Source: Niebla homalea
Lineage: Eukaryota > Ascomycota > Lecanoromycetes > Lecanorales > Ramalinaceae
Direction of reading: 5' to 3'
DNA: 64,000 bases
NCBI GenBank assembly: GCA_019925105.1
Contig: JAHGAU010000038.1
Span: forward strand, 1 to 64,000
Part shown: one piece after another, positions 1 through 64,000 of the stretch
Layout: each line of letters begins with the position of its first letter
Position numbering within the stretch: position 1 is the first letter of the stretch
Program-made: the position numbers and the translations under genes
Notes under the pieces: generated by a model
Databases searched by the model: none
What the model was told of the DNA's origin: nothing
Seen by the model: only the letters and a program-made list of their open reading frames with translations

Positions 1-3000
1 TATTATTTTTTATAATAAATATATAAAGCTTTTTAATATTTATATTATACTTTTTTTATATTTAATTTTAAAAGGAATATTATGTTAAGCTTAACGAATT
101 ATTTTAATACGCTTAAGGATTTTAATAATACCCGGGTATTTTTATAGCTTATTAAGAGCCTTAATATTAAGCAGATATAAATATCCCGTAATTAAAGTTT
201 TAATATTTAAGAACCGGGGGTTAATTATTAACTTAATTTGAGGGTGATTATTTAAAAAGGCCCGGCGTTTCACGTCCCTTAACGTAATATCCCCGGCACC
301 CTTATTAAAGGTATTTAAGGTTAATAATATAAAGGATATAATTAAAGAAGAAATCGAATATATATTAAGGAATTTAAAGAAATGACGGGGCCGAAAAAGT
401 AAAGATTAATAATCGTTAAGAAAATAATAAACTTATAAATTTCAAGGTTAAAAAGATTATTTAAGTTAATTACGGAGGAAGTAAAAAAATTAATAAAGGA
501 AGATAACGGAATTAAATAAAAGTAATTTAAATTAAGTATTAATAAGTGGAATTTAAATAATTAAGGCGGTAATTAACGTTTATTAATAAGAGAATAAACT
601 TAATTAAAATCGAAAGAAAATAGGTAATTATTTAAATAAATAAGAAGTAAAATATAATTAATAAGAAATTTTTTAGAATAAAAAGAATAGAAATAAATTT
701 AAAATCTATTAAACCGTAAATAATAATTAAGAATTTTTAAATAGTTTTATTTATTCCGTTTTATTATTATTAACTTTAAAGGTTAATAAGGCCAGCGGAT
801 TAATAATCGTTAATATCCGTTTTATAACGATTTATTTAGATTTTATACCGGATCGTTTATTTAAGTTATTAAGAGGATAAAAGGATAAGGGCCCGGGTAA
901 ATAGTATATAAATTAATAAAGGGTAAAGTTCTTATAATATAAAGATATTAATATTAAAAGCGAACGTAAATAATTTTATATTCTCCTTAAAGCTTAGAAT
1001 ATCTATTATAACCTAACTTAAAGGTAATAAAGGCTTAATAACCGTTATATAAAATAATAATAATTACGGTAGAACTTTATAATAGCTTTTAAATAATTAA
1101 AAACGAAAAGTTAATAACTTAATTATTAAGTATAATAATTATTATTATTCCTTAAACTTTAAGGGTCGGGATACGGATAATTAAGATTAAGTTTTATTAT
1201 TAATTATTAAAACGTTTATTAAGAAGCTTTATTATAGCGTTTATTAAAGTAATAACCGCATATCTATATACTAAAGATATATTTATTAATAACCTAAAAG
1301 TCTAGTAAATACTTTATCTGATTAAAATAACTTTATTTCTTAATTACGGTAATATATATAGATATAAATATTATATATAAGGCTTTTAGATAATTATATA
1401 TTAAATAATAATAAACTCTTACTCTTAATAAAGAGATTATTCGGTATTTAATTCTTAATTACGATGGTATATATAGTTATTAAGACGGGTATTAATAATT
1501 ACCAATATCCGTCCTATATAGGTAAAAAGTTTATTATCGGTAAACGTTAATATCCGTCCCGTATTAATTATAATTACGGAATATTATTAATAATTATCGG
1601 TATCCGGCCGGGCGGAGGATTTATCTTTTAAATAAATATTAAATATTTTCAGAACGGAGGCTATATAAGGCTTATATAATCGGCATAATTATCTATAATA
1701 AATAAATGCGATAAAATAAGTTCTTAATTAAACTTTTAAGATATCCTTATAAAATAGTTTTTACGTTATATTTTTTATATTAATTTCGTCCTTTATTATA
1801 TATATCTTTTTTTATTCCTTTTATTAATTATATTTATTTAACGTATAAAAATTAAATATAATCTATATATTTAAATATAAAGTAATTAATTAAGAATTAA
1901 TTAAAGTAATAATTATATTAAGTATAATCCTTTACTTAAGTACCGATTATATTAATTAAATAAGGTTTTATATATTATATTTAAACCGAAAATAATATTA
2001 AATTAAAAGAAATAAAGAAATTATTACCGGCTTTATAAATATTATATAAATTAATAAAATTATATTTTAAAACGTTTATTTTATTTATATAAATAAAAGA
2101 TATCCTTATTATTATCTGATACTTAATTATTTTATATTTTTATAATAAATATAATATAAAATTAAAACGTAACGGATAAAGATTAAGGGAAAACTATAAC
2201 GGTTATTATTAAATATTTCCCTAAATAAAACCTTATTTATTAAGCGTATTTAATAATATAAAATTATATAGGGTATTAAGTCTATAAAATATTATTTAAT
2301 TTAAACGTTATATTCTTCCGTCCTTAAACGTTATATTAAAATTACGGATTAAGAAAGGATAAAGTATTTTATAAAGTAATTATTCCGGTTATAGCGGCGT
2401 TTAATTAATATTATTAAGTAATTAAAGTTATTAAATTATTAAAAACTATTAATATTCTAAATATTTTATAAGCCCTTAAATTTATTAACGTTAATATTAT
2501 TATTATTATTATGGGTAAACGGTTTAAGTAAATTAAGAAATTAAAGTTATTATTAAAAGCTTTAAGTTTATTATTAAGCTTAAAATATTATAAATTCTTA
2601 AAATATAAATAAACCTCTATTATATATAATAAAAACAGCTATAAAAAATTAAAATAATATTTAAAGGATAAGTTTAATTACTTAAGGAAGATCCGTTAAT
2701 ATTAAGGTAATTATCGTTTACTTATTAATTATATTAGGTCCTATTATTTAAAAAAGCGGTAATTAAAATATCGCCGTTAACTTATTAATTATATTAAATT
2801 TTTTTAGCCGAAGAAAAGGTATTAAAGGTAATTTTAAAGGTATTATAGGTTATTTATTTAATAAATTAAGTTTATTAATTTAAGAAAAAGGGACGGGGAG
2901 AGTTACCGTTAATTTATAGGTTTTATTAAACTTTATTACTTAAAAGAAAAGGACGGAAAAGGATATAATTCTTAATAATCCCGGCGGGGTAATATTTTAA

Positions 3001-6000
3001 GCGTTAAACTTATCCGGTTCCGCTATTTCACCGGGAAATATAATTAATACTTAAAGTATTAACGTTTTATTATTAACGGTATATAATACGGTTAATTATT
3101 AAAATATTTAAATATATCTTCTTTAAAAGGTAGGGCCCGATATTAAGTGGGCCGTCCTTTAATTACCGGGTATATATACTCCGGGAGGTTCTCGTCTTAA
3201 AGTTAATATACCGGTTATTAAACGTAATATAAAGGGATACGTAATTCTTAAGGGCGATAATAATAAAGGGGTATTTAATTACGGAGTTAAATTTCTAATA
3301 TTTAATAAAGTATTTAAATCGGGTAATTAATCGTCTTTATTATTAAAGAGGTAATTAAAATTAAAAGACCCCGCCGTTAAATTATTAATATAAGGAGGCG
3401 GTCGGTTTAAAGGTATAAAAATAAGGGTTCAGGGGTTATATTCTTTTAATTAGGATAATGGTAAATAAACTATATATGTCCCGGGTAATTATTTCTTTAA
3501 AGTAAATAAAGAAATCTTTAAACGGAAGCTAAAGTAAACCGGGTTTTAAATAAATTATTTATATTAACTTATTTTCGTTTCTTTATTTATACGGGAATTA
3601 AAAGCTCGGCTTTTATATTATTTTTATATCAGAAATTAAATTATTTAATTATAATATTCCGATATCGTTATTAAAAAAACGAAGTTCTCCGGGGTATTTA
3701 TTTTATAAATAAGTATATTAAGTACCGGTTATTTTATTATTATGCCCGGTTTACCGGTTAACGTCGGAATTTAAGAATTTATGCTTTTTTTAATAAAAAT
3801 TAAACCCGGAAAATAAATATTTACGGGAAATAATAATTATAAAATAATATTATAAGTTAACGGTAAAATATAAATTACGTCTGAATACTTTAAGGGTTTT
3901 AACGGTAAAAAGTCTGAAAGTTAAAAAATTAATTAATTATTCTAGATATAAGGACTCTTAAGACCTTTTTTTTAAATATATAAGTATAATTATTAAATAA
4001 ATAGTTAAATAAAAATAAAATACCGAATAAAATAATAATTAATATCCGTTAAAAGATATTTATTAATTACCTTTAAGGTTTTCCGAATACTATAATTTTT
4101 ATAATAAATAATAATAAATAATATAAAACCATTATTAATATATATATTATGGATATTTAAATTTAAGTAATTCCGGAATTAAAAATTAAAAAGTTCCGTT
4201 TTACGGATAGGTTAATTACTTAAAATTTAAATTAAAAAAGCTAAACGGTAAAGGAATTATTATTCTAGTTTAAAATATTCCTTAATATAAATAGCCTTTT
4301 AAGATACTTAAAGGTTTTTATAATAAAGGAAAATATTTAAATTATATAATTTAATAAATAATACCCTTAATTCCTCCCGGAAGGTTATATAGATAAGGAG
4401 TTATAACTTATATTTTTTAAGGTTATTAATAAACTTATTTAAAAATAATTAATTAAATTATATATTAACGGGATTCTTTTTTAGTTTTTTTAAATTAATA
4501 AAAGGAATTTAAATACTTTATTATCCTTTAAAAAGTATAATATTTAAAAATTAACTTATAATAACTTTTATTAATAACGGAAAAGACGATGGAAAATAAA
4601 AATATTAAAAAAGATATCTTTATAAATTAAGCTTTTATAATCTTAAGCTTAATATATAATATTTATATTAATAATAATATCCCGGATAACCCGATTTTAT
4701 AACCGTAATATTAAGATTTAATTAAAAAAAGTATAATTACCCCGGATAAATTAATTATATTAAAATTAATTTAAATAATCCTTAAAACTTAACCTTTATC
4801 CCGTATTATAAGATTAAAAATTTTAATTAATAATAAGGAGTTAAATTACTTTTATAATTATTAAAAGAAAGTTAATATAATTACCGATTTAATAGAATTC
4901 CTTCCCCTTTTATAAGTAACTTTATTAATACCTATAAAAAAGGTTTAACGGATAAAAATAAGTAATATATTAACTTAATCCCAAGAATTATAAGGAAATT
5001 AATAAAAATAAATACGTAAAAATTACCGGGAAGGCATTATATAAATAAAATAAAATTAAATTATTAAACTTAACGGTTTAAAACGTTTTACTTTTTCCTT
5101 ATTATAACTTTAAAGATTATAAACCGTTTATATTGCTTTTAAGTATCGTAAAGAATAATAAGGCGTTTATAATAATCCGTATAATAATTAGATTATTAAA
5201 GGATTAATTAATATTTTAATTATTTAAAGAAGGATTACTTAACGGTAATACCTTCCCGGAGTTATTAAATATAATAAATATATGCGAGGAGGCAGGCTTA
5301 AACGCTATAATACTTCGTATAAGTTTTCGTTTATAAGTTAACTTATAAAGGGTTATTATTTTTTATATTATACTTATTTTATATAATAATAAAGATTTAA
5401 TTAAAGATATTAATTTTATTATTTAATACGTTATTATGAACTTAAAGGATTAACCGTTTTATATTATACTTTTACTTTAAAAGGAAATAATTATATTCCG
5501 CGGAAGGTTTAATTAAGGGTAAAACCTTTTATAACTTTATATCTTTAAAGTATTTAAGTTATTTAATTTATTTTAATTACGGTTAAGCAGTTATATAATA
5601 TAATATCCCTATAATTATTATCTCTATTTTTCTTTTATATGGTTTTATTTATCGTTAAAGGGAAATAAGGAGGAAATCGTTAATATTATAAGGGTCTTTT
5701 AAAATATTATTAAATCCCTCCGGTACGGTAGTTTTTAATCCCGGGGAATAATTAATCGTTATTATAATAAAAGGGTCGATCTTAAATAACGTTTAATTAT
5801 TACTATTAATAAAAAAATATTAATAAATAACCGGGGTTTATTATAAGTTTATTATTAGCGGCTTAAGACCCCCCTTAACGTATCTCCGGTATTTATTATA
5901 GCCTTTAAAATTTATTTATTAATAAATTTAATATAAATAGGCTTTTATATTTTTTAAGCTTTTATAAAGATATTATAAAGGTTAATAAAAAGTATATTAA

Positions 6001-6640
6001 TATACGTTTTAATAAATCTTTAATTAAAAGATAAAAAATCGTAAAGTAAACGGTAATTTAATCTTATATTAAGGGAGTAGGTAAAAAAGTTATAATTAAT
6101 CTATTAAGGTTTACCGATTTTCTAATATAATTTTAAAGTATTATTTCCGGATATAAATAATTAAAATAGCCTTAATATATATATATCCGTATTTTAAATA
6201 AAAGATTATTTTATAAAATAATATATAATAAAAAAAAATTATTATAGAAATAAAGTTAAGTTAAATTAAGTTAATATAAAACGGTAATTATTTTAAATAT
6301 TATTCCGAATTATAATTAAGCTATTTAAACGGAAATATAATTAAAAAAGTTAATAATATATATATTATAAATGGATTTAAGGATAAATATACGATCCGAA
6401 AATAATAAACGCGTTAACCCGATCGGGACGATTTAGCGGGTTTAACGTTAAACCCGGGATATATTATTAATAACTTTAATAATTTAAATAACTTAATATA
6501 AAATATAAAAGTAATAATTTAATTATTAAATTAACCTTATTAACCGATAAAAAACAGAAAATATAACTTTTACCGGGGCTTTTTCGGCTAATTCTTATTA
6601 ATTATTAAATCAATATAACCCCTTAACGTAAATAATTAAC

Positions 6641-7030
6641 GTTACCCCGGGATAAAGCCTTATTAATAAGTAAATTATTAAAGCCCTTAAGCGTGGACGA
6701 CCGGCGTTACCCCGGGATAAGGCCTTATTAATAAGTGAATCGTTAGAGCCTTTAAGCGTGGACGATTAACGTTACCCCGGGATAAGGCTTTATTAATAAG
6801 TGAATCGTTAAAGCCCTTAAGCGTGGACGACCGGCGTTACCCCGGGATAAAACCTTATTAATAAGTAAATCGTTGGAGCCCTTAAGCGTAAATAACCGGC
6901 GCCACCCCGGGATAAGGCCTTATTAATAAGTAAATCGTTGGAGCCCTTAAGCGTAAACGACCGACGCCACCCCGGGATAAGGCCTTACCAATGCCTGAAT
7001 CGTGGGAGCCCGTGATCGCGTGGAGGCTCC
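6641..7030. repeat. 65-bp tandem repeat, six copies
   Basis: Six head-to-tail copies of exactly 65 bp start at 6641, 6706, 6771, 6836, 6901 and 6966, each opening with GTTACCCCGGGATAA or GCCACCCCGGGATAA. Copies differ mainly by C/T and G/A transitions, and the last copy is the most GC-rich and diverges in its second half. A further degenerate copy may precede 6641. No function is suggested. Confidence 0.9.
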
Positions 7031-7100
7031 ATTCGATCGGCCCCGGGGTGAGAGGTTATAAACAATAAAGGTTAAATTAAGTAAGGATTTCATTAAAAGT

Positions 7101-7142
7101 CTTGGCATAAGCAGGCGACGCTAACGGCCATCTTATGCCAAG
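7101..7142. repeat. Short perfect inverted repeat
   Basis: CTTGGCATAAG at 7101-7111 is repeated inverted as CTTATGCCAAG at 7132-7142, around a 20-nt GC-rich spacer that escaped RIP. It could be a tiny foldback element or a relic terminus of a larger one. Confidence 0.75.
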
Positions 7143-7753
7143 ATATTTAAAAAGTTATTTAAATAAAAAAATTAATAAGAAAAAGGGAATAAGTATTATT
7201 TATTATTATTAAGTAAATAATTTATTTACTAATATAAACCGGCTTATAATAATTCCGGTACCGTTATAGCTATTCTTTCTTATTTTTTTTTTCTAAATTA
7301 AAAGATAAATAAATAGGATTAATAATACGCCGGATATACCGGAGAAAACCGTAAAATTAAAACTATAGAATTTATAGCTTAATAATATAATGGGTAATAA
7401 TTAACGGATTTTTATTTGTCCAACACCGTTAAAAAGCCGAAATTTATATGAAAAAAGTTAAGTTAATATATTTCTCCGGGGAATAGCCGAAGAAAAGTTG
7501 AATATTAACGCCGGGAAGTAAACTTTACTATTAATTACCAGGAATCTGTAATATTTTGAAAATCTATAAGTAAATAAAGAATTATCGGATTTACGTAATT
7601 TCTAGCTCTTTTTATTGGGCTTAGTCAGCCCTACAACTTTGCCCTAAAAAGCTAAGGATTCTGTAAAAAGGTCCCCTCCGTGGGAGTTACTTTAAAAAAT
7701 GACTGCCAGGAGACTACCACTTTAAGGCGCCGAGGTTCCCCCGGGAGGGCGAA

Positions 7754-7780
7754 TGACTGCGTGGTACTACCACGCAGTCA
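7754..7780. repeat. 27-bp perfect palindrome
   Basis: Two 13-nt arms (left arm TGACTGCGTGGTA) flank a single central base. It lies in a 250-bp island of normal composition inside the RIP block. Role unknown. Confidence 0.85.
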
Positions 7781-8639
7781 GTACTAAATGATAGGTCCTT
7801 AATAAATAATATTAATTAATTAAGGTCCTTTTAAGAACTAATTTATAAGTTTATATTTTAACGTAAAGACCTTTAATAAAAAGGATTATTAAGGTTTATT
7901 ATTTATAGTTTTAATAAGTAAAAAATAATAAAGAAGAATAAAGGTAAATAAAAAAAAGATTGAAAAAAGGGAAAAAGATAAATTCCTTAATTTTTTTAAT
8001 AAACGGATTCTATATTATAAAAATAATATTATAAAGTAAAATAATGAAATTTAAATTTATAATAAGGTTTAATATTTCTCCCTTATATTACAAAGTACTT
8101 TTTAAAGTATTTTTTCTTCCGGGTATTAAATAATTTATATTATAAAGTAAATACGAAACTAAATATCTTAATTAAAGGTTTTAAGGAATAAAAAAATAAA
8201 TAATAAATAAGGATTTTATAGGCTCCCGTAAGCTTATTCTTAATTAAATTTATAGTATTTTTAAGGTTTATTTTACTTATAACTTTTAAATTATCTTATT
8301 AAGGTTTAACCCTTTAAATCGATTCTTTATATAACTTAATAAAATTAATATTTATTTATTTAAAGCTATCGTAACTTCCCGTTTTAATTATAAAGTTTTC
8401 TTATAATTTATCCGGATATTAATTATTAAACGTTTTAACCGTAATTACCGCCCGTTTAATACCGTTAATAATTATCGGCTTACCGTCCGTTATTAATAAG
8501 TATTATTAATAAAAGCCTTTATTTTACCTTATTACTTTTTATAAAAGCGTAGTTAAATTGACTATAATATAATGTTAAAGTATAAGCCTTTTTAAGGTAA
8601 TTAAAAGGTAAAGGGTAGATTACGTATAATTAAAGATAT

Positions 8640-8800
8640 TAAAGTCTAGAGGTGCAAAAGTAAAGGGGCCGAAGGCCCTAATATACCCAGTCGGTAACAC
8701 TCCTGGGTACCGGATTAACCCCGGGCTTGGCCCGGGGTAGGCCAGGTAGGGCCCTTTCCTAACCTACTAATAACCCTGAACCCTGACAAGTATTAAAATA
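8640..8800. other. GC-rich island with short inverted repeats
   Basis: An abrupt GC-rich patch in AT-rich DNA contains small palindromic stems, for example CCCCGGG/CCCGGGG around 8,719-8,737 and ACCCAG/CTGGGT nearby. It has no coding potential. It may be a remnant of a single-copy insertion not exposed to RIP. Confidence 0.5.
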
Positions 8801-9103
8801 TAAGTATTAAGGTAATCAAATAATAAACTAAGCAGGGTAAATTAGGTAGGAGTCTTTCTAGTCTTTTATTAAGCGGCTTACGTTCTTAATAATAGCTTAA
8901 TAATATTAATATTAAGACGCCTTAATTAATAAGGATAATATAATTTTTTTATCGTAAAAGTAATATAATAAAGTAGGAGGCTCTATAGTCTCTTATCGAG
9001 CGGCTTAAACTTAATAATAGCCTAAATAATCTACGTAAAAGGGTCTTAAGTTTTTAATAATTACGGTAACGTTATAATTAAGTACGGATAATTATTATTA
9101 TAT

Positions 9104-9420
9104 TAAGGTAATAAAGTAAATAAGTCTTAATAATAAATGAATAATAGCTATAAAGGTAGCTATGATATAGGTGGTATACTTATAGTAGGTATATGCGCCA
9201 ACCCCCCCCGGGAGCTAGTCCTTATGGGGCAAGTAGGCCGAGCCTGGGAGCAAGGCCACTTGGAACCATAATACTCCTATACTTAACCTACTTGCCCCAT
9301 AAAGACTAGCTCCTGGGGGGTCTTGGCGCACACACCTTACTTGCATATACCACCTGTATTATAGCTACCTTCATAGCTATTATTCATTCATTACTAGGAC
9401 CTACCTACTCCAGTACCCTA
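9104..9420. mobile_element. Foldback element with 134-bp arms
   Basis: Arms at 9104-9237 and 9287-9420 are inverted copies of each other around a 49-bp loop. Most mismatches in the outer 60 bp are transitions, with the RIP-type base (T or A) in the left arm, which faces the AT-rich block. The right arm, facing normal DNA, is nearly unmutated. Arms contain a TTGGCGCA motif and an ACCTTCATAGCTA stretch resembling the small LTRs found further right. No clear target duplication was seen. It marks the edge of the RIP block. Confidence 0.8.
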
Positions 9421-9697
9421 TGAAGATGGATTTATGAAAGAAGACAAATAAAGCCTTTCAGGAAACACCCAGCTAGTCTGAGATATACCGCCAAGTAATG
9501 AGATATACACGTGTTATAAGAGTGTCTTGGCACCGCTCGCCTGACGGCTCGGTGACAATCCATGCCCGCAACATTACCACCATGCCTGCACTACGCTGAC
9601 AGTTTCATATCTGTTTCCAATCGTTTACCAATGACTAGTTTTATGGAGCTCATCGTAAATATTTGGCAACTACAGACTGCCGTCCGGCTTTTCCCCA

Positions 9698-11123
9698 CTA
9701 CTTTAACGCGTCTGTCTGGTTCGTAACCTCGTATGAATCAGTTCTCATGATTTGCATCTCCAGTTCTCCGCACGGACGGACCTTCTTGTCCCGAAGCTCC
9801 TGGTAACTTCCCAGAGGTATAACATCCGTCGACGTAATCGAATTTTTCGGGTTCATTGGCCGCCCAAGCTTCCGCGACCGGCTGGGATATGAGTGCCTGT
9901 CCGTATTGACATAGCGCTGAACATTGCGGTCGCCCGTCTTAATGAACTTCCACAAGCGGGGCATCGTAGGTATGGTGGCCGCGAGTATCACAGTGGTGAG
10001 TTCGGCAGCACTAAGAAAAGTGGTGATATCAGAATGGAGGCTAAGGTGAGAGAATGAACATAATAAGGAGTAAAGGGCAAAGAATAAGACACTTACGTCC
10101 ACATGCCAACGGGATACTCTGCCCAAATGACGTCCTTTGTCTGGCCAAGCCAAATTGAGTATACAAGGCGCATTACGCCCGAAATAATGACCCTGTATTA
10201 CAATGAGCACATCACAAAAACCGTTGTACCGAGAAGGAATGAACAGGCTTACAATAAGCCCGAGCCAAACACCGCAGCGATGGTAAGCTTGTTTTTCATC
10301 CCCATTTTCAGGCGAAAGACGAAGGTAATAGGGAGCGCCAGGATCAGGCAGTCGGAGACAATATTGATTCCCGCAGGGGCAATCAAGAGGACGTCCGTAG
10401 ATACGCACTTACCTGGCACAGAGCTGTCCCAGATCTTGGCTCGGGGGATGCATTGGAAAATATCGACGAACAGGTATGCAAGGTAGAAGGCCAGGTTAGC
10501 CCAGATCAAGATCTGGATGACGAAGAAGGCCGGTTTTCGGCGGCTGGTGACGAAGATGTTCTGTAGCTGTAGCAACACAGAGAGTTTCACCAGAAAAAGC
10601 AACGGACCGTATAGAATAATAAGGTAGTTCTCGTACTATTTGGAAGGAGTTAGGTCAAACGACCCTATTAGGCCGAATAGAGAATAACAAACTTTGGCAA
10701 CCTGCATTGCATTATATATAGACGCGTCCCAAAGATGACGGCCTTGACCTGGAGCGACTAGAGTAAGGACACACCATGGTATGAATCCCAACTGCCAACG
10801 TTGAGTTTCCAGACTTTATAAGAGGGGAAAGGCTCTAAATCCCTACTTGTGCTATTATTAATGCATCTAGAAAACGTCAAAATGTGTTGATAACGAGAAC
10901 ATGGGGTTTGCCACTAACAATCTGAGGCCCGGACCTGCTTCGTAACGTACAATTTCGTGAAAACCTGAAGGATAACCATGATGCTGCTGATGGAAAGGCA
11001 TAATGGCATTGTCACTAGATAGAGGGTGTGTCGATAGTCTGGGTTCTTAAGGTTTGAAGCCTTACCAGGAGGTGGAAGACCTGCTGGGGTTGTATAGATA
11101 TCGAGCAAAGTATCTGATGACAT
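9698..11123 (-). CDS. Fungal rhodopsin-like (SAT4/Pth11-type) membrane protein
   Basis: This is a multi-pass plasma-membrane protein of the Fung_rhodopsin (PF20684) family; members' ligands are mostly unknown. Exons read leftwards: about 10919-11123, 10693-10791, 10253-10635, 10097-10192 and 9698-10010. The last four close perfectly in frame. Introns of 57-86 nt have GT..AG ends and a CTAAC branch point. Family marks are GRHLWD after the second helix, IFQCIPRAKIWD, GKC in the long loop, RLVYSIWLGQTKDVIW, and WTAAELTTVILAATIPTM, followed by a polar cytoplasmic tail. The junction of exon 1 (start codon plus first helix) to exon 2 does not close cleanly: the best donor leaves one extra nucleotide. 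Either an exon is missed or the gene carries a lesion there. Confidence 0.8.
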
Positions 11124-12198
11124 GATTGAAAGTACTTCGACGTTGGTTGAACGCTCTGGAAGTTATGGTTGTTCAGTAAGGTCTTTGCCAATAGCGTGGT
11201 GATGCAGTAGAAGTGAAATATGTTGAAGAATTTTGCTGAGCTTAATTACATGAAAGATTTTACGACGCATTCGCCTGCAAGAACCGTGCCACACATTCCA
11301 CCAGGGCATCCGCGCTCCTCACGGGGTTTCAAGATCTGTGCCACATGTATATGCTTGGTATTCTCGCCCCAATGCCACCATAAGACCATTTCGGCCACTA
11401 TTATTGATCGTTGACAGATGGTGGTGGGATGGCCCTTATGCTAATCCTGCAATGCGCTGACTCAAAGCAGCGATAGGTACGTCCTTAAGAGTTTATAATC
11501 TGGACAAATTCAGAAAAAACGGTCAGGCATTACAGAAGGTGCAATAGGAAGTCCGTGAACAGGTGATAGGCAACATGGATTCCCAAAGCTGGAAGACTGC
11601 ACCGTTGTTCTTGCAGAAAAACGGACGGCACGTAATCGTTCCGTAGGGACTTATCAAAGCATAGCATGCTGATATGCAGCCAATAATTACCTTTCCCCAA
11701 AAATGCTTGGTGGATATAAGGGTCTTGATCGACCGGAGACGCGGTGTGCTAGACGTGCAGTTTTGGTTTGAGCGATTTACGGCAAGTCATTCATCTAATA
11801 GGTTAGTGTCAGATCCAGGCTCGCAAAAACATAAAAATCTTCCAGTGTAGACGTGCATTTGTTGTAAGCACGTAGGCCTAATCATCTGATAGATTGCATT
11901 CAGCTTTAGCGCCCCAAAGCATTCGGTCTTTCCAGAGTCAAAGGCAGGAGGTGATGATATCAGCTTGCCATGATCGATTGCAGGACTTTTGGCATCAATA
12001 ATGTTGTGTCAGTGCGACATTTTGCATGGGCAAGCCATTGCACTCATTAGGACATCAGCTGTTCTGCAGCGCCACGACCGAAGCTTTCATCCTGTGTGAA
12101 ATATGAATCACTGCCCCAGGTAACAGCATCACCCAAGAATGGAAAAGATAGCCTTTTCTGGTTGCTCAGAGTGGAGGGAGGGGCGATGTAGGCTACAA
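11124..12198. other. Intergenic, nothing recognised
   Basis: DNA of normal composition with only short unconvincing ORFs in any frame. I see no domain, RNA gene or repeat here. Confidence 0.5.
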
Positions 12199-13069
12199 TT
12201 TAGCGTGCTTAAAATCGATTTAGCGTGGTCAAGTTGCTTGAGAATCCTTGGCATTATTTTTTGCGCATATCCACTTTGGTAATTGAAACCAATATCCTTT
12301 ATACCCCTTTAATATTTTATACTATTGGTTATAAATAATTCCTTTATATTATTATATATATTCTATTAAGTTTTATTTATATTATTAACCATAACGTAAT
12401 AATAAAGGATATTAAAAAAAAGTCTTTTTTGAATTTAAGAATTAAAGGCGGAATTTATCCGTTAATAGATTTTATCCATAAATAAAAACCCTTTTTTATT
12501 CAATAATAATTAAGTATAAATATATAAAACTTATATAAGTTAATTCCTTAATATATATATACTTATTATAGTTAATAGCTTTATATTTAAAACGTTATTT
12601 ATAAAGTTAATATAAGTTATTAAAGTAGGTACGCGCAAAAATAATGCCAAGGATTCTTAAGCAACTTGACCACGCTAAATGTCGTTTCCTTGGCATTTTA
12701 ATTCCACCCCCACCCCAGATTCCTGCGCAGTAATTACCCTAGTCCCATGAAATACGTCTCTTTTCGAATTCAGAAACCGAGATATATATCTATAGATCTC
12801 ATTCTCTAATTTTTATATATAAAGATTTCCTCACTATTTTAGGGGCCAAAAACTTTAATGTAACCTCGGCTGCACAGCGGGGTCGTTGAAATGCCAAGGA
12901 AACGACATTTGGGGTGTCCGAGAAGCTTGTAAATACTTGGCAAAAAAAAAGCACCTCCCCCAAGATTTTGGTAGCCACCACCATATAAATTTATTAAGGC
13001 CTTACGTAACGCCTATTTCTCAACGTATTACCCTCGAATTACTTAATACGTTTAAATTTAAGGCTTTAT

Positions 13070-13147
13070 TGGTTTCCCTTTTAAGTTATATACGGTATAA
13101 GAATTACATGGTTTCCCTTTTAAGTTATATACGGTATAAGAATTACA
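13070..13147. repeat. 39-bp perfect tandem duplication
   Basis: Two adjacent identical 39-bp units (13070-13108 and 13109-13147) start TGGTTTCCCTTTTAAG. Being identical inside RIP-degraded DNA, the duplication probably arose after or late in the RIP process. Confidence 0.85.
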
Positions 13148-13218
13148 AATATTAAATTACGTTATTTTTATTTATTTTAGATTTATATTTATTATACTTA
13201 TACTTATTATATTTATAC

Positions 13219-13382
13219 TATTATGTGCAATATACGCATACCAAAAGCTTATCGGGCACTAATACCCAAAGGGGTATAGTGGCTTGGCGCGCATACTTAT
13301 ATTACGCACCTTTATAGCTAGGTAGAGAATCATTATATATATTATATCCACATTTTTACCTTAATACTCTTAATACCTGATA
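13219..13382. mobile_element. Solo LTR of the small LTR-element family
   Basis: This 164-bp copy is the reverse-complement orientation of the 162-bp LTRs at 45857-46018 and 47045-47206. It is flanked on both sides by TATAC (13214-13218 and 13383-13387), consistent with a 5-bp target duplication. The surrounding TATAC-rich minisatellite could also produce that match by chance. RIP has altered both ends from the expected TG..CA. Confidence 0.75.
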
Positions 13383-13395
13383 TATACTTATTATA

Positions 13396-13541
13396 CTTAT
13401 ACTTATTATATTTATACTTATTATATTTATACTTATTATATTTATACTTATTATATTTATACTTATTATATTTATACTTATTATATTTATACTTATTATA
13501 TTTATACTTATTATATTTATACTTATTATATTTATACTTAT
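13396..13541. repeat. 15-bp AT minisatellite
   Basis: About nine tandem copies of TTTATACTTATTATA. Related units also lie just left of the solo LTR (13,185-13,218), so the LTR apparently inserted into a pre-existing array. Confidence 0.85.
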
Positions 13542-14845
13542 TTTTACCGTTTTTATAATACCGTAACTTTTACTTTAAAGCTTCGTAATTACTTTTAAAG
13601 GGATATTTTATTATATTATAGCGGAAATATTTAACCTTAAACCGATTATATTTATTATTCTTTACCGTAAACTTAAAAAAGCCTCTGAAGTCTTATTTAA
13701 AGTATAATTATAACTCTTAAAAATAAAGTTTTATTTAGGTTTTTAATAGATTAAAAGTAAGCTTAATTAAACTATAATCCGGCGAATATAATAATAAATC
13801 TTTAATAATATAGCTTTTAACTTTAATAATTTCTTCAATCCGGGGAGAAACGTAAATATTAATATTATTTATATAGATTATATTATTAACGGCGGGGTAA
13901 GTATTATATTAATATAAAAGTTTATTAATAAGTTATTAATAAAACTTATTACCGTTATAATAACCTTTTTAATAAATATATATAATAAGTAGCCATTTAT
14001 TATATACGCCGGTAAAATTAATTACGTTTCCTTTCAATTAATATTTATATAATAATAAATTGGCTTATTAATAGGGTTATAAGTTATTAATCGCTTATAT
14101 ATTAAGTTAATATTATAAGGATATTATTACGGGGATATTAATAAAATTAATTTATTAATAACTTTAAGCTTTAAACAGTAACTTATTAATAAAAATTAAT
14201 TAATAAATGAAATAATTATTTATATCCGCTTACTATATAGTCCGTAAAAGAGGGTTTTAAAAGCCGACTTATTAACCCTTTTTACGGTTTATCCTTTGTT
14301 TTTTTAAGATAATTAATAACTTATTACGGGATAACTTGATATCTTATTCTTCCTAAAGTTACCGGTAAAGCTTATTTTAAAAAGCTAAAAAATGATAGCG
14401 TTAATATTTAAGTAATATCCTTAAAACTATAAGATAAAGCCTTAAAAAAAAATTTTAAGATTATTAAAATAAATTTATTTACTTATATTTTTATGTACGT
14501 TTTTCTTATTTATATATTATATTTTAATAAATATACGCTTTATTAATAAAGGCGGACGGCTTTTAATGGTTATAAAGTAAAAGATAAGTATTATACTTAA
14601 TAAAGGAATCGATCTTACGGTAAACTATTTTAAAATTTATTAACAAGTAACCTTTAATTCTATAATACTATAAATTCACTTATTAATACGATAATCAAGT
14701 AATACGTATAGCAGTGCACGTTGCGCAAGGCTTCAGTAAATGTATATAGTAATGGCTAACAAAATCTCGGGAGAGGTGCGTTTTTTTTTTTGCCAAGCAT
14801 TTGCAAGCTTCTCGGACACCCCAAATCGATTTCGAGCACGCTTAA

Positions 14846-15609
14846 TGCTTGATTTGGCATATGATAGTTGGCGCATTACTCCCGAAAAATGCACGCTCAG
14901 GTTCGCGTTTTTGGCCACGCAGCAGTTCTCTAGTTCTAGCGGCTAAGCAGAAGCACCATTTTACCAATGCTTTCTGCAGATCAGCCCTTACGGCCAACGG
15001 CACTCCGAAGTCGAGCCTACTCTACGAGAGCATGCTGCCAAGCTGAATGAGGCCTGCACTTTCGCCGAACCGCACAACTTAATGGACCTGCTGTAATATG
15101 TTATCAGCATGTCATTTCAATAGTACTGATCCACTTACTTCATGTACGCAGTGGACTAACACTCTTTGAGTATTTGCCACCCTACCCACGTGGGAAAGAA
15201 TTCCTGCGATTGGCCCGCAAAGTATCCCATCGTTGTACTCATCTTGGGGTTTCTTACGCGCAAGAGCAAAGTGGTTGAATGTACTGTCGTACCTGCGCAA
15301 CCCGGCTTAACAATCAAGCAATGGTATTGAAGATTGTGAAGCCCAAACTTGTTTCTAACATCCCATGTGGTCGCTATTGGTACCTATGCTTTCCTGCGTC
15401 TGCAATTTTCGCAAAAATCGCTCTCGTCCACGCTGTCTTCAGGAATGCTAGGTGACTTCCAAAGTGGAATTGGAACCTCTCCAACTCGTACTACAATACT
15501 TGACTCATCGCGAATCAACACAATCTGTTCTCGAGCCTCACCCGTTATCTCTACTATTCGAATCAAGTGACGTTTCCAGTAGTGCTTATCTCCATGAAAC
15601 GCATCTCCA
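14846..15609. other. Intergenic, nothing recognised
   Basis: Composition returns to normal. Short ORFs on both strands overlap each other and show no recognisable family features. Confidence 0.45.
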
Positions 15610-16551
15610 ATGGCCAATATGGACACGAACGCTATTTATATGGACGCTCTTCCGTATATTGACGTCTCGCCACCTTATTTTGCCCTGCAGAGTCTGTCCC
15701 TCCTGCCACAGCCTCCCCGGGCTGACTATCCAGCCGTGTTTGGCACTTTTCGCAGCGAGCAAGCCGTACCATCCCTCAAAGCGAATTCCTTCTGTGGCTC
15801 CGAACTTGGTCGACACACAGCCATCCTCGGTACCGTCGCGGCGGCCTACTCCAGTCCCGTCAAGACAAAGCACTACTACCTCGCCTTGGATGCCATCGCG
15901 GAGTTCGGTCACTTTCCCACGACGCAAGAATTGCGTGCCCAGGCACGCATCACGTCTGCAGACTGGCAGAAGCACCGCGTCACCTGTGTGATCGAGTTCT
16001 TCCACCCTGATCGGGGGGGCGAGCAAGGAGGCGTGGGCAACTTGAAGATCATCTAAGCCTTCTTGACCGAGGCCCAGCTGCGCAGGGTGGTGAAGCCTGT
16101 ACCGGATCAATCCCGCGTGCTGGGCGGGGACAAACCCTGGAGTTCGGATGAGCCCTCGCCCTATGACAACCCGATCATGCTTCGGATGATACAGAGACCG
16201 TCTTCAGACCTGGCAACGGCCATCATCTCTCTGCACAATGCCCGCTGTATGGCTGGACATTTCTCAATCCTGGCGGCGGCGGCGATCGCTATCTTGAGTT
16301 CGAACGGCATCGCGCTCTGCAGGAAGTTGCTTGGGAGCCGCGAAGGGATCAGATGGCTTGATCGGAAGGCACGGGTCAGGTGCCAGCGGCTGGCTGTCGC
16401 GGGTGAGATGCGCCAGGTGAAAGCAGTGAAGCTTGATGGGGAGGAGTTTAGCGATCGAGTGGAGTTCTGGGATGAAGAGGGGAAAATTTTGGGGACGATC
16501 GAATACCTTTTTGTGGAGGTGACCCTCGAACAGAAATGTCAAAAGCTTTAG
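15610..16551 (+). pseudogene. Broken ORF, possible hotdog-fold acyl-thioester protein
   Basis: A single reading frame of 313 codons is interrupted once by TAA at 16054-16056 (codon 149). Reading resumes immediately in the same frame (AFLTEAQLRRVV...) and runs to 16551. The motif GSELGRHTAILGTVAAA followed by KHYYLALDA, and the C-terminal RVEFWDEEGKILGTIEY, remind me of hotdog-fold dehydratase or thioesterase proteins, but this is a weak, memory-based resemblance. A CAA-to-TAA change is a typical RIP-type lesion. A 70-nt intron from about 15,985 to 16,057 (weak donor GTGTGA) would also remove the stop, but would cut residues that look coding. The start ATG is at 15610. Confidence 0.5.
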
Positions 16552-16733
16552 TAGCAATAAGTTGACATGCAATCCCTGACTCTCGGTCGCTAGCACAGCA
16601 TGACATCACTTAGTCTACTTGGAGTACCAGTCGAGACCAGTAGTGATTCAGTCGGGGCCAAGGCCTTTTGCACGCACCCTAATCAAGTCAAGTGTTCCTT
16701 TTCACTGTTCTGGTCGAAGGATTGACTCCATTC

Positions 16734-17555
16734 TTATTCTCCTTTCAGCCCTTCCTTGACCGCGTCCTGAATCGCCGCGTAGTCCTGGTTTTTGGTCGGG
16801 GCCCAAGCCACATTCGTGGGCGAGAAGATGTTTGTGCGATAATCACCGAATATGTCTAGCATACGCTTGATATTGAAGCGGCCGACGTCCTTGCTAACGC
16901 AATCAATGAAGTCTTTTTGTTAAGAGAAGATATGTCGGTCTTGCGGCTTGTCTAAGAAGCACTTGAGTATGGAGGCACTGACTTTCTAGGGCACCTTTCG
17001 TGGAGACGTAGGGCACGGCAGCGTATTCGCCAATGTAGGCTCCCATGCTTCCAATGTATACCAGACTTCCAGATTGCTTGGAGCGCAGATGTGGCAGAAG
17101 CGAACGCGTCAGGTTGACGGCACCGAAGAAGTTGGTGTGGAACGCCGCGACCAGGCGCTCATGACTATGTCAACGCCTCGTCACATCGAATTGTCATAAC
17201 TCCGGAAGATGAAACACCGCGTGGGAGCTGCGCAGTCGATAGATATGAGCCGAGTAACTCACCTTAGTTCTTCGAGAACACCAGGTTCGATGTAGCCTGC
17301 ATGGTTGAGGAGCACGCCTACTCCCCCGTATATCGCCAGAGCCTCGTCAATCTTGCTGTCGAGCTCTGCTTGAGGCGCCTGTACGTCGATGTCGAGTATT
17401 GCTGCCCCAGCTTCTTTGAGTGCCTAAAGGCGCTGAGTGCCCTTCCTTGCGGTCGCTATCACGTTGTCCCCACGTTTTCGAGTGGCTTAGGAAATGGACT
17501 CTCCTGGGCCAGAGGAGCAGCCGCTAATCAACAATGTCTGTTTTGAGGAAGCCAT
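16734..17555 (-). pseudogene. Short-chain dehydrogenase pseudogene
   Basis: Starting at the ATG complementary to 17553-17555, the translation shows an SDR: the nucleotide-binding motif ISGCSSGPG, an NHAGY motif (normally NNAG), then after a probable intron the serine segment YIGSMGAYIG and the catalytic pair in PYVSTKGALE. In-frame TAA and TAG codons interrupt the first 40 residues, the glycine motif is altered (GxGxS), and the frame ends early (GLKGE then TAA at 16734-16736), about 75 residues shorter than its neighbour at 19.1-20.3 kb. It is a relative of that gene (both carry LNHAGY/VNNAGY followed by an EEL segment before an intron), so it looks like a decayed duplicate. Confidence 0.75.
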
Positions 17556-17797
17556 GATGGCCACTTGAGGAAGCACGATGAAAGTTAAGACCCTTGGCGC
17601 GGACCGAACCTGGCAATCAACGGTCTAGGACACGCCCCTTCCTTCCGTTCTCTAAGCAATTAGCTCTGTCTTTGATGACCTGGCTCTACCGTAAGTGAAA
17701 CAATGACTCCCCTCGCTTTGCAGCGGCAAAGCTATGTACTAACTCCGAGCTGGGGCAGCTACTGGATGGCTAACACGTATATGCGACCTTCTGCCTT

Positions 17798-18255
17798 TTG
17801 CATGCAGCAACATTCTGCGACGTGCGTCAAGCAGTGTATCATTACCTGCAGGTTGCATGTCTCATTGTACAGACAGCTGCTTGCGAAGGTGGAGGGTGCG
17901 CCTCTTGTGTCTAATTTGCTCAACAAATGCTACGTTTATGAGTTTTGCCGTCGAGCTTCCTTTAGCGTAGCCCGGCTACGACATGTTGGTGAAGTTCACG
18001 GTAAAACGGGGTAGCTGGAGGGCAAATGTTGGCAAAATCCGTTATTCAAGCAGGTCCTCAGTGATGAGACCAAAAATCAGGATTTTGGATAATGGCAGTG
18101 CGGCTGCTGCTCTCCGTGTAATTTGCCGGATAAGGATCTGCAGCGGCTGTGAGGGGGCGGGGGTTCAGTACGCTGAGCAGCAATATTTTGCGGCGTACGT
18201 TATGCAATCTACCATCACCTGCAGGTCGCCTGTCACAGTAAGCAGCTGTTCGAAA
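17798..18255. repeat. Diverged direct repeat pair
   Basis: About 90 bp at 17,805-17,895 and 18,175-18,255 align as direct copies: GCAGCAACATTCTGCG versus GCAGCAATATTTTGCG, then CACCTGCAGGT/TACCTGCAGGT and AGCAGCTG. Mostly transition differences suggest an old duplication. The surrounding short ORFs (17703-18312) are not convincingly coding. Confidence 0.45.
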
Positions 18256-18312
18256 GTATGGTATCCTCATCCAACTTTCACTCTACTAATCGTCGAGTCC
18301 AAAATATCTTGA

Positions 18313-19060
18313 GGTCATGGCAATATCCTTTATTACGAACAGTGAGTGGGAGGACAGTGGATTCAGGAAGCTCTGTTGCTTTAGACCAATTTAGGGTTCC
18401 CAAAACCCGATGCGTTGAAGTGTCATGATCATGCAATGCGTTATATTGCGTTGGTCATGCTCCGCTCTCTTATATGGGTTGAATCAGGGGTCAGGTCCTG
18501 TATGGCCTGCGCAGGTGGGAGGTTCATGTAACTACGCGATCACAGGAAAGGCAGGCAGGGAAACGGGATCAAAGGCCCCGGGCCTGCTGGCCTTAACCCC
18601 TCATTAAGAATCAAGCAGCTAACAATCAACCAGACATAGCACTACAGCCACCTAGGCCAAAACCAGTAGTAGTCTTGATTTATTCTGAATTGTGACACTT
18701 CACAAGACCTAGGGATTATTACTACTTAATCAGCCTTGACACCCGTTAGCGCATGCGCATGATTTCAGCATAGTGTGAAGATCGAAGTCTCCAGTTCTTC
18801 ATCTGCCTATGAAGCGAGCCGAGTAAGACTGCCACAAAAGAAGTCATTTGGAGCATTATATTCCTGCCTGATGCTCGTCCAACCTATAAATATTTGTTGG
18901 AGTAGCAGTGCCAAAGTTCTTGCATAGGGCTCAGCGCAGGAGGTCCCTGTAAAGATAACCAAAGGCAATCAAATGCCTCTGTTGCAATCTCTAGTAAGAG
19001 CCTCTCTTGTCCCATGCAATTAGAACATTTCCTGACTAAGTCTTATTGAAGGCTCTACCA
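18313..19060. other. Intergenic, nothing recognised
   Basis: No gene, RNA or repeat structure that I can support. Confidence 0.45.
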
Positions 19061-20300
19061 TCAAACCGTGGTTACCTTCTCATCCTCTTTGTCGAAATCA
19101 GTATTCATAACACCTTTCCACTCTTCAATCATCTGCAACGTTTGCTCACATCTTGTCTTGATATCAAACACTGCATCCTGACCCAAAGGCAATCTTGGTG
19201 GCATCTGCTTCCCTGCCGCCAAGCCCTCTCCTTTGACGACATCGATCAGTATATCTGCGAGCTTTTGTGGGTCGCCGGGCTGTTTGCCTGCCATTTTGCC
19301 TTCATACTCCGCCAGGGCTTTTGAGACTCCCTGATAATCCTCCTTTGACGATTCCACTCTGCGCATGTTCTTTTCCGTCATCAGCTCGGTTCGAAATTGG
19401 CCTGGCTCCAGTACAAGCGTACGAATATTGAGGTATTCTATCTCTTGTCTTAAGCAATCAACCATGCCTAATGTATTGTCACGATCAGTAAGCGATCTTA
19501 CCTTGGTATGTCAGTGTGGAGCTTACCTTCAATGGCGAATTTAGAGCCATTGTAAGCAGAGCATCCAGGGAATCCAACCCAGCCACCAACAGACCCGATG
19601 AAGACTAAAGTACCCGCCTTGCGTGCACGAAAGTGCGGCAGGATAGCGCGGGTGGTATTCATGTTGCCCCAAACGTTTGTATGGAATTGTCTCTGGTATC
19701 GCTCTTGGCTGCTCGTTGTCAAATTATTTTGTCGGGATCCGTGCATTGAGCTTGGTCCACGTACCTCAGTTCTTCGAAAAGGCCAGCTTCAACGTAGCCA
19801 GCATTGTTCACAAGGACGTCGATACCATCATGGATCCTCCAGGCCTGGTCTATCTTTGCATTGAGAACTTCCTGTGGATCGCAGACGTCCAGAATGATGA
19901 CTGCAGCTCCAGCTTCCTGCAATTTTTGGGTCGCTTCGCAGCCACGTCTCGCGCTGGCTATCACACGATTGCCGCGGGCTATAAGAGTGTGCGCGATACG
20001 CTGGCCAAATCCTGATGAGCATCCTGTCACCAGCCATGTCTGCGGGTGTGATTGCGTTGGAGCCAATGACATGGTGCCGTCAGCCGATGCTTGCTGTTTC
20101 TTGGGACTGGCAATGTCGCGCTCTGCCAAAGTAATGTCATTTTCGGGCTGCAATATCACCTCTTTCACCGACGTTGCAAGTTCGTCATCTAGGAGTAGTG
20201 TCTCTCCTCCTGGACAGGGATTCTCGCCATTGACGGATGAAGCCTCAATGAGAGCTGTCATTGTGGTGGTTGGTAGAGGAAGACTCAGTATATTGCCCAA
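19061..20300 (-). CDS. Classical short-chain dehydrogenase/reductase
   Basis: NAD(P)-dependent oxidoreductase with a Rossmann fold; substrate unknown. Three exons (19765-20300, 19527-19708, 19061-19467) are joined by introns of 56 and 59 nt and close exactly at 374 codons. Visible motifs are TGCSSGFG (cofactor loop), LDVCDP, VNNAGYVEAG, the catalytic Ser in FIGSVGGWVG, YNGSK (Tyr-x3-Lys), and LEPGQFRTEL after the active site. The first ATG (20300) gives an unusual 80-residue polar extension; Met77 (20072), directly before the Rossmann start, is an equally good initiation site. The sequence resembles the cd05374-type SDRs common in fungal accessory regions. A decayed relative lies 1.5 kb downstream. 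Confidence 0.88.
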
Positions 20301-21769
20301 ATCGCAAATTTATGGATCATGCATGTCTTATAATTACCCGGGCAGCTCGTGCAAGCTGTCCCTAATATGCAGGGTAAACCCACGTGGTTTCACTTTCAAT
20401 CTCATTTTGGTATCCCGAATATTGCGGATGTGGGCCCTAACGACTCGGGGCCAAGTTCACAAATAAATAACGTGGTATTCAGCCGCACGCGTGACGTCAT
20501 TCTGCCCATGCTGTCACGCATTCGCAAGATTGATTTCTGACCACGGAGGATCACCATTGGGTCTATGATACAGTGTCTGCATCATTCGAAACTTCCAAGG
20601 GTCCACGAAATACGCAGTCAGATTTTGACGAGTTTCATGAGTTCTCCTACGCGGCGCACGTGTCGTGATTTCTTTCCCAAAAATTCCGGAAAAAGAGCCG
20701 AAGGGGCTGCCACGTGGATCGGAGGTTCTCGAATTGCTCTCATTCAATGGTGGGCGGCGCATGATTAGAAAATTACCACCTGCAGAGAGCTTTGGCCAAA
20801 CCCTTGATGGCACGGGTTAGCTCTCATCGAAGACACCAATGACCTTCTACTGCTGCTCTTGGGCTCTCGTGATCGCTATACAGAGATCAGTTTTCCTGGG
20901 GTACATTACCAACATCCACTGAAATACGGAGCTATTCCTGGAGGCAAGAATAGGATGGTGGGTGCCGGGTGGCTTGATTCAAATTTCAGGAAGTACAACA
21001 TCACCATCACTAGGCCGAGGCTACAAATGAATTGCCAGAAGATCACTCTGATCCCCCAGATGCCGCACTGCTCTGATTGGTGGCAAACTTTAACGATTTA
21101 CTGACAAAGGGGGGCAATCCTGGGCGAGTGCACCACTACTCTAGTGTACGAACGATTTAGGAGGGTTTTCAAGGAGATATGCGTTGAATTTTGCCCCGGG
21201 AACAAACGGATGAAGACAAACATACCACGAACAGGATGTAAAGCGTTGGGAGGGGGTCTGAAGATTACTGTACAACTCCGACACCGAAAATATGAAGGGT
21301 CAGTCCAATTGCGTGGCAACATCCATGAAAGAATGCACCATCACCTCGCTGTCTTGTATTTAGATGGTAGGCAACAATAAAGGCTTCGAATGGAAGTCCC
21401 TGTAGCCAGTGCCAGTACTTGAATATCTCGCTTACCCACCAATTCGAGTTTGGAGGCTCAACTATGGTGCACCTATCCCACTGTTGTGTCCAGTGTTGCT
21501 GCCACATTAGCCTGTACCAAAGCGTGCGTCTCCGCTTCCGCTAGATGACGCCGCCAAAGAGACAGTGGGTAGCTGCATAATACTGAAGGCGAAAGTATCT
21601 CCGAAACGCACTCCACACAGAAAGCCGCCGAATCCATGTCAATCCCTCGTTTCCCCTACCTGGCCTCCATACTCCGGGATCATCAACACACACTGTCAGT
21701 ATCATAGTTAGCAGTCATCTGTTTCCCCAGAACCCTTCAATCCGACAACATAGACCTCCACCTTGTTCA
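20301..21769. other. Intergenic, nothing recognised
   Basis: Numerous short ORFs overlap on both strands, none with recognisable features or sensible splice structure. Confidence 0.4.
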
Positions 21770-22126
21770 CAGTCCACATTCTGGGCCGACAGGGCGCCAA
21801 CAAGCATAGATCTGCCTCCCGATGCGCAAAAGGACGGCAAAGTGAAGGGCATCGGCGTCGGCAACTTTGCACCCGCGCACATTGATACCCAAAAGGCTTG
21901 AGACTGGGTCAATGGTGCCGAGAACCATACGTTCCTCATAACAGCTGGAGCAGGCGACTGCGGTGACAACCAGTACCGCAGACCGTACATGGTCTCGGAT
22001 GTCGCTTATGATGAGCCTGAAGATACTGCGTATCTGACCTCGAAGTCTGGGGAACGGAATACGGCATCGTGTCTCAATGACGCTAGTCATGTCCCAGTAA
22101 GCTTTACTGTCAGGCTAAGTATCTAA
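21770..22126 (+). pseudogene. Fragment of an unrecognised protein with an in-frame stop
   Basis: One plus-strand frame reads as protein-like from about 21,775 (FWADRAPTSIDLPPDAQ, then GIGVGNFAPAHIDTQKA). It meets TGA at 21899-21901, then continues DWVNGAENHTFLITAGAGDC, RRPYMVSDVAYDEPEDTAYL, to TAA at 22124-22126. The CCTTGTTCACAG before 21,775 could be a splice acceptor; I found no matching upstream exon. Composition and residue pattern suggest a real gene that has lost function through one nonsense change. Family not recognised. Confidence 0.45.
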
Positions 22127-22529
22127 ATGAGTGGTCTCAAGGGTTCAGATCTGAGCTTGTTGGATCACTAGGCACCCAAAGCAAACCAAAGGGCATACGA
22201 TGGGATGCTCGAGGTATTAAAACAATCTTGCAGGGTGGAAAGGTGCGCACACAGACCGGCTATCTGAAAATGAGAAAGAATAGACCACGGCAGACATTTC
22301 TGCAGAATGGTTGCAACATGGACAACAGTACTGAGACCTTGAGAGCTAAATATCCTGAACTTATAGTTCAATCCTTATCCACAGTATGACATCGAAGCCT
22401 GTCAGTCTGTCTAGCCCATCCATTCATGAAGATGTGTTCATTGTCATTTAGTTCATGAGAGCTCAAGATCTGTGAAAACTCGTTTGAAGGAAGGGCCTAG
22501 CTTTTCATGTCGGCTATCGCAATCTGTGT

Positions 22530-23338
22530 CTATGGTCGAGGCCCTTTCGCTCCAAAAATGTCCTGAAAACTATGTCAAATGTTGAATGGTGAACGATTCG
22601 CCTTGGCTCACCTTGACCAAGTCTCTCAGATCACCATATATGTCATCGAGCGCCCTTTCGCAATTCACCTATGATCGTTAGCGTCAATCTTTCACATGGG
22701 AATAGTACCCTACATCGACGATTGATCCTGCAAATGCCTCCGTGACACTTGTGATTTGTTCCATGTGTCTGTCGTACCGAATTTTGAAGGTTTCCGCATT
22801 GTCATCGACCCTACCAGAGGTCTGCCCTCTTTTCAAGATACGCTCGAGCAAGGTGTCTTTGGGACACTGGAAGTGCAGGAGTTTTTTGACGGTATAGCCC
22901 TAAGGAATTAGCACTTCCATTACAGACTGATATCGAACCCTCACCTCGGTCTTGAAGAATTGGGTCTGCTCCGCGCTCCTGGGAAACCCATCGAGAAGTA
23001 TGTTTTTCTCCCCAGCTCTTATGCATTTTTCAAGGACCGTGTTGAGAAGCTTTCGAACTCTATCGTAATTCACAAGCCCTGCATTCTTCATGATCCTTTC
23101 AACTTCAGGGTCGTGATCTTTATCATCGCCTCTCAGTAAATCGCCAATACATATGTGCGCAACTCCCAACTCTTTCGCAAGCCTTGTACATTGGGTACCT
23201 TTGCCTACACCCGGCGCTCCTGTTGAAGTTCTGCGTCAGCGCTGGCATAATCGTATTGGAGACTGTTTCATATCTACCGATCACGCAGACGATGTTTGCC
23301 TCGCCCTTGTTGAGATTGGACAGAATTGCAGGCTCCAT
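22530..23338 (-). CDS. Nucleoside-monophosphate kinase (UMP-CMP/adenylate kinase family)
   Basis: It transfers a phosphate from ATP to a nucleoside monophosphate. Five exons (23278-23338, 22945-23219, 22714-22899, 22612-22668, 22530-22562) with introns of 45-58 nt close exactly at 203 residues. The P-loop GAPGVGKGT (about residues 21-29) is split by the first intron. It is followed by ICIGDLLR (NMP-binding helix), LLDGFPRSAEQ, CPKDTLLERILKRG, and the short-LID motif GRVDDNAETFKIR. The short LID and 203-aa length fit UMP-CMP or AK1-type kinases; substrate choice cannot be decided by eye. No targeting peptide is obvious, so it is probably cytosolic. It is transcribed divergently from the viperin homologue, which needs a nucleoside triphosphate substrate, so a role in feeding that enzyme is inferred. 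Confidence 0.88.
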
Positions 23339-23880
23339 TTTATGTTTCGACAGACGTTTTAGGAAGATCTGCTTTGAGATACTAGAGTCCCTAAAAGAAG
23401 ATGGCAGGCAAGCTCTTATATGACCAATTCTAGAGCTTGACCAATCAACCAAAGTCGCGAGCAGCTTCTAAATCTGTATTGCATTAATGTGAAAACGGCT
23501 AAAATTTGTTGTGTTCCCAAACAGTATGTTCAATCAGACCTATCACAAACGAAAAACCTGTGGTTTGGAACAACATCAAACGCGTTTGGACGGTTGCCCT
23601 CATCCCTTGATCAGGCAAGACCAGACAGCACCGTGGCTGCGGCTCAAAGGGTGATTGCAGCCTTACAATTCTTGTTACTGGCAATCCAACTGCTCAAGCA
23701 GGACAAACCACGAAATATACTAGAATTGGCTTTGGCGCCTTCGTCTATCACCAAGCAGCAAGCGTTGTTATCCAAGTAATGGCGCGAAGGTTCTTGTGGA
23801 GAATTGTCGGTCGCACGCGCTATAAATGCTCCATGTTGCCCCCTTTGAAGGAATACTTTACTCCCAGCGCAACCACACAG
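23339..23880. promoter_or_regulatory. Shared divergent promoter region
   Basis: 542 bp separate the start codons of the kinase (leftward) and the viperin homologue (rightward). Only short overlapping ORFs lie here. A TATA-type box is present on the viperin side. The arrangement would allow co-regulation, but I can point to no specific factor site. Confidence 0.55.
23821..23827 (+). promoter_or_regulatory. TATA box of the viperin homologue
   Basis: TATAAAT lies 54-60 bp upstream of the ATG at 23881, in GC-richer surroundings (GCACGCGCTATAAATG). Its position argues for starting at 23881 rather than at the in-frame upstream ATG at 23779. Confidence 0.5.
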
Positions 23881-24982
23881 ATGGATTTCTTTCCAAATTA
23901 TTTCCCCTTATCAAATTACTTCACTATGTCCAGGTTCCACATCGTGAATACCACCTTCCTGGCCATTGTTATTATGACATTAGTTGCACTGTACCTCCGG
24001 GAAACTATTCGGAAGCGCAAGCCCGCTAAACTCAACAAAGTCCCAGTCTCAGTCAATTACCATCTCACCAGAGAGTGCAATTACTCTTGCGGTAAGAATC
24101 TCTCCGTCATCCTGACGGCACGAGGCGGCCGGCCGTACGTGGCTAAATTTGTTAGGATTTTGCTTCCACACCGCTACATCGTCGGCGGTTGCTACCCTTT
24201 CGGACGCCAAGAAAGCCATGTCCCTGCTCAAAGACGCCGGTATGAAGAAGATCAATTTCGCTGGCGGAGAGCCATTCATCAAACCAAAATTCCTGGGCGA
24301 GCTGGTCAAATACTGCAAGCAAGATCTCAAGTTGGAATCTGTCTCGATCGTCACCAATGGCAGCAAAGTCAGAGAGGCTTGGCTTCGTGAGTACGGCCAA
24401 TACCTGGACATCATGGCCGTGTCTTGCGACTCCTTCAATGAAAAGACAAACATGGAAATCGGGAGAGGTACCGGCAATCACCTCAAGACCGTAACCGGCG
24501 TGGGTCAGATGTGCAAGGAGCATGGGGTAATGCTGAAGATCAATACTGTCGTAAATCGGTTCAACTTCGAGGAGGATATGAACGCCGGGATCGAGCAGAT
24601 TGATCCGTTTCGATGGAAGTGCTTCCAGGTACTGGTCGTGCCCGAGGAGAACGGTTCAGAGGAGACATTGCGCGATGCGAGACGCTTCCTCATCAATGAT
24701 GACGAGTACCGCCATTTTTGCAATAAACACCAACATCAGAAGAGCTTTGTCAAGGAAAGCAACGACGTTATGGCGAGCTCATACCTGTTGCTTGATGAGT
24801 ACCTGCGCTTCTTGAACAAGGGTGTCAAAGAGCCTACAAAGAGCATCTTGGAGGTTGGTGTTGGGGCGGCCTTGGATGATGTGTACTGGGATGAACGTGG
24901 ATTCAATGAGCGTGGCGGAATCTATGATTGGTCAAAGTCGAGCTGTTCCGACAACTCTGCTAAACAAGGGATGGATTGGTAG
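23881..24982 (+). CDS. Viperin (RSAD2) homologue, radical SAM enzyme
   Basis: Viperins are radical-SAM enzymes that dehydrate CTP to ddhCTP, a viral-polymerase chain terminator; some prokaryotic members use other nucleotides. Two exons (23881-24091 and 24156-24982, 64-nt intron) close at 345 residues. A hydrophobic N-terminal segment (about residues 21-39) should anchor it in a membrane, followed by a basic linker. The [4Fe-4S] motif CNYSCGFC (Cys66, 70, 73) is split by the intron just before the third cysteine. Then come FAGGEPF (SAM binding, 107-110), SIVTNGS, LDIMAVSCDSFNE, IGRG, INTVVNRFNFEEDM, RWKCFQVL, ESN, and SYLLLDEYLRFLN. The C-terminus ends in Asp-Trp, like vertebrate viperin, whose terminal Trp recruits cluster-loading factors. 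All catalytic landmarks are intact. The head-to-head NMP kinase supports a nucleotide-based role. An upstream in-frame ATG at 23779 would add 34 residues. Confidence 0.95.
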
Positions 24983-25788
24983 TGGTGATCACCAAGATCA
25001 CCACTGGAAGTTGTCCGGATTACGGTGATTGGCAGAGGAAAGCTGGGTGGAGGAGTCCATTTTTTGACTTGTAGAGCTGATTGGGGAAAGCTCTCTCTCT
25101 CTCTCTCTCCATACTCATTTCAAAGCAATTTGGCTTGAATCAATTGTTTGCATGCTTGCATTGAATATCATACCTCTACATGTGGTCGTGATGAGTGACA
25201 CTCAAAGAATCTTGGGCGCCCAATAGTGTCTCTTAGTTTCCAATACATTCACAAGTCGCAGATGCAGAGCACCTCAACGTAAGTGGTTGAAAAGGAATTT
25301 GCTGTACAAACCCAAGCTCACTGGGTAGAAATGAAAGAATCATGACGTCATTTCGCACGACGATCGATGCCACGTTGCTGTCTCCCTTCCGACTTGACAC
25401 CCCCTACCAACGGGCATAATCAATGACATCCACTTCCAATAGGTAGAATGTCGATCCTTGGATGATCAGAGATTTCCATTTGTGCGTAAATGATCCTCAA
25501 GGCGTGCGAAGCGGGAAAGGGGACGGATATTCACTACGCCCGTCCTGCTTACCAAAAACCCCGAAAATTGTATCCAGAATTCTGTCCTATGTTGAGCGCT
25601 CTATTATAGGGAACAGACTCAGTCGACGTCTATCAGAGTAACTGATTTCTAATCGATGATCCAGGATCACTTGGTAATCAGGAACAAACTGATATATAAA
25701 CATACCACTTGGTTCTTGAACATCTCTTCTTAACCAAAGTAGAGACATTCTTCCTCAACACATCACCTCATTTGCGCCATCTGCCATT
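24983..25788. other. Intergenic
   Basis: Apart from the CT tract and a TATATAAA-like sequence at about 25,691, possibly a promoter of the downstream SDR, I see no feature. Confidence 0.4.
25091..25109. repeat. CT dinucleotide tract
   Basis: A short (CT)n run downstream of the viperin stop codon; such tracts are common in fungal intergenic DNA. Confidence 0.8.
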
Positions 25789-26765
25789 ATGACAGACTGC
25801 CGCAAAGTTGTACTAATTACCGGGTAACATTTTCACCCTTGTTAGACATTCATCTGCTAAAAGTTCTCACAGGTGCAGTCCCGGAGGCATCGGCAATGCT
25901 CTTGCCCGCGAATTCCATGCACAAGGCTTGCGCGTCCTCGCCACAGGAAGAGCGACCGAGACGATTCAAGATTTAGCGGACGTAGGCATCGAAACGTTGA
26001 GTCTCGAGGTCAACCAATTGAAAAGCATCAACGCTTGCAAAGAAGCAGTCAAGGAACGAACGAAAGGCGGGCTGGACTACCTAGTCAACAACGCAGGAAG
26101 AAGTGCGCTCACCCTTCCCATCCATCAAGACAATATCCGGGACCTCGCTCACAAGAAAGCCAGATTACACCGTCCCTGCCATCGAGACCGACTTCTCTGA
26201 AATGGAAGCGGTCTTCGCCACCAACATTTTCGCCGTTGTGCGGATGAATCAAGCATTCATGCCCCTTCTCCGTCAATCACATGGCACCATCATCCAGATT
26301 GGTTCAGTAGCCGCTTGTTTCCCATTCCCATGGAGCTCGATCTACAACGCTTCAAAGGCTGCGCTACATTCCTATAGCGCAACACTTCGCGTTGAAGTCG
26401 CTCCCTTGGGTGTGCAAGTCATCACTGTTATTACGGGAGGGGTCAAGAGTCGCATCACCAGATTCAAGAGGGTTTTGCAGGAAGGGAGCGCTTATGAGGA
26501 ACTCACGGATGACTACGGGAAGAGGCAGGTGTTTACTCAGACCGGGGCGATGGACACTCAGGTATATGCCAAGGAAGTGGTGCAAAGGGTGCTGGCGGCG
26601 GAAGGGTGGCTGTGGCGGACGAAAAGTATCTGGGTTGGAGGGAAAGTTGGGAGGGTGCGATGGCTGAGCTGGCTCTTGCCCGAAACAGTCATAACTTGGA
26701 TGGTCTCGAGGATGTTTGGGTTCAACAAAGTGCTTCGAGGCCGAGATTACAAGGTCCGCGCATAG
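25789..26765 (+). CDS. AYR1-like short-chain dehydrogenase
   Basis: Three exons (25789-25823, 25873-26102, 26164-26765) close exactly at 288 residues; the first intron splits the TG of the cofactor motif. Features: TGCSPGGIG (cofactor loop), VLATGRA, NNAGR, IGSVAA with catalytic Ser, YNASK with Tyr/Lys, and a C-terminal hydrophobic segment (WLSWLLPETVITWMVSRMFG). The TGCS.GGIG motif and hydrophobic tail resemble NADPH-dependent 1-acyl-dihydroxyacetone-phosphate reductase (yeast Ayr1), a lipid-droplet/ER enzyme; many fungal paralogues have unknown substrates. Relation to the adjacent viperin is not evident. Confidence 0.87.
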
Positions 26766-27627
26766 ATCATTTCGCGAGCATCTGATGCTTGTTACGCTCG
26801 CGTCGTGCAACCAAGTCAATAGAGCTGCCTGTGTGGTGTGAGATCTGCAAATAATGACGCTCTTCGGCCCCTGCGGCTACAAGTGTGGAAGGTGAAGGTG
26901 TCTGAACGGTCGCCGATCAAGAAAAGAGATTGCCTGCTGTTAAAGGTGATTGGAATACGTTATCCGCGTCGTTGATTTCAGTTCGAAGGAAATAAAATAG
27001 CCGTTGCACCCAGAGCCTATGCATCACCGAGGTTGCCACGACAGGTGTGCCGGCTTCTACATCCCCTACTGGCCAGGCTCACTAAGAAGGCGACATCGAC
27101 ATTCTTACCAGAGGTAGCAATCTGGGTCTCCACTGAGTCACACGATTCCATATTTTGTAACTTAATCTCGTATCGTCATCCAAAGTCTTTTGTTTGAGGG
27201 GGACGAAATGACTCCGCATCTCATCAGGGGTCTTATCTCTGCCTTCCAAATGCTTTAACAACTGTTCGCTCGTCGTTCTTGTACATCAGCCAGAAAGCCA
27301 GAAAACACCCTCGTCCATTCTAGTCTCATGCACACCGCATTTGTTGCAGCCCCCCACCCTCCTATCGGCTTCGCAACGGTACCACTCCTGACTTCAAACC
27401 TCGGTTGCTTCTTGTTCCTCTCGTTCCCACCCTTATCTGTAATCGATACCATCTCTTGTCCCTTTTCCCCGAATCTAAGCCTTATTTTCAATCCCACTCT
27501 TCGGCAAATCAGTCTTTGTATGGGCCATTGACTGCCTATTTGTTCCGCTGAAGAAGTTCAGAGGCTTTTTAGTCTCGATATTCTAGGCTTAGTCGGGATC
27601 GCACGTTCGAAAACGGCTGGACCCGTC
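26766..27627. other. Intergenic, nothing recognised
   Basis: Short ORFs on both strands at 27,255-27,531 lack family features. Confidence 0.4.
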
Positions 27628-28635
27628 CTATGTTCGGATGCCTAATAATTTTACGGCAATGCCTTGTCCGAGAGCATTTCCTCCGTGGCCCAATACCGAA
27701 CATAATGACGCAATCGACAATCTACGTCTGAGAGCATCCGCTGCCTCCTTGAGTCTTGGATTGTCTCTTGATACCGGTATAGTTTCACTACTGATCGGAT
27801 TGGGTGGCCAGACCGGAGAATCCCAATCATAATTCTGCGTAAAGCGATTACTAATCTCGTCCCTCGCAAATGGTCGTGGGGGCCCAAAAGTCCATCGACT
27901 CAGTAGACCTGCTTCTGTCGCCGCAGCAGGCGTCAACCGTATGACTCCGTCTGGTCTGGGCAAAAACCCCGATGTGTCGTTGGTGGCATTACTCCACAAC
28001 AGCTCAGCTCCGAGCGCGGTGAGGAATGCCGGTCCATAGAATCCACTGGCGCCTTGTTCCGTCGAGAAGTCCAATCCTAGGGTATACGGAACCGGCTGCT
28101 GGTCATGGGGATCATAGGGAAACGCGTCGACGACGATATCGGTGAAGTCAATGTTGTAGATGTCAAGGTTCATCCACGCAATGTCCACGTCTTGAGTAAA
28201 CATACGGGATTGCCAAAGCACGTAGCTTTCATTCGCGTAGCTTCGTGGCTGATTCGGACCTGAGCTAATGCTCTCCGTAATCTCTAAAGATTGCTCACGG
28301 CTCTCGACGTACCATATCGCGTGAGAATCGAGAGTCCGAGAGTCAATCAGGAGAAACAGATCAGGCTTGTTTTCTCGATCGAGGGTCTCGCGGATCTGGA
28401 AGTGTGAGAGGCCGTGGAAGTCGGTACGGTTGGATATGCTGATTACGGTCGAAGGGTCCTGGAAGCGGGCGAAGGAGCCGATATAGTAGTCATTTTGCAC
28501 GGATGTTCTAATGGCTGGGGTCACGGAAACGGTGGAGTAGACCATTAAGACCTTTGGGACAAGACGCAAGATTTGGACCATCTTTCTTGCCTGTAGTTGG
28601 AACCAATGAGTGCGAATAGAAGTTTCAGCAATCAC
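27628..28635 (-). CDS. Hypothetical protein
   Basis: An uninterrupted 335-codon frame. Internal Met19 (28581) followed by a hydrophobic stretch (VLMVYSTVSV) could be the real start and give a weak signal peptide. Several N-glycosylation sequons (NRT, NES, NAT, NDT) hint at a secretory route, and the C-terminus is moderately basic then glycine-rich. It lacks cysteine-rich character. I do not recognise the family. The strand is chosen because it is the only long frame here and its composition is even. Confidence 0.55.
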   Translation of the reverse strand: MIAETSIRTHWFQLQARKMVQILRLVPKVLMVYSTVSVTPAIRTSVQNDYYIGSFARFQDPSTVISISNRTDFHGLSHFQIRETLDRENKPDLFLLIDSRTLDSHAIWYVESREQSLEITESISSGPNQPRSYANESYVLWQSRMFTQDVDIAWMNLDIYNIDFTDIVVDAFPYDPHDQQPVPYTLGLDFSTEQGASGFYGPAFLTALGAELLWSNATNDTSGFLPRPDGVIRLTPAAATEAGLLSRWTFGPPRPFARDEISNRFTQNYDWDSPVWPPNPISSETIPVSRDNPRLKEAADALRRRLSIASLCSVLGHGGNALGQGIAVKLLGIRT

Positions 28636-28825
28636 GAATTGAGGATTGAAGAAATGTCCGCGCGGATGCTTTCGGAGACATTTGATCCTTTAGCGGATTA
28701 ACTTAGGCAGGGTCACCAGAGGAAGGTTTGTTGTGGATATACGTGAGAGTTGCTACTGTTGCATGCCGTTGGCGGATCACATCCGCCCATGTGCGAATAC
28801 GTCTTTACTCGGCTGATAGATAAGC

Positions 28826-28931
28826 CCCTGAAGGCCCCGCAGTGGGCCCCTAAAAGGCCCCCAAGGGGTCCCCCAAAGTTCTGCGCGACGCCCCCTCCAA
28901 AGGCCCCCTATGAAGGCCCCTATGAAGGCCC
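28826..28931. repeat. Imperfect GGCCCC-rich repeat
   Basis: Repeated AAGGCCCC/TATGAAGGCCCC units, ending in tandem CCTATGAAGGCC copies. Small ORFs here encode only proline-rich nonsense on either strand. Confidence 0.6.
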
Positions 28932-29245
28932 ACAGTAAGTGAATTGTAAGTCTACGTACGCCATGACCAGAATGTTCTTCGGTCGTACTGAGAAGTACGG
29001 CCGGTATGTCTATATGTCCGCGCATAAAATCGTCCGCTATACCCTATCAGGAAGGGCGTATATGCAGACAAAAGGGGTGTACGTGTAGGCAGACCCTAAA
29101 ATAATGTGGTGGGGGCAGTGCAATCTTGTGAGGCCTTAGCTCGATAGCCTAATATCTTGGAAGATATCTCCCACCTTCTGTCTTTATTCTCGGCGCTGTT
29201 GCCACTCTGCGACATCATAGCAGGGGCTGTAAAGAAGGTTCCACA

Positions 29246-30181
29246 ATGTCCGGCGTCACGAGCGTCGATGCCCCAGGCTTTCCGATATCCCTCGTCCGCT
29301 TGATTCTTGCTGTGTTCCTAGTCTGTTCCTTGACATATGCTGGGCCATCGAACGGCTCGGTTTCGCTTTGGTCAGACTCTGCATGCAACTCTCATGGCGA
29401 CACCTCCAATTTCGGCCAACAGGATCCCATCGGGTTGATGTCACTACTGCCCGATACTTGTGGTGTACCTGGCGCCACCGTGCACTCATATCGTGTACGC
29501 TCCAATGCGACATGCAGTAACGGTACAACTGCAGGGTTCTCCTACTTCAATACCAAAAATTGCGCTGCTGATCCGACTGATGAGAATCCAAACCCGCCGA
29601 AATTGAAAAGGCAGACTGATAGTCTGGGCCTTGGGTCGAATCCGCAGCTGAGTGGGGAATGTCTCGCCCTCGTCGCGTTCAACTCTGTTGCATTCATTTG
29701 TGACGGCGTGAACGGAAAAAGCCAGCAGATCCAGAATCCCCAATTGACTATCACGGCCCAAACCTCTTCTTCTCCAACGGCGACGGGTAGTAACCAGCCG
29801 TATACTGGCTTTGGCTCATCCTCGAATGATGGAAATTCTACTGCGAGTGCGCCGTCCAAGTCTGCTACTGCCGCTTCGTCATCAGGAAGTGACGGCGGCG
29901 GTGGAGGCGCGATTTCTCCTGGTGCAACCGCAGGGATTGGCGTTGGCACGGCCGTTGGGATTATTCTTCTTGCTGTCTTGTTATTCTTCGCTTGGAAAGG
30001 CTGGAAAGCTATGAGAAATGACGTCGTGGCTGACTCGGGTCCCGTGTCGGTCGCTGGTACAGTGAGGACCAGGAAGATGAGAGGAGCTTTGAATGCAAAT
30101 AGAGTCCCCGTCGAGAGCGGTGGGGATGCTATTCATGAGAAGGGCGATGCGGCAGGGGCGCATGAGATGGCAACGCATTAA
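29246..30181 (+). CDS. Single-pass membrane protein with Ser-rich ectodomain
   Basis: Intronless, 311 residues. An N-terminal hydrophobic segment (LVRLILAVFLVCSLTYA) should be a signal peptide. The ectodomain has about seven cysteines and several sequons, followed by a Ser/Thr/Gly-rich stalk (about 170-225), a transmembrane helix (VGTAVGIILLAVLLFFAW, about 233-250) with a basic stop-transfer, and a 60-residue cytoplasmic tail. This layout resembles fungal cell-wall sensors (Mid2/WSC style), but no WSC cysteine pattern is visible. Role: possible surface receptor or wall anchor, by inference only. Confidence 0.75.
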   Translation: MSGVTSVDAPGFPISLVRLILAVFLVCSLTYAGPSNGSVSLWSDSACNSHGDTSNFGQQDPIGLMSLLPDTCGVPGATVHSYRVRSNATCSNGTTAGFSYFNTKNCAADPTDENPNPPKLKRQTDSLGLGSNPQLSGECLALVAFNSVAFICDGVNGKSQQIQNPQLTITAQTSSSPTATGSNQPYTGFGSSSNDGNSTASAPSKSATAASSSGSDGGGGGAISPGATAGIGVGTAVGIILLAVLLFFAWKGWKAMRNDVVADSGPVSVAGTVRTRKMRGALNANRVPVESGGDAIHEKGDAAGAHEMATH

Positions 30182-30943
30182 TACCAATGATGAAGGTCGT
30201 TGCTACCGAGGGCTCAGCATCCATTTTGCACACCGAGCAACCATTCTACCGTGGGGATACCAATATGTTTTTGTGGAAGCCAGTTGTCAATTACTGTCAT
30301 CCTATCAAGGACAACGATGCGCACATCTTCCGACCTTCTCTCTCCACCCATGTTGGACAGATGCTCAGGCGTTTCTGGCGTCATATTTGTCTGCAGATAC
30401 ACCAGCTCCAGCGCCCACTCAAAGGTACCTCTCTAATGTATGTTGGTCCTTTGCGGCGCCAGTGCTTTGTCCAATTTGAGGTCATCAAGCCTTCATGGCT
30501 AAGAAATTCAAGTGGGCTTGGCCTCTGACATCGGCTTGGCATCGTCTTTGCTGTCCAGAGGAGCTTTGAGTTGCAGGAAGTTGAGTTGGAAGGACCTCCG
30601 ATGGCTTTGAGTGCTACGAGAGGAGCCGCACATATGCTGTAGATCGTGGCTTTGTACGTGCGACAGGCTCCGGAGTCGGTTGATTGGCTATGAAGCAGAC
30701 TTTTTGGAAAGATCCAGGGTTTTGGGTGGCGATTTGTGCAAGCGGACGATGAAAGTCACTCTATGGCTTGAGTATCACAGACCAAAAGGTATAAAGATCT
30801 CGACTTTGACTTATGTTGGCCTTGTTAAGAGCAATACAACGCCTCTTCAGACTCACCCAAGAACCAATCAACTTCTCCAAACATTCTCAACATCTACTCA
30901 AAGGCCGTCCTTACCATCCTCGCCCTACCGCCGCTAGGCCAGC
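30182..30943. other. Intergenic, nothing supported
   Basis: Short ORFs at 30,187-30,530 and 30,611-30,937 lack family features. Part of this may hold the missing 5' exon of the next gene. Confidence 0.35.
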
Positions 30944-31588
30944 GTGCGTTTGGCCAGTCGTTTTCTGCAAGACTCCAAGGTATTCTACTTCGACCAACTG
31001 CCAAACGATTTCACCAGCGAGTTCCCTTCGGAGCTGGATAGCGCCAAAGGCCAACTCTACATCCGCAAAGACGTCGCGGAATTGGACGGGCCTTCCATCA
31101 GCTGTGATTCCAATGGTACCATTGAGCTTTTCTTCAAGAATGTCTCCGCATTAGAGCTTGACGGCGTGGGATACGAGATGATCGGCTCCCCAATCCTTGT
31201 CCCCCACAACTATACAAGCGCGAAGGGCTGCCCCGATCTGAAGAACTGCACATTCTTTGGACCAAGGAAAGCTGTCCCCCAGGAAGTCCTTGCGGAGCTG
31301 GGCGATAAGGACGACTACGCCATATACGTCACGATCAGCTTAGACGGTCTCGAAGATAACAAATTGACGATTTCCGCTATCTGGACCGACTATCATTCTC
31401 TGTTCGGTGCCATTGGTGACGCTCCCGAGGGTCTGGAATGGTTCAATGGTGGTATCTATCCTTGGACGGAATTCATTGGGTTCCCCAACATGGTGAGGCG
31501 CATAAATGGGAAAAATCGCGCCGCTGTGGTGGGTGCTCTAACGAGCTTCGCAGCAGACACGATATGGGGTCTTTTGACAAGGAGGTAA
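30944..31588 (+). CDS. Hypothetical, possibly secreted protein, 5' end unresolved
   Basis: About 210 codons read well from LASRFLQDSKVFYF to WGLLTRR and a stop at 31588. No ATG opens this frame: it begins after TAG at 30935-30937. A signal-peptide-like stretch (SKAVLTILALPPLGQRAFG) sits just upstream in a different frame, so either a short intron or a one-base indel separates the start from the body. Sequons NGT, NVS, NYT and NCT and an ILVPHNYTSAKGCPD segment suggest an extracellular domain. Family not recognised. Confidence 0.5.
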   Translation: MRLASRFLQDSKVFYFDQLPNDFTSEFPSELDSAKGQLYIRKDVAELDGPSISCDSNGTIELFFKNVSALELDGVGYEMIGSPILVPHNYTSAKGCPDLKNCTFFGPRKAVPQEVLAELGDKDDYAIYVTISLDGLEDNKLTISAIWTDYHSLFGAIGDAPEGLEWFNGGIYPWTEFIGFPNMVRRINGKNRAAVVGALTSFAADTIWGLLTRR

Positions 31589-32366
31589 GCCCGAGCTTCG
31601 GTCGAAAAGGCTGTGGGTCGCAAGGCAGGTGGCCGTTAGCAGCTCAGTGCTAAATATTTTTCCGTCGTCTTGATGTCGCACTGATTGCGGTAATTCGCCC
31701 ATTATTCTCAAGATTCAGCTAATATTAAGGTATATAATTCCCGTCTTGAATTTCTTACAAGCACAAATTGAAAGTCACTGAAAACAGGCTCCTTTGCCAA
31801 GTCCCTCATATCTTCATAATTCCTCATCGGGTTTGTGACCCACCAAGAGCCCTGCGATTGAGGAAAAAATTCTCTTTCCTCGGTATACCAAAGAGGCCAG
31901 GACGTCAGTAGTACTTCCACTGCGTTTCAAAGTCTATGAAAGAGGAGCTCTATTTCTTACCTTCCTCACGAGTTTTGATGCGCAGTCGATCCAACTTACA
32001 CAGGCCCGCTTTTCATTGGATCACACCTATGCCATCTCCAAAAGCATCATTGGGTGTTCAATACAGCATTCCAGCAGATATTTCAATGATTCAGTGCAGG
32101 CACCCAACATCATCGGAAAGCGACAGGTACTTCGTGAAACATTTGTGCAATCACATTTCCACGATCCAGAAGCACTATAGATAAGGAAATCTAGAACGCC
32201 GACGCCTTACATCCATGAAGCATTACGGGTCAGGGGACCTCAACAAACAACCCGACCAGAAGCCCGAAGCATCACAACTGAACACGATTGCGACACCCAT
32301 TTCCTCACCCGTTTTCCCGCCCTAGCTCTGCATATCAAACGCCACCTCCCCCAACTTTTTCCAAAT
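31589..32366. other. Intergenic, nothing recognised
   Basis: Only short overlapping ORFs without family features. Confidence 0.4.
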
Positions 32367-32803
32367 CTACTCATTCAAATCACTACAGTGCTCACACAGA
32401 GCCTTCCCCCCAGTGGCACACCTCGCCCCATACCACCCCTGACAATGCACCGTCAACCCTGGTACCGGGTCCCCGCACCAACTCTTGTCCCTCCCGAAGT
32501 ATGCCGGCGTGATATCCGAGTTCACGACCTCGTCCCAGCCGTCGTCGCAGTGGCCGCCGCAAAAAGGGGCCGTACCGAACCAGCGGCGGTCGCAGTACCC
32601 TGGAGGATGTGTGAATATGTGGATATGAGGGGCAGAGGGGGGGGGCAGTCATGGAGTCAAAAGTAGCCAAAGGATTTTCGAAGGGGGCTAGTAGGTGGCC
32701 GTTTGAGGGATAGGTGGTATCGGGACTTACGTTCTTTGACTTCTGCGAGCGCGGAAAGAGGGAGGAGGAGGAGGACAACTTTGAGCCAAAAGTCTGGTGT
32801 CAT
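32367..32803 (-). CDS. Small secreted cysteine-rich protein
   Basis: Two exons (32731-32803 and 32367-32599) flank a 131-nt GT..AG intron and join in frame to give 101 residues. The N-terminus is a clear signal peptide (hydrophobic core VVLLLLPLSALA, cleavage near residue 20). The roughly 80-residue mature part has eight cysteines (CDRRW, PFCGGHCDDGW, WCGD, HCQGW, ARCATG, ALCEHC), no lysine-rich tail and no known domain. Size, even cysteine number and position in an accessory region match the profile of fungal small secreted proteins, including effector candidates. Longer overlapping ORFs in other frames are shadows. No function can be assigned. Confidence 0.72.
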
Positions 32804-35098
32804 CTGGGATGGGTATTTAGATCATTGTGGGATTCAAGGCGTGCAGTGATATTACCTTGCTTGGGTAGAGGTTGATGCGATTCGAAGGTGATATGGTTAT
32901 TCGTTGGATGTGGAAACGCAGCTAAGCTTAAGTCACCAGAGTTAAAAGCGAGCGTACATGTGAGATTTGAAGAGTGGAATGCAAGCGCGGCGACCTCAGG
33001 ATTAAATATGTAATATAGATTAACTTTCTGTCTTCGGAAACCGTAGGTTAAAGGTCTGTTTTGGGCTGGCAATGGCGTTGCTGCCCTTTCACATCCGAAA
33101 CCATCTCGCCAATGAAACTGAGTGTGCATCGGAGGAATTGGGGACGCCAAAAAGTTTGAGTTGAAGTACCGGCCCACAAGCGTCTGATTATCACCGTCGC
33201 AATGAAAAGTGCCACAGAACGGTGCGGTTCGATCTCAGCGCGTTTCAAATGCCGCCTTTGGACCCAATAGGTCAGCAAGTGCTATGTATTGATCCCAGAG
33301 AGAATTTACTTGCGATTCGCTGGTGCTGCGAGCGGTAAAAGAAGCGTAAGAAGGGATCTGTAGAATACATGAGCTGAGTACGAGTATCCGTGATATGCTT
33401 CTTGATTCCTTGACCCTTTTTAAGGCCTTGATCTTGGAGTGTTCCGTTCTTGGAGATGGACTTGTCGGGGAAGGTACCCAAGAGACTGTCCAAATCCAGA
33501 ATCCATCTTGCAATGAACCCGATAAAGCCTTTCCAAATTAAAAATGCCTCACAACGTTGCAGCAAAGTCCTCGTACTGGCATGGCCAGCCACCAGACGAA
33601 AAGCCTCGGGATGGTTCAAGAGCATTGCTCTCAGACACACTTGCTGCCAAAGATACACCCGGCTCCATGGGAGTCCTGGCAGCGAGTGATATCCATAGGT
33701 TGGGCATTACCGCACCAACTGGTGAGATACCCCATCATCTCAGGATGAAGCCGGTAGCACCTCACTTCGAGCCCCTCGCTGCAGAAACCTTGACAGAAGG
33801 GACATGTGCCTTCCCAATGGTGATCATACGTTGCTCGTTGTGGGCAGTGAGTGAACTGACTGGACGATGGTAAAGTACCTGGATCAATAGGGATGGACGT
33901 ACGATTGGCTCGGCATCAGCATGCCTCTGCTCCGCAGGCCCCCAGGTTTTCTCCACAGCGAAGTCGGCGTGTTACGCATATGCGAAGACGAAAGCGCCGC
34001 ACTGGCAAGCGCCATGATCATGGAATTCAGCGTGGAGGAGGAGTTGGCGCAGTATATGGGATCGTGCGAGAAGGTGACGAGCTCTGCGCATTCAGCGTAA
34101 AACACGGTAGGGACCCCTTGACCGGCATATTGATAGCGCGACGATTCTGAACGCCGTCGAGGGAAAGACTAGTTCCGCTGGTGCCAGGATGCCCTCGGCA
34201 ACGAGCCCAAGGGAATCGCTATTGCCGTTCACTGGGTCAGCAAGCTCGGTAGATGTCAGGGATGGTTGCTTTGTGGCTTTAGTGGGATGTGGACCTGAAG
34301 CCTAGCAGTACAAGTAGCTCAGACTGATACGGTCGCTCTAGACTTGGATCATTCTCAGCGTTGTGAGCTGCATGTATTGATGAGATTCGGAAGACGGAAG
34401 CTTATCATGGACCGGATTGAGGATGAGTTCATAGCAGAAAATGGATCAAGAGAGTGGAGAGGGTATTTCAAGACCGCGACGATTCGAAGCGAAGCCAACA
34501 CTGGTGAATGTGGCAGAAAGGAGGTAAGAAGCTGTGTTTGATTTTCTATCTGTATTTCTGAAAAGGCTGGTGATCCCGATGAGTGCCAGCTCTGTGTGAA
34601 ACTGCACCGTTATCGTTTGCTCAGGCCCGTGCTCGCTTTCGAAACTTGGTGAATAGATCATTGAAGCCCGTCCACGATTCCATTTGTGTGTGGTGATGCT
34701 GGGGGTGACGGGACATAGAGAATTCACTTGATTGCTCGCGCGAGGTTCGAAATTTTGGCACATATTGAATCGCTGGCAGAGCACCGAATTAATGACGTTC
34801 AGGGGCTCTAGAGGGTCCAACATTCGCTTCAGTCTACGGAGTAGCGATAGCAACAAGGTTCACTGGCCGTTCTCTCTACTTCTAATACTAGCTGGAAATA
34901 ATCTATGAATGTATTCCGATGAGTCCTCTGGCAGAACTTACGACCACAAGGTCCTGCCGAATTTGAATGTCCTGATACAGCGTCAATCTCATCCTTTTCC
35001 AGGCCAAACGCTTGTTGGAGCGGGTGTAGAGCAAGATTGGAATCTATCCAGCGCGCATCACTCCCTTCCAAGAGAAAATCCATCAATTGAAGTTGTCC
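32804..35098. other. Coding-like scraps, no supported gene
   Basis: Several short frames look partly protein-like: the plus strand at 33,544-33,730 and 33,915-34,105 (ending EEELAQYMGSCEKVTSSAHS), and the minus strand at 33,235-33,658. I could not join any into a spliced gene and recognise no domain. The stretch may hold degraded genes. Confidence 0.3.
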
Positions 35099-37484
35099 TC
35101 AAGAACGCTTCCTTTTCAGTCCGGCATACAGCTCACCTTTCGTAGGCTCGTCGACGGGCAAGCTCGTAAAAGTACAGTGGCCTACCTTTGGATTATCCAG
35201 CTTCTTCGCTGTTGTCGAGGATGGGTCTTGAGAGTATGACGCCTTAAACAAAGAGCTCTCCTCGCCAGCATTGCTATCCCTCACGGCACCCCACATCACC
35301 GCCTTCTTGCTCGGTTGGTTGTCGCCAGGAGGTGGGTGACATGCAGCACTGATGGCTGCACTGCAGCTGCCGGCGAGTGGAATGCCAACTTCTGGATACC
35401 GTCGGAATCCATTTGCAACGCCGATTACAAGGACCAGAGTCCCCACGATGATGGTTGTCAATATCGCTATGGGAGAGTATCCACATGAAATCACATCCAT
35501 CCCATGGTCCGGATCAGGGGTACCGTCATTTCTGTAATGATTGAGCACGACTAGAAAAATAGACCGGGACACAAGCCAGTGAAGGACGGCGGAGAGAGCC
35601 ATAAGAGGAATGCCGTAGCGGTAAGGTAGTTGAAGGCGATAGGTGGAGCGTTGAGAGCCGCTTCGAGAGGTGACACGTAACGGTTTCCTCTTCTTAAAGT
35701 AGCCGGCCCATTCCTCGACCATGAGCATGCAGGTCCATACGCCGTTATAAGCAAAGTATAGGAAGGACAGAATCAGCTGAGGGCAATTCGCGACGAGCAC
35801 ACTCGCAGTGATGCCACTAATGCTCCACTCTATCGTTGCATCTGTGCTGATGGCGCCGAAACCAATCGAGAATGGCGAAATGCCATTGGCTTCGATGGTG
35901 GTGACTCCTAACTTCAGCAAACTTGCAGATGCGATGAGAGCAATGATGATGAGACCAGACATCGAAAGCCATCGCGCAATGCTGGCAGATCTGAGTCGCC
36001 TGTGTCCCTGTGGGAGGTACTGCAAGGGGAGAAAGCTATCACTTGACGCTTTACTTGACGCTTTCTGAAACTCTGTCTTCGGAAAAAGGCATTTACCCGT
36101 TGTTGTAGGATCTAGAGAATGTCGGTTAGTCACCATTGAAGATCATGGGTCACGGATCGTGACACCGGACGGTAACGGGTTCCTCGAGCCAGCCCAAAAA
36201 GCCGAGTATGAAAAGCATTTGCAGGAACGCAGGTACTTCACTGACCTGGATGCTCTAGAAAAGATGCGATTGCATCTCCCAACGTGACCAAGAGACGAGG
36301 ATCCAATCTCCAGACTACGTAGCTCATACAGATGATCTTGACGAGGTTGCATGCAATAACACCTATCATCAATCCTACACTGAAACGGATCCTGCAATGT
36401 TGGATCGCTTTCGACGCCATGCAATAAGAGACTGTAGCTATTTGATCGCCTTCATCAAACGTTATAGAGTCTCCTTGACAGCGGATATCAGTAGTGCATA
36501 TCATTTTGTGGTCGATACCTGAAGTTTCTATCGACAGCACAGAATTGTTCTGGCTACCCACCGTCGTAAATGCTATGGCATCACCCCATTCCGATATTAA
36601 GGCCGTGCTTCCATACGCTTTTTGGCAGTCCTTGACGTCCAGCTTTGAAGCTTTTTTTGAGACTTTGAGTTGCTGTAAGCGTATAGCAGAGTCGTCAGAC
36701 CATGGTGGGCCGCCCAAAAATTGACTGACGTTGTAAGGCGCACCGGCGAGGAAATCATTCGTAACAAAATAGATTCTAGGCTCGGATAGTGAAGTGCTTG
36801 AGAATACCACACTGTTGTACATGAGGTGCAACGGCACAGAGGAAAGAACCAAGCAGCACCACAAGATCTTTCTGAGCCACGAGATCCTGAGCAGATGTCT
36901 CAAAGTCAGCAATCAGCGCATCATCAGGTAGGACATGGTCCCAGGTGATGCGCTCAAACATCACATACCGGCGGATATTCCTCAAGCTAGGTACTCCGAT
37001 ATCCATCCAGACGTTCTCAGAATGGGCTTCGTCAATATCCTTGCGTGTCGGAGCGGAAAGACACTGCATGCTGTAATTACTAGCACCCAAGAGAAGTGTG
37101 CTTAAGACATTGATCAAGAGATGAAGCCACAGGTCTAGACGCTTGACTCCGCCGCAGTCCCCGTCGTACAGAGTCGCAAAATCACCGGCAACTTCGTGCT
37201 TAGCGCCTGCCACTATACACAATAAAACGTTGATGAGTAGGACAACTGTGGCGGTGATGGTGCAACAAAGCACTCCGAAATGATGTCCGTCTCGCCACGA
37301 CTGTTTGGGGCCCTCCAGTGTGCGGTGTTTTGCCCTTCTAACATCTCTCTCAGGGAGAAGTATATACTCATCGGAAGACCTAATTCCACGGAAGGTGCTT
37401 CGGTGCAGGGAACTATCATGGATCGTGACTTTATTGACGGTGAGGCATTGTCGGAATTACCCACCTGGAGAGTAGATTCACCAT
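35099..37484 (-). CDS. DUF6536 multi-pass membrane protein
   Basis: Four exons (37465-37484, 36969-37337, 36246-36886, 35099-36111) with introns of 127, 82 and 134 nt close exactly at 680 residues; exon 1 encodes only MVNLLS plus two bases. Family marks follow the fungal DUF6536 pattern: a first helix (TITATVVLLINVLLCIVAG), LYDGDCGGVKRLDLWLHLLI, LGASNYSMQCLSAPTR, DIGVPSLRNIRRISWLRKIL, then SSVPLHLMYNSVVFSS. Further helices follow, with WLVSRSIFLVVL and GFRRYPEVGIPLAGSCSAAI near the end. Cellular role of the family is unknown. The gene looks intact. Confidence 0.88.
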
Positions 37485-38648
37485 CGTGTAAGTACTGACA
37501 ATGGACGAAAGGCGACCACTTTACCATCAGCCAGCTATACTCCGCTCAAAGACTCTCTTCGGTCGCTGGAAGATCTATCCTCGTCCCATTCACGGTCTGG
37601 GAGTAATACTATCTTCTTCGAAAGAAGGCAAGATACAGAGGCTGGATATTTGAAAATGGTTCTAATCGGCGCGCTACCTCACTCGTACGAGTGCCGAGGG
37701 GGGTAGATTATTTGGAATTGGGTCTCCACCGTTGGGTTACATTATGCAGTCAGGGGATCTCTCACCAATCAGGTTTCACGACATGACGCTAGGGTGGCAG
37801 ATCCTTCAGCCTTGTAGACAATTTCCAGGGTGGCTCGGATGGATTGAGCAACATGACTGGAGCATTCAAGACTGTTGCCGAGAAGAATACGCAACGATTT
37901 CCCGTTTGGGGGAAATTCCGCGAGTGTAGAGGCGCAAGACGTTTGACGTGATACGGAGGCATGAGTGATCCTGCACCGTGCTCCGGGCTCACAGCACTTG
38001 GATTTTGTACTCAATGAGAATTTGTCATCAAGTATCTCGAGGTGGGTTTGGGCTCAGCTCTTCCAAAGAATAAGATCCACACAGCTAACTCCCTGCTTTT
38101 GCTTGCTTGTGTTTTCGCCTGGCTTTGATGAACCAAAGTCCGTTCCTATACCAAACTACCAGACTGCTACTCACAACGTGCCTCTTCTTCAGGAGTCACA
38201 TGTAGCTGGATGTGCCATGATGCTTTGGTGCTTGCCAATTGTGTCCCTGATGAGAATGACTTCTTCTTCTTCGTCTGCATTGCAGCCTCGTCCTCCATCC
38301 GCTCAGTGATTCGGTGCATCTCTCCCATCCTTCAAACCGCCTGTGTACCAATTATTTCTGTTAGGTGTCTTGTCAGAGCTCTGTCTTGGCCGCTATGCTT
38401 CTTAGGGTCTTGCTGGACACTCGTTGCGTTGCCATTATCAGGATCACGTCACGTTACCCCACCGGTTCGAGGTTTCGCTTCCAGATCTTCTTTCTGATCC
38501 CACTAATATAGGTATCCTTCTCTTGCTGTTGTTTTTACATAGGCCGCTCCACAGCTCGTTCAGACACGTTGCAGAACATCTCCTGGCTAGTCTAGGCTAG
38601 CCAGCCATCTGATCTAGTGTAGTTGCAGTCATCAAATGCACCCACGCA
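37485..38648. other. Intergenic, nothing recognised
   Basis: Short, low-complexity Ser/Cys-rich ORFs only. Confidence 0.4.
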
Positions 38649-38891
38649 GTGCATCAGACTCTCGAGCAGATGAAGATGCACCATTCCGACTCTGCGAGGC
38701 ACTCGAGGTCGTCCCTGAGAAGGATCGAGAGGGGAGCCCGCTGCGACTGTTTCGCGGGCCATCATCGCGAGATCGGCGCCATTATTCAAGTCGCAAAGGT
38801 CGGATGCGATGTACTTGCTGCTACGAATAGCGACGCTGTCTTCCGCGATAGCGCGTGGATTCAGACGGTCGTTGGATGGTTGAAGCAATGA
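38649..38891 (+). pseudogene. Possible C-terminal gene fragment next to the retrotransposon
   Basis: An 80-codon frame ends in CDVLAATNSDAVFRDSAW and VVGWLKQ, then stops 22 bp before the Copia target duplication. It reads like the end of a larger fungal protein (a CDCF..H segment precedes it), but no upstream exon was found, and the opposite strand is also open. Weakly supported. Confidence 0.25.
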
Positions 38892-38917
38892 AGAAGGCGG
38901 CTTGGGCGGCAGCCTAG

Positions 38918-39186
38918 TGATGCACGGGGGTATTCCGCGGTTGTCTTGGCAGCATCTGCATTGAGGACCCTGTCGCATAAAGGCCTACTAAACGGCCTTT
39001 TGTTAACGGTATTACAGGTGCATCGGTGCATAAGGTACGGTGAGTATACGGTCATTAAACGGCTTATAGGATGGACATAAATACGGTTATTATTACGGTA
39101 TAATTAAATAAATATAATAATAAACTTAATATAAATAATTCAGCTTACTTACCTTTACCCTATATTTATTTACGTATATTATATTA
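38918..39186 (+). repeat. Left (5') LTR of the Copia element
   Basis: 269 bp. Its outer (left) half is nearly free of RIP changes and its inner half is heavily C-to-T/G-to-A mutated relative to the right LTR. Confidence 0.92.
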
Positions 39187-40128
39187 GGTTTTAAGTCCGG
39201 TTAATAAGATAATTAATTATAATATATTATTTAAATAATAATCTTATTTAAATAATATTTATAATATTTATATAATTACTTAAAACCGTAAAATAATTAT
39301 AATTTTAACTTCCGATACCTTAATAAATAATTATAATTATAAAGATACCGAAAAAGGTAACTTAACGTAATAATACCTACTTTATTAAGTATAATATATA
39401 TTTTATACTTCCGGTAATAATAATATTTAAGATAAGAAAAATAACGCCATTATCGCTTAAAGTATTTACCGTAAAAACCATTAAATTACCCTTAAATAAA
39501 TTTAAGGAATCCTTTATAAAGCCGGCTTAATATAAGTTTTTTAAGTTTAATAATAATAATTTCCGTAAATAAAGTTAAGCTATGAAAAGTTTATAAGAAA
39601 TTATTTATTATAAGGTAATATAGATAACTTAACCTTATATACTTAAGTTTTATTTTAAGTTAAAATTTAAATTATACACGTTAAGTTTATTACCGTTATA
39701 TTTATAAATAACGTAATAATAACCTGGAGATTATATATTTTAATAAGTAAAAGCGTTATACCGTTTTAAATCTATTGAACTTAAAGTAAGATCCATTTTA
39801 TAAAAAGTAAAAAAAATTAATCTTTTTATTAATAAAGATCCTTATTATAAAAGCTTAAAAGGATAACGGCGTAAATAAGCTCGCCGTATTTATAAAGAAA
39901 GTAAATAAATAGGTAAATTAAATTAATAAAGCCGTTATACTGAATAATATTTATTTAAACCTCGCAATTATAAACTTATTTCGAGAAATACATAAGTTTA
40001 GCCTTATTATATACCGGCTTAAGAACGATAAGGATATCTTTAGTAGTAAGAGGGTTATTCAGAGACTTAAGGTAATTAAGACCAATACGGCTGAAAGACA
40101 GACCACCAAATCCCGCCGCTCAGTGAAA

Positions 40129-40170
40129 TGCTACAATTGCCAGAAAATGGGTTATATAGCTAAGGACTAC
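40129..40170 (+). other. Copia gag zinc knuckle remnant
   Basis: The reading CYNCQKMGYIAKDY matches the retroviral-type CX2CX4HX4C knuckle with the His and final Cys both replaced by Tyr, each explainable by a single C-to-T or G-to-A transition (RIP type). Confidence 0.8.
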
Positions 40171-40605
40171 AACGAAGAAAGCGTAAAAGCAAGCGGTAAA
40201 GACGGTAAAAAGGCTAGTAAGGATAAAGTTAAGAAAACAGAGAAATTTAAGAAATAAACAGCTTAATTTAAGTTTAAATAAATTAAAGAAACTACAATTC
40301 AAGATAATAAGGAATTTAAAAAATTAAACTTTATTACCGTTAATAAAAAGGAAAATAATATTAAAAAATTAATACTTATATTTATTAATAATAACGAGGA
40401 TTTTATTATTTTTTTAATAAAAAACGGAACGGTTTTAATAAACCTTTAAAAAACTATTAAAGCAATAAGGATCTATATAATTTAATTTTATATAAACTTA
40501 ATAATAATACCGCTATAATAAATTTAAGTAATTTTAATTTTTATAACGGTAACGATAAAGTAAGAAATATTATTATAATAAACGGTATAAGTAATAAAGA
40601 GAACT

Positions 40606-42201
40606 TGTCACGGTATGGACCTTGGGAGGATTCCTTGGCACGGATCGGGCCTACCTTGTTCCGGTGTTTGGCGCGTATATTTATATTTCCCACCTTTATA
40701 GCTGGATAGCCATTAATTATATATATTATACTTACTCACTTTATGTATACCGCATTTCTCGTAACAAATGGTAGTAATAGTTAGTGTCTAGCTGTTACTA
40801 CAGATCGAGTATAACCTTTACTGCCTTGAGTCAAGGTGGCTACGTTATAGCTTATCCACCTAATCTTTTATTATTAATAAAGCGGATCCTTTCAGTAAGA
40901 TACCTATTAAACCGACAATGCCTTTATTAAAAGCCTTATTAATAAGCTTTACTTTAGCCTTATCCTCGTTATTAATATACGCATCAGCTCTTAAATCGAC
41001 TGGATCCCCTTTAATAGTTTAAACCTCACTTGCAAGATCCAGAACTTTATCCACTTTATTTATTCTAAAAGTAAACTTATTACGAGTTACCTGCTTCTTA
41101 CCCAAATCCTACCTTATTATCTACGATCTCTATATGAGATTTGAATTTCTTAAATCTCTTACTTCATTAAAATCAATACCCTCCTCCAAAGTATCACTAT
41201 TAAAGGTGCTACCACTTATAATACTTAAAGACCTCCTTAATAAATTTATACCCAAATTGAGTGCACCACCCTTAAATCCATCTTTATTAGTTAAATCGCC
41301 TTTACCTTAAAAGTCACCTTTAACGTAAATTGCTCCCGCAGCATTAAAGAAAGAGCCCTTAGTTAAAATACGTTTAATTATAGTAGATTAAAAGGGAAGA
41401 GATGTTATAAAAGCTGGGATAACAAGTCTCGATAATAAGTTATCGGACGTTTATAAACGCTAATACACCTTTAAATACTGGCCTTATAATAACTTATTAC
41501 CACTTGCTTTTATAAAGACCGGCTAAAAGCATATACCCTATCGTTATAGTTTGGATAAGCTTACTTATAATAAGTATAAAGCGAGCTATAATAATTAAAA
41601 CTATAATAATAAGCCGGAGAATATCTATGCCTTACATAAGCGTACTTACTTATCTTATAAATACGGCGTTGATCTATATTGGTATTAACCTTAAAATACG
41701 ACTCGGTAATACCACGTAGCTACCAAGTAAGATACGACCACGGGAATACTTCGGAAATCACGTTTTTAAGCTATTTAGCTTAATCGCAATCCTTAAATTT
41801 ACGACTATTTCCCGGGTAGATTATGACAATTGCTCGGCTTATACGGTTTTTCCTTTTTTTTTTAATATGCGGTTCTACCGGCCTTTATTTCTTAACAACT
41901 ACCTAACCAAATAACGTTATCTATATACTCGGAGCTTCCCCTTGGTTACCTCTATTACCGAGGCTATCAAAATTTATGGTATTTTATGGTGAATATAATA
42001 CGACGTGGATGTCGCTTTTTCTCTTTTTTTATAGGCATATTGTCACGGTATGGACCTTGGGAGGATTCCTTGGCACGGATCGGGCCTACCTTGTTCCGGT
42101 GCTTGGCGCGTACACTCATATTTCCCACCTTCATAGTTGGATAGCCATTAATCATACATATTACACCCACTCACTTTATGCATACCGCATTTCTCGTGAC
42201 A
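40606..42201. mobile_element. Small LTR element 1, nested in Copia
   Basis: 161-bp direct repeats (40606-40766 and 42041-42201) begin TGTCACG and end CGTGACA (CGTAACA in the left copy). The whole 1,596-bp unit is flanked by GAACT at 40601-40605 and 42202-42206. The repeats differ only by transitions, nearly all RIP-type bases in the left copy. A candidate primer-binding site (TGGTAGTAATAG) follows the left LTR on the plus strand. Remnant coding (KVDKVLDL, then PVDLRADAYINNEDKAKV) is on the minus strand. No integrase or RT is visible, so it is non-autonomous; orientation is left open because the signals conflict. Confidence 0.85.
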
Positions 42202-43378
42202 GAACTATTTATTTAAGAATAATCTATATAATTAAATTATAAAACGAAAACGGAAAAATTACGATTTTTTCTAAATTAATAAAAACCCGGACCCCGTAAA
42301 ATTCGTAAATACCGGTAATAATAATTACGCTTTAATAGTAATAAGGGGTAATTCCCTTAATAAAATAAGCCAAAATATACCGTCCGAGGATAAAGAAATA
42401 CCTTAAATAATAAATTCTGATATTACGAAATATATATATATAAAAAGAAATACATTTTAAAGTTTTAAGGAAAAAACCATAAAGGTAATAATAAAGGGCA
42501 AAAGCTCCTTAAACTTATTTAAATATAATAACGTAATAATCGAAATAAACGGTTAAAACCGTATTATTTAAAACGTATTATAAATTTTTCATTCAAGATT
42601 TAACCTTTTATCTATTTTAGCCTTAAAGGATAAAGGTATAAGTATTATTTTTAACGGATATAAAATAAAGATTATATAAGGAGATCGATTTATTACGATA
42701 AAATATTAATATAAAAAGCTTTATTTATTTATATATATCCGGAAAAATATTACGTTAATAAATAATAAAAAAGACTTAAATCCCGTACTTTATAAATTAT
42801 AAAATAAAAAAAATAAGAAAAACAGTAAAGTTAAATATAATAATAATAAGATTATTTAAAAACGTAAGAAAAGTAATAATAAGCTTTTTATAACTCTTTA
42901 TAACCGTTTAAGCTATTTAGGTATAATTAGGTTATATATTATATATGAAATAATATTAAGGATATTAAAAGTATTAACTTTAAAGGACTTTTTTTATAAT
43001 ATATATAAAAATAATAAACTTATAAAAAGTATATATAAATACCGCTATATAAAAGAGATAAAACTTAAACTTTACTTCTTCTGCGACTTTTAAGGCCCTT
43101 ATAGTATTAAGGTATTAATACTTAAAATAATACCTTTTAAGTATTATTTATCCGTTATTAATAAAATTACGGGATAATTAAGTTTTATTCTATTAATAAT
43201 AAAAGTTAAAATAATTAATTAAGTTTTATTTATTATTAATATACTTAATTATAAGGAAGATAATATTACCGTTAAATACGTCCGTATTAATAATATAAAG
43301 GAATTTTAAGCTTTTAAAGCGGTCGTAAAAGAATATAATATTATTATAAAATATATTACATATTATATATTTAAATAA

Positions 43379-43402
43379 AACGGCGTAACCGAACGGTTTA
43401 AC
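43379..43402 (+). other. Copia integrase motif remnant
   Basis: Reads NGVTERFN, the conserved segment near the end of the Copia integrase core (usual form NGVAER.N). Neighbouring codons include RIP-created stops. Confidence 0.75.
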
Positions 43403-45004
43403 TAAATAATTATAATTATAATTTAATATATAATATATTATATTAAGTTATTAAATAACTTTTAAGTTTTTATAATTATATATATTAATTAATTAAAATA
43501 AAAGTTTTTATTAATAAAAAGAATAAATCCGTTTAAGAAATAAATAAAAATAAAACATTTTATTAAAAATAAAAAGACGTTTAAAATATTATATAAAATA
43601 AATATACTTAAGGAAATAAAACGATTAAAATTAAATAAAATCGTTATTAATGGTATTTACTTAAGAATTATATTAAGTTTATAATTATACGTTTATATAT
43701 TTTATAAGAGAAATATAAAGGTTATTATAAATTTAAAGGTCTTTATTAAGAAAATAATAATATATTGATTATTATAGCTTATTATTAAAGATATATTACC
43801 GGTTTTAAAGCCGATAACCCCTACCGATAATAATATAACTTATTATAAAGGTGAATACGTATTAAACGGATTGAAAAAATCTAATAAAAATAAGTTTATA
43901 TTAGCTTATACTTACCTGATTCCTTAAGATAAAGAAAATTATAATATGGATTTTATAAATCCCGACCTCCTTTAAATTAACAATAAAGTCTTTAATTAAA
44001 TAAAACAAAATAAGAAAAATATATTACTAAAAATCTATAAGGTAATAAACGGAACGTTTACTTAAAAAGAGAATTGAAGAAAGCCTATTAAAAACTTTAA
44101 AAATATTAAAAATCTTATAAATCGCGGAAATCGTAAAAATTATAATAATAATAAGGCTTTTAACTTATTTTTACCAGAAAGAATTAACGTTTTTATCCTA
44201 TTTAAGGATACTTATAATTTTATCCCGGCTTATTAATAAACGGGTAAGAATTTACTATTACCGGAATATACTTTAAAAAATAAAATAAATATAAATAACG
44301 ACGTTAATGATAAACTTAAAATTAAACGCTTTTATTAAGGCCGTTATTATTACGATCCTTATGTATTTAATATTAGTTTTGGTAATACCGTTTTTATTAT
44401 TATGGTTTATATTAATTTACTTATTTATTAATAAGCTATAAATTCCCGGACCGATTTAAATAAATTAAAACTATTAATAAAGAGATTATAAGCTTATTAT
44501 TAAATAATACTTAAAAGTTTATAAATAAACCGAAGGATTATAAACTTATTAACTTTAAGTGGGTATTTAAGAAAAACTCTTTACTTTAGGTTTTATTAAT
44601 AAATAAAAAATAAAACTTATTATAAAAGGTTTTACTTAAAAATAAAATATTAATTATAAAGAAACCTTTTTATTTATTTTAAGGTATAAGTCGCTCCGTT
44701 TATTTTTAATACTTACGGTTATTTATAGACTTTAACTATAACTCTTAAACGTCGTTACCGTATACTTACATATAAATTAAATAAAAAGATTTATATAAAT
44801 ATCTTTAAAAGTATTCCGATAACTTAATAAAATACCAATAAATATCTCTGTTTACTTAAAGGTTTTTATAGGCTTAAATAATTAAAAAAGATTTAAGTTA
44901 AGAAACTTTAATTACGGCTTTACAAATTCGGTTTTATCTTTATTTAAGTTAATCTATACGTTTTTATTAAGAAGTTTAATTAAAAAACATATTTAATAAC
45001 CTTT

Positions 45005-45016
45005 TATATTAATAAT
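45005..45016 (+). other. Copia RT active-site remnant
   Basis: Reads Y-I-N-N where Copia reverse transcriptases have Y-V-D-D. Both Asp-to-Asn changes are single G-to-A transitions, so catalysis is abolished. Confidence 0.75.
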
Positions 45017-45856
45017 ATTATTATTATTATTAAAAGCTTAAAAATTTGTAAATAAATAAAAAATTATTTAATTTTAATATTTAAGCTTATTAAAAAAGGT
45101 TTATTAAAAATAATCCTTAAGATATAAGTCTCTTAAAATAACGATATTATAATTATAAATTAAATAAGTTATATTATAAACGTCCTTAAAAAATATTATA
45201 TAATAAATAATAATAATATTAATACCTTAATAAATAAATATAAAAGTATATAAATAACTTAACTTAATAAGTAATAGATAAATTAATATGCTTATTAATA
45301 ATTTCTTAATAAGCTTATATTCCTTTAAATTATTATCCGTCCGGATTTAGTTTTTTCAATTTCAAAATTAAGTTAATTTTATAATAATCCCGTTATTTAA
45401 TATTAAAATAACTTAATATGAGTACTTAATTACTTAAAGAGTATATTAAATTTAAATTTATACTTTTAACGTAATAACGGATTACTTAAATACTTTATAA
45501 ATATTACGTTTATTAACGATAAAAATAATAAAAGGTTATTATATAACTTTATAATATTAAATACCGGTATAATATATATATAATATACCTGAAAATAACG
45601 TACCGTTATTACTTTTATAATAAAGGTTAAGTATATAACTTTTTCTGAAAAGTATAAGGTAAGTATTTAATCTATAAAATAAATCGATAAGTCCGGATTC
45701 TCTAAAAGTTCCGGGCTTATTATTTTATTTAATAATAATAACGGTAATATTTTTCTTATTAAGAACCCGGAAAATTACATACGGATTAAATATATTAACG
45801 TTTAATATTATTTTATTCGGGAAAAAATATAAAAAAGCTTTATTTTAATAAAGTAT

Positions 45857-47206
45857 TATCAAGTACTGAGAGTATTGAGGTAAAATGTGGGTGTAATATG
45901 TATGATAAGTATTTACCTAGTTATGAAGGTACGTGATATAAGTGTACGTACCAAGTTACTATACCCTTTTAATACTAGTGCCCGATAAGCTCTTAATATA
46001 CGTATATTATATATAATAAATATACTATAAAAAGAAAGACCGTAACGCCTTTATTATAACGGTAAAATAGAAGTCTTTATTGTTAAAAGTGGCTCCGGGG
46101 CTAAAAAATAAATATATTTAGCGCCGAGCATATTAAAGAACTAAAAAGAATAAGTGATAATAACGTATTAACGCCGTATTAGAATTATATAGTGAAAATA
46201 TTGAAAAGGTGTAACCCGAGTAATTATCGTAATCTCACCCGGGAAATCGTTATGGATTTAAGTATTTTACGAGAGCTAAATCGCTTAAATCCGTAATCTC
46301 CGTGGATTAACCGAGTCGGGTCTTACTTAGCCAGCCGTACGGAGGGGGTAATTCTCATAAGTATAATAAGGCTTTAACTATTATTTAGCCGATTTATGGG
46401 TACCTTTATTGAAGGAATATATATTTAAGCCTTAATCTTTTAAACCTCCCCTATAATATCCGTTATAATACGGAGAACGGTTTTACGGAGCTCGCTATTA
46501 TCTTTAATAATACTTTTATACCTATTTACTATAAATATATATAACTTAATTAAGGGCTCTTTCTGATACGATGGCTTTTATAATAAAATAAATTTACGGT
46601 AAAGGTCTTTAAGTATCATAATGGGAAGGACCCGCGGTAATAACATTTTAACGGAGGGTAATAATTTAATAAGAGATTTAAGAGGTGTAAATCTTATATA
46701 AAGGTCGTATATAATAAGGTAAGGTTTTAATAAGAAGCTTAATAAAGCTATAGATAAGGTAGATAAAGTCTTAGATCTTATAGGTAAGGTTTAAGCTATA
46801 AGTAATCCAGTCAATTTAAGGATTAATATATATATCGATATTAAGGATAATATAATTAAGCTAGCTAAGGCTATTAATATAGATAATAATAAAGGTATAA
46901 TAGTAAGATATTTAATAAAAGACTCCGGTAATAAAGTATTAAATAGATAAGCTATAACGTAATTATTACTGTAAATAATAAGGTGTTAAAGGCTGTATAA
47001 CATCTGTATTAAAGGCTTAGATAACTGAAGCTATTGCTACCATTTATCAGGTACTAAGAGTACTAAGGTAAAATGTGGGTATAATATATATAATAAGTAT
47101 CTACCTAGCTATAAAGGTGCGTAATATAAGTATGCGCGCCAAGCCACTATACCCTTTTGGTGCTAGTGCCCGATAAGCTCTTGGCATGCGCATAATGTAT
47201 ATAATA
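45857..47206. mobile_element. Small LTR element 2, nested in Copia
   Basis: 162-bp direct repeats (45857-46018 and 47045-47206) with RIP-altered ends. The 1,350-bp unit is flanked by AGTAT at 45852-45856 and 47207-47211. A candidate primer-binding site (minus strand TGGTAGCAATAGC) abuts the right LTR at the same offset as in element 1. Coding remnant DKVDKVLDLIGKV..PVNLR on the plus strand is homologous to that of element 1. It interrupts the Copia RNase H region, whose reading resumes as TKD..INIITK just after 47,211. Confidence 0.85.
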
Positions 47207-47358
47207 AGTATATTAATATTAAGGATTAATTTATAAATATTATAATAAAGCTTTTATTAAAATAACCCTTTAAAATAAATCGATTAAAGCTTAAATTATA
47301 TTTAATAAATTAATAACAATATTACCGTTATAAATCTATAATAACTTTAAAGAAGGAG

Positions 47359-47627
47359 TAATATATAAAGGTATTCCGCGGTTATCTTAACAGCATTTAT
47401 ATTAAGGACCCTATCGTATAAAGGTTTATTAAACGGCCTTTTATTAACGGTATTATAGGTATATCGGTATATAAGGTACGGTGAGTATACGGTCATTAAA
47501 CGGCTTATAGGATGGACATAAATACGGTCGTTATCACGGTATAATTAAACAAGCATAGTAGTAGACTCAATACAAATGATTCGGCTTACTCACCCTTACC
47601 CTGCACCCATTTGCGCATATTGCATCA
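47359..47627 (+). repeat. Right (3') LTR of the Copia element
   Basis: 269 bp, same length as the left LTR. Here the inner (left) half is RIP-mutated and the outer half is nearly pristine, the mirror image of the other LTR. Confidence 0.92.
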
Positions 47628-47875
47628 CCTAGGCAGCCTCGGCAGCGTGTTGAGAGGCGACATTCAGCCCTACCACTTTAGTGGCTTGGCGCTCGATATC
47701 TCATTCGTCCTCGGTCTGACCAGGATAATGTCCTCGAATATTATTGAAAATTAATCAACCGTCATTCAAGGTACTCATACGTCCTGAATGGAATACTATT
47801 CTAGCCTTGGTCCTGTATATACTGGCAGTAATCTTCCACGAGCTACATTGACTGTCAACGTGGTGATGATTTTTA

Positions 47876-49722
47876 TTACTTGTAGTACGTCGCACTAATG
47901 ACTGTAGGACACGCAGGATCCTTGGTGGAGTTCGGCGCCTCATCACCACTCGCCTTGTGCGCCGTCCAATTTCCCGTCTTATGATTACAGCATGTGTTGT
48001 CAGGGCCAAATAGTATCGTACTGGCCTTCTGCGAAGGGTCTTCCCAAACCATCCCATCAGTCGACAAGCAGCAGCCCCTCGATGCGTACGTGCAATTGCA
48101 TGGACAGGTGAGCGGCGAGCTGCTAAAGTCTGCCGCTGGAATTGGGAGGTTGGTACTTGTATTCGCAATCGCAAGGGACCCATTGGCCTCGAGTAAACAG
48201 CGACCTCGGCATTCTGTCCCGAGCTGGATCGATGCTGCGACAGCTGCGACCGCTCCCGCGATAATTTGACATGTGAATGTGCCGAAGGTAGCGGAAGTTG
48301 GGAAACCGTTAGTACTGTGCTGCTGATTGGCTGCATTACTTTCGTCATAGGCGCAAACGCAGTCATCGCCCTTGCCACCACAGTCGGAAGGCAACGAACA
48401 GGTATTACCACACTTGGGCTGCAGGGCGCCACTCTCGATATTCGGGTCCACAACAGGGGGCTTGCTTGTGTTCGGGTCCACGTTCTCTGCATTCTGGTCC
48501 GGGTCGTAAGCGCATTCGGTGACCCCCTCGGCGTCCGAGGTGCATGTCTCGTTGATGCCAAGATATCTGTTGAATTTGGCATTGGGCCCGGTCAGGTAAA
48601 GGGCTATTGCCTTGCTCCCCTTTCCTACACATAATCAATACCAGAAATCCGTAGTTTACGTGAGAGAGTGTGTACCTGCTTTGGCCCAGCCTCCAGCATT
48701 CGATGCAACACAATTCCTATTAATGGCGTAGGCACGTGCTTGCACGTAATCAGCATTATCCCGGTCGAACCTATGGTGTTCATGAGGCAGCAAGCGGATC
48801 GATAATGTGCAGGTACCTGCGAAGCATGAGTATCGGACAACTCAAGGAGTACATCACATTTGTAACTTACCGACATTCTTGCTCCATGGTATACTGAAGA
48901 AACCATCATCATCATTGGGATTCGGATCTGCCCTATGGGAAAATCGATAAGGCGAGTACCAGTCATCATTTCGTATCTCGTCGTTTAGCCCAGCGATGGC
49001 AGCGAAGCAGTCCGCTGTCGTGGGATGCCCAAAGAGGTCCGGGTTGCATCTGACTCCGTTCTCCCAATACGGATCGACATAATATGCTTCTACGGGGTTG
49101 ACAGGGGTGTTCGTTTGTGCCGGAGCAGTCACGGTCTGGGTGGGAAGTCTCGGTTCGGTGGCTGTATCTGGATGACCGGTATGGACTGGAGGTTGGGAGA
49201 CCCATGTGGGCAATGCAGGAAGCGGATTGACATCATTGACGTCTTCATCATCACCCGTATTTGGTTCGGTAGGATTGCCCGTTTCACGATCCACGTCGAA
49301 GTAACCTGTGGCAGCCGAGGCGCCTGCCTTTTTGCGACATCATCGTCAAATTGTCGGTCATCGCACCAGCAGTAGTCTGCGCATTCTTCCCTCAGGTAAT
49401 CGTTGTTCGCATCATTGAATAACTCAGATAGCGGTGTGAACACCTGCAATTTTTGCCAGTCCACTGCACAAAAAATGCCTAAGCCTCGCTGGTAATCACC
49501 ACACAGCTCTACCAAAGAGTTGAACTCGGCGGGGATCCGGGGGTCCTTTAGTCCGGTGTAAGAATCTTTTGGTACTGGTTGGTTCGAGTCGCAGTGAAGG
49601 AACTGATTTGGCTTGAGCGATCAATCCGCAGCGCAGTCTCGCGGGCATACACTCACCAGAAAGGCTTGAGTCGACATGAACAGATGGAATAGAAATACCC
49701 AGGCGGTCTTGCTGGAACCCAT
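47876..49722 (-). CDS. Secreted cysteine-containing protein, possible frameshift
   Basis: Exon 1 (49657-49722) encodes a signal peptide (MGSSKTAWVFLFHLFMSTQA). Exon 2 starts at 49611 (PNQFLHCDSNQPVPK) and contains YCWCDD. The protein then continues, in a different frame, GYFDVDRETGNPTEPN, a Pro/Thr-rich linker, and a domain with WENGVRCNPDLFGHPTTADC, IPWSKNVGTC, AYAINRNCVASNAGGWAKAG, KAIALYLTG, and a cysteine-rich C-terminal half (CGNTC, CVCAYD, TCPCNCTYASRGCC). The switch near 49,333 coincides with an A5 run: one extra A would join the frames, so this is a frameshift, an assembly error or a missed intron. The GGW...A domain resembles uncharacterised secreted proteins of plant-associated fungi; function unknown. 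The Copia element ends 250 bp downstream. Confidence 0.65.
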
Positions 49723-50924
49723 GATTGGAGCGATGCTCGAAGACACTCTCTAATCTTCCAAAACTTGTAGAATGCCATCTGAACGGACTCTGAGCTTTTG
49801 AGCCCGTAATCAAACAAGTGAGATCTGCCCTAAAAGTCCTAGTCGCAGCCCAATGGGACGAACTTCATGGAATGGCTGTAACAGCGAACAATCCCCTAGT
49901 GGAGGTTTCATTTTGAGATCCCGGGTTGAAGTCCTCTGTTGAGGTAATCGTGAAGCTCGAAAGGCCTCACTACTGGTAATTTCAAGGTCAGTAGATATCG
50001 TCTTGACCCTTTAGGCATGACAGCTGCGACTTAGTGCATGTTCTAGTCGTTGTCAAACATTCGTCCCATTTGAGTTTACGACATCCTCCCTGCAATAGAG
50101 ATAATCTGTGAGCCGTGAGGCTGGGTTCTTAGTCATGAGCGCTTCCCGAGCCGCCTTCTTGTAGGAGAATACTGAATACCTTAACATGAAACTGACCAGC
50201 CCCAGCCATCCGTTTCACGCCATTTTCCCCTTGCCAATCTTGTGTTCAAGACCTCGATAGGCTTTTTTACTAACAGAATTTGACTTATGTACTTGAACTT
50301 CTTTCATGGCACGCAACCGGTTTATGTCAGCAATTAGGGGTCGATCAGCATCCAACCAGCGGCTACAATGACTAAAAGTTTGAGTGCCCCCCATGAAACC
50401 GATCTTCAGACAAATTGGCCCCCCACGACGTCCTACGACCAAAGTAAGTTGTGGGCCATTCACTTCCCGATAATTACGGGTAAACCCCCGAGGTTCAAGA
50501 TATCACGTCTGGGGAAAGATGTAAGCGTGTGTTCATTTTAACGATCCACCTGAGCTGCCGCGAGTTTCTCGGCATTCGCAACGGCTCTCAATAACGTAGT
50601 AACGCAACCTGCACAGTGTTGTTTCAGGGTCATCTCAGAAGAGACACACAGTATCAACGAGCACAAAAGGTCAGGGGGGCCAGCTCTCGGACGTCAAATT
50701 TTGCTCATACTGATGATTGTCAACTAAACTTCCACAAGAGCGACTTGGGTGTGGAAGAAGAACATGAAGGGACGGATCAGACATCCTTACTAGTTATTCC
50801 ATCATCTGCTGAATTTGGCGCCCAAAACAAATTTTCAACGCCACCAAAAATACTTTCGAAGCTCCTGTATTCCAAGCCATGCAGCAAAACCATTCTGAAC
50901 CCATCTCTGCAGCGCACAACACAC
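49723..50924. other. Intergenic, nothing recognised
   Basis: Short ORFs at 50,215-50,463 and 50,616-50,984 have no family features. Confidence 0.45.
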
Positions 50925-52038
50925 CTACACACTAATGCCTTTAGGCTCGACCTTCATCTCCAGTGGCACCGCATTCGGGCTTGACAGCCCACTCAGCCTG
51001 GCCCTCGCATGAGCCAAATTCCAGAAATCGCGGAAAATGGGACCCGGGTGCATGATAGTCAAAGCAAGCGATGCGATCGACACCATGGCGCCCTCCAGGA
51101 CCATGAAGGTGACTTGGTCATTAGCGAGGGCGCCACCGAAGCCGCCCTGAAGTTCTGCAACGCGGAAGATGGAGCGGACGTAGATGGTGATGACAGTTGC
51201 AGCGATTGCTGTTGTAGTATGTGTCAGCGCTGCATCCTTGGTTTAAGTGGACAAATCATGAAGCAGAAGGGGGCATACCGTATAAGAATAGATGGAATCT
51301 TGCTTGCCCGCACCCAACCTGCCTCAGCCCCTCCCTCGACGACCTCCTCGCCTTCCTCACCCTCCACGCAAAGTCCGCGCACAGCACAATGTAGATGGTC
51401 AAGCTTACGACCTGGAATGCCAGCCCCGCAATCATGATGTTGATGCCCGTCTGCTGCAGGGATGATCCAGAATCGGCGGTATCGGTAATGGCACCACCAG
51501 CAGCTTGCAGTATGAGGGCAAATATGTCGCTGCAGACGAAGATGCGCGTGTAGGTGCGCGGTTTGAAGCGGGCGAGCTCTTCGCCGTAATAAACGATGAT
51601 GATGCGAGAGAAGCAGAGATAGATGCCAGCGGAGAGAAAGGCGGGAGCGATGGTGAGGCAGATGATGTACCTGCAAGTCCGGAACGTCAGAACAGAAAGG
51701 TACAATGTGTGTGTGCGAGACTCCGGGAGGAATGAAGCTCCTTACATCAAGAACGGATTCGAAGCAAAGACGTTATTGTGCATCTGCACCCTTGCGACAT
51801 AGCCGATCACCTCGAGTGTCTCGCCGAAGATCCAAGCAACCAGGAAGGACCAGGTGCGGTAGTAGACACCAAGGGCAATTTGCGCCGCGAGGCAAGCTGA
51901 GAAAAGAGCGAGAAAGAAGGCGTTACCACCTAATGAGGGGATATAGTCCACGCTGGCCCAGTCCATGGGGCATGTCCGTAAGGTACAGAGATCAGTATTG
52001 TTGTAGAGGGTTTGATTGAAGACGCCATCGAATGACAT
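50925..52038 (-). CDS. RTA1-like membrane protein
   Basis: Three exons (51746-52038, 51279-51670, 50925-51208) with introns of 75 and 70 nt close exactly at 322 residues. It has seven predicted hydrophobic segments in the RTA1/RTM1 pattern: FFLALFSACLAAQIALG, then IFGETLEVIGYVARV, NPFLMYIICLTIAPAFLSAG, YLCFSRII, RIFVCSDIFALILQAAGGA, QTGINIMIAGLAFQVVSL, and a C-terminal RSIFRVAELQGGFGG motif followed by the last helix. Members are linked to lipid export and resistance to lipid-like compounds (7-aminocholesterol, phytosphingosine). Intact; membrane location expected. Confidence 0.92.
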
Positions 52039-52852
52039 GGTGTTCGGATAGGCTATGGTTCAGATGGGGGGTGTTTCTTTTGGAGGGAAACGAGCTTAGG
52101 CCCAATAGCGAAGGAATGGACAAAGAGCGAGATGAGGTACAACAATCTTGAAAATATAGAATGACAAGACAAAAAAGACGGCATGCTTGCATATATAGAT
52201 CCAGAAGTGGATGCAAGCGATCTTGGACATTTAGGGGACATGATTGCTGGACGTACGGAGCCTCGCTCGTGTATGCAAGAAAGCGGAATAAACAACCCTA
52301 CGCCTTCTGGATACCACGTTATCTGCAGGGGACAATCACGAGGTAGCCAATGCTTACACATACCGTAACAATTGAGTTCAAAATGGGGAATGAAAAGCGG
52401 TCTGATGCCAGTCTGACGCCAGTTCTTGAGGTTCAAATCATTGCTGCCTAAAGTCCAATTCAGTCAGCAACGCTTCAGGATGACGCTAATCCAAAGGACT
52501 CAATCTTTAATAAGGTCTGTCGTGAAAGGATAGAGGCCCCCTCGAATTAGTAATCATAGTCTTAACCCTGATCGGGCTTACTGTACAGCAGGATCCTAAG
52601 CGATTCACGACACGACCAATCAAATTGCCATTTTCGAGGTTGTATCTTCAATCATCTGTAACGAGCCACGGCGACTTACGAATGTCGGTCAGGCATCCAA
52701 GGATCTAATCATCTTATTAAGTCATGTTCCGAGCTCTTGACACGCACATTTACGATGCAGCAAACCAGACGAGGCCACCACCCACTATTCCATTGTGTCC
52801 GAATATCTACTCGAAAGGATCTCGCCCTAACGACACGCAGTGACTTAAGCCT

Positions 52853-52885
52853 TGATGCTTGATGCTTGATACTTGATACTTGATG
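52853..52885. repeat. TTGATGC/TTGATAC short tandem repeat
   Basis: About five 7-bp units (TTGATGC or TTGATAC) lie 33-65 bp upstream of the Zn2Cys6 gene start. Possibly 5' leader DNA; significance unknown. Confidence 0.7.
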
Positions 52886-52917
52886 ACTAACGCCCAGGAC
52901 TCTACCAGCCCTATCTA

Positions 52918-54552
52918 ATGACTCCAAAAGAGGTTCAAAAACCTCGAAAGACCCGAGCAGGAGGCTATCATGTCCGAACTGGCTGCAACACCTGCAAAAT
53001 TCGACATGTCAAGTGTGATGAGGGGAAACCTGCATGCAATCAATGTAGTCGTACCGGCAGGATCTGCGACGGCTACGAAACCATCAAACCTGTAGGGTAT
53101 GCCGAAGTCGCAACAGTCTGCCATTCCAGAACACGCACCCACCCTGTCCGTCCACCGCCGTTGGGCGTGCAGCTCACGGTTCAAATCCCGGAAACAGCAC
53201 GGGGCCGAAGAAGCTTTGCCTACTTTTGGCATCAGATCGGCCAAGAGTTGTTGGAGGGTCTCCAAATACCCGTTCTGCATCAACTGATCTTGCAAATGAG
53301 CCATTGCGACAACGCCGTACGAGAAGCCGTGATCGCCTTGGGCTCGCTGGGTGAGCGGCTCCAACTCAACACTGTCTTGACTTGGGACAACCAACAGGCC
53401 AATGAATGTCACGAATACGCTGTTGCCGAGTATGGGAAGGCCATTTCCCACCTACGAGGACAACTTTCCGATGGCGGCGAAAAACTGGAGTTGCAGGCCC
53501 TCATCATGTGCTTCCTCTTCACCATCTTCGAGTTCCTTCGAGGCAGTGAGTCTGGCGCCCTCGTCCACCTCCGTCATGGTTTGAGGATTTTAGACAAGGT
53601 TCACCAGCCTACACGGGCGTCGTCATTATCGGAGCAGGACGAAGCTATCGACAGGGAGAGGAGACCAGGAAACGGGGATGTTGCAGTAAAAGTACGAGCG
53701 AAGCCACTGACCGCTAAAGACCGCCTGAGTGAGGAGCTCGTGCGGATATACACCGTCATGGAGAACCAGGCACTCTACTGGCTCAGTCTCGAAGAATGGG
53801 AGGCACCCTTACTCGCCAACCTTCAGGTCATGGATCGCGATCGCGATCCGCCAGACTGCGAGTATTTTCCGACACTCGAGGAAGCGGCCGATGCGCTGAA
53901 CTATCAAACCAACATCGTGCAGGAAATTCGGCGCACTTTCATCTCCGCCGAAGCGTCCGACCCCTCCGCCTCCTTGATCTCCCTCCTCGCCTTCAACAAC
54001 CGGAAACGCGAACTGCAGCTCAAGCAACTCCTCAAATGGCCGTCCGAACTCCTCGCCTTGCAAACAAGACTACAGCATGAGTGGACTGACTTCATGACCC
54101 ACTGCATTAACGTCATGAGGATGAACTACACCATCACGCTCCTTGTACTGGAGGGTGTCTTCGAGCCCATTGGTGTGGTCAGCAACCGCACCTCGGAAGC
54201 CGCCTTTGAGGAAGTCATCCGTCTCGCCAAAACCATCCTGCTCCCCCTCGACGACGAACGTTTGAACCGCATCCGCCGGGTGGTGTTGGCGAACAACAGG
54301 GACATCACCCCAACCGCCATGTTCTCATTTTACGCCGGGCTGATCCAACCCTTGTACAACACCGCCATCAAGTGCCAGAACCCAGAAATCTGCGATCAGG
54401 CGATTGGCTTGCTGTCGACGAGGCCTTGGCGGGAGGGTGCGTGGGAGAGTGCGGGGATGGCGAGGATTGCGCGGAAGAAGTGCGAGGATCGGGTAAGAAT
54501 GAGTGGAAGTCCTGGGAGTAGTAGTAGTACAACATTATTGATGTCTGCCTAG
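52918..54552 (+). CDS. Zn2Cys6 transcription factor
   Basis: A single 544-residue frame. The binuclear zinc cluster lies at about residues 19-47 (CNTCKIRHVKCDEGKPACNQ, then CSRTGRICDGY), preceded by a basic segment. It should bind CGG-type half-sites as a nuclear regulator. The remainder is the helical fungal-specific region (EAVIALGSLGERL, LMCFLFTIFEFLRG, LVHLRHGLRIL), as in regulators of accessory metabolism. The start ATG at 52918 directly precedes the basic region. No intron is needed. Nearest neighbours are the divergent RTA1 gene and a BLI-3-like gene; co-regulation is possible but not shown. Confidence 0.93.
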   Translation: MTPKEVQKPRKTRAGGYHVRTGCNTCKIRHVKCDEGKPACNQCSRTGRICDGYETIKPVGYAEVATVCHSRTRTHPVRPPPLGVQLTVQIPETARGRRSFAYFWHQIGQELLEGLQIPVLHQLILQMSHCDNAVREAVIALGSLGERLQLNTVLTWDNQQANECHEYAVAEYGKAISHLRGQLSDGGEKLELQALIMCFLFTIFEFLRGSESGALVHLRHGLRILDKVHQPTRASSLSEQDEAIDRERRPGNGDVAVKVRAKPLTAKDRLSEELVRIYTVMENQALYWLSLEEWEAPLLANLQVMDRDRDPPDCEYFPTLEEAADALNYQTNIVQEIRRTFISAEASDPSASLISLLAFNNRKRELQLKQLLKWPSELLALQTRLQHEWTDFMTHCINVMRMNYTITLLVLEGVFEPIGVVSNRTSEAAFEEVIRLAKTILLPLDDERLNRIRRVVLANNRDITPTAMFSFYAGLIQPLYNTAIKCQNPEICDQAIGLLSTRPWREGAWESAGMARIARKKCEDRVRMSGSPGSSSSTTLLMSA

Positions 54553-56127
54553 TTTCACGGCTGTCTGCCCAGCTCAGACTACACGCAAATGGTCTTGACG
54601 CCCCCTTCGGGCGATGACGGTAACAAAATTCTTCACGACACGACGGCAGTGCTTGCGCAGAGGATGGTTGGGATGAAGACGTGAACGGAGTCCGCGTCTC
54701 ACAAGCTTCCGAAGACCCGTCGGACATCCCTCCACGTCACGCCATCTGCTCATGTGAGGGTTCGAGCATGTCTGAGGATCATCAGCTCCCGAGTAAAGGC
54801 TAGAAAGGTTGACATCGAACCGAACATCAGCTTTCTGGAGATATCACATTCAAACGAATGGCCGCGCATTTCAATACGTCGATGGACCCGATCGCACTGC
54901 AACCAGCTCGCCCGTCACCCATGCTGCGAACGTACGCTGACCGCCAATTGAACCCCACGCCATGTCTTCCCCATCCTTACAACGTGCTCTCCCGCCGCTC
55001 AATCCCCGTTGATCGCACCCCTCCGTGCTCTACTCCCTTTCATCCATCAGGCCTCCCTACCTATCTCTCTCAGCTCATCAATCAGCTCTGTCTTCTTCCG
55101 CCACCACATCGCACGGACCTTGCTATACCCCACAGCCCCTCTTCCTCGTGGCCCCCATTCATGATATACACTCCCCTACCTTTTGACAACCCTCTTACTT
55201 CCCTTGCCCCCTCGCCCCCTTTCCCCCTCCCCTCCCTCCTCCATCATATCCAAAAAGCGATTCCATCCACCAAATCCACCATCCACCCATCCCACAGCAG
55301 CGACGCGAGCCCTCACAGATTAGCGGCACACAAAGATGTCAGCGGGACAATGTCCACGACGAACGCGTCGCAATGAGTCGGAAAAGTCCCGCTGATCAAT
55401 TTGGTAGGACAGTCACACAGAAGAAACGGGGAAGAGGGGTCACAAGATGCGCGCGCGCTAGGATCTGAGGGTCGGCGACGACGTTGGAGGTCAGTATTGC
55501 GGCTTGGTGGGATGACTGTGGCACTGTCGATATGGACCGGAGGCGGGTTTAAAAGGGCTGGCAGGCCTTGGAGGCGGACGTGGAAGGGAGGGGAGGTCGT
55601 AAGTTGGGCTTGGTTGGTCGATATTTGTTGCTGAAGGCTGGAGGGATTCGTGGGGGTGGGGGAAATTGGGGGGGCGGGCGACGATGGAGAGCGGGGATTG
55701 AGCATGTAGAGAAATGGGGGAGCGTGTGTCATGATGGCGGGAAAGGGATGGTCTTGTGATCCGGATGCTGCGTCTTGGGTACATGTGAGTGGGTGCGATT
55801 GCTCGAGGTGGAGGAGCAGAGATGGACTCGGCATTATTCGAAGGTGAATGCTGAAATGTTGAGTCGTGCTGTTCACCGACCAGGCTCTGTTTTCTGGGTC
55901 CATTTCGTGAACGGAAGCAGCCACACATTTGTCGAGGGTTCCGGATGGAAACGTACGGCAAACAACAGGATTGATTCACAGCAGGTTGGGCAAAGACCAT
56001 GCTGATGACCATCATCGAATTTTGATGTATGAGCGGCCTAGCTCCACTGCATGCCATAGTTTCTGCTCTTGTCCCCCGAGTCCTTGCCTTTCAATCTCTT
56101 CTCCTTCACAACTTCGTTCGAGGGTAT
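54553..56127. other. Intergenic, pyrimidine-rich
   Basis: Long C/T-rich runs (55,000-55,300) and G-rich runs (55,400-55,760) open proline/serine-rich ORFs on both strands. These look like compositional artefacts; no gene can be supported. Confidence 0.45.
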
Positions 56128-56852
56128 CTACGAATTTCTCATCGCCTCGACATCCTTGTCCTCGAATCGCCTATTCAAGCCCGTCACAGCGACCTCGCCC
56201 GTCGCAGCCGCGACAGCCGCCTCCTTCATGAATCCCACGCTCCCCACGGTGCTCTTCCAATGCGTAATGTAGGTCGGCTTGAGTTCAATGAGCGAGACAC
56301 GTGGGTCGTCGGCGGTGGCATTGTGGACGCCATCACCCAGGTCGCCGTACCAAATAGCCGCGCTCTTCCCGAACAACTCTTTAATGCGGGGATCGGAGTT
56401 GGAGGCTGTGGCGGTACCGGTGAGGGAGGCCCAGTCCTGGGAAGACGAGTTTTGGAAGACTAGTTGGGCGGTGGAGGAGTGCTTGAGATCGGCAAATTTG
56501 TCGGAGTGGTTGTTGGCGAAGAAGAGGAAGTCGGGGCCGTTGCGCTGAATGGTTGAGGAAGAGACGTTAGATAGGTCTGAGGCGGGAAGAAGTAGAATTT
56601 GGGTAAGCTCCTCAAGGGTTGCTTTGGGACCGTGGGGGGGATGGAAGAGGACTTTACCTTCGCAATTGCCATGGAGCGGGAAACAGGGCCAACACCTTCA
56701 CGCATGGTGGTCAAGAGACCAACCTTCATGCTATCGGCGTACTTGTAGAACTCGCTGACCTGGGTCTCTCGGGGCGTGGAGGTGTCCCATTGCTTAGAAA
56801 CGGAGGGGTCGGTCTTGGAGTTGACCTCTTCGGCCTTGAGTGGCTCAGGCAT
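56128..56852 (-). CDS. BLI-3-like flavin split-barrel protein
   Basis: Two exons (56658-56852 and 56128-56544, 113-nt intron) close exactly at 203 residues. The pyridoxamine-phosphate-oxidase-like fold is indicated by FYKYADSMKVGLLTTMR, GPVSRSMA, then GPDFLFFANNHSDKFADL, NSSSQDWASLTGTA, and KELFGKSAAIWYGDLGDG. It matches the family of the Neurospora blue-light-induced BLI-3 and bacterial general stress protein 26, which bind FMN. Probably a cytosolic stress-related flavin or heme-type binder; exact reaction unknown. Confidence 0.88.
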
Positions 56853-58147
56853 GTTGAATGAAATTGACTGTGAGTCTAGGCTCTGGCGATGTCTCGAGGA
56901 TAGGGGCTTTGGTTGTGCTTTGGTGGTTCTATTGAAAGATGATTAAGGGGTGTTCAGGCATAAGAAATGGTTCTTATATCGGTAATGCCCATGACATCAC
57001 CCAAGATGCGGGCACTCGTATTCGTACCCCGGAATGGCTTGGTGGGTCAATGAGGTAATGGCTTGCTATTCCTTCCACGGATGGTATGCTCGAAGCGTTT
57101 CAGCGATTGGTCTTTAGAGACTTTACACATTGCCTGTCTGCGCTGGCTTGTCCGAGTGATCTGCTCCAAAAGGCTTGGTCAGACTTAGGTCTTCATGGCG
57201 AATACGAATGTGCCTTGTGGATGTGATGAGCCCCTCTTGCACACCGCACACCTTAACTCCATATATTGCAGACGTGATGTGTGCCTTCATAAACATCTTG
57301 TGACGCTCATGAGTGTAGGTGCGCATTTCAGGCGAGTCATCCATAAACCGAGTGCAGCTGAGCCTTTGCTGGAGTATTTCGTGACAAATCGCGCTATTGA
57401 ACAGGGAGAAAGTATGGAGAGTCATGTCCACGATGCTATTCCGAGAGCTGACACTATGATGGACGAGTGATGCGATGCTGCATCGTCATACATAGTGATC
57501 AGTATCGCTGGGTACTGAAGCTACTTGGACATTGGTGTGGGCCTTTGACTGCAACCGCGGAGCAAGCGAGTTACGACACGAGTCGCTCTTGTGTGCGAAC
57601 ATCATTCTGCAGGTAAATTGGGCATTGGCGCCTCTTGCATTTCTGCTGGGATACTCGCTGCTGTTTGTGCACCTCATCAAATGGCCCAGATCGTGGACGT
57701 CCGCGAACGTCAATCGATAGGCAAGCAGAGGCCTTAGGCTCAGGGGTCAAAAGGTTGCCTGCTGGAGGGTAACAAGCAACTGGGAGATGCCAGTCCTCAT
57801 ACGATCGCTGTAAGTTTCGTCAACGTAAGCGCTTCCACAGGCACGCTGCCAACTGCATAGAATGATGCCAGGTATTTGGTATGCTCTCTATGCTCTCCAT
57901 ATGAATCTGAAGTTTCCAAGGCTGTGTATAACAGCGCAGGCGACATTTGGCATGGCGTTCAGCCTTAAGCAGGATGTTCTCGAATTATGGCTCTTTCGTC
58001 GGATGCAAATTGACCGAAGTGTGCTTGCAAATAGCCCGCGGGGTAACCCACGATGAGTCTCATGATTTTCTGCAACACTGAACCCAGCTTTGTTAACCTC
58101 AAGACACCTGTTAAAGACAGCCTTGCCGCCGAATTATTCGCTCAGAG
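56853..58147. other. Intergenic, nothing recognised
   Basis: Only short ORFs on both strands. Confidence 0.45.
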
Positions 58148-60198
58148 CTAGAAAGTCCCTAGCGGAGTGCCGGATGGGTTCGCTCGGGGCTCGGTATTGT
58201 CGACAGCATCATCGCCAGTCGGATCGATTTGGACGAGCACGAGTGGATGGCACTCAAGGTCGAAGCCCATGTAGAAGCCCGTCCCGCACGCTTGCTGCAC
58301 GGCTTCAGGTCCAGCGTTGCAGCTCAGGAGCGGATTTCCCACTCCGTCTGCAGTGACGATGCATGTGAGTTGCGACATTCCGTTCCCTTGCTGCCTACGG
58401 AGCCCAGGCGCTGCAGCGACAGATTGGACAGGATCGACCGTTGTTGTACCGGCAATTGACGCGTAATTACCATCGTAGATCAGACAATTCTGGCCATTCT
58501 CGGGGAGATACTGAAGCTGAAATTGCGTTGCGTCACTTGGAGAGGTTGCTGTGAAGACAATGGCATTGTTGATTACAACGGCGTAATTGCCACTCGCTTC
58601 TTGAGAGGCGGTTTGAGCACGGATCAAGAAGCCTGGTCCTGCCTGGCTCTGGGACTATTGGCGTTAAGGTAGCACCAACTATGTCAGATACAACGAAGCA
58701 ATGACAGAAGTCAGATTGGGTATTGATAAGGAGGCTTGCGTTGTCTGGCTCGACGTGACACTGGTCGAATTCAAAAATGTTGCAGACATTGTAGACAGCG
58801 CGTCGGTTCCTATGGAGTCGGGTGAAGAGGTCGAAGTGCCCACGGAAGGAAAGGAGGTTGACGAAGCGAAGGTCGACAAGCTGGCTATTAATGGAGCCCG
58901 AGGGTGTCATCTGAATTGAAGTAGTGCCGATGGTCTTCACGGATGCTAGTGAGGCATTAGAAGATGCAATTGACATCGTCGTTGGATACACAGCCGTTCG
59001 ACTGAGGACTGGGCTCAATCCTGCAGTTTTTTTCAACGTGGAACGACCAGACACGGCTGATGCAGAAGGTAGTGATTGACCTGATGCAGTCGCCATCCAT
59101 GATGCGAAGGATTCACTGAAGACTCCATTGGATGCTGTTGTGGCTTTGTAGCCTTGCGAAGATGTTGGCAACCCTGAGGAGACTATGGAGCTTGAGCTTG
59201 TCACAACGGACGCAGATCTCGAAGATCCAGTTGCGATTATACAATAGTTTCCCGAGGATCCTGCAGAGAATGCGCCAGAGGCAGGGAGTCAAGGTCGACC
59301 TGACCCAGCTGATAGGCCAAATGCTGAGGCTGATGACGAGGTGAGGGACGTTCCTGGGAGCCCATTCAAGGAACTAGATGTAAAATTGGAGAATGTGTAG
59401 GAAGGCGCAGATGTCTTTGAGAAAGACACGGTTGGCGCCGAAGAAGCAGATTCGTATGTCTGACTTGAGCTCTTAGCCAAGCCTCCAATCGAAACAATTC
59501 CGGAGGCATTGGGACCGAGAGACATCACCTTTGAGGATGCAATAGCCCCCCCCGTTCACGGCGGTTGTGGCTTGAGCAGCTTGTTCCGCTGAGCTTCTGG
59601 ACGTCAATGACGATGCAGATGCCAACGCAGCAGCGCTACTCGGATTGGCCGTCACCAATCCACTGGTCACAACTGCACCAGCATTTCCCACACGAGCTTT
59701 CATCTGCGATGACGCTGGCATCGGCGACCCAGCGGCAGAATCACAGCTACAAGCCTGCTAGACAGTCAAAGTCGATATCGGAAGCACCGTAGCATTGGCG
59801 TACGTCCCCGCCGTTCCGAATACCGAACTACTCCATTTGGTCGTCGTGCATAGGCTCTGCGTCTTCTCTTCCGTCCTCGTCTGGATACAGCGAGATACCG
59901 TTTGAGTCTGCGTGATCGTCACGGTGACAGTATTGCGTTTCCAGAGCCATTGCGCTTCCGAGGAGTTGATGAGGCCGGTGCACAGGCAGAAGGATATCCA
60001 AGGAGAGTACTGTATGGCTGCGATGATACTGGCGGTCTTGCCAATGAAATGAAAGGAGCGTGAAAGAGACAGGAGTGTGAGCAGCGCACAAGAGGAACAA
60101 AAGAGAAGACGTTCAGCTGTGGACAAGTCATGGTGGCTTCGAAAAGGCAAAGCATGATTTTGGTGAGATGGTCCACTCTTCTGGATCCCCAATGACAT
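58148..60198 (-). pseudogene. Decayed Ser/Thr-rich mucin-like surface protein
   Basis: Minus-strand segments make one Ser/Thr-rich protein when read across lesions. Segment 1 (60198 leftwards) has a hydrophobic region and NTVTVTITQTQTVS, then a TAG at 59758-59760; reading resumes in frame with QACSCDSAAG. At a G8 run (plus strand C8, about 59,548-59,555) the frame shifts into AIASSKVMSLGPNASGIVSI. A TGA near 59,287 interrupts it again (SGRP-stop-LPASGAF). A second shift near 58,890 leads to STFASSTSFPSVGTSTSS, and a third near 58,640 to the C-terminal globular part (GNYAVVINNAIVFTAT, CLIYDGNYASIAG). Introns might explain some shifts, but not the in-frame stops. Confidence 0.6.
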
Positions 60199-61194
60199 TT
60201 GGCCGAGATTGGCTTAGAGATTCCACGCCGTTGTGAGCCGGCGCACGAAGCCACGCGGGAACAGGTGAGGCGATGGGTTAAGCTTTTCACTGAGGCTGTA
60301 TCGGGACGATCTATCGTTGGCCGAATTAAACGCAAATCTTATGCGAGATTCTAGATTTCTGGATAACGATCCAGATCTTGCCAAAGTGGTGAGTCGAGCT
60401 GGCGAGTGAGAATCCCATCACTATTTTGGTCGCGAACAGACTCAAGCAGTGGTGCTGCAAGCATCGTTACGAGCTTACCACAAACTTGAGTGACGGCAGC
60501 TCACGGTAACTCTCTTTCCTGGCTCCCAATCCACTTCGTTCCCCTTTGATAAGCACTTCTCGCAAATCTGTGGGATCTTCGAAGTTGCAGTTGCCACCTA
60601 CTTGAAGCAGAAGGATCCCTTGCTACTGACTGCTATTGCGCTATTGGGGTGGAGGCTGATGTAGTATCCGTGTGAGTAATTCCTTCATGCCACAAATTGG
60701 ATGTAAGTGCGTAGGGTGCTGGTGCCACGGGCGGCGCGCAATTCTGGGAAGAAGGCATCGCAGGTGCTGTGGATCCTCTGGTGCATTTGAGATGGATTGT
60801 GGTAGCATGTTGAGGGCACGGGATCATGGGAGGTAGGGATGGTCATGTCAGTGGTTGGGATTACAGAGCGTGGAAACTTGCGCCGTTGAGAATGCTGTAA
60901 AAGAGCGGAAATTTGCGCTCTTGAGAATATTGTAAAAGAGCGTGGAACACAAAAGAAGTCGTAAGTGGACCATCGTCACTGTTCAAAGCATATTTTTTCG
61001 GATTAAGATTTTCTGCTGACATTGGTGGACCATGAACCAGGTAGGATTCTTTGCGATCACGCCGTTCCTTCACTTTTTCTGGGCCAATCATCATATTCTA
61101 TGATGGATTGTCAGTGTGGTGAGCATACCCAGAATCGAGGAGTTGGCACTTATTAATTCTCGGCAGCCAGACTTACATCGAACCACCGATAGGG
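60199..61194. other. Intergenic, nothing recognised
   Basis: No supported gene. A short near-direct repeat (GAGCGGAAATTTGCGC versus GAGCGTGGAAACTTGCGC) lies near 60,870-60,925. Confidence 0.4.
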
Positions 61195-64000
61195 TCATCG
61201 AATATTGAAATCCATTAGGTCCCCGGTAAAGTCACGTGCAAGCGTGCCATGCATGATATCGGCATCTAAAAGATAGCTACCAATTCATGTTAACAAGGAG
61301 CTCGTCGTGACGGTCATCTAGAATGGACTCACCAAGCTCCGACTAGCTTCCAGACTGTTTTTTCTTTTTCCATCAGCAAAGTCTCACGAAGAATGAATGG
61401 GACGCTCCCCCCCGCGAGTATGACAACAGAGTCTCCTGCCAGACTCGAAGGTGGCCCAATGCTCCTCAATCCTTTCTGGGTCAGGTATGCAATTCCAGAT
61501 CCACCATGCCTCAAGCCAGTAGCCTGTTCAAGGTCATTGATGGCAAGTCGAGTCTCAAAATCGCAGTGTAGTGGGAGAGATGTAAGAAAGCTGTCAACGA
61601 CGAAACCCTTCACCAGCAACGTCTTGCGCCCTGGTCTGAACCCGATGCAAGGAGGTCGAAACTGGCCGCCGTCTGCATTGAATGGTTGCGGGTCCCAGGC
61701 ATCGTAAACGATCTGCCGTTCAAAATTGGGGACCCAAGATGGCAAATTTGCTATCCTGTCGTCAACAAAGTCGCTTTCAGAGGCCGTGGAGGCTTGACAG
61801 AGAAGGTCAAGGCTGTTTGCTCTCTTCATGATATAGACTGCTGCACGAGCAAAGACCCCACTTGGCGATCTTGTATAGTCCACTTTGAGAAGGTCGCTAT
61901 CCACAGATCCTTCAGGCAGGAGGTTAAGCATTGCATATATCCTGTCTGATGGCTCCGAACATTCATGGTGGCGAATGCGCTTTAACAGATCCTCTAGTTC
62001 GAGACGCGAGCCCTTTTGATATTCGTGCCGCAACTCTTGGACGGCCACTGCCGAGGCTCGGGGCTCTCTGGAAGTAATCTCGGGCTGCTGCGCCTTGTAG
62101 CTACTGATTGGTCCAAGTCTATCAAAATCAGCGTGATCTGGTCCGCATAGCATGGCAAGACTCTTTGCAGAGATGATTTCTTGCACGATCCAGACTCGGC
62201 TCCACAATCTTCGTTGGAAGAGGAGGTCGAGTGCTCTGCTTTGCATAGGCGTCAAGACTAAACGGGCTTCCTGGAGGACCTTCATCGCCGAGCTGCTAGT
62301 CTTGTCCTCCTCGCCGAGCCATAGAACAACCTCACTCGCGGAACGATAGATGTCCGACATCAAGTGCACCTGAGCAGATCGCTCTGCCATGTCCTGCATC
62401 GAAATACATATTGCGTCTATCCAGAGGACCCGGGGTGCATTGGGGAGACGAAGTCGCTTCATGGCAGCCACGACCCCACCTCCTGTCCTGCAGAGAGCTC
62501 CGTTGACACGAAGAACGCTTTCATCCGGGGCTGAGGCCTCGTACCAAACGTAGGCAAGGGCAGTATATACAGGGTTGTTATTCAAAGTCTCTGCGCAAGT
62601 ACTGCATTCAATGACAGAATCGAGGTTGCCGTCGCCGAGGGGTTGTAGTATCAAAAGTCGTGTAGCTCTGGGCTCCTCAGGTAAGCTCTCTTTAATTGAG
62701 TATCGTTCAACATATGGCTCAGCTGCGGGGTCAGCATTTGAAGTACGACTCAGGTTTTGGAGTGCCACGCGGACATCCACAAGTCTTTCCTCCGTCAAGA
62801 AGCCTGTCACCGACTGAAAACAATCTTGAGAAAGGTCGAATCGGTCTGTGGGGTCTTCAAGGGCTTCTTGTCGGTAAAGTATAGGGAACACGGTTGAGTT
62901 GAATAACTTGAACGTCATCTGGTTCAATTCTCCAGTGTTTCCATTGGATAGCGTTGTGACAACATGTGCTGCCCAGAAATGCCAAGCGTAGTCCAAGAAG
63001 ACAAATGTGCCAGGCTTCCTATCGTCCTTGCGTGTATATTGGGCAATATAAGCGAGACATACTTTTGCGAGAAAAGCGTGAGCCATCTGGGGCTGAAATG
63101 TATGTAACATGGCCCCCACGTCATTATCAAATGGCACTTCCAGACTGAAGAATTCTCGGACGGAAAAATGAGCAAGTGAGACAATATGTATTCGATGATT
63201 GAATGGTTCATTGCCTGCGCCAGGATCAGGCTCAACAGTAACGAGGTCAGCGAGATGTGCCAATAAATCTCCAGGGTGACGGCGCCGTTCCTGTGTGAAG
63301 TAAACCAATGCCTCGGGATCGGTCGCACATGCATCCACCACTTCTTCTATGAAGAGAGGCCTCTTGCAGAATGCAAGGCATTTCAGGGCGCGTACGCACT
63401 CGTCGATCAAAGTCTTTGGGATACGTTGTAAAATCCGCTTGTATCCGTCATATATCTCCCGTGGTAGGTGTTGGAGCATTATCTCGACATCTTGCGGCTG
63501 CACATCACGTTGATTCAATTGCAAGAAGTCCTGCATTTGCAAGAAAGCGAGACGAAACCTATCGCAGTGAGCGCCATTCTGAAGTAGGAAGCAGGAAGCG
63601 TTACGTACATCCCACCTGAGTGATCGACAATACCATCAGTGATCAAGTTTTGAACTTCAGGAGACTGCAATCGCAGATATCGGTGATGCGCAAGCTGGTC
63701 TCTCACAAAACGGTCAACGTCTTCGCTGACTAGACGTTTTTCTATCGGCTGACTTCGCCAGCCAGCTTCAGGTAGCAAGCGTTCTTCGATATCTCGCTCT
63801 TTCCTGCTGCTTACCAAGATACGTAGAAATGGAGACTTGAGCTCAGCCATCTGCAAGAGAAAGTTGAGTAAGTCATCCCTCAAGGGGCCAAAAGGGACCT
63901 CGTCCAGGGCGTCAAGCACTAGGACGATGGATGTCTGTTTCATGCCTTGCTCGCTCTCCTTAGTCTTTGGGTCATCGTTGGGAAGCTTGCGTATGGCGCT
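61195..64000 (-). CDS. NACHT-HET NLR-like protein, 5' end outside window
   Basis: Three exons are visible (63609-64000 open at the edge, 61333-63558, 61195-61276), introns 50 and 56 nt, all phases closing; 900 residues seen. The N-terminal part has NACHT Walker B (VLVLDALDE), the sensor region LRILVSSRKERDIE, and the downstream PREIYDGYKRILQRIP and SLAHFSVREFF signatures of fungal NLRs. A complete HET domain follows: YTALAYVWYEAS, LWIDAICISMQD, ERSAQVHLMSDIYRSASEVV, LWSRVWIVQE, SEPSDRIYAMLNL. The C-terminus is VKGFVVDS then KLVGACYLLDADIMHGTL, as in HET proteins. HET domains trigger cell death in vegetative incompatibility. The usual order is HET first with repeats after NACHT; here HET takes the repeat position. 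Two signature residues differ from the common form (WY for WG, SMQ for NQ). Confidence 0.88.

Follow-up and report, generated by a model that had tools for sequence, protein, structure and literature searches.

In the ascomycete Niebla homalea, a viperin gene and a gene for a nucleoside-monophosphate (NMP) kinase stand head to head, and we suggest that the two probably form a module conserved among filamentous ascomycetes, in which viperin is joined by an NMP kinase devoted to it, one with the UMP-CMP/adenylate-kinase fold. Both genes are intact, the kinase is an accessory one, and the pair recurs in other fungi; what the two enzymes act on and make, a role in defense and shared control are inferred. 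Viperin has a nucleotide kinase partner in animals and in some prokaryotes, and the partnership is already known in general; what is new here is the family of the kinase. A 2024 study of eukaryotic viperins reportedly describes linkage to nucleotide kinases, and may already include the fungal pair. Among titles and the opening lines of abstracts, we found no description of a viperin-linked kinase from fungi, a scope that makes an earlier description possible. The stretch of DNA analyzed, here called the window, is the first 64,000 nucleotides of a 478,641 bp contig (C38) from a 50.6 Mb assembly of 52 contigs, and the features of the locus are collected in Table 1.

Table 1. Coordinates of the divergent viperin and kinase genes, numbered from the first nucleotide of the window.
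Feature	Position	Strand	Remarks
Kinase exon 5	22530..22562	-	includes stop
Kinase exon 4	22612..22668	-	
Kinase exon 3	22714..22899	-	LID region SGRVDDN
Kinase exon 2	22945..23219	-	P-loop GAPGVGKGT, CIGDLLR, DGFPRS
Kinase exon 1	23278..23338	-	start codon 23338-23336; stops within first P-loop Gly codon, phase 1
Divergent intergenic region	23339..23880	.	542 bp; both start codons face outward
Viperin exon 1	23881..24091	+	ATG at 23881; hydrophobic N-terminal segment, start of radical-SAM domain, through CNYSC plus 1 base of next codon
Viperin intron	24092..24155	+	64 bp, GT-AG, interrupts cysteine motif
Viperin exon 2	24156..24982	+	remaining radical-SAM domain, C-terminal viperin domain, GMDW end

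The viperin gene (23881-24982, forward strand) is complete, with one intron and a product of 345 aa. The intron splits the codon after CNYSC, and the spliced product reads CNYSCGFCFHT, matching relatives. The CxxxCxxC cluster motif is present as CNYSCGFC, together with GGEP and a C-terminal MDW, and a conserved core is common to 19 fungal relatives in our alignment. Against NCBIfam NF038283 the protein scores 246.8 bits, above the cut-off of 180, while it falls below the cut-off of the stricter TIGR04278 (389.4 bits versus 450). Residues 51-343, which cover the catalytic part, align to a solved viperin-like protein with an E of 3e-118. The first-pass annotation had called a complete radical-SAM viperin homologue, and the gene model, the NF038283 score and this alignment bear it out. 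The C-terminus consists of a hydrophobic residue, any residue, and W or F in 31 of the 33 fungal viperins compared, mostly as LDW or LEW; the Usnea and Arthrobotrys proteins are the two that lack the pattern. The top named matches among those listed are from Xanthoria (73% identity), Lambiella insularis (71%) and Lepraria (70%), the latter two being Lecanoromycetes, and these matches point to a carrier that is probably a lichen-forming member of that class. The genome holds five radical-SAM matches including this one, and because the other four read as what we take, by eye and from known motifs, to be MoaA, lipoyl synthase, Elp3 and Tyw1, the window viperin is the sole viperin found in the genome.

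The kinase gene (23338-22530, reverse strand) is likewise complete, with five exons, four GT-AG introns of 45-58 bp, and a product of 203 aa. It is a P-loop NMP kinase (Pfam ADK, E 2e-28) in which the P-loop, DGFPR, the LID arginines and the invariant sites are all present, so that the earlier reading of a complete five-exon NMP kinase, arranged divergently from viperin over 542 bp, holds in full. Assignment within the fold is less direct. The kinase stays under the cut-offs for both UMP-CMP kinase (TIGR01359, 124.1 bits versus 207.6, for a model with a strict cut-off that is curated to name prokaryotic proteins) and adenylate kinase 1 (TIGR01360, 128.4 bits versus 284.1). Its closest solved sequence is uridylate kinase 1uky, and AK1 structures fit the model of the kinase within one Z unit of uridylate kinase. 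ADK and AAA models match the kinase, and the thymidylate-kinase domain PF02223, the CMPK2-type domain, is absent from its five families at E <= 0.001. Between the two genes, TATA-like sites lie 60 bp upstream of the viperin start codon and 82 bp upstream of that of the kinase; in 1% of letter shuffles, such sites turn up on both sides by chance.

The pair recurs well beyond Niebla. We compared the lengths in bp of the contigs bearing the 120 viperin matches listed with those of the 203 listed kinase matches, out of 219, that have a length, so that co-location in relatives is read from equal lengths and not from maps, with consecutive locus tags adding adjacency in two species. Six lengths coincided and five were kept as shared contigs: those of Lepraria finkii (983,560 bp, consecutive tags ABVK25_002429/002430), Trichoglossum hirsutum (230,833 bp, consecutive tags M1813_007244/007245), Usnea florida (1,016,308 bp), Wilcoxina mikolae (332,409 bp) and an ENA metagenome contig of 11,868 bp. 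The sixth, a 945-bp pair (P0089/P0165), was dropped, as such a contig is too short to hold both genes. A jitter control, run with the first length comparison (all 120 listed viperins and 90 of the 219 listed kinases; 76 viperin and 54 kinase contigs above 10 kb), gave 0.03 coincidences expected. The four named species fall in three classes of Pezizomycotina, namely Lecanoromycetes (two), Geoglossomycetes and Pezizomycetes. This recurrence makes chance adjacency unlikely and supports a conserved fungal viperin-kinase module, and the distance between the fungi concerned makes the observation stronger than the first-pass annotation could know.

The pairing could still be an accident of gene order, in which an accessory pyrimidine or dNMP kinase came to lie beside viperin and was retained through slow rearrangement. 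Divergent pairs can persist by chance, and three of the five other co-located cases among the matches listed (Lepraria, Usnea and the ENA contig) belong to the window's own lineage. However, Trichoglossum and Wilcoxina belong to other classes. Moreover, unfused kinases of this type occur in at least 18 named fungi, viperin is also listed for four of these, and in all four, among the matches listed, the two genes share a contig of equal length. We therefore regard such an accident as rather unlikely. Among the matches listed, 39 of the 43 named fungi with viperin are without an unfused kinase of this clade, a count that bears on how often fungi keep the pair but neither shows nor excludes absence. 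In the kinase and viperin trees alike, one lineage holds the window, Lepraria and the ENA contig, and Usnea comes next, which fits joint inheritance. Speaking against it, support for the deeper viperin branches is weak, and linkage takes five changes on that tree to account for the six linked viperins, with 126 of 500 shuffles as low, so linkage does not mark one group of viperins.

Within the genome, ADK-family matches amount to five genes, on contigs C31, C5, C27 and C24 and in the window, and the C5 and C24 kinases resemble adenylate kinases. In the C27 copy (C27:716500-719500), an HD-domain-like stretch precedes a kinase with a V-GDLL site; the DGFPR of this kinase is replaced by DIFPR and followed by an in-frame stop, which suggests that the gene may be decaying. 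Fusions of an HD domain to a kinase related to the viperin-linked one are found in several ascomycetes (P0268, P0269, P0322, P0327), and are possibly deoxynucleotide-control enzymes. In Heterodermia speciosa, the only named species with both among the matches listed, the HD fusion and viperin lie on contigs of differing length. Our tree of 54 kinases (26 rows unlabelled, root drawn at the midpoint only) resolves the HD-fused kinases as one group (100/99) and AK1 as another (100/98), and a branch (97/91) divides the viperin-linked kinases from the rows of the other groups. If the root lies among the UMP-CMP and AK1 rows, the accessory kinases, HD-fused and unfused, are sister groups in a joint clade (98/94).

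This kinship raises the prospect that the kinase works in deoxynucleotide or salvage metabolism instead of for viperin, its clade perhaps controlling dCMP/dUMP pools and viperin drawing on that pool to a metabolic end other than defense. The related group is fused to a domain resembling an HD 5'-deoxynucleotidase and has the V-GDLL site in common with the unfused kinases, the C27 copy has the same P-loop intron as the window kinase, and one relative is named a dCMP kinase by its depositors, although depositor names are no tests. On the other hand, the window kinase has no match to the HD domain and adjoins viperin. We find this metabolic alternative quite unlikely, and continue to favor a dedicated partner of viperin.

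The accessory kinases are also set apart from the housekeeping enzyme of the same genome. The C31 kinase is URA6-like, with the SAGDLLR and FPRKMDQ typical of URA6, and since the genome has this separate URA6, the window kinase is not the housekeeping one; starred branches part the two in the tree. The window kinase and the C27 copy share a phase-1 intron that interrupts the codon for the first P-loop Gly, where the genome's own URA6 has none, and this supports a shared ancestry of the accessory kinases that is separate from URA6. At the same site, the gene models of relatives P0007, P0008, P0099, P0119, P0263 and P0321 have extra residues that look as if an intron had been read through. In the rows of the tree, the residue before GDLL, which presumably has a role in the choice of NMP, is Ala in URA6 (the genome's own included) and in animal UMP-CMP kinases, and Ser or Thr in AK1; the fungal accessory rows have Val, or Ile in the case of the Usnea and window kinases, with a pineapple UMP-CMP row (Val) and Tulasnella (Thr) as exceptions. 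As Val or Ile before GDLLR is the usual residue of neither UMP-CMP kinase nor AK1, the substrate is not readable from the sequence. The first-pass annotation had named an ordinary housekeeping UMP-CMP kinase as a danger to its reading, but despite the closeness to 1uky that identity is highly improbable, contradicted as it is by the URA6 on C31, by the missed TIGR01359 cut-off, and by the differing clade and intron; we reject identity with URA6 itself, which lies elsewhere in the genome.

In vertebrates, RSAD2 (viperin) adjoins CMPK2, which is mitochondrial and belongs to the thymidylate-kinase family. The fungal and vertebrate viperins are alike in having an NMP kinase as partner, but the fungal kinase is recognized by ADK and AAA models and not by that of the CMPK2 family. 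This difference leads us to reject orthology with CMPK2 and limits the likeness to the kind of partner, so that the parallel drawn in the first-pass annotation stands for the type of enzyme and fails for its family. Its wider proposal of a viperin and NMP kinase unit in fungi keeps its core, the recurrent pair with an extra, non-housekeeping kinase, without the CMPK2 likeness as originally put. CMPK2 is reported to provide CTP for ddhCTP, and its overexpression in pig cells to raise ddhCTP, with an antiviral effect that requires viperin (PMC10058120).

Prokaryotic viperins also have nucleotide kinase neighbors, in 15% of bacterial cases according to one essay (PMC11249213). A nucleotide kinase was the neighboring annotated gene in 5 of the 12 plasmid viperin loci we inspected, for which gene tables were incomplete, and the four of these five that were tested were all of the thymidylate kinase/deoxynucleoside-kinase type. 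As the fungal kinase has the adenylate/UMP-CMP-kinase fold, the fungal pair is not a CMPK2 pair transplanted; it differs from the prokaryotic partners further in that no family among the PADLOC models, including the pVip-associated kinase, matches it. In the cyanobacterium Nostoc sp. UHCC 0926, whose source is given as a lichen surface, viperin and a deoxynucleoside kinase are neighbors on a plasmid, so that lichens may bring together viperin-kinase pairs with two sorts of kinase. Among fungi, the viperin (SAND) of Thielavia terrestris is likewise a radical-SAM enzyme, described as a nucleotide dehydratase that turns CTP and UTP into ddh nucleotides; the word kinase is absent from the main text of that paper (PMC9642334).

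How such a module might work can be sketched from these comparisons. The hydrophobic N-terminal segment of viperin is probably a membrane anchor, and the enzyme most likely converts CTP (or UTP) to a 3'-deoxy-3',4'-didehydro nucleotide, an RNA chain terminator. The kinase would most likely phosphorylate pyrimidine (or deoxy/ddh) monophosphates, and could either feed the NTP pool beside viperin or recharge ddh-monophosphates to the active form, much as CMPK2 does for animal viperin. The purpose of the module is probably the making of virus-blocking nucleotides. A bolder version, which we put forward tentatively and consider doubtful as a whole, is that fungi formed a viperin-kinase pair of their own, with a fold unlike that of CMPK2 and of the bacterial partners tested; that the kinase, which has relatives with a fused deoxynucleotidase-like domain, comes from a fungal clade with an altered NMP pocket tuned to 3'-deoxy/ddh nucleotides; and that the pair charges and recycles ddh-pyrimidines as an antiviral system that arose before Pezizomycetes, Geoglossomycetes and Lecanoromycetes diverged. 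If fungi did pair viperin separately with a kinase of a different fold, this would be an argument that viperin generally requires a kinase of its own, and the fungal pair offers a tractable microbial system for asking if chain-terminating nucleotides counter mycoviruses.

Relatives of both proteins were also sought outside fungi. Viral contigs gave 14 radical-SAM relatives and one weak kinase relative; three IMG/VR contigs (L034, L035, L036) encode viperin-like proteins with 27-30% identity across 264-274 query residues. A scan of bacterial and archaeal genomes for short exact patterns, which cannot show absence, returned no viperin relatives, although the plasmid collection did yield viperins.

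The pair sits in an island of normal GC (about 15-39 kb) between AT-rich blocks that show a RIP-like dinucleotide bias. AT-rich stretches cover 1-15000, with a normal-GC patch at roughly 9.5-12 kb, and 39000-47500, and GC falls as low as 13% in 500-bp steps. The RIP composite index is 1.08 at 1-8000, 0.29 at 8001-15000 and 0.73 at 38001-48000, and lies between -0.6 and -0.8 in and around the pair. The first-pass annotation's picture of a region otherwise full of accessory genes was lightly probed by a Pfam scan of ten open frames; four are without a match, and the other six comprise two short-chain dehydrogenases, a DUF6536 protein, a Zn-cluster regulator, a HET-domain protein and a pyridoxamine-oxidase-like protein. 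The two dehydrogenases are close to the pair, and the Zn-cluster regulator and the HET gene are more distant, the latter being a 768-aa open frame with a heterokaryon-incompatibility (HET) domain at 61329-63635 on the reverse strand.
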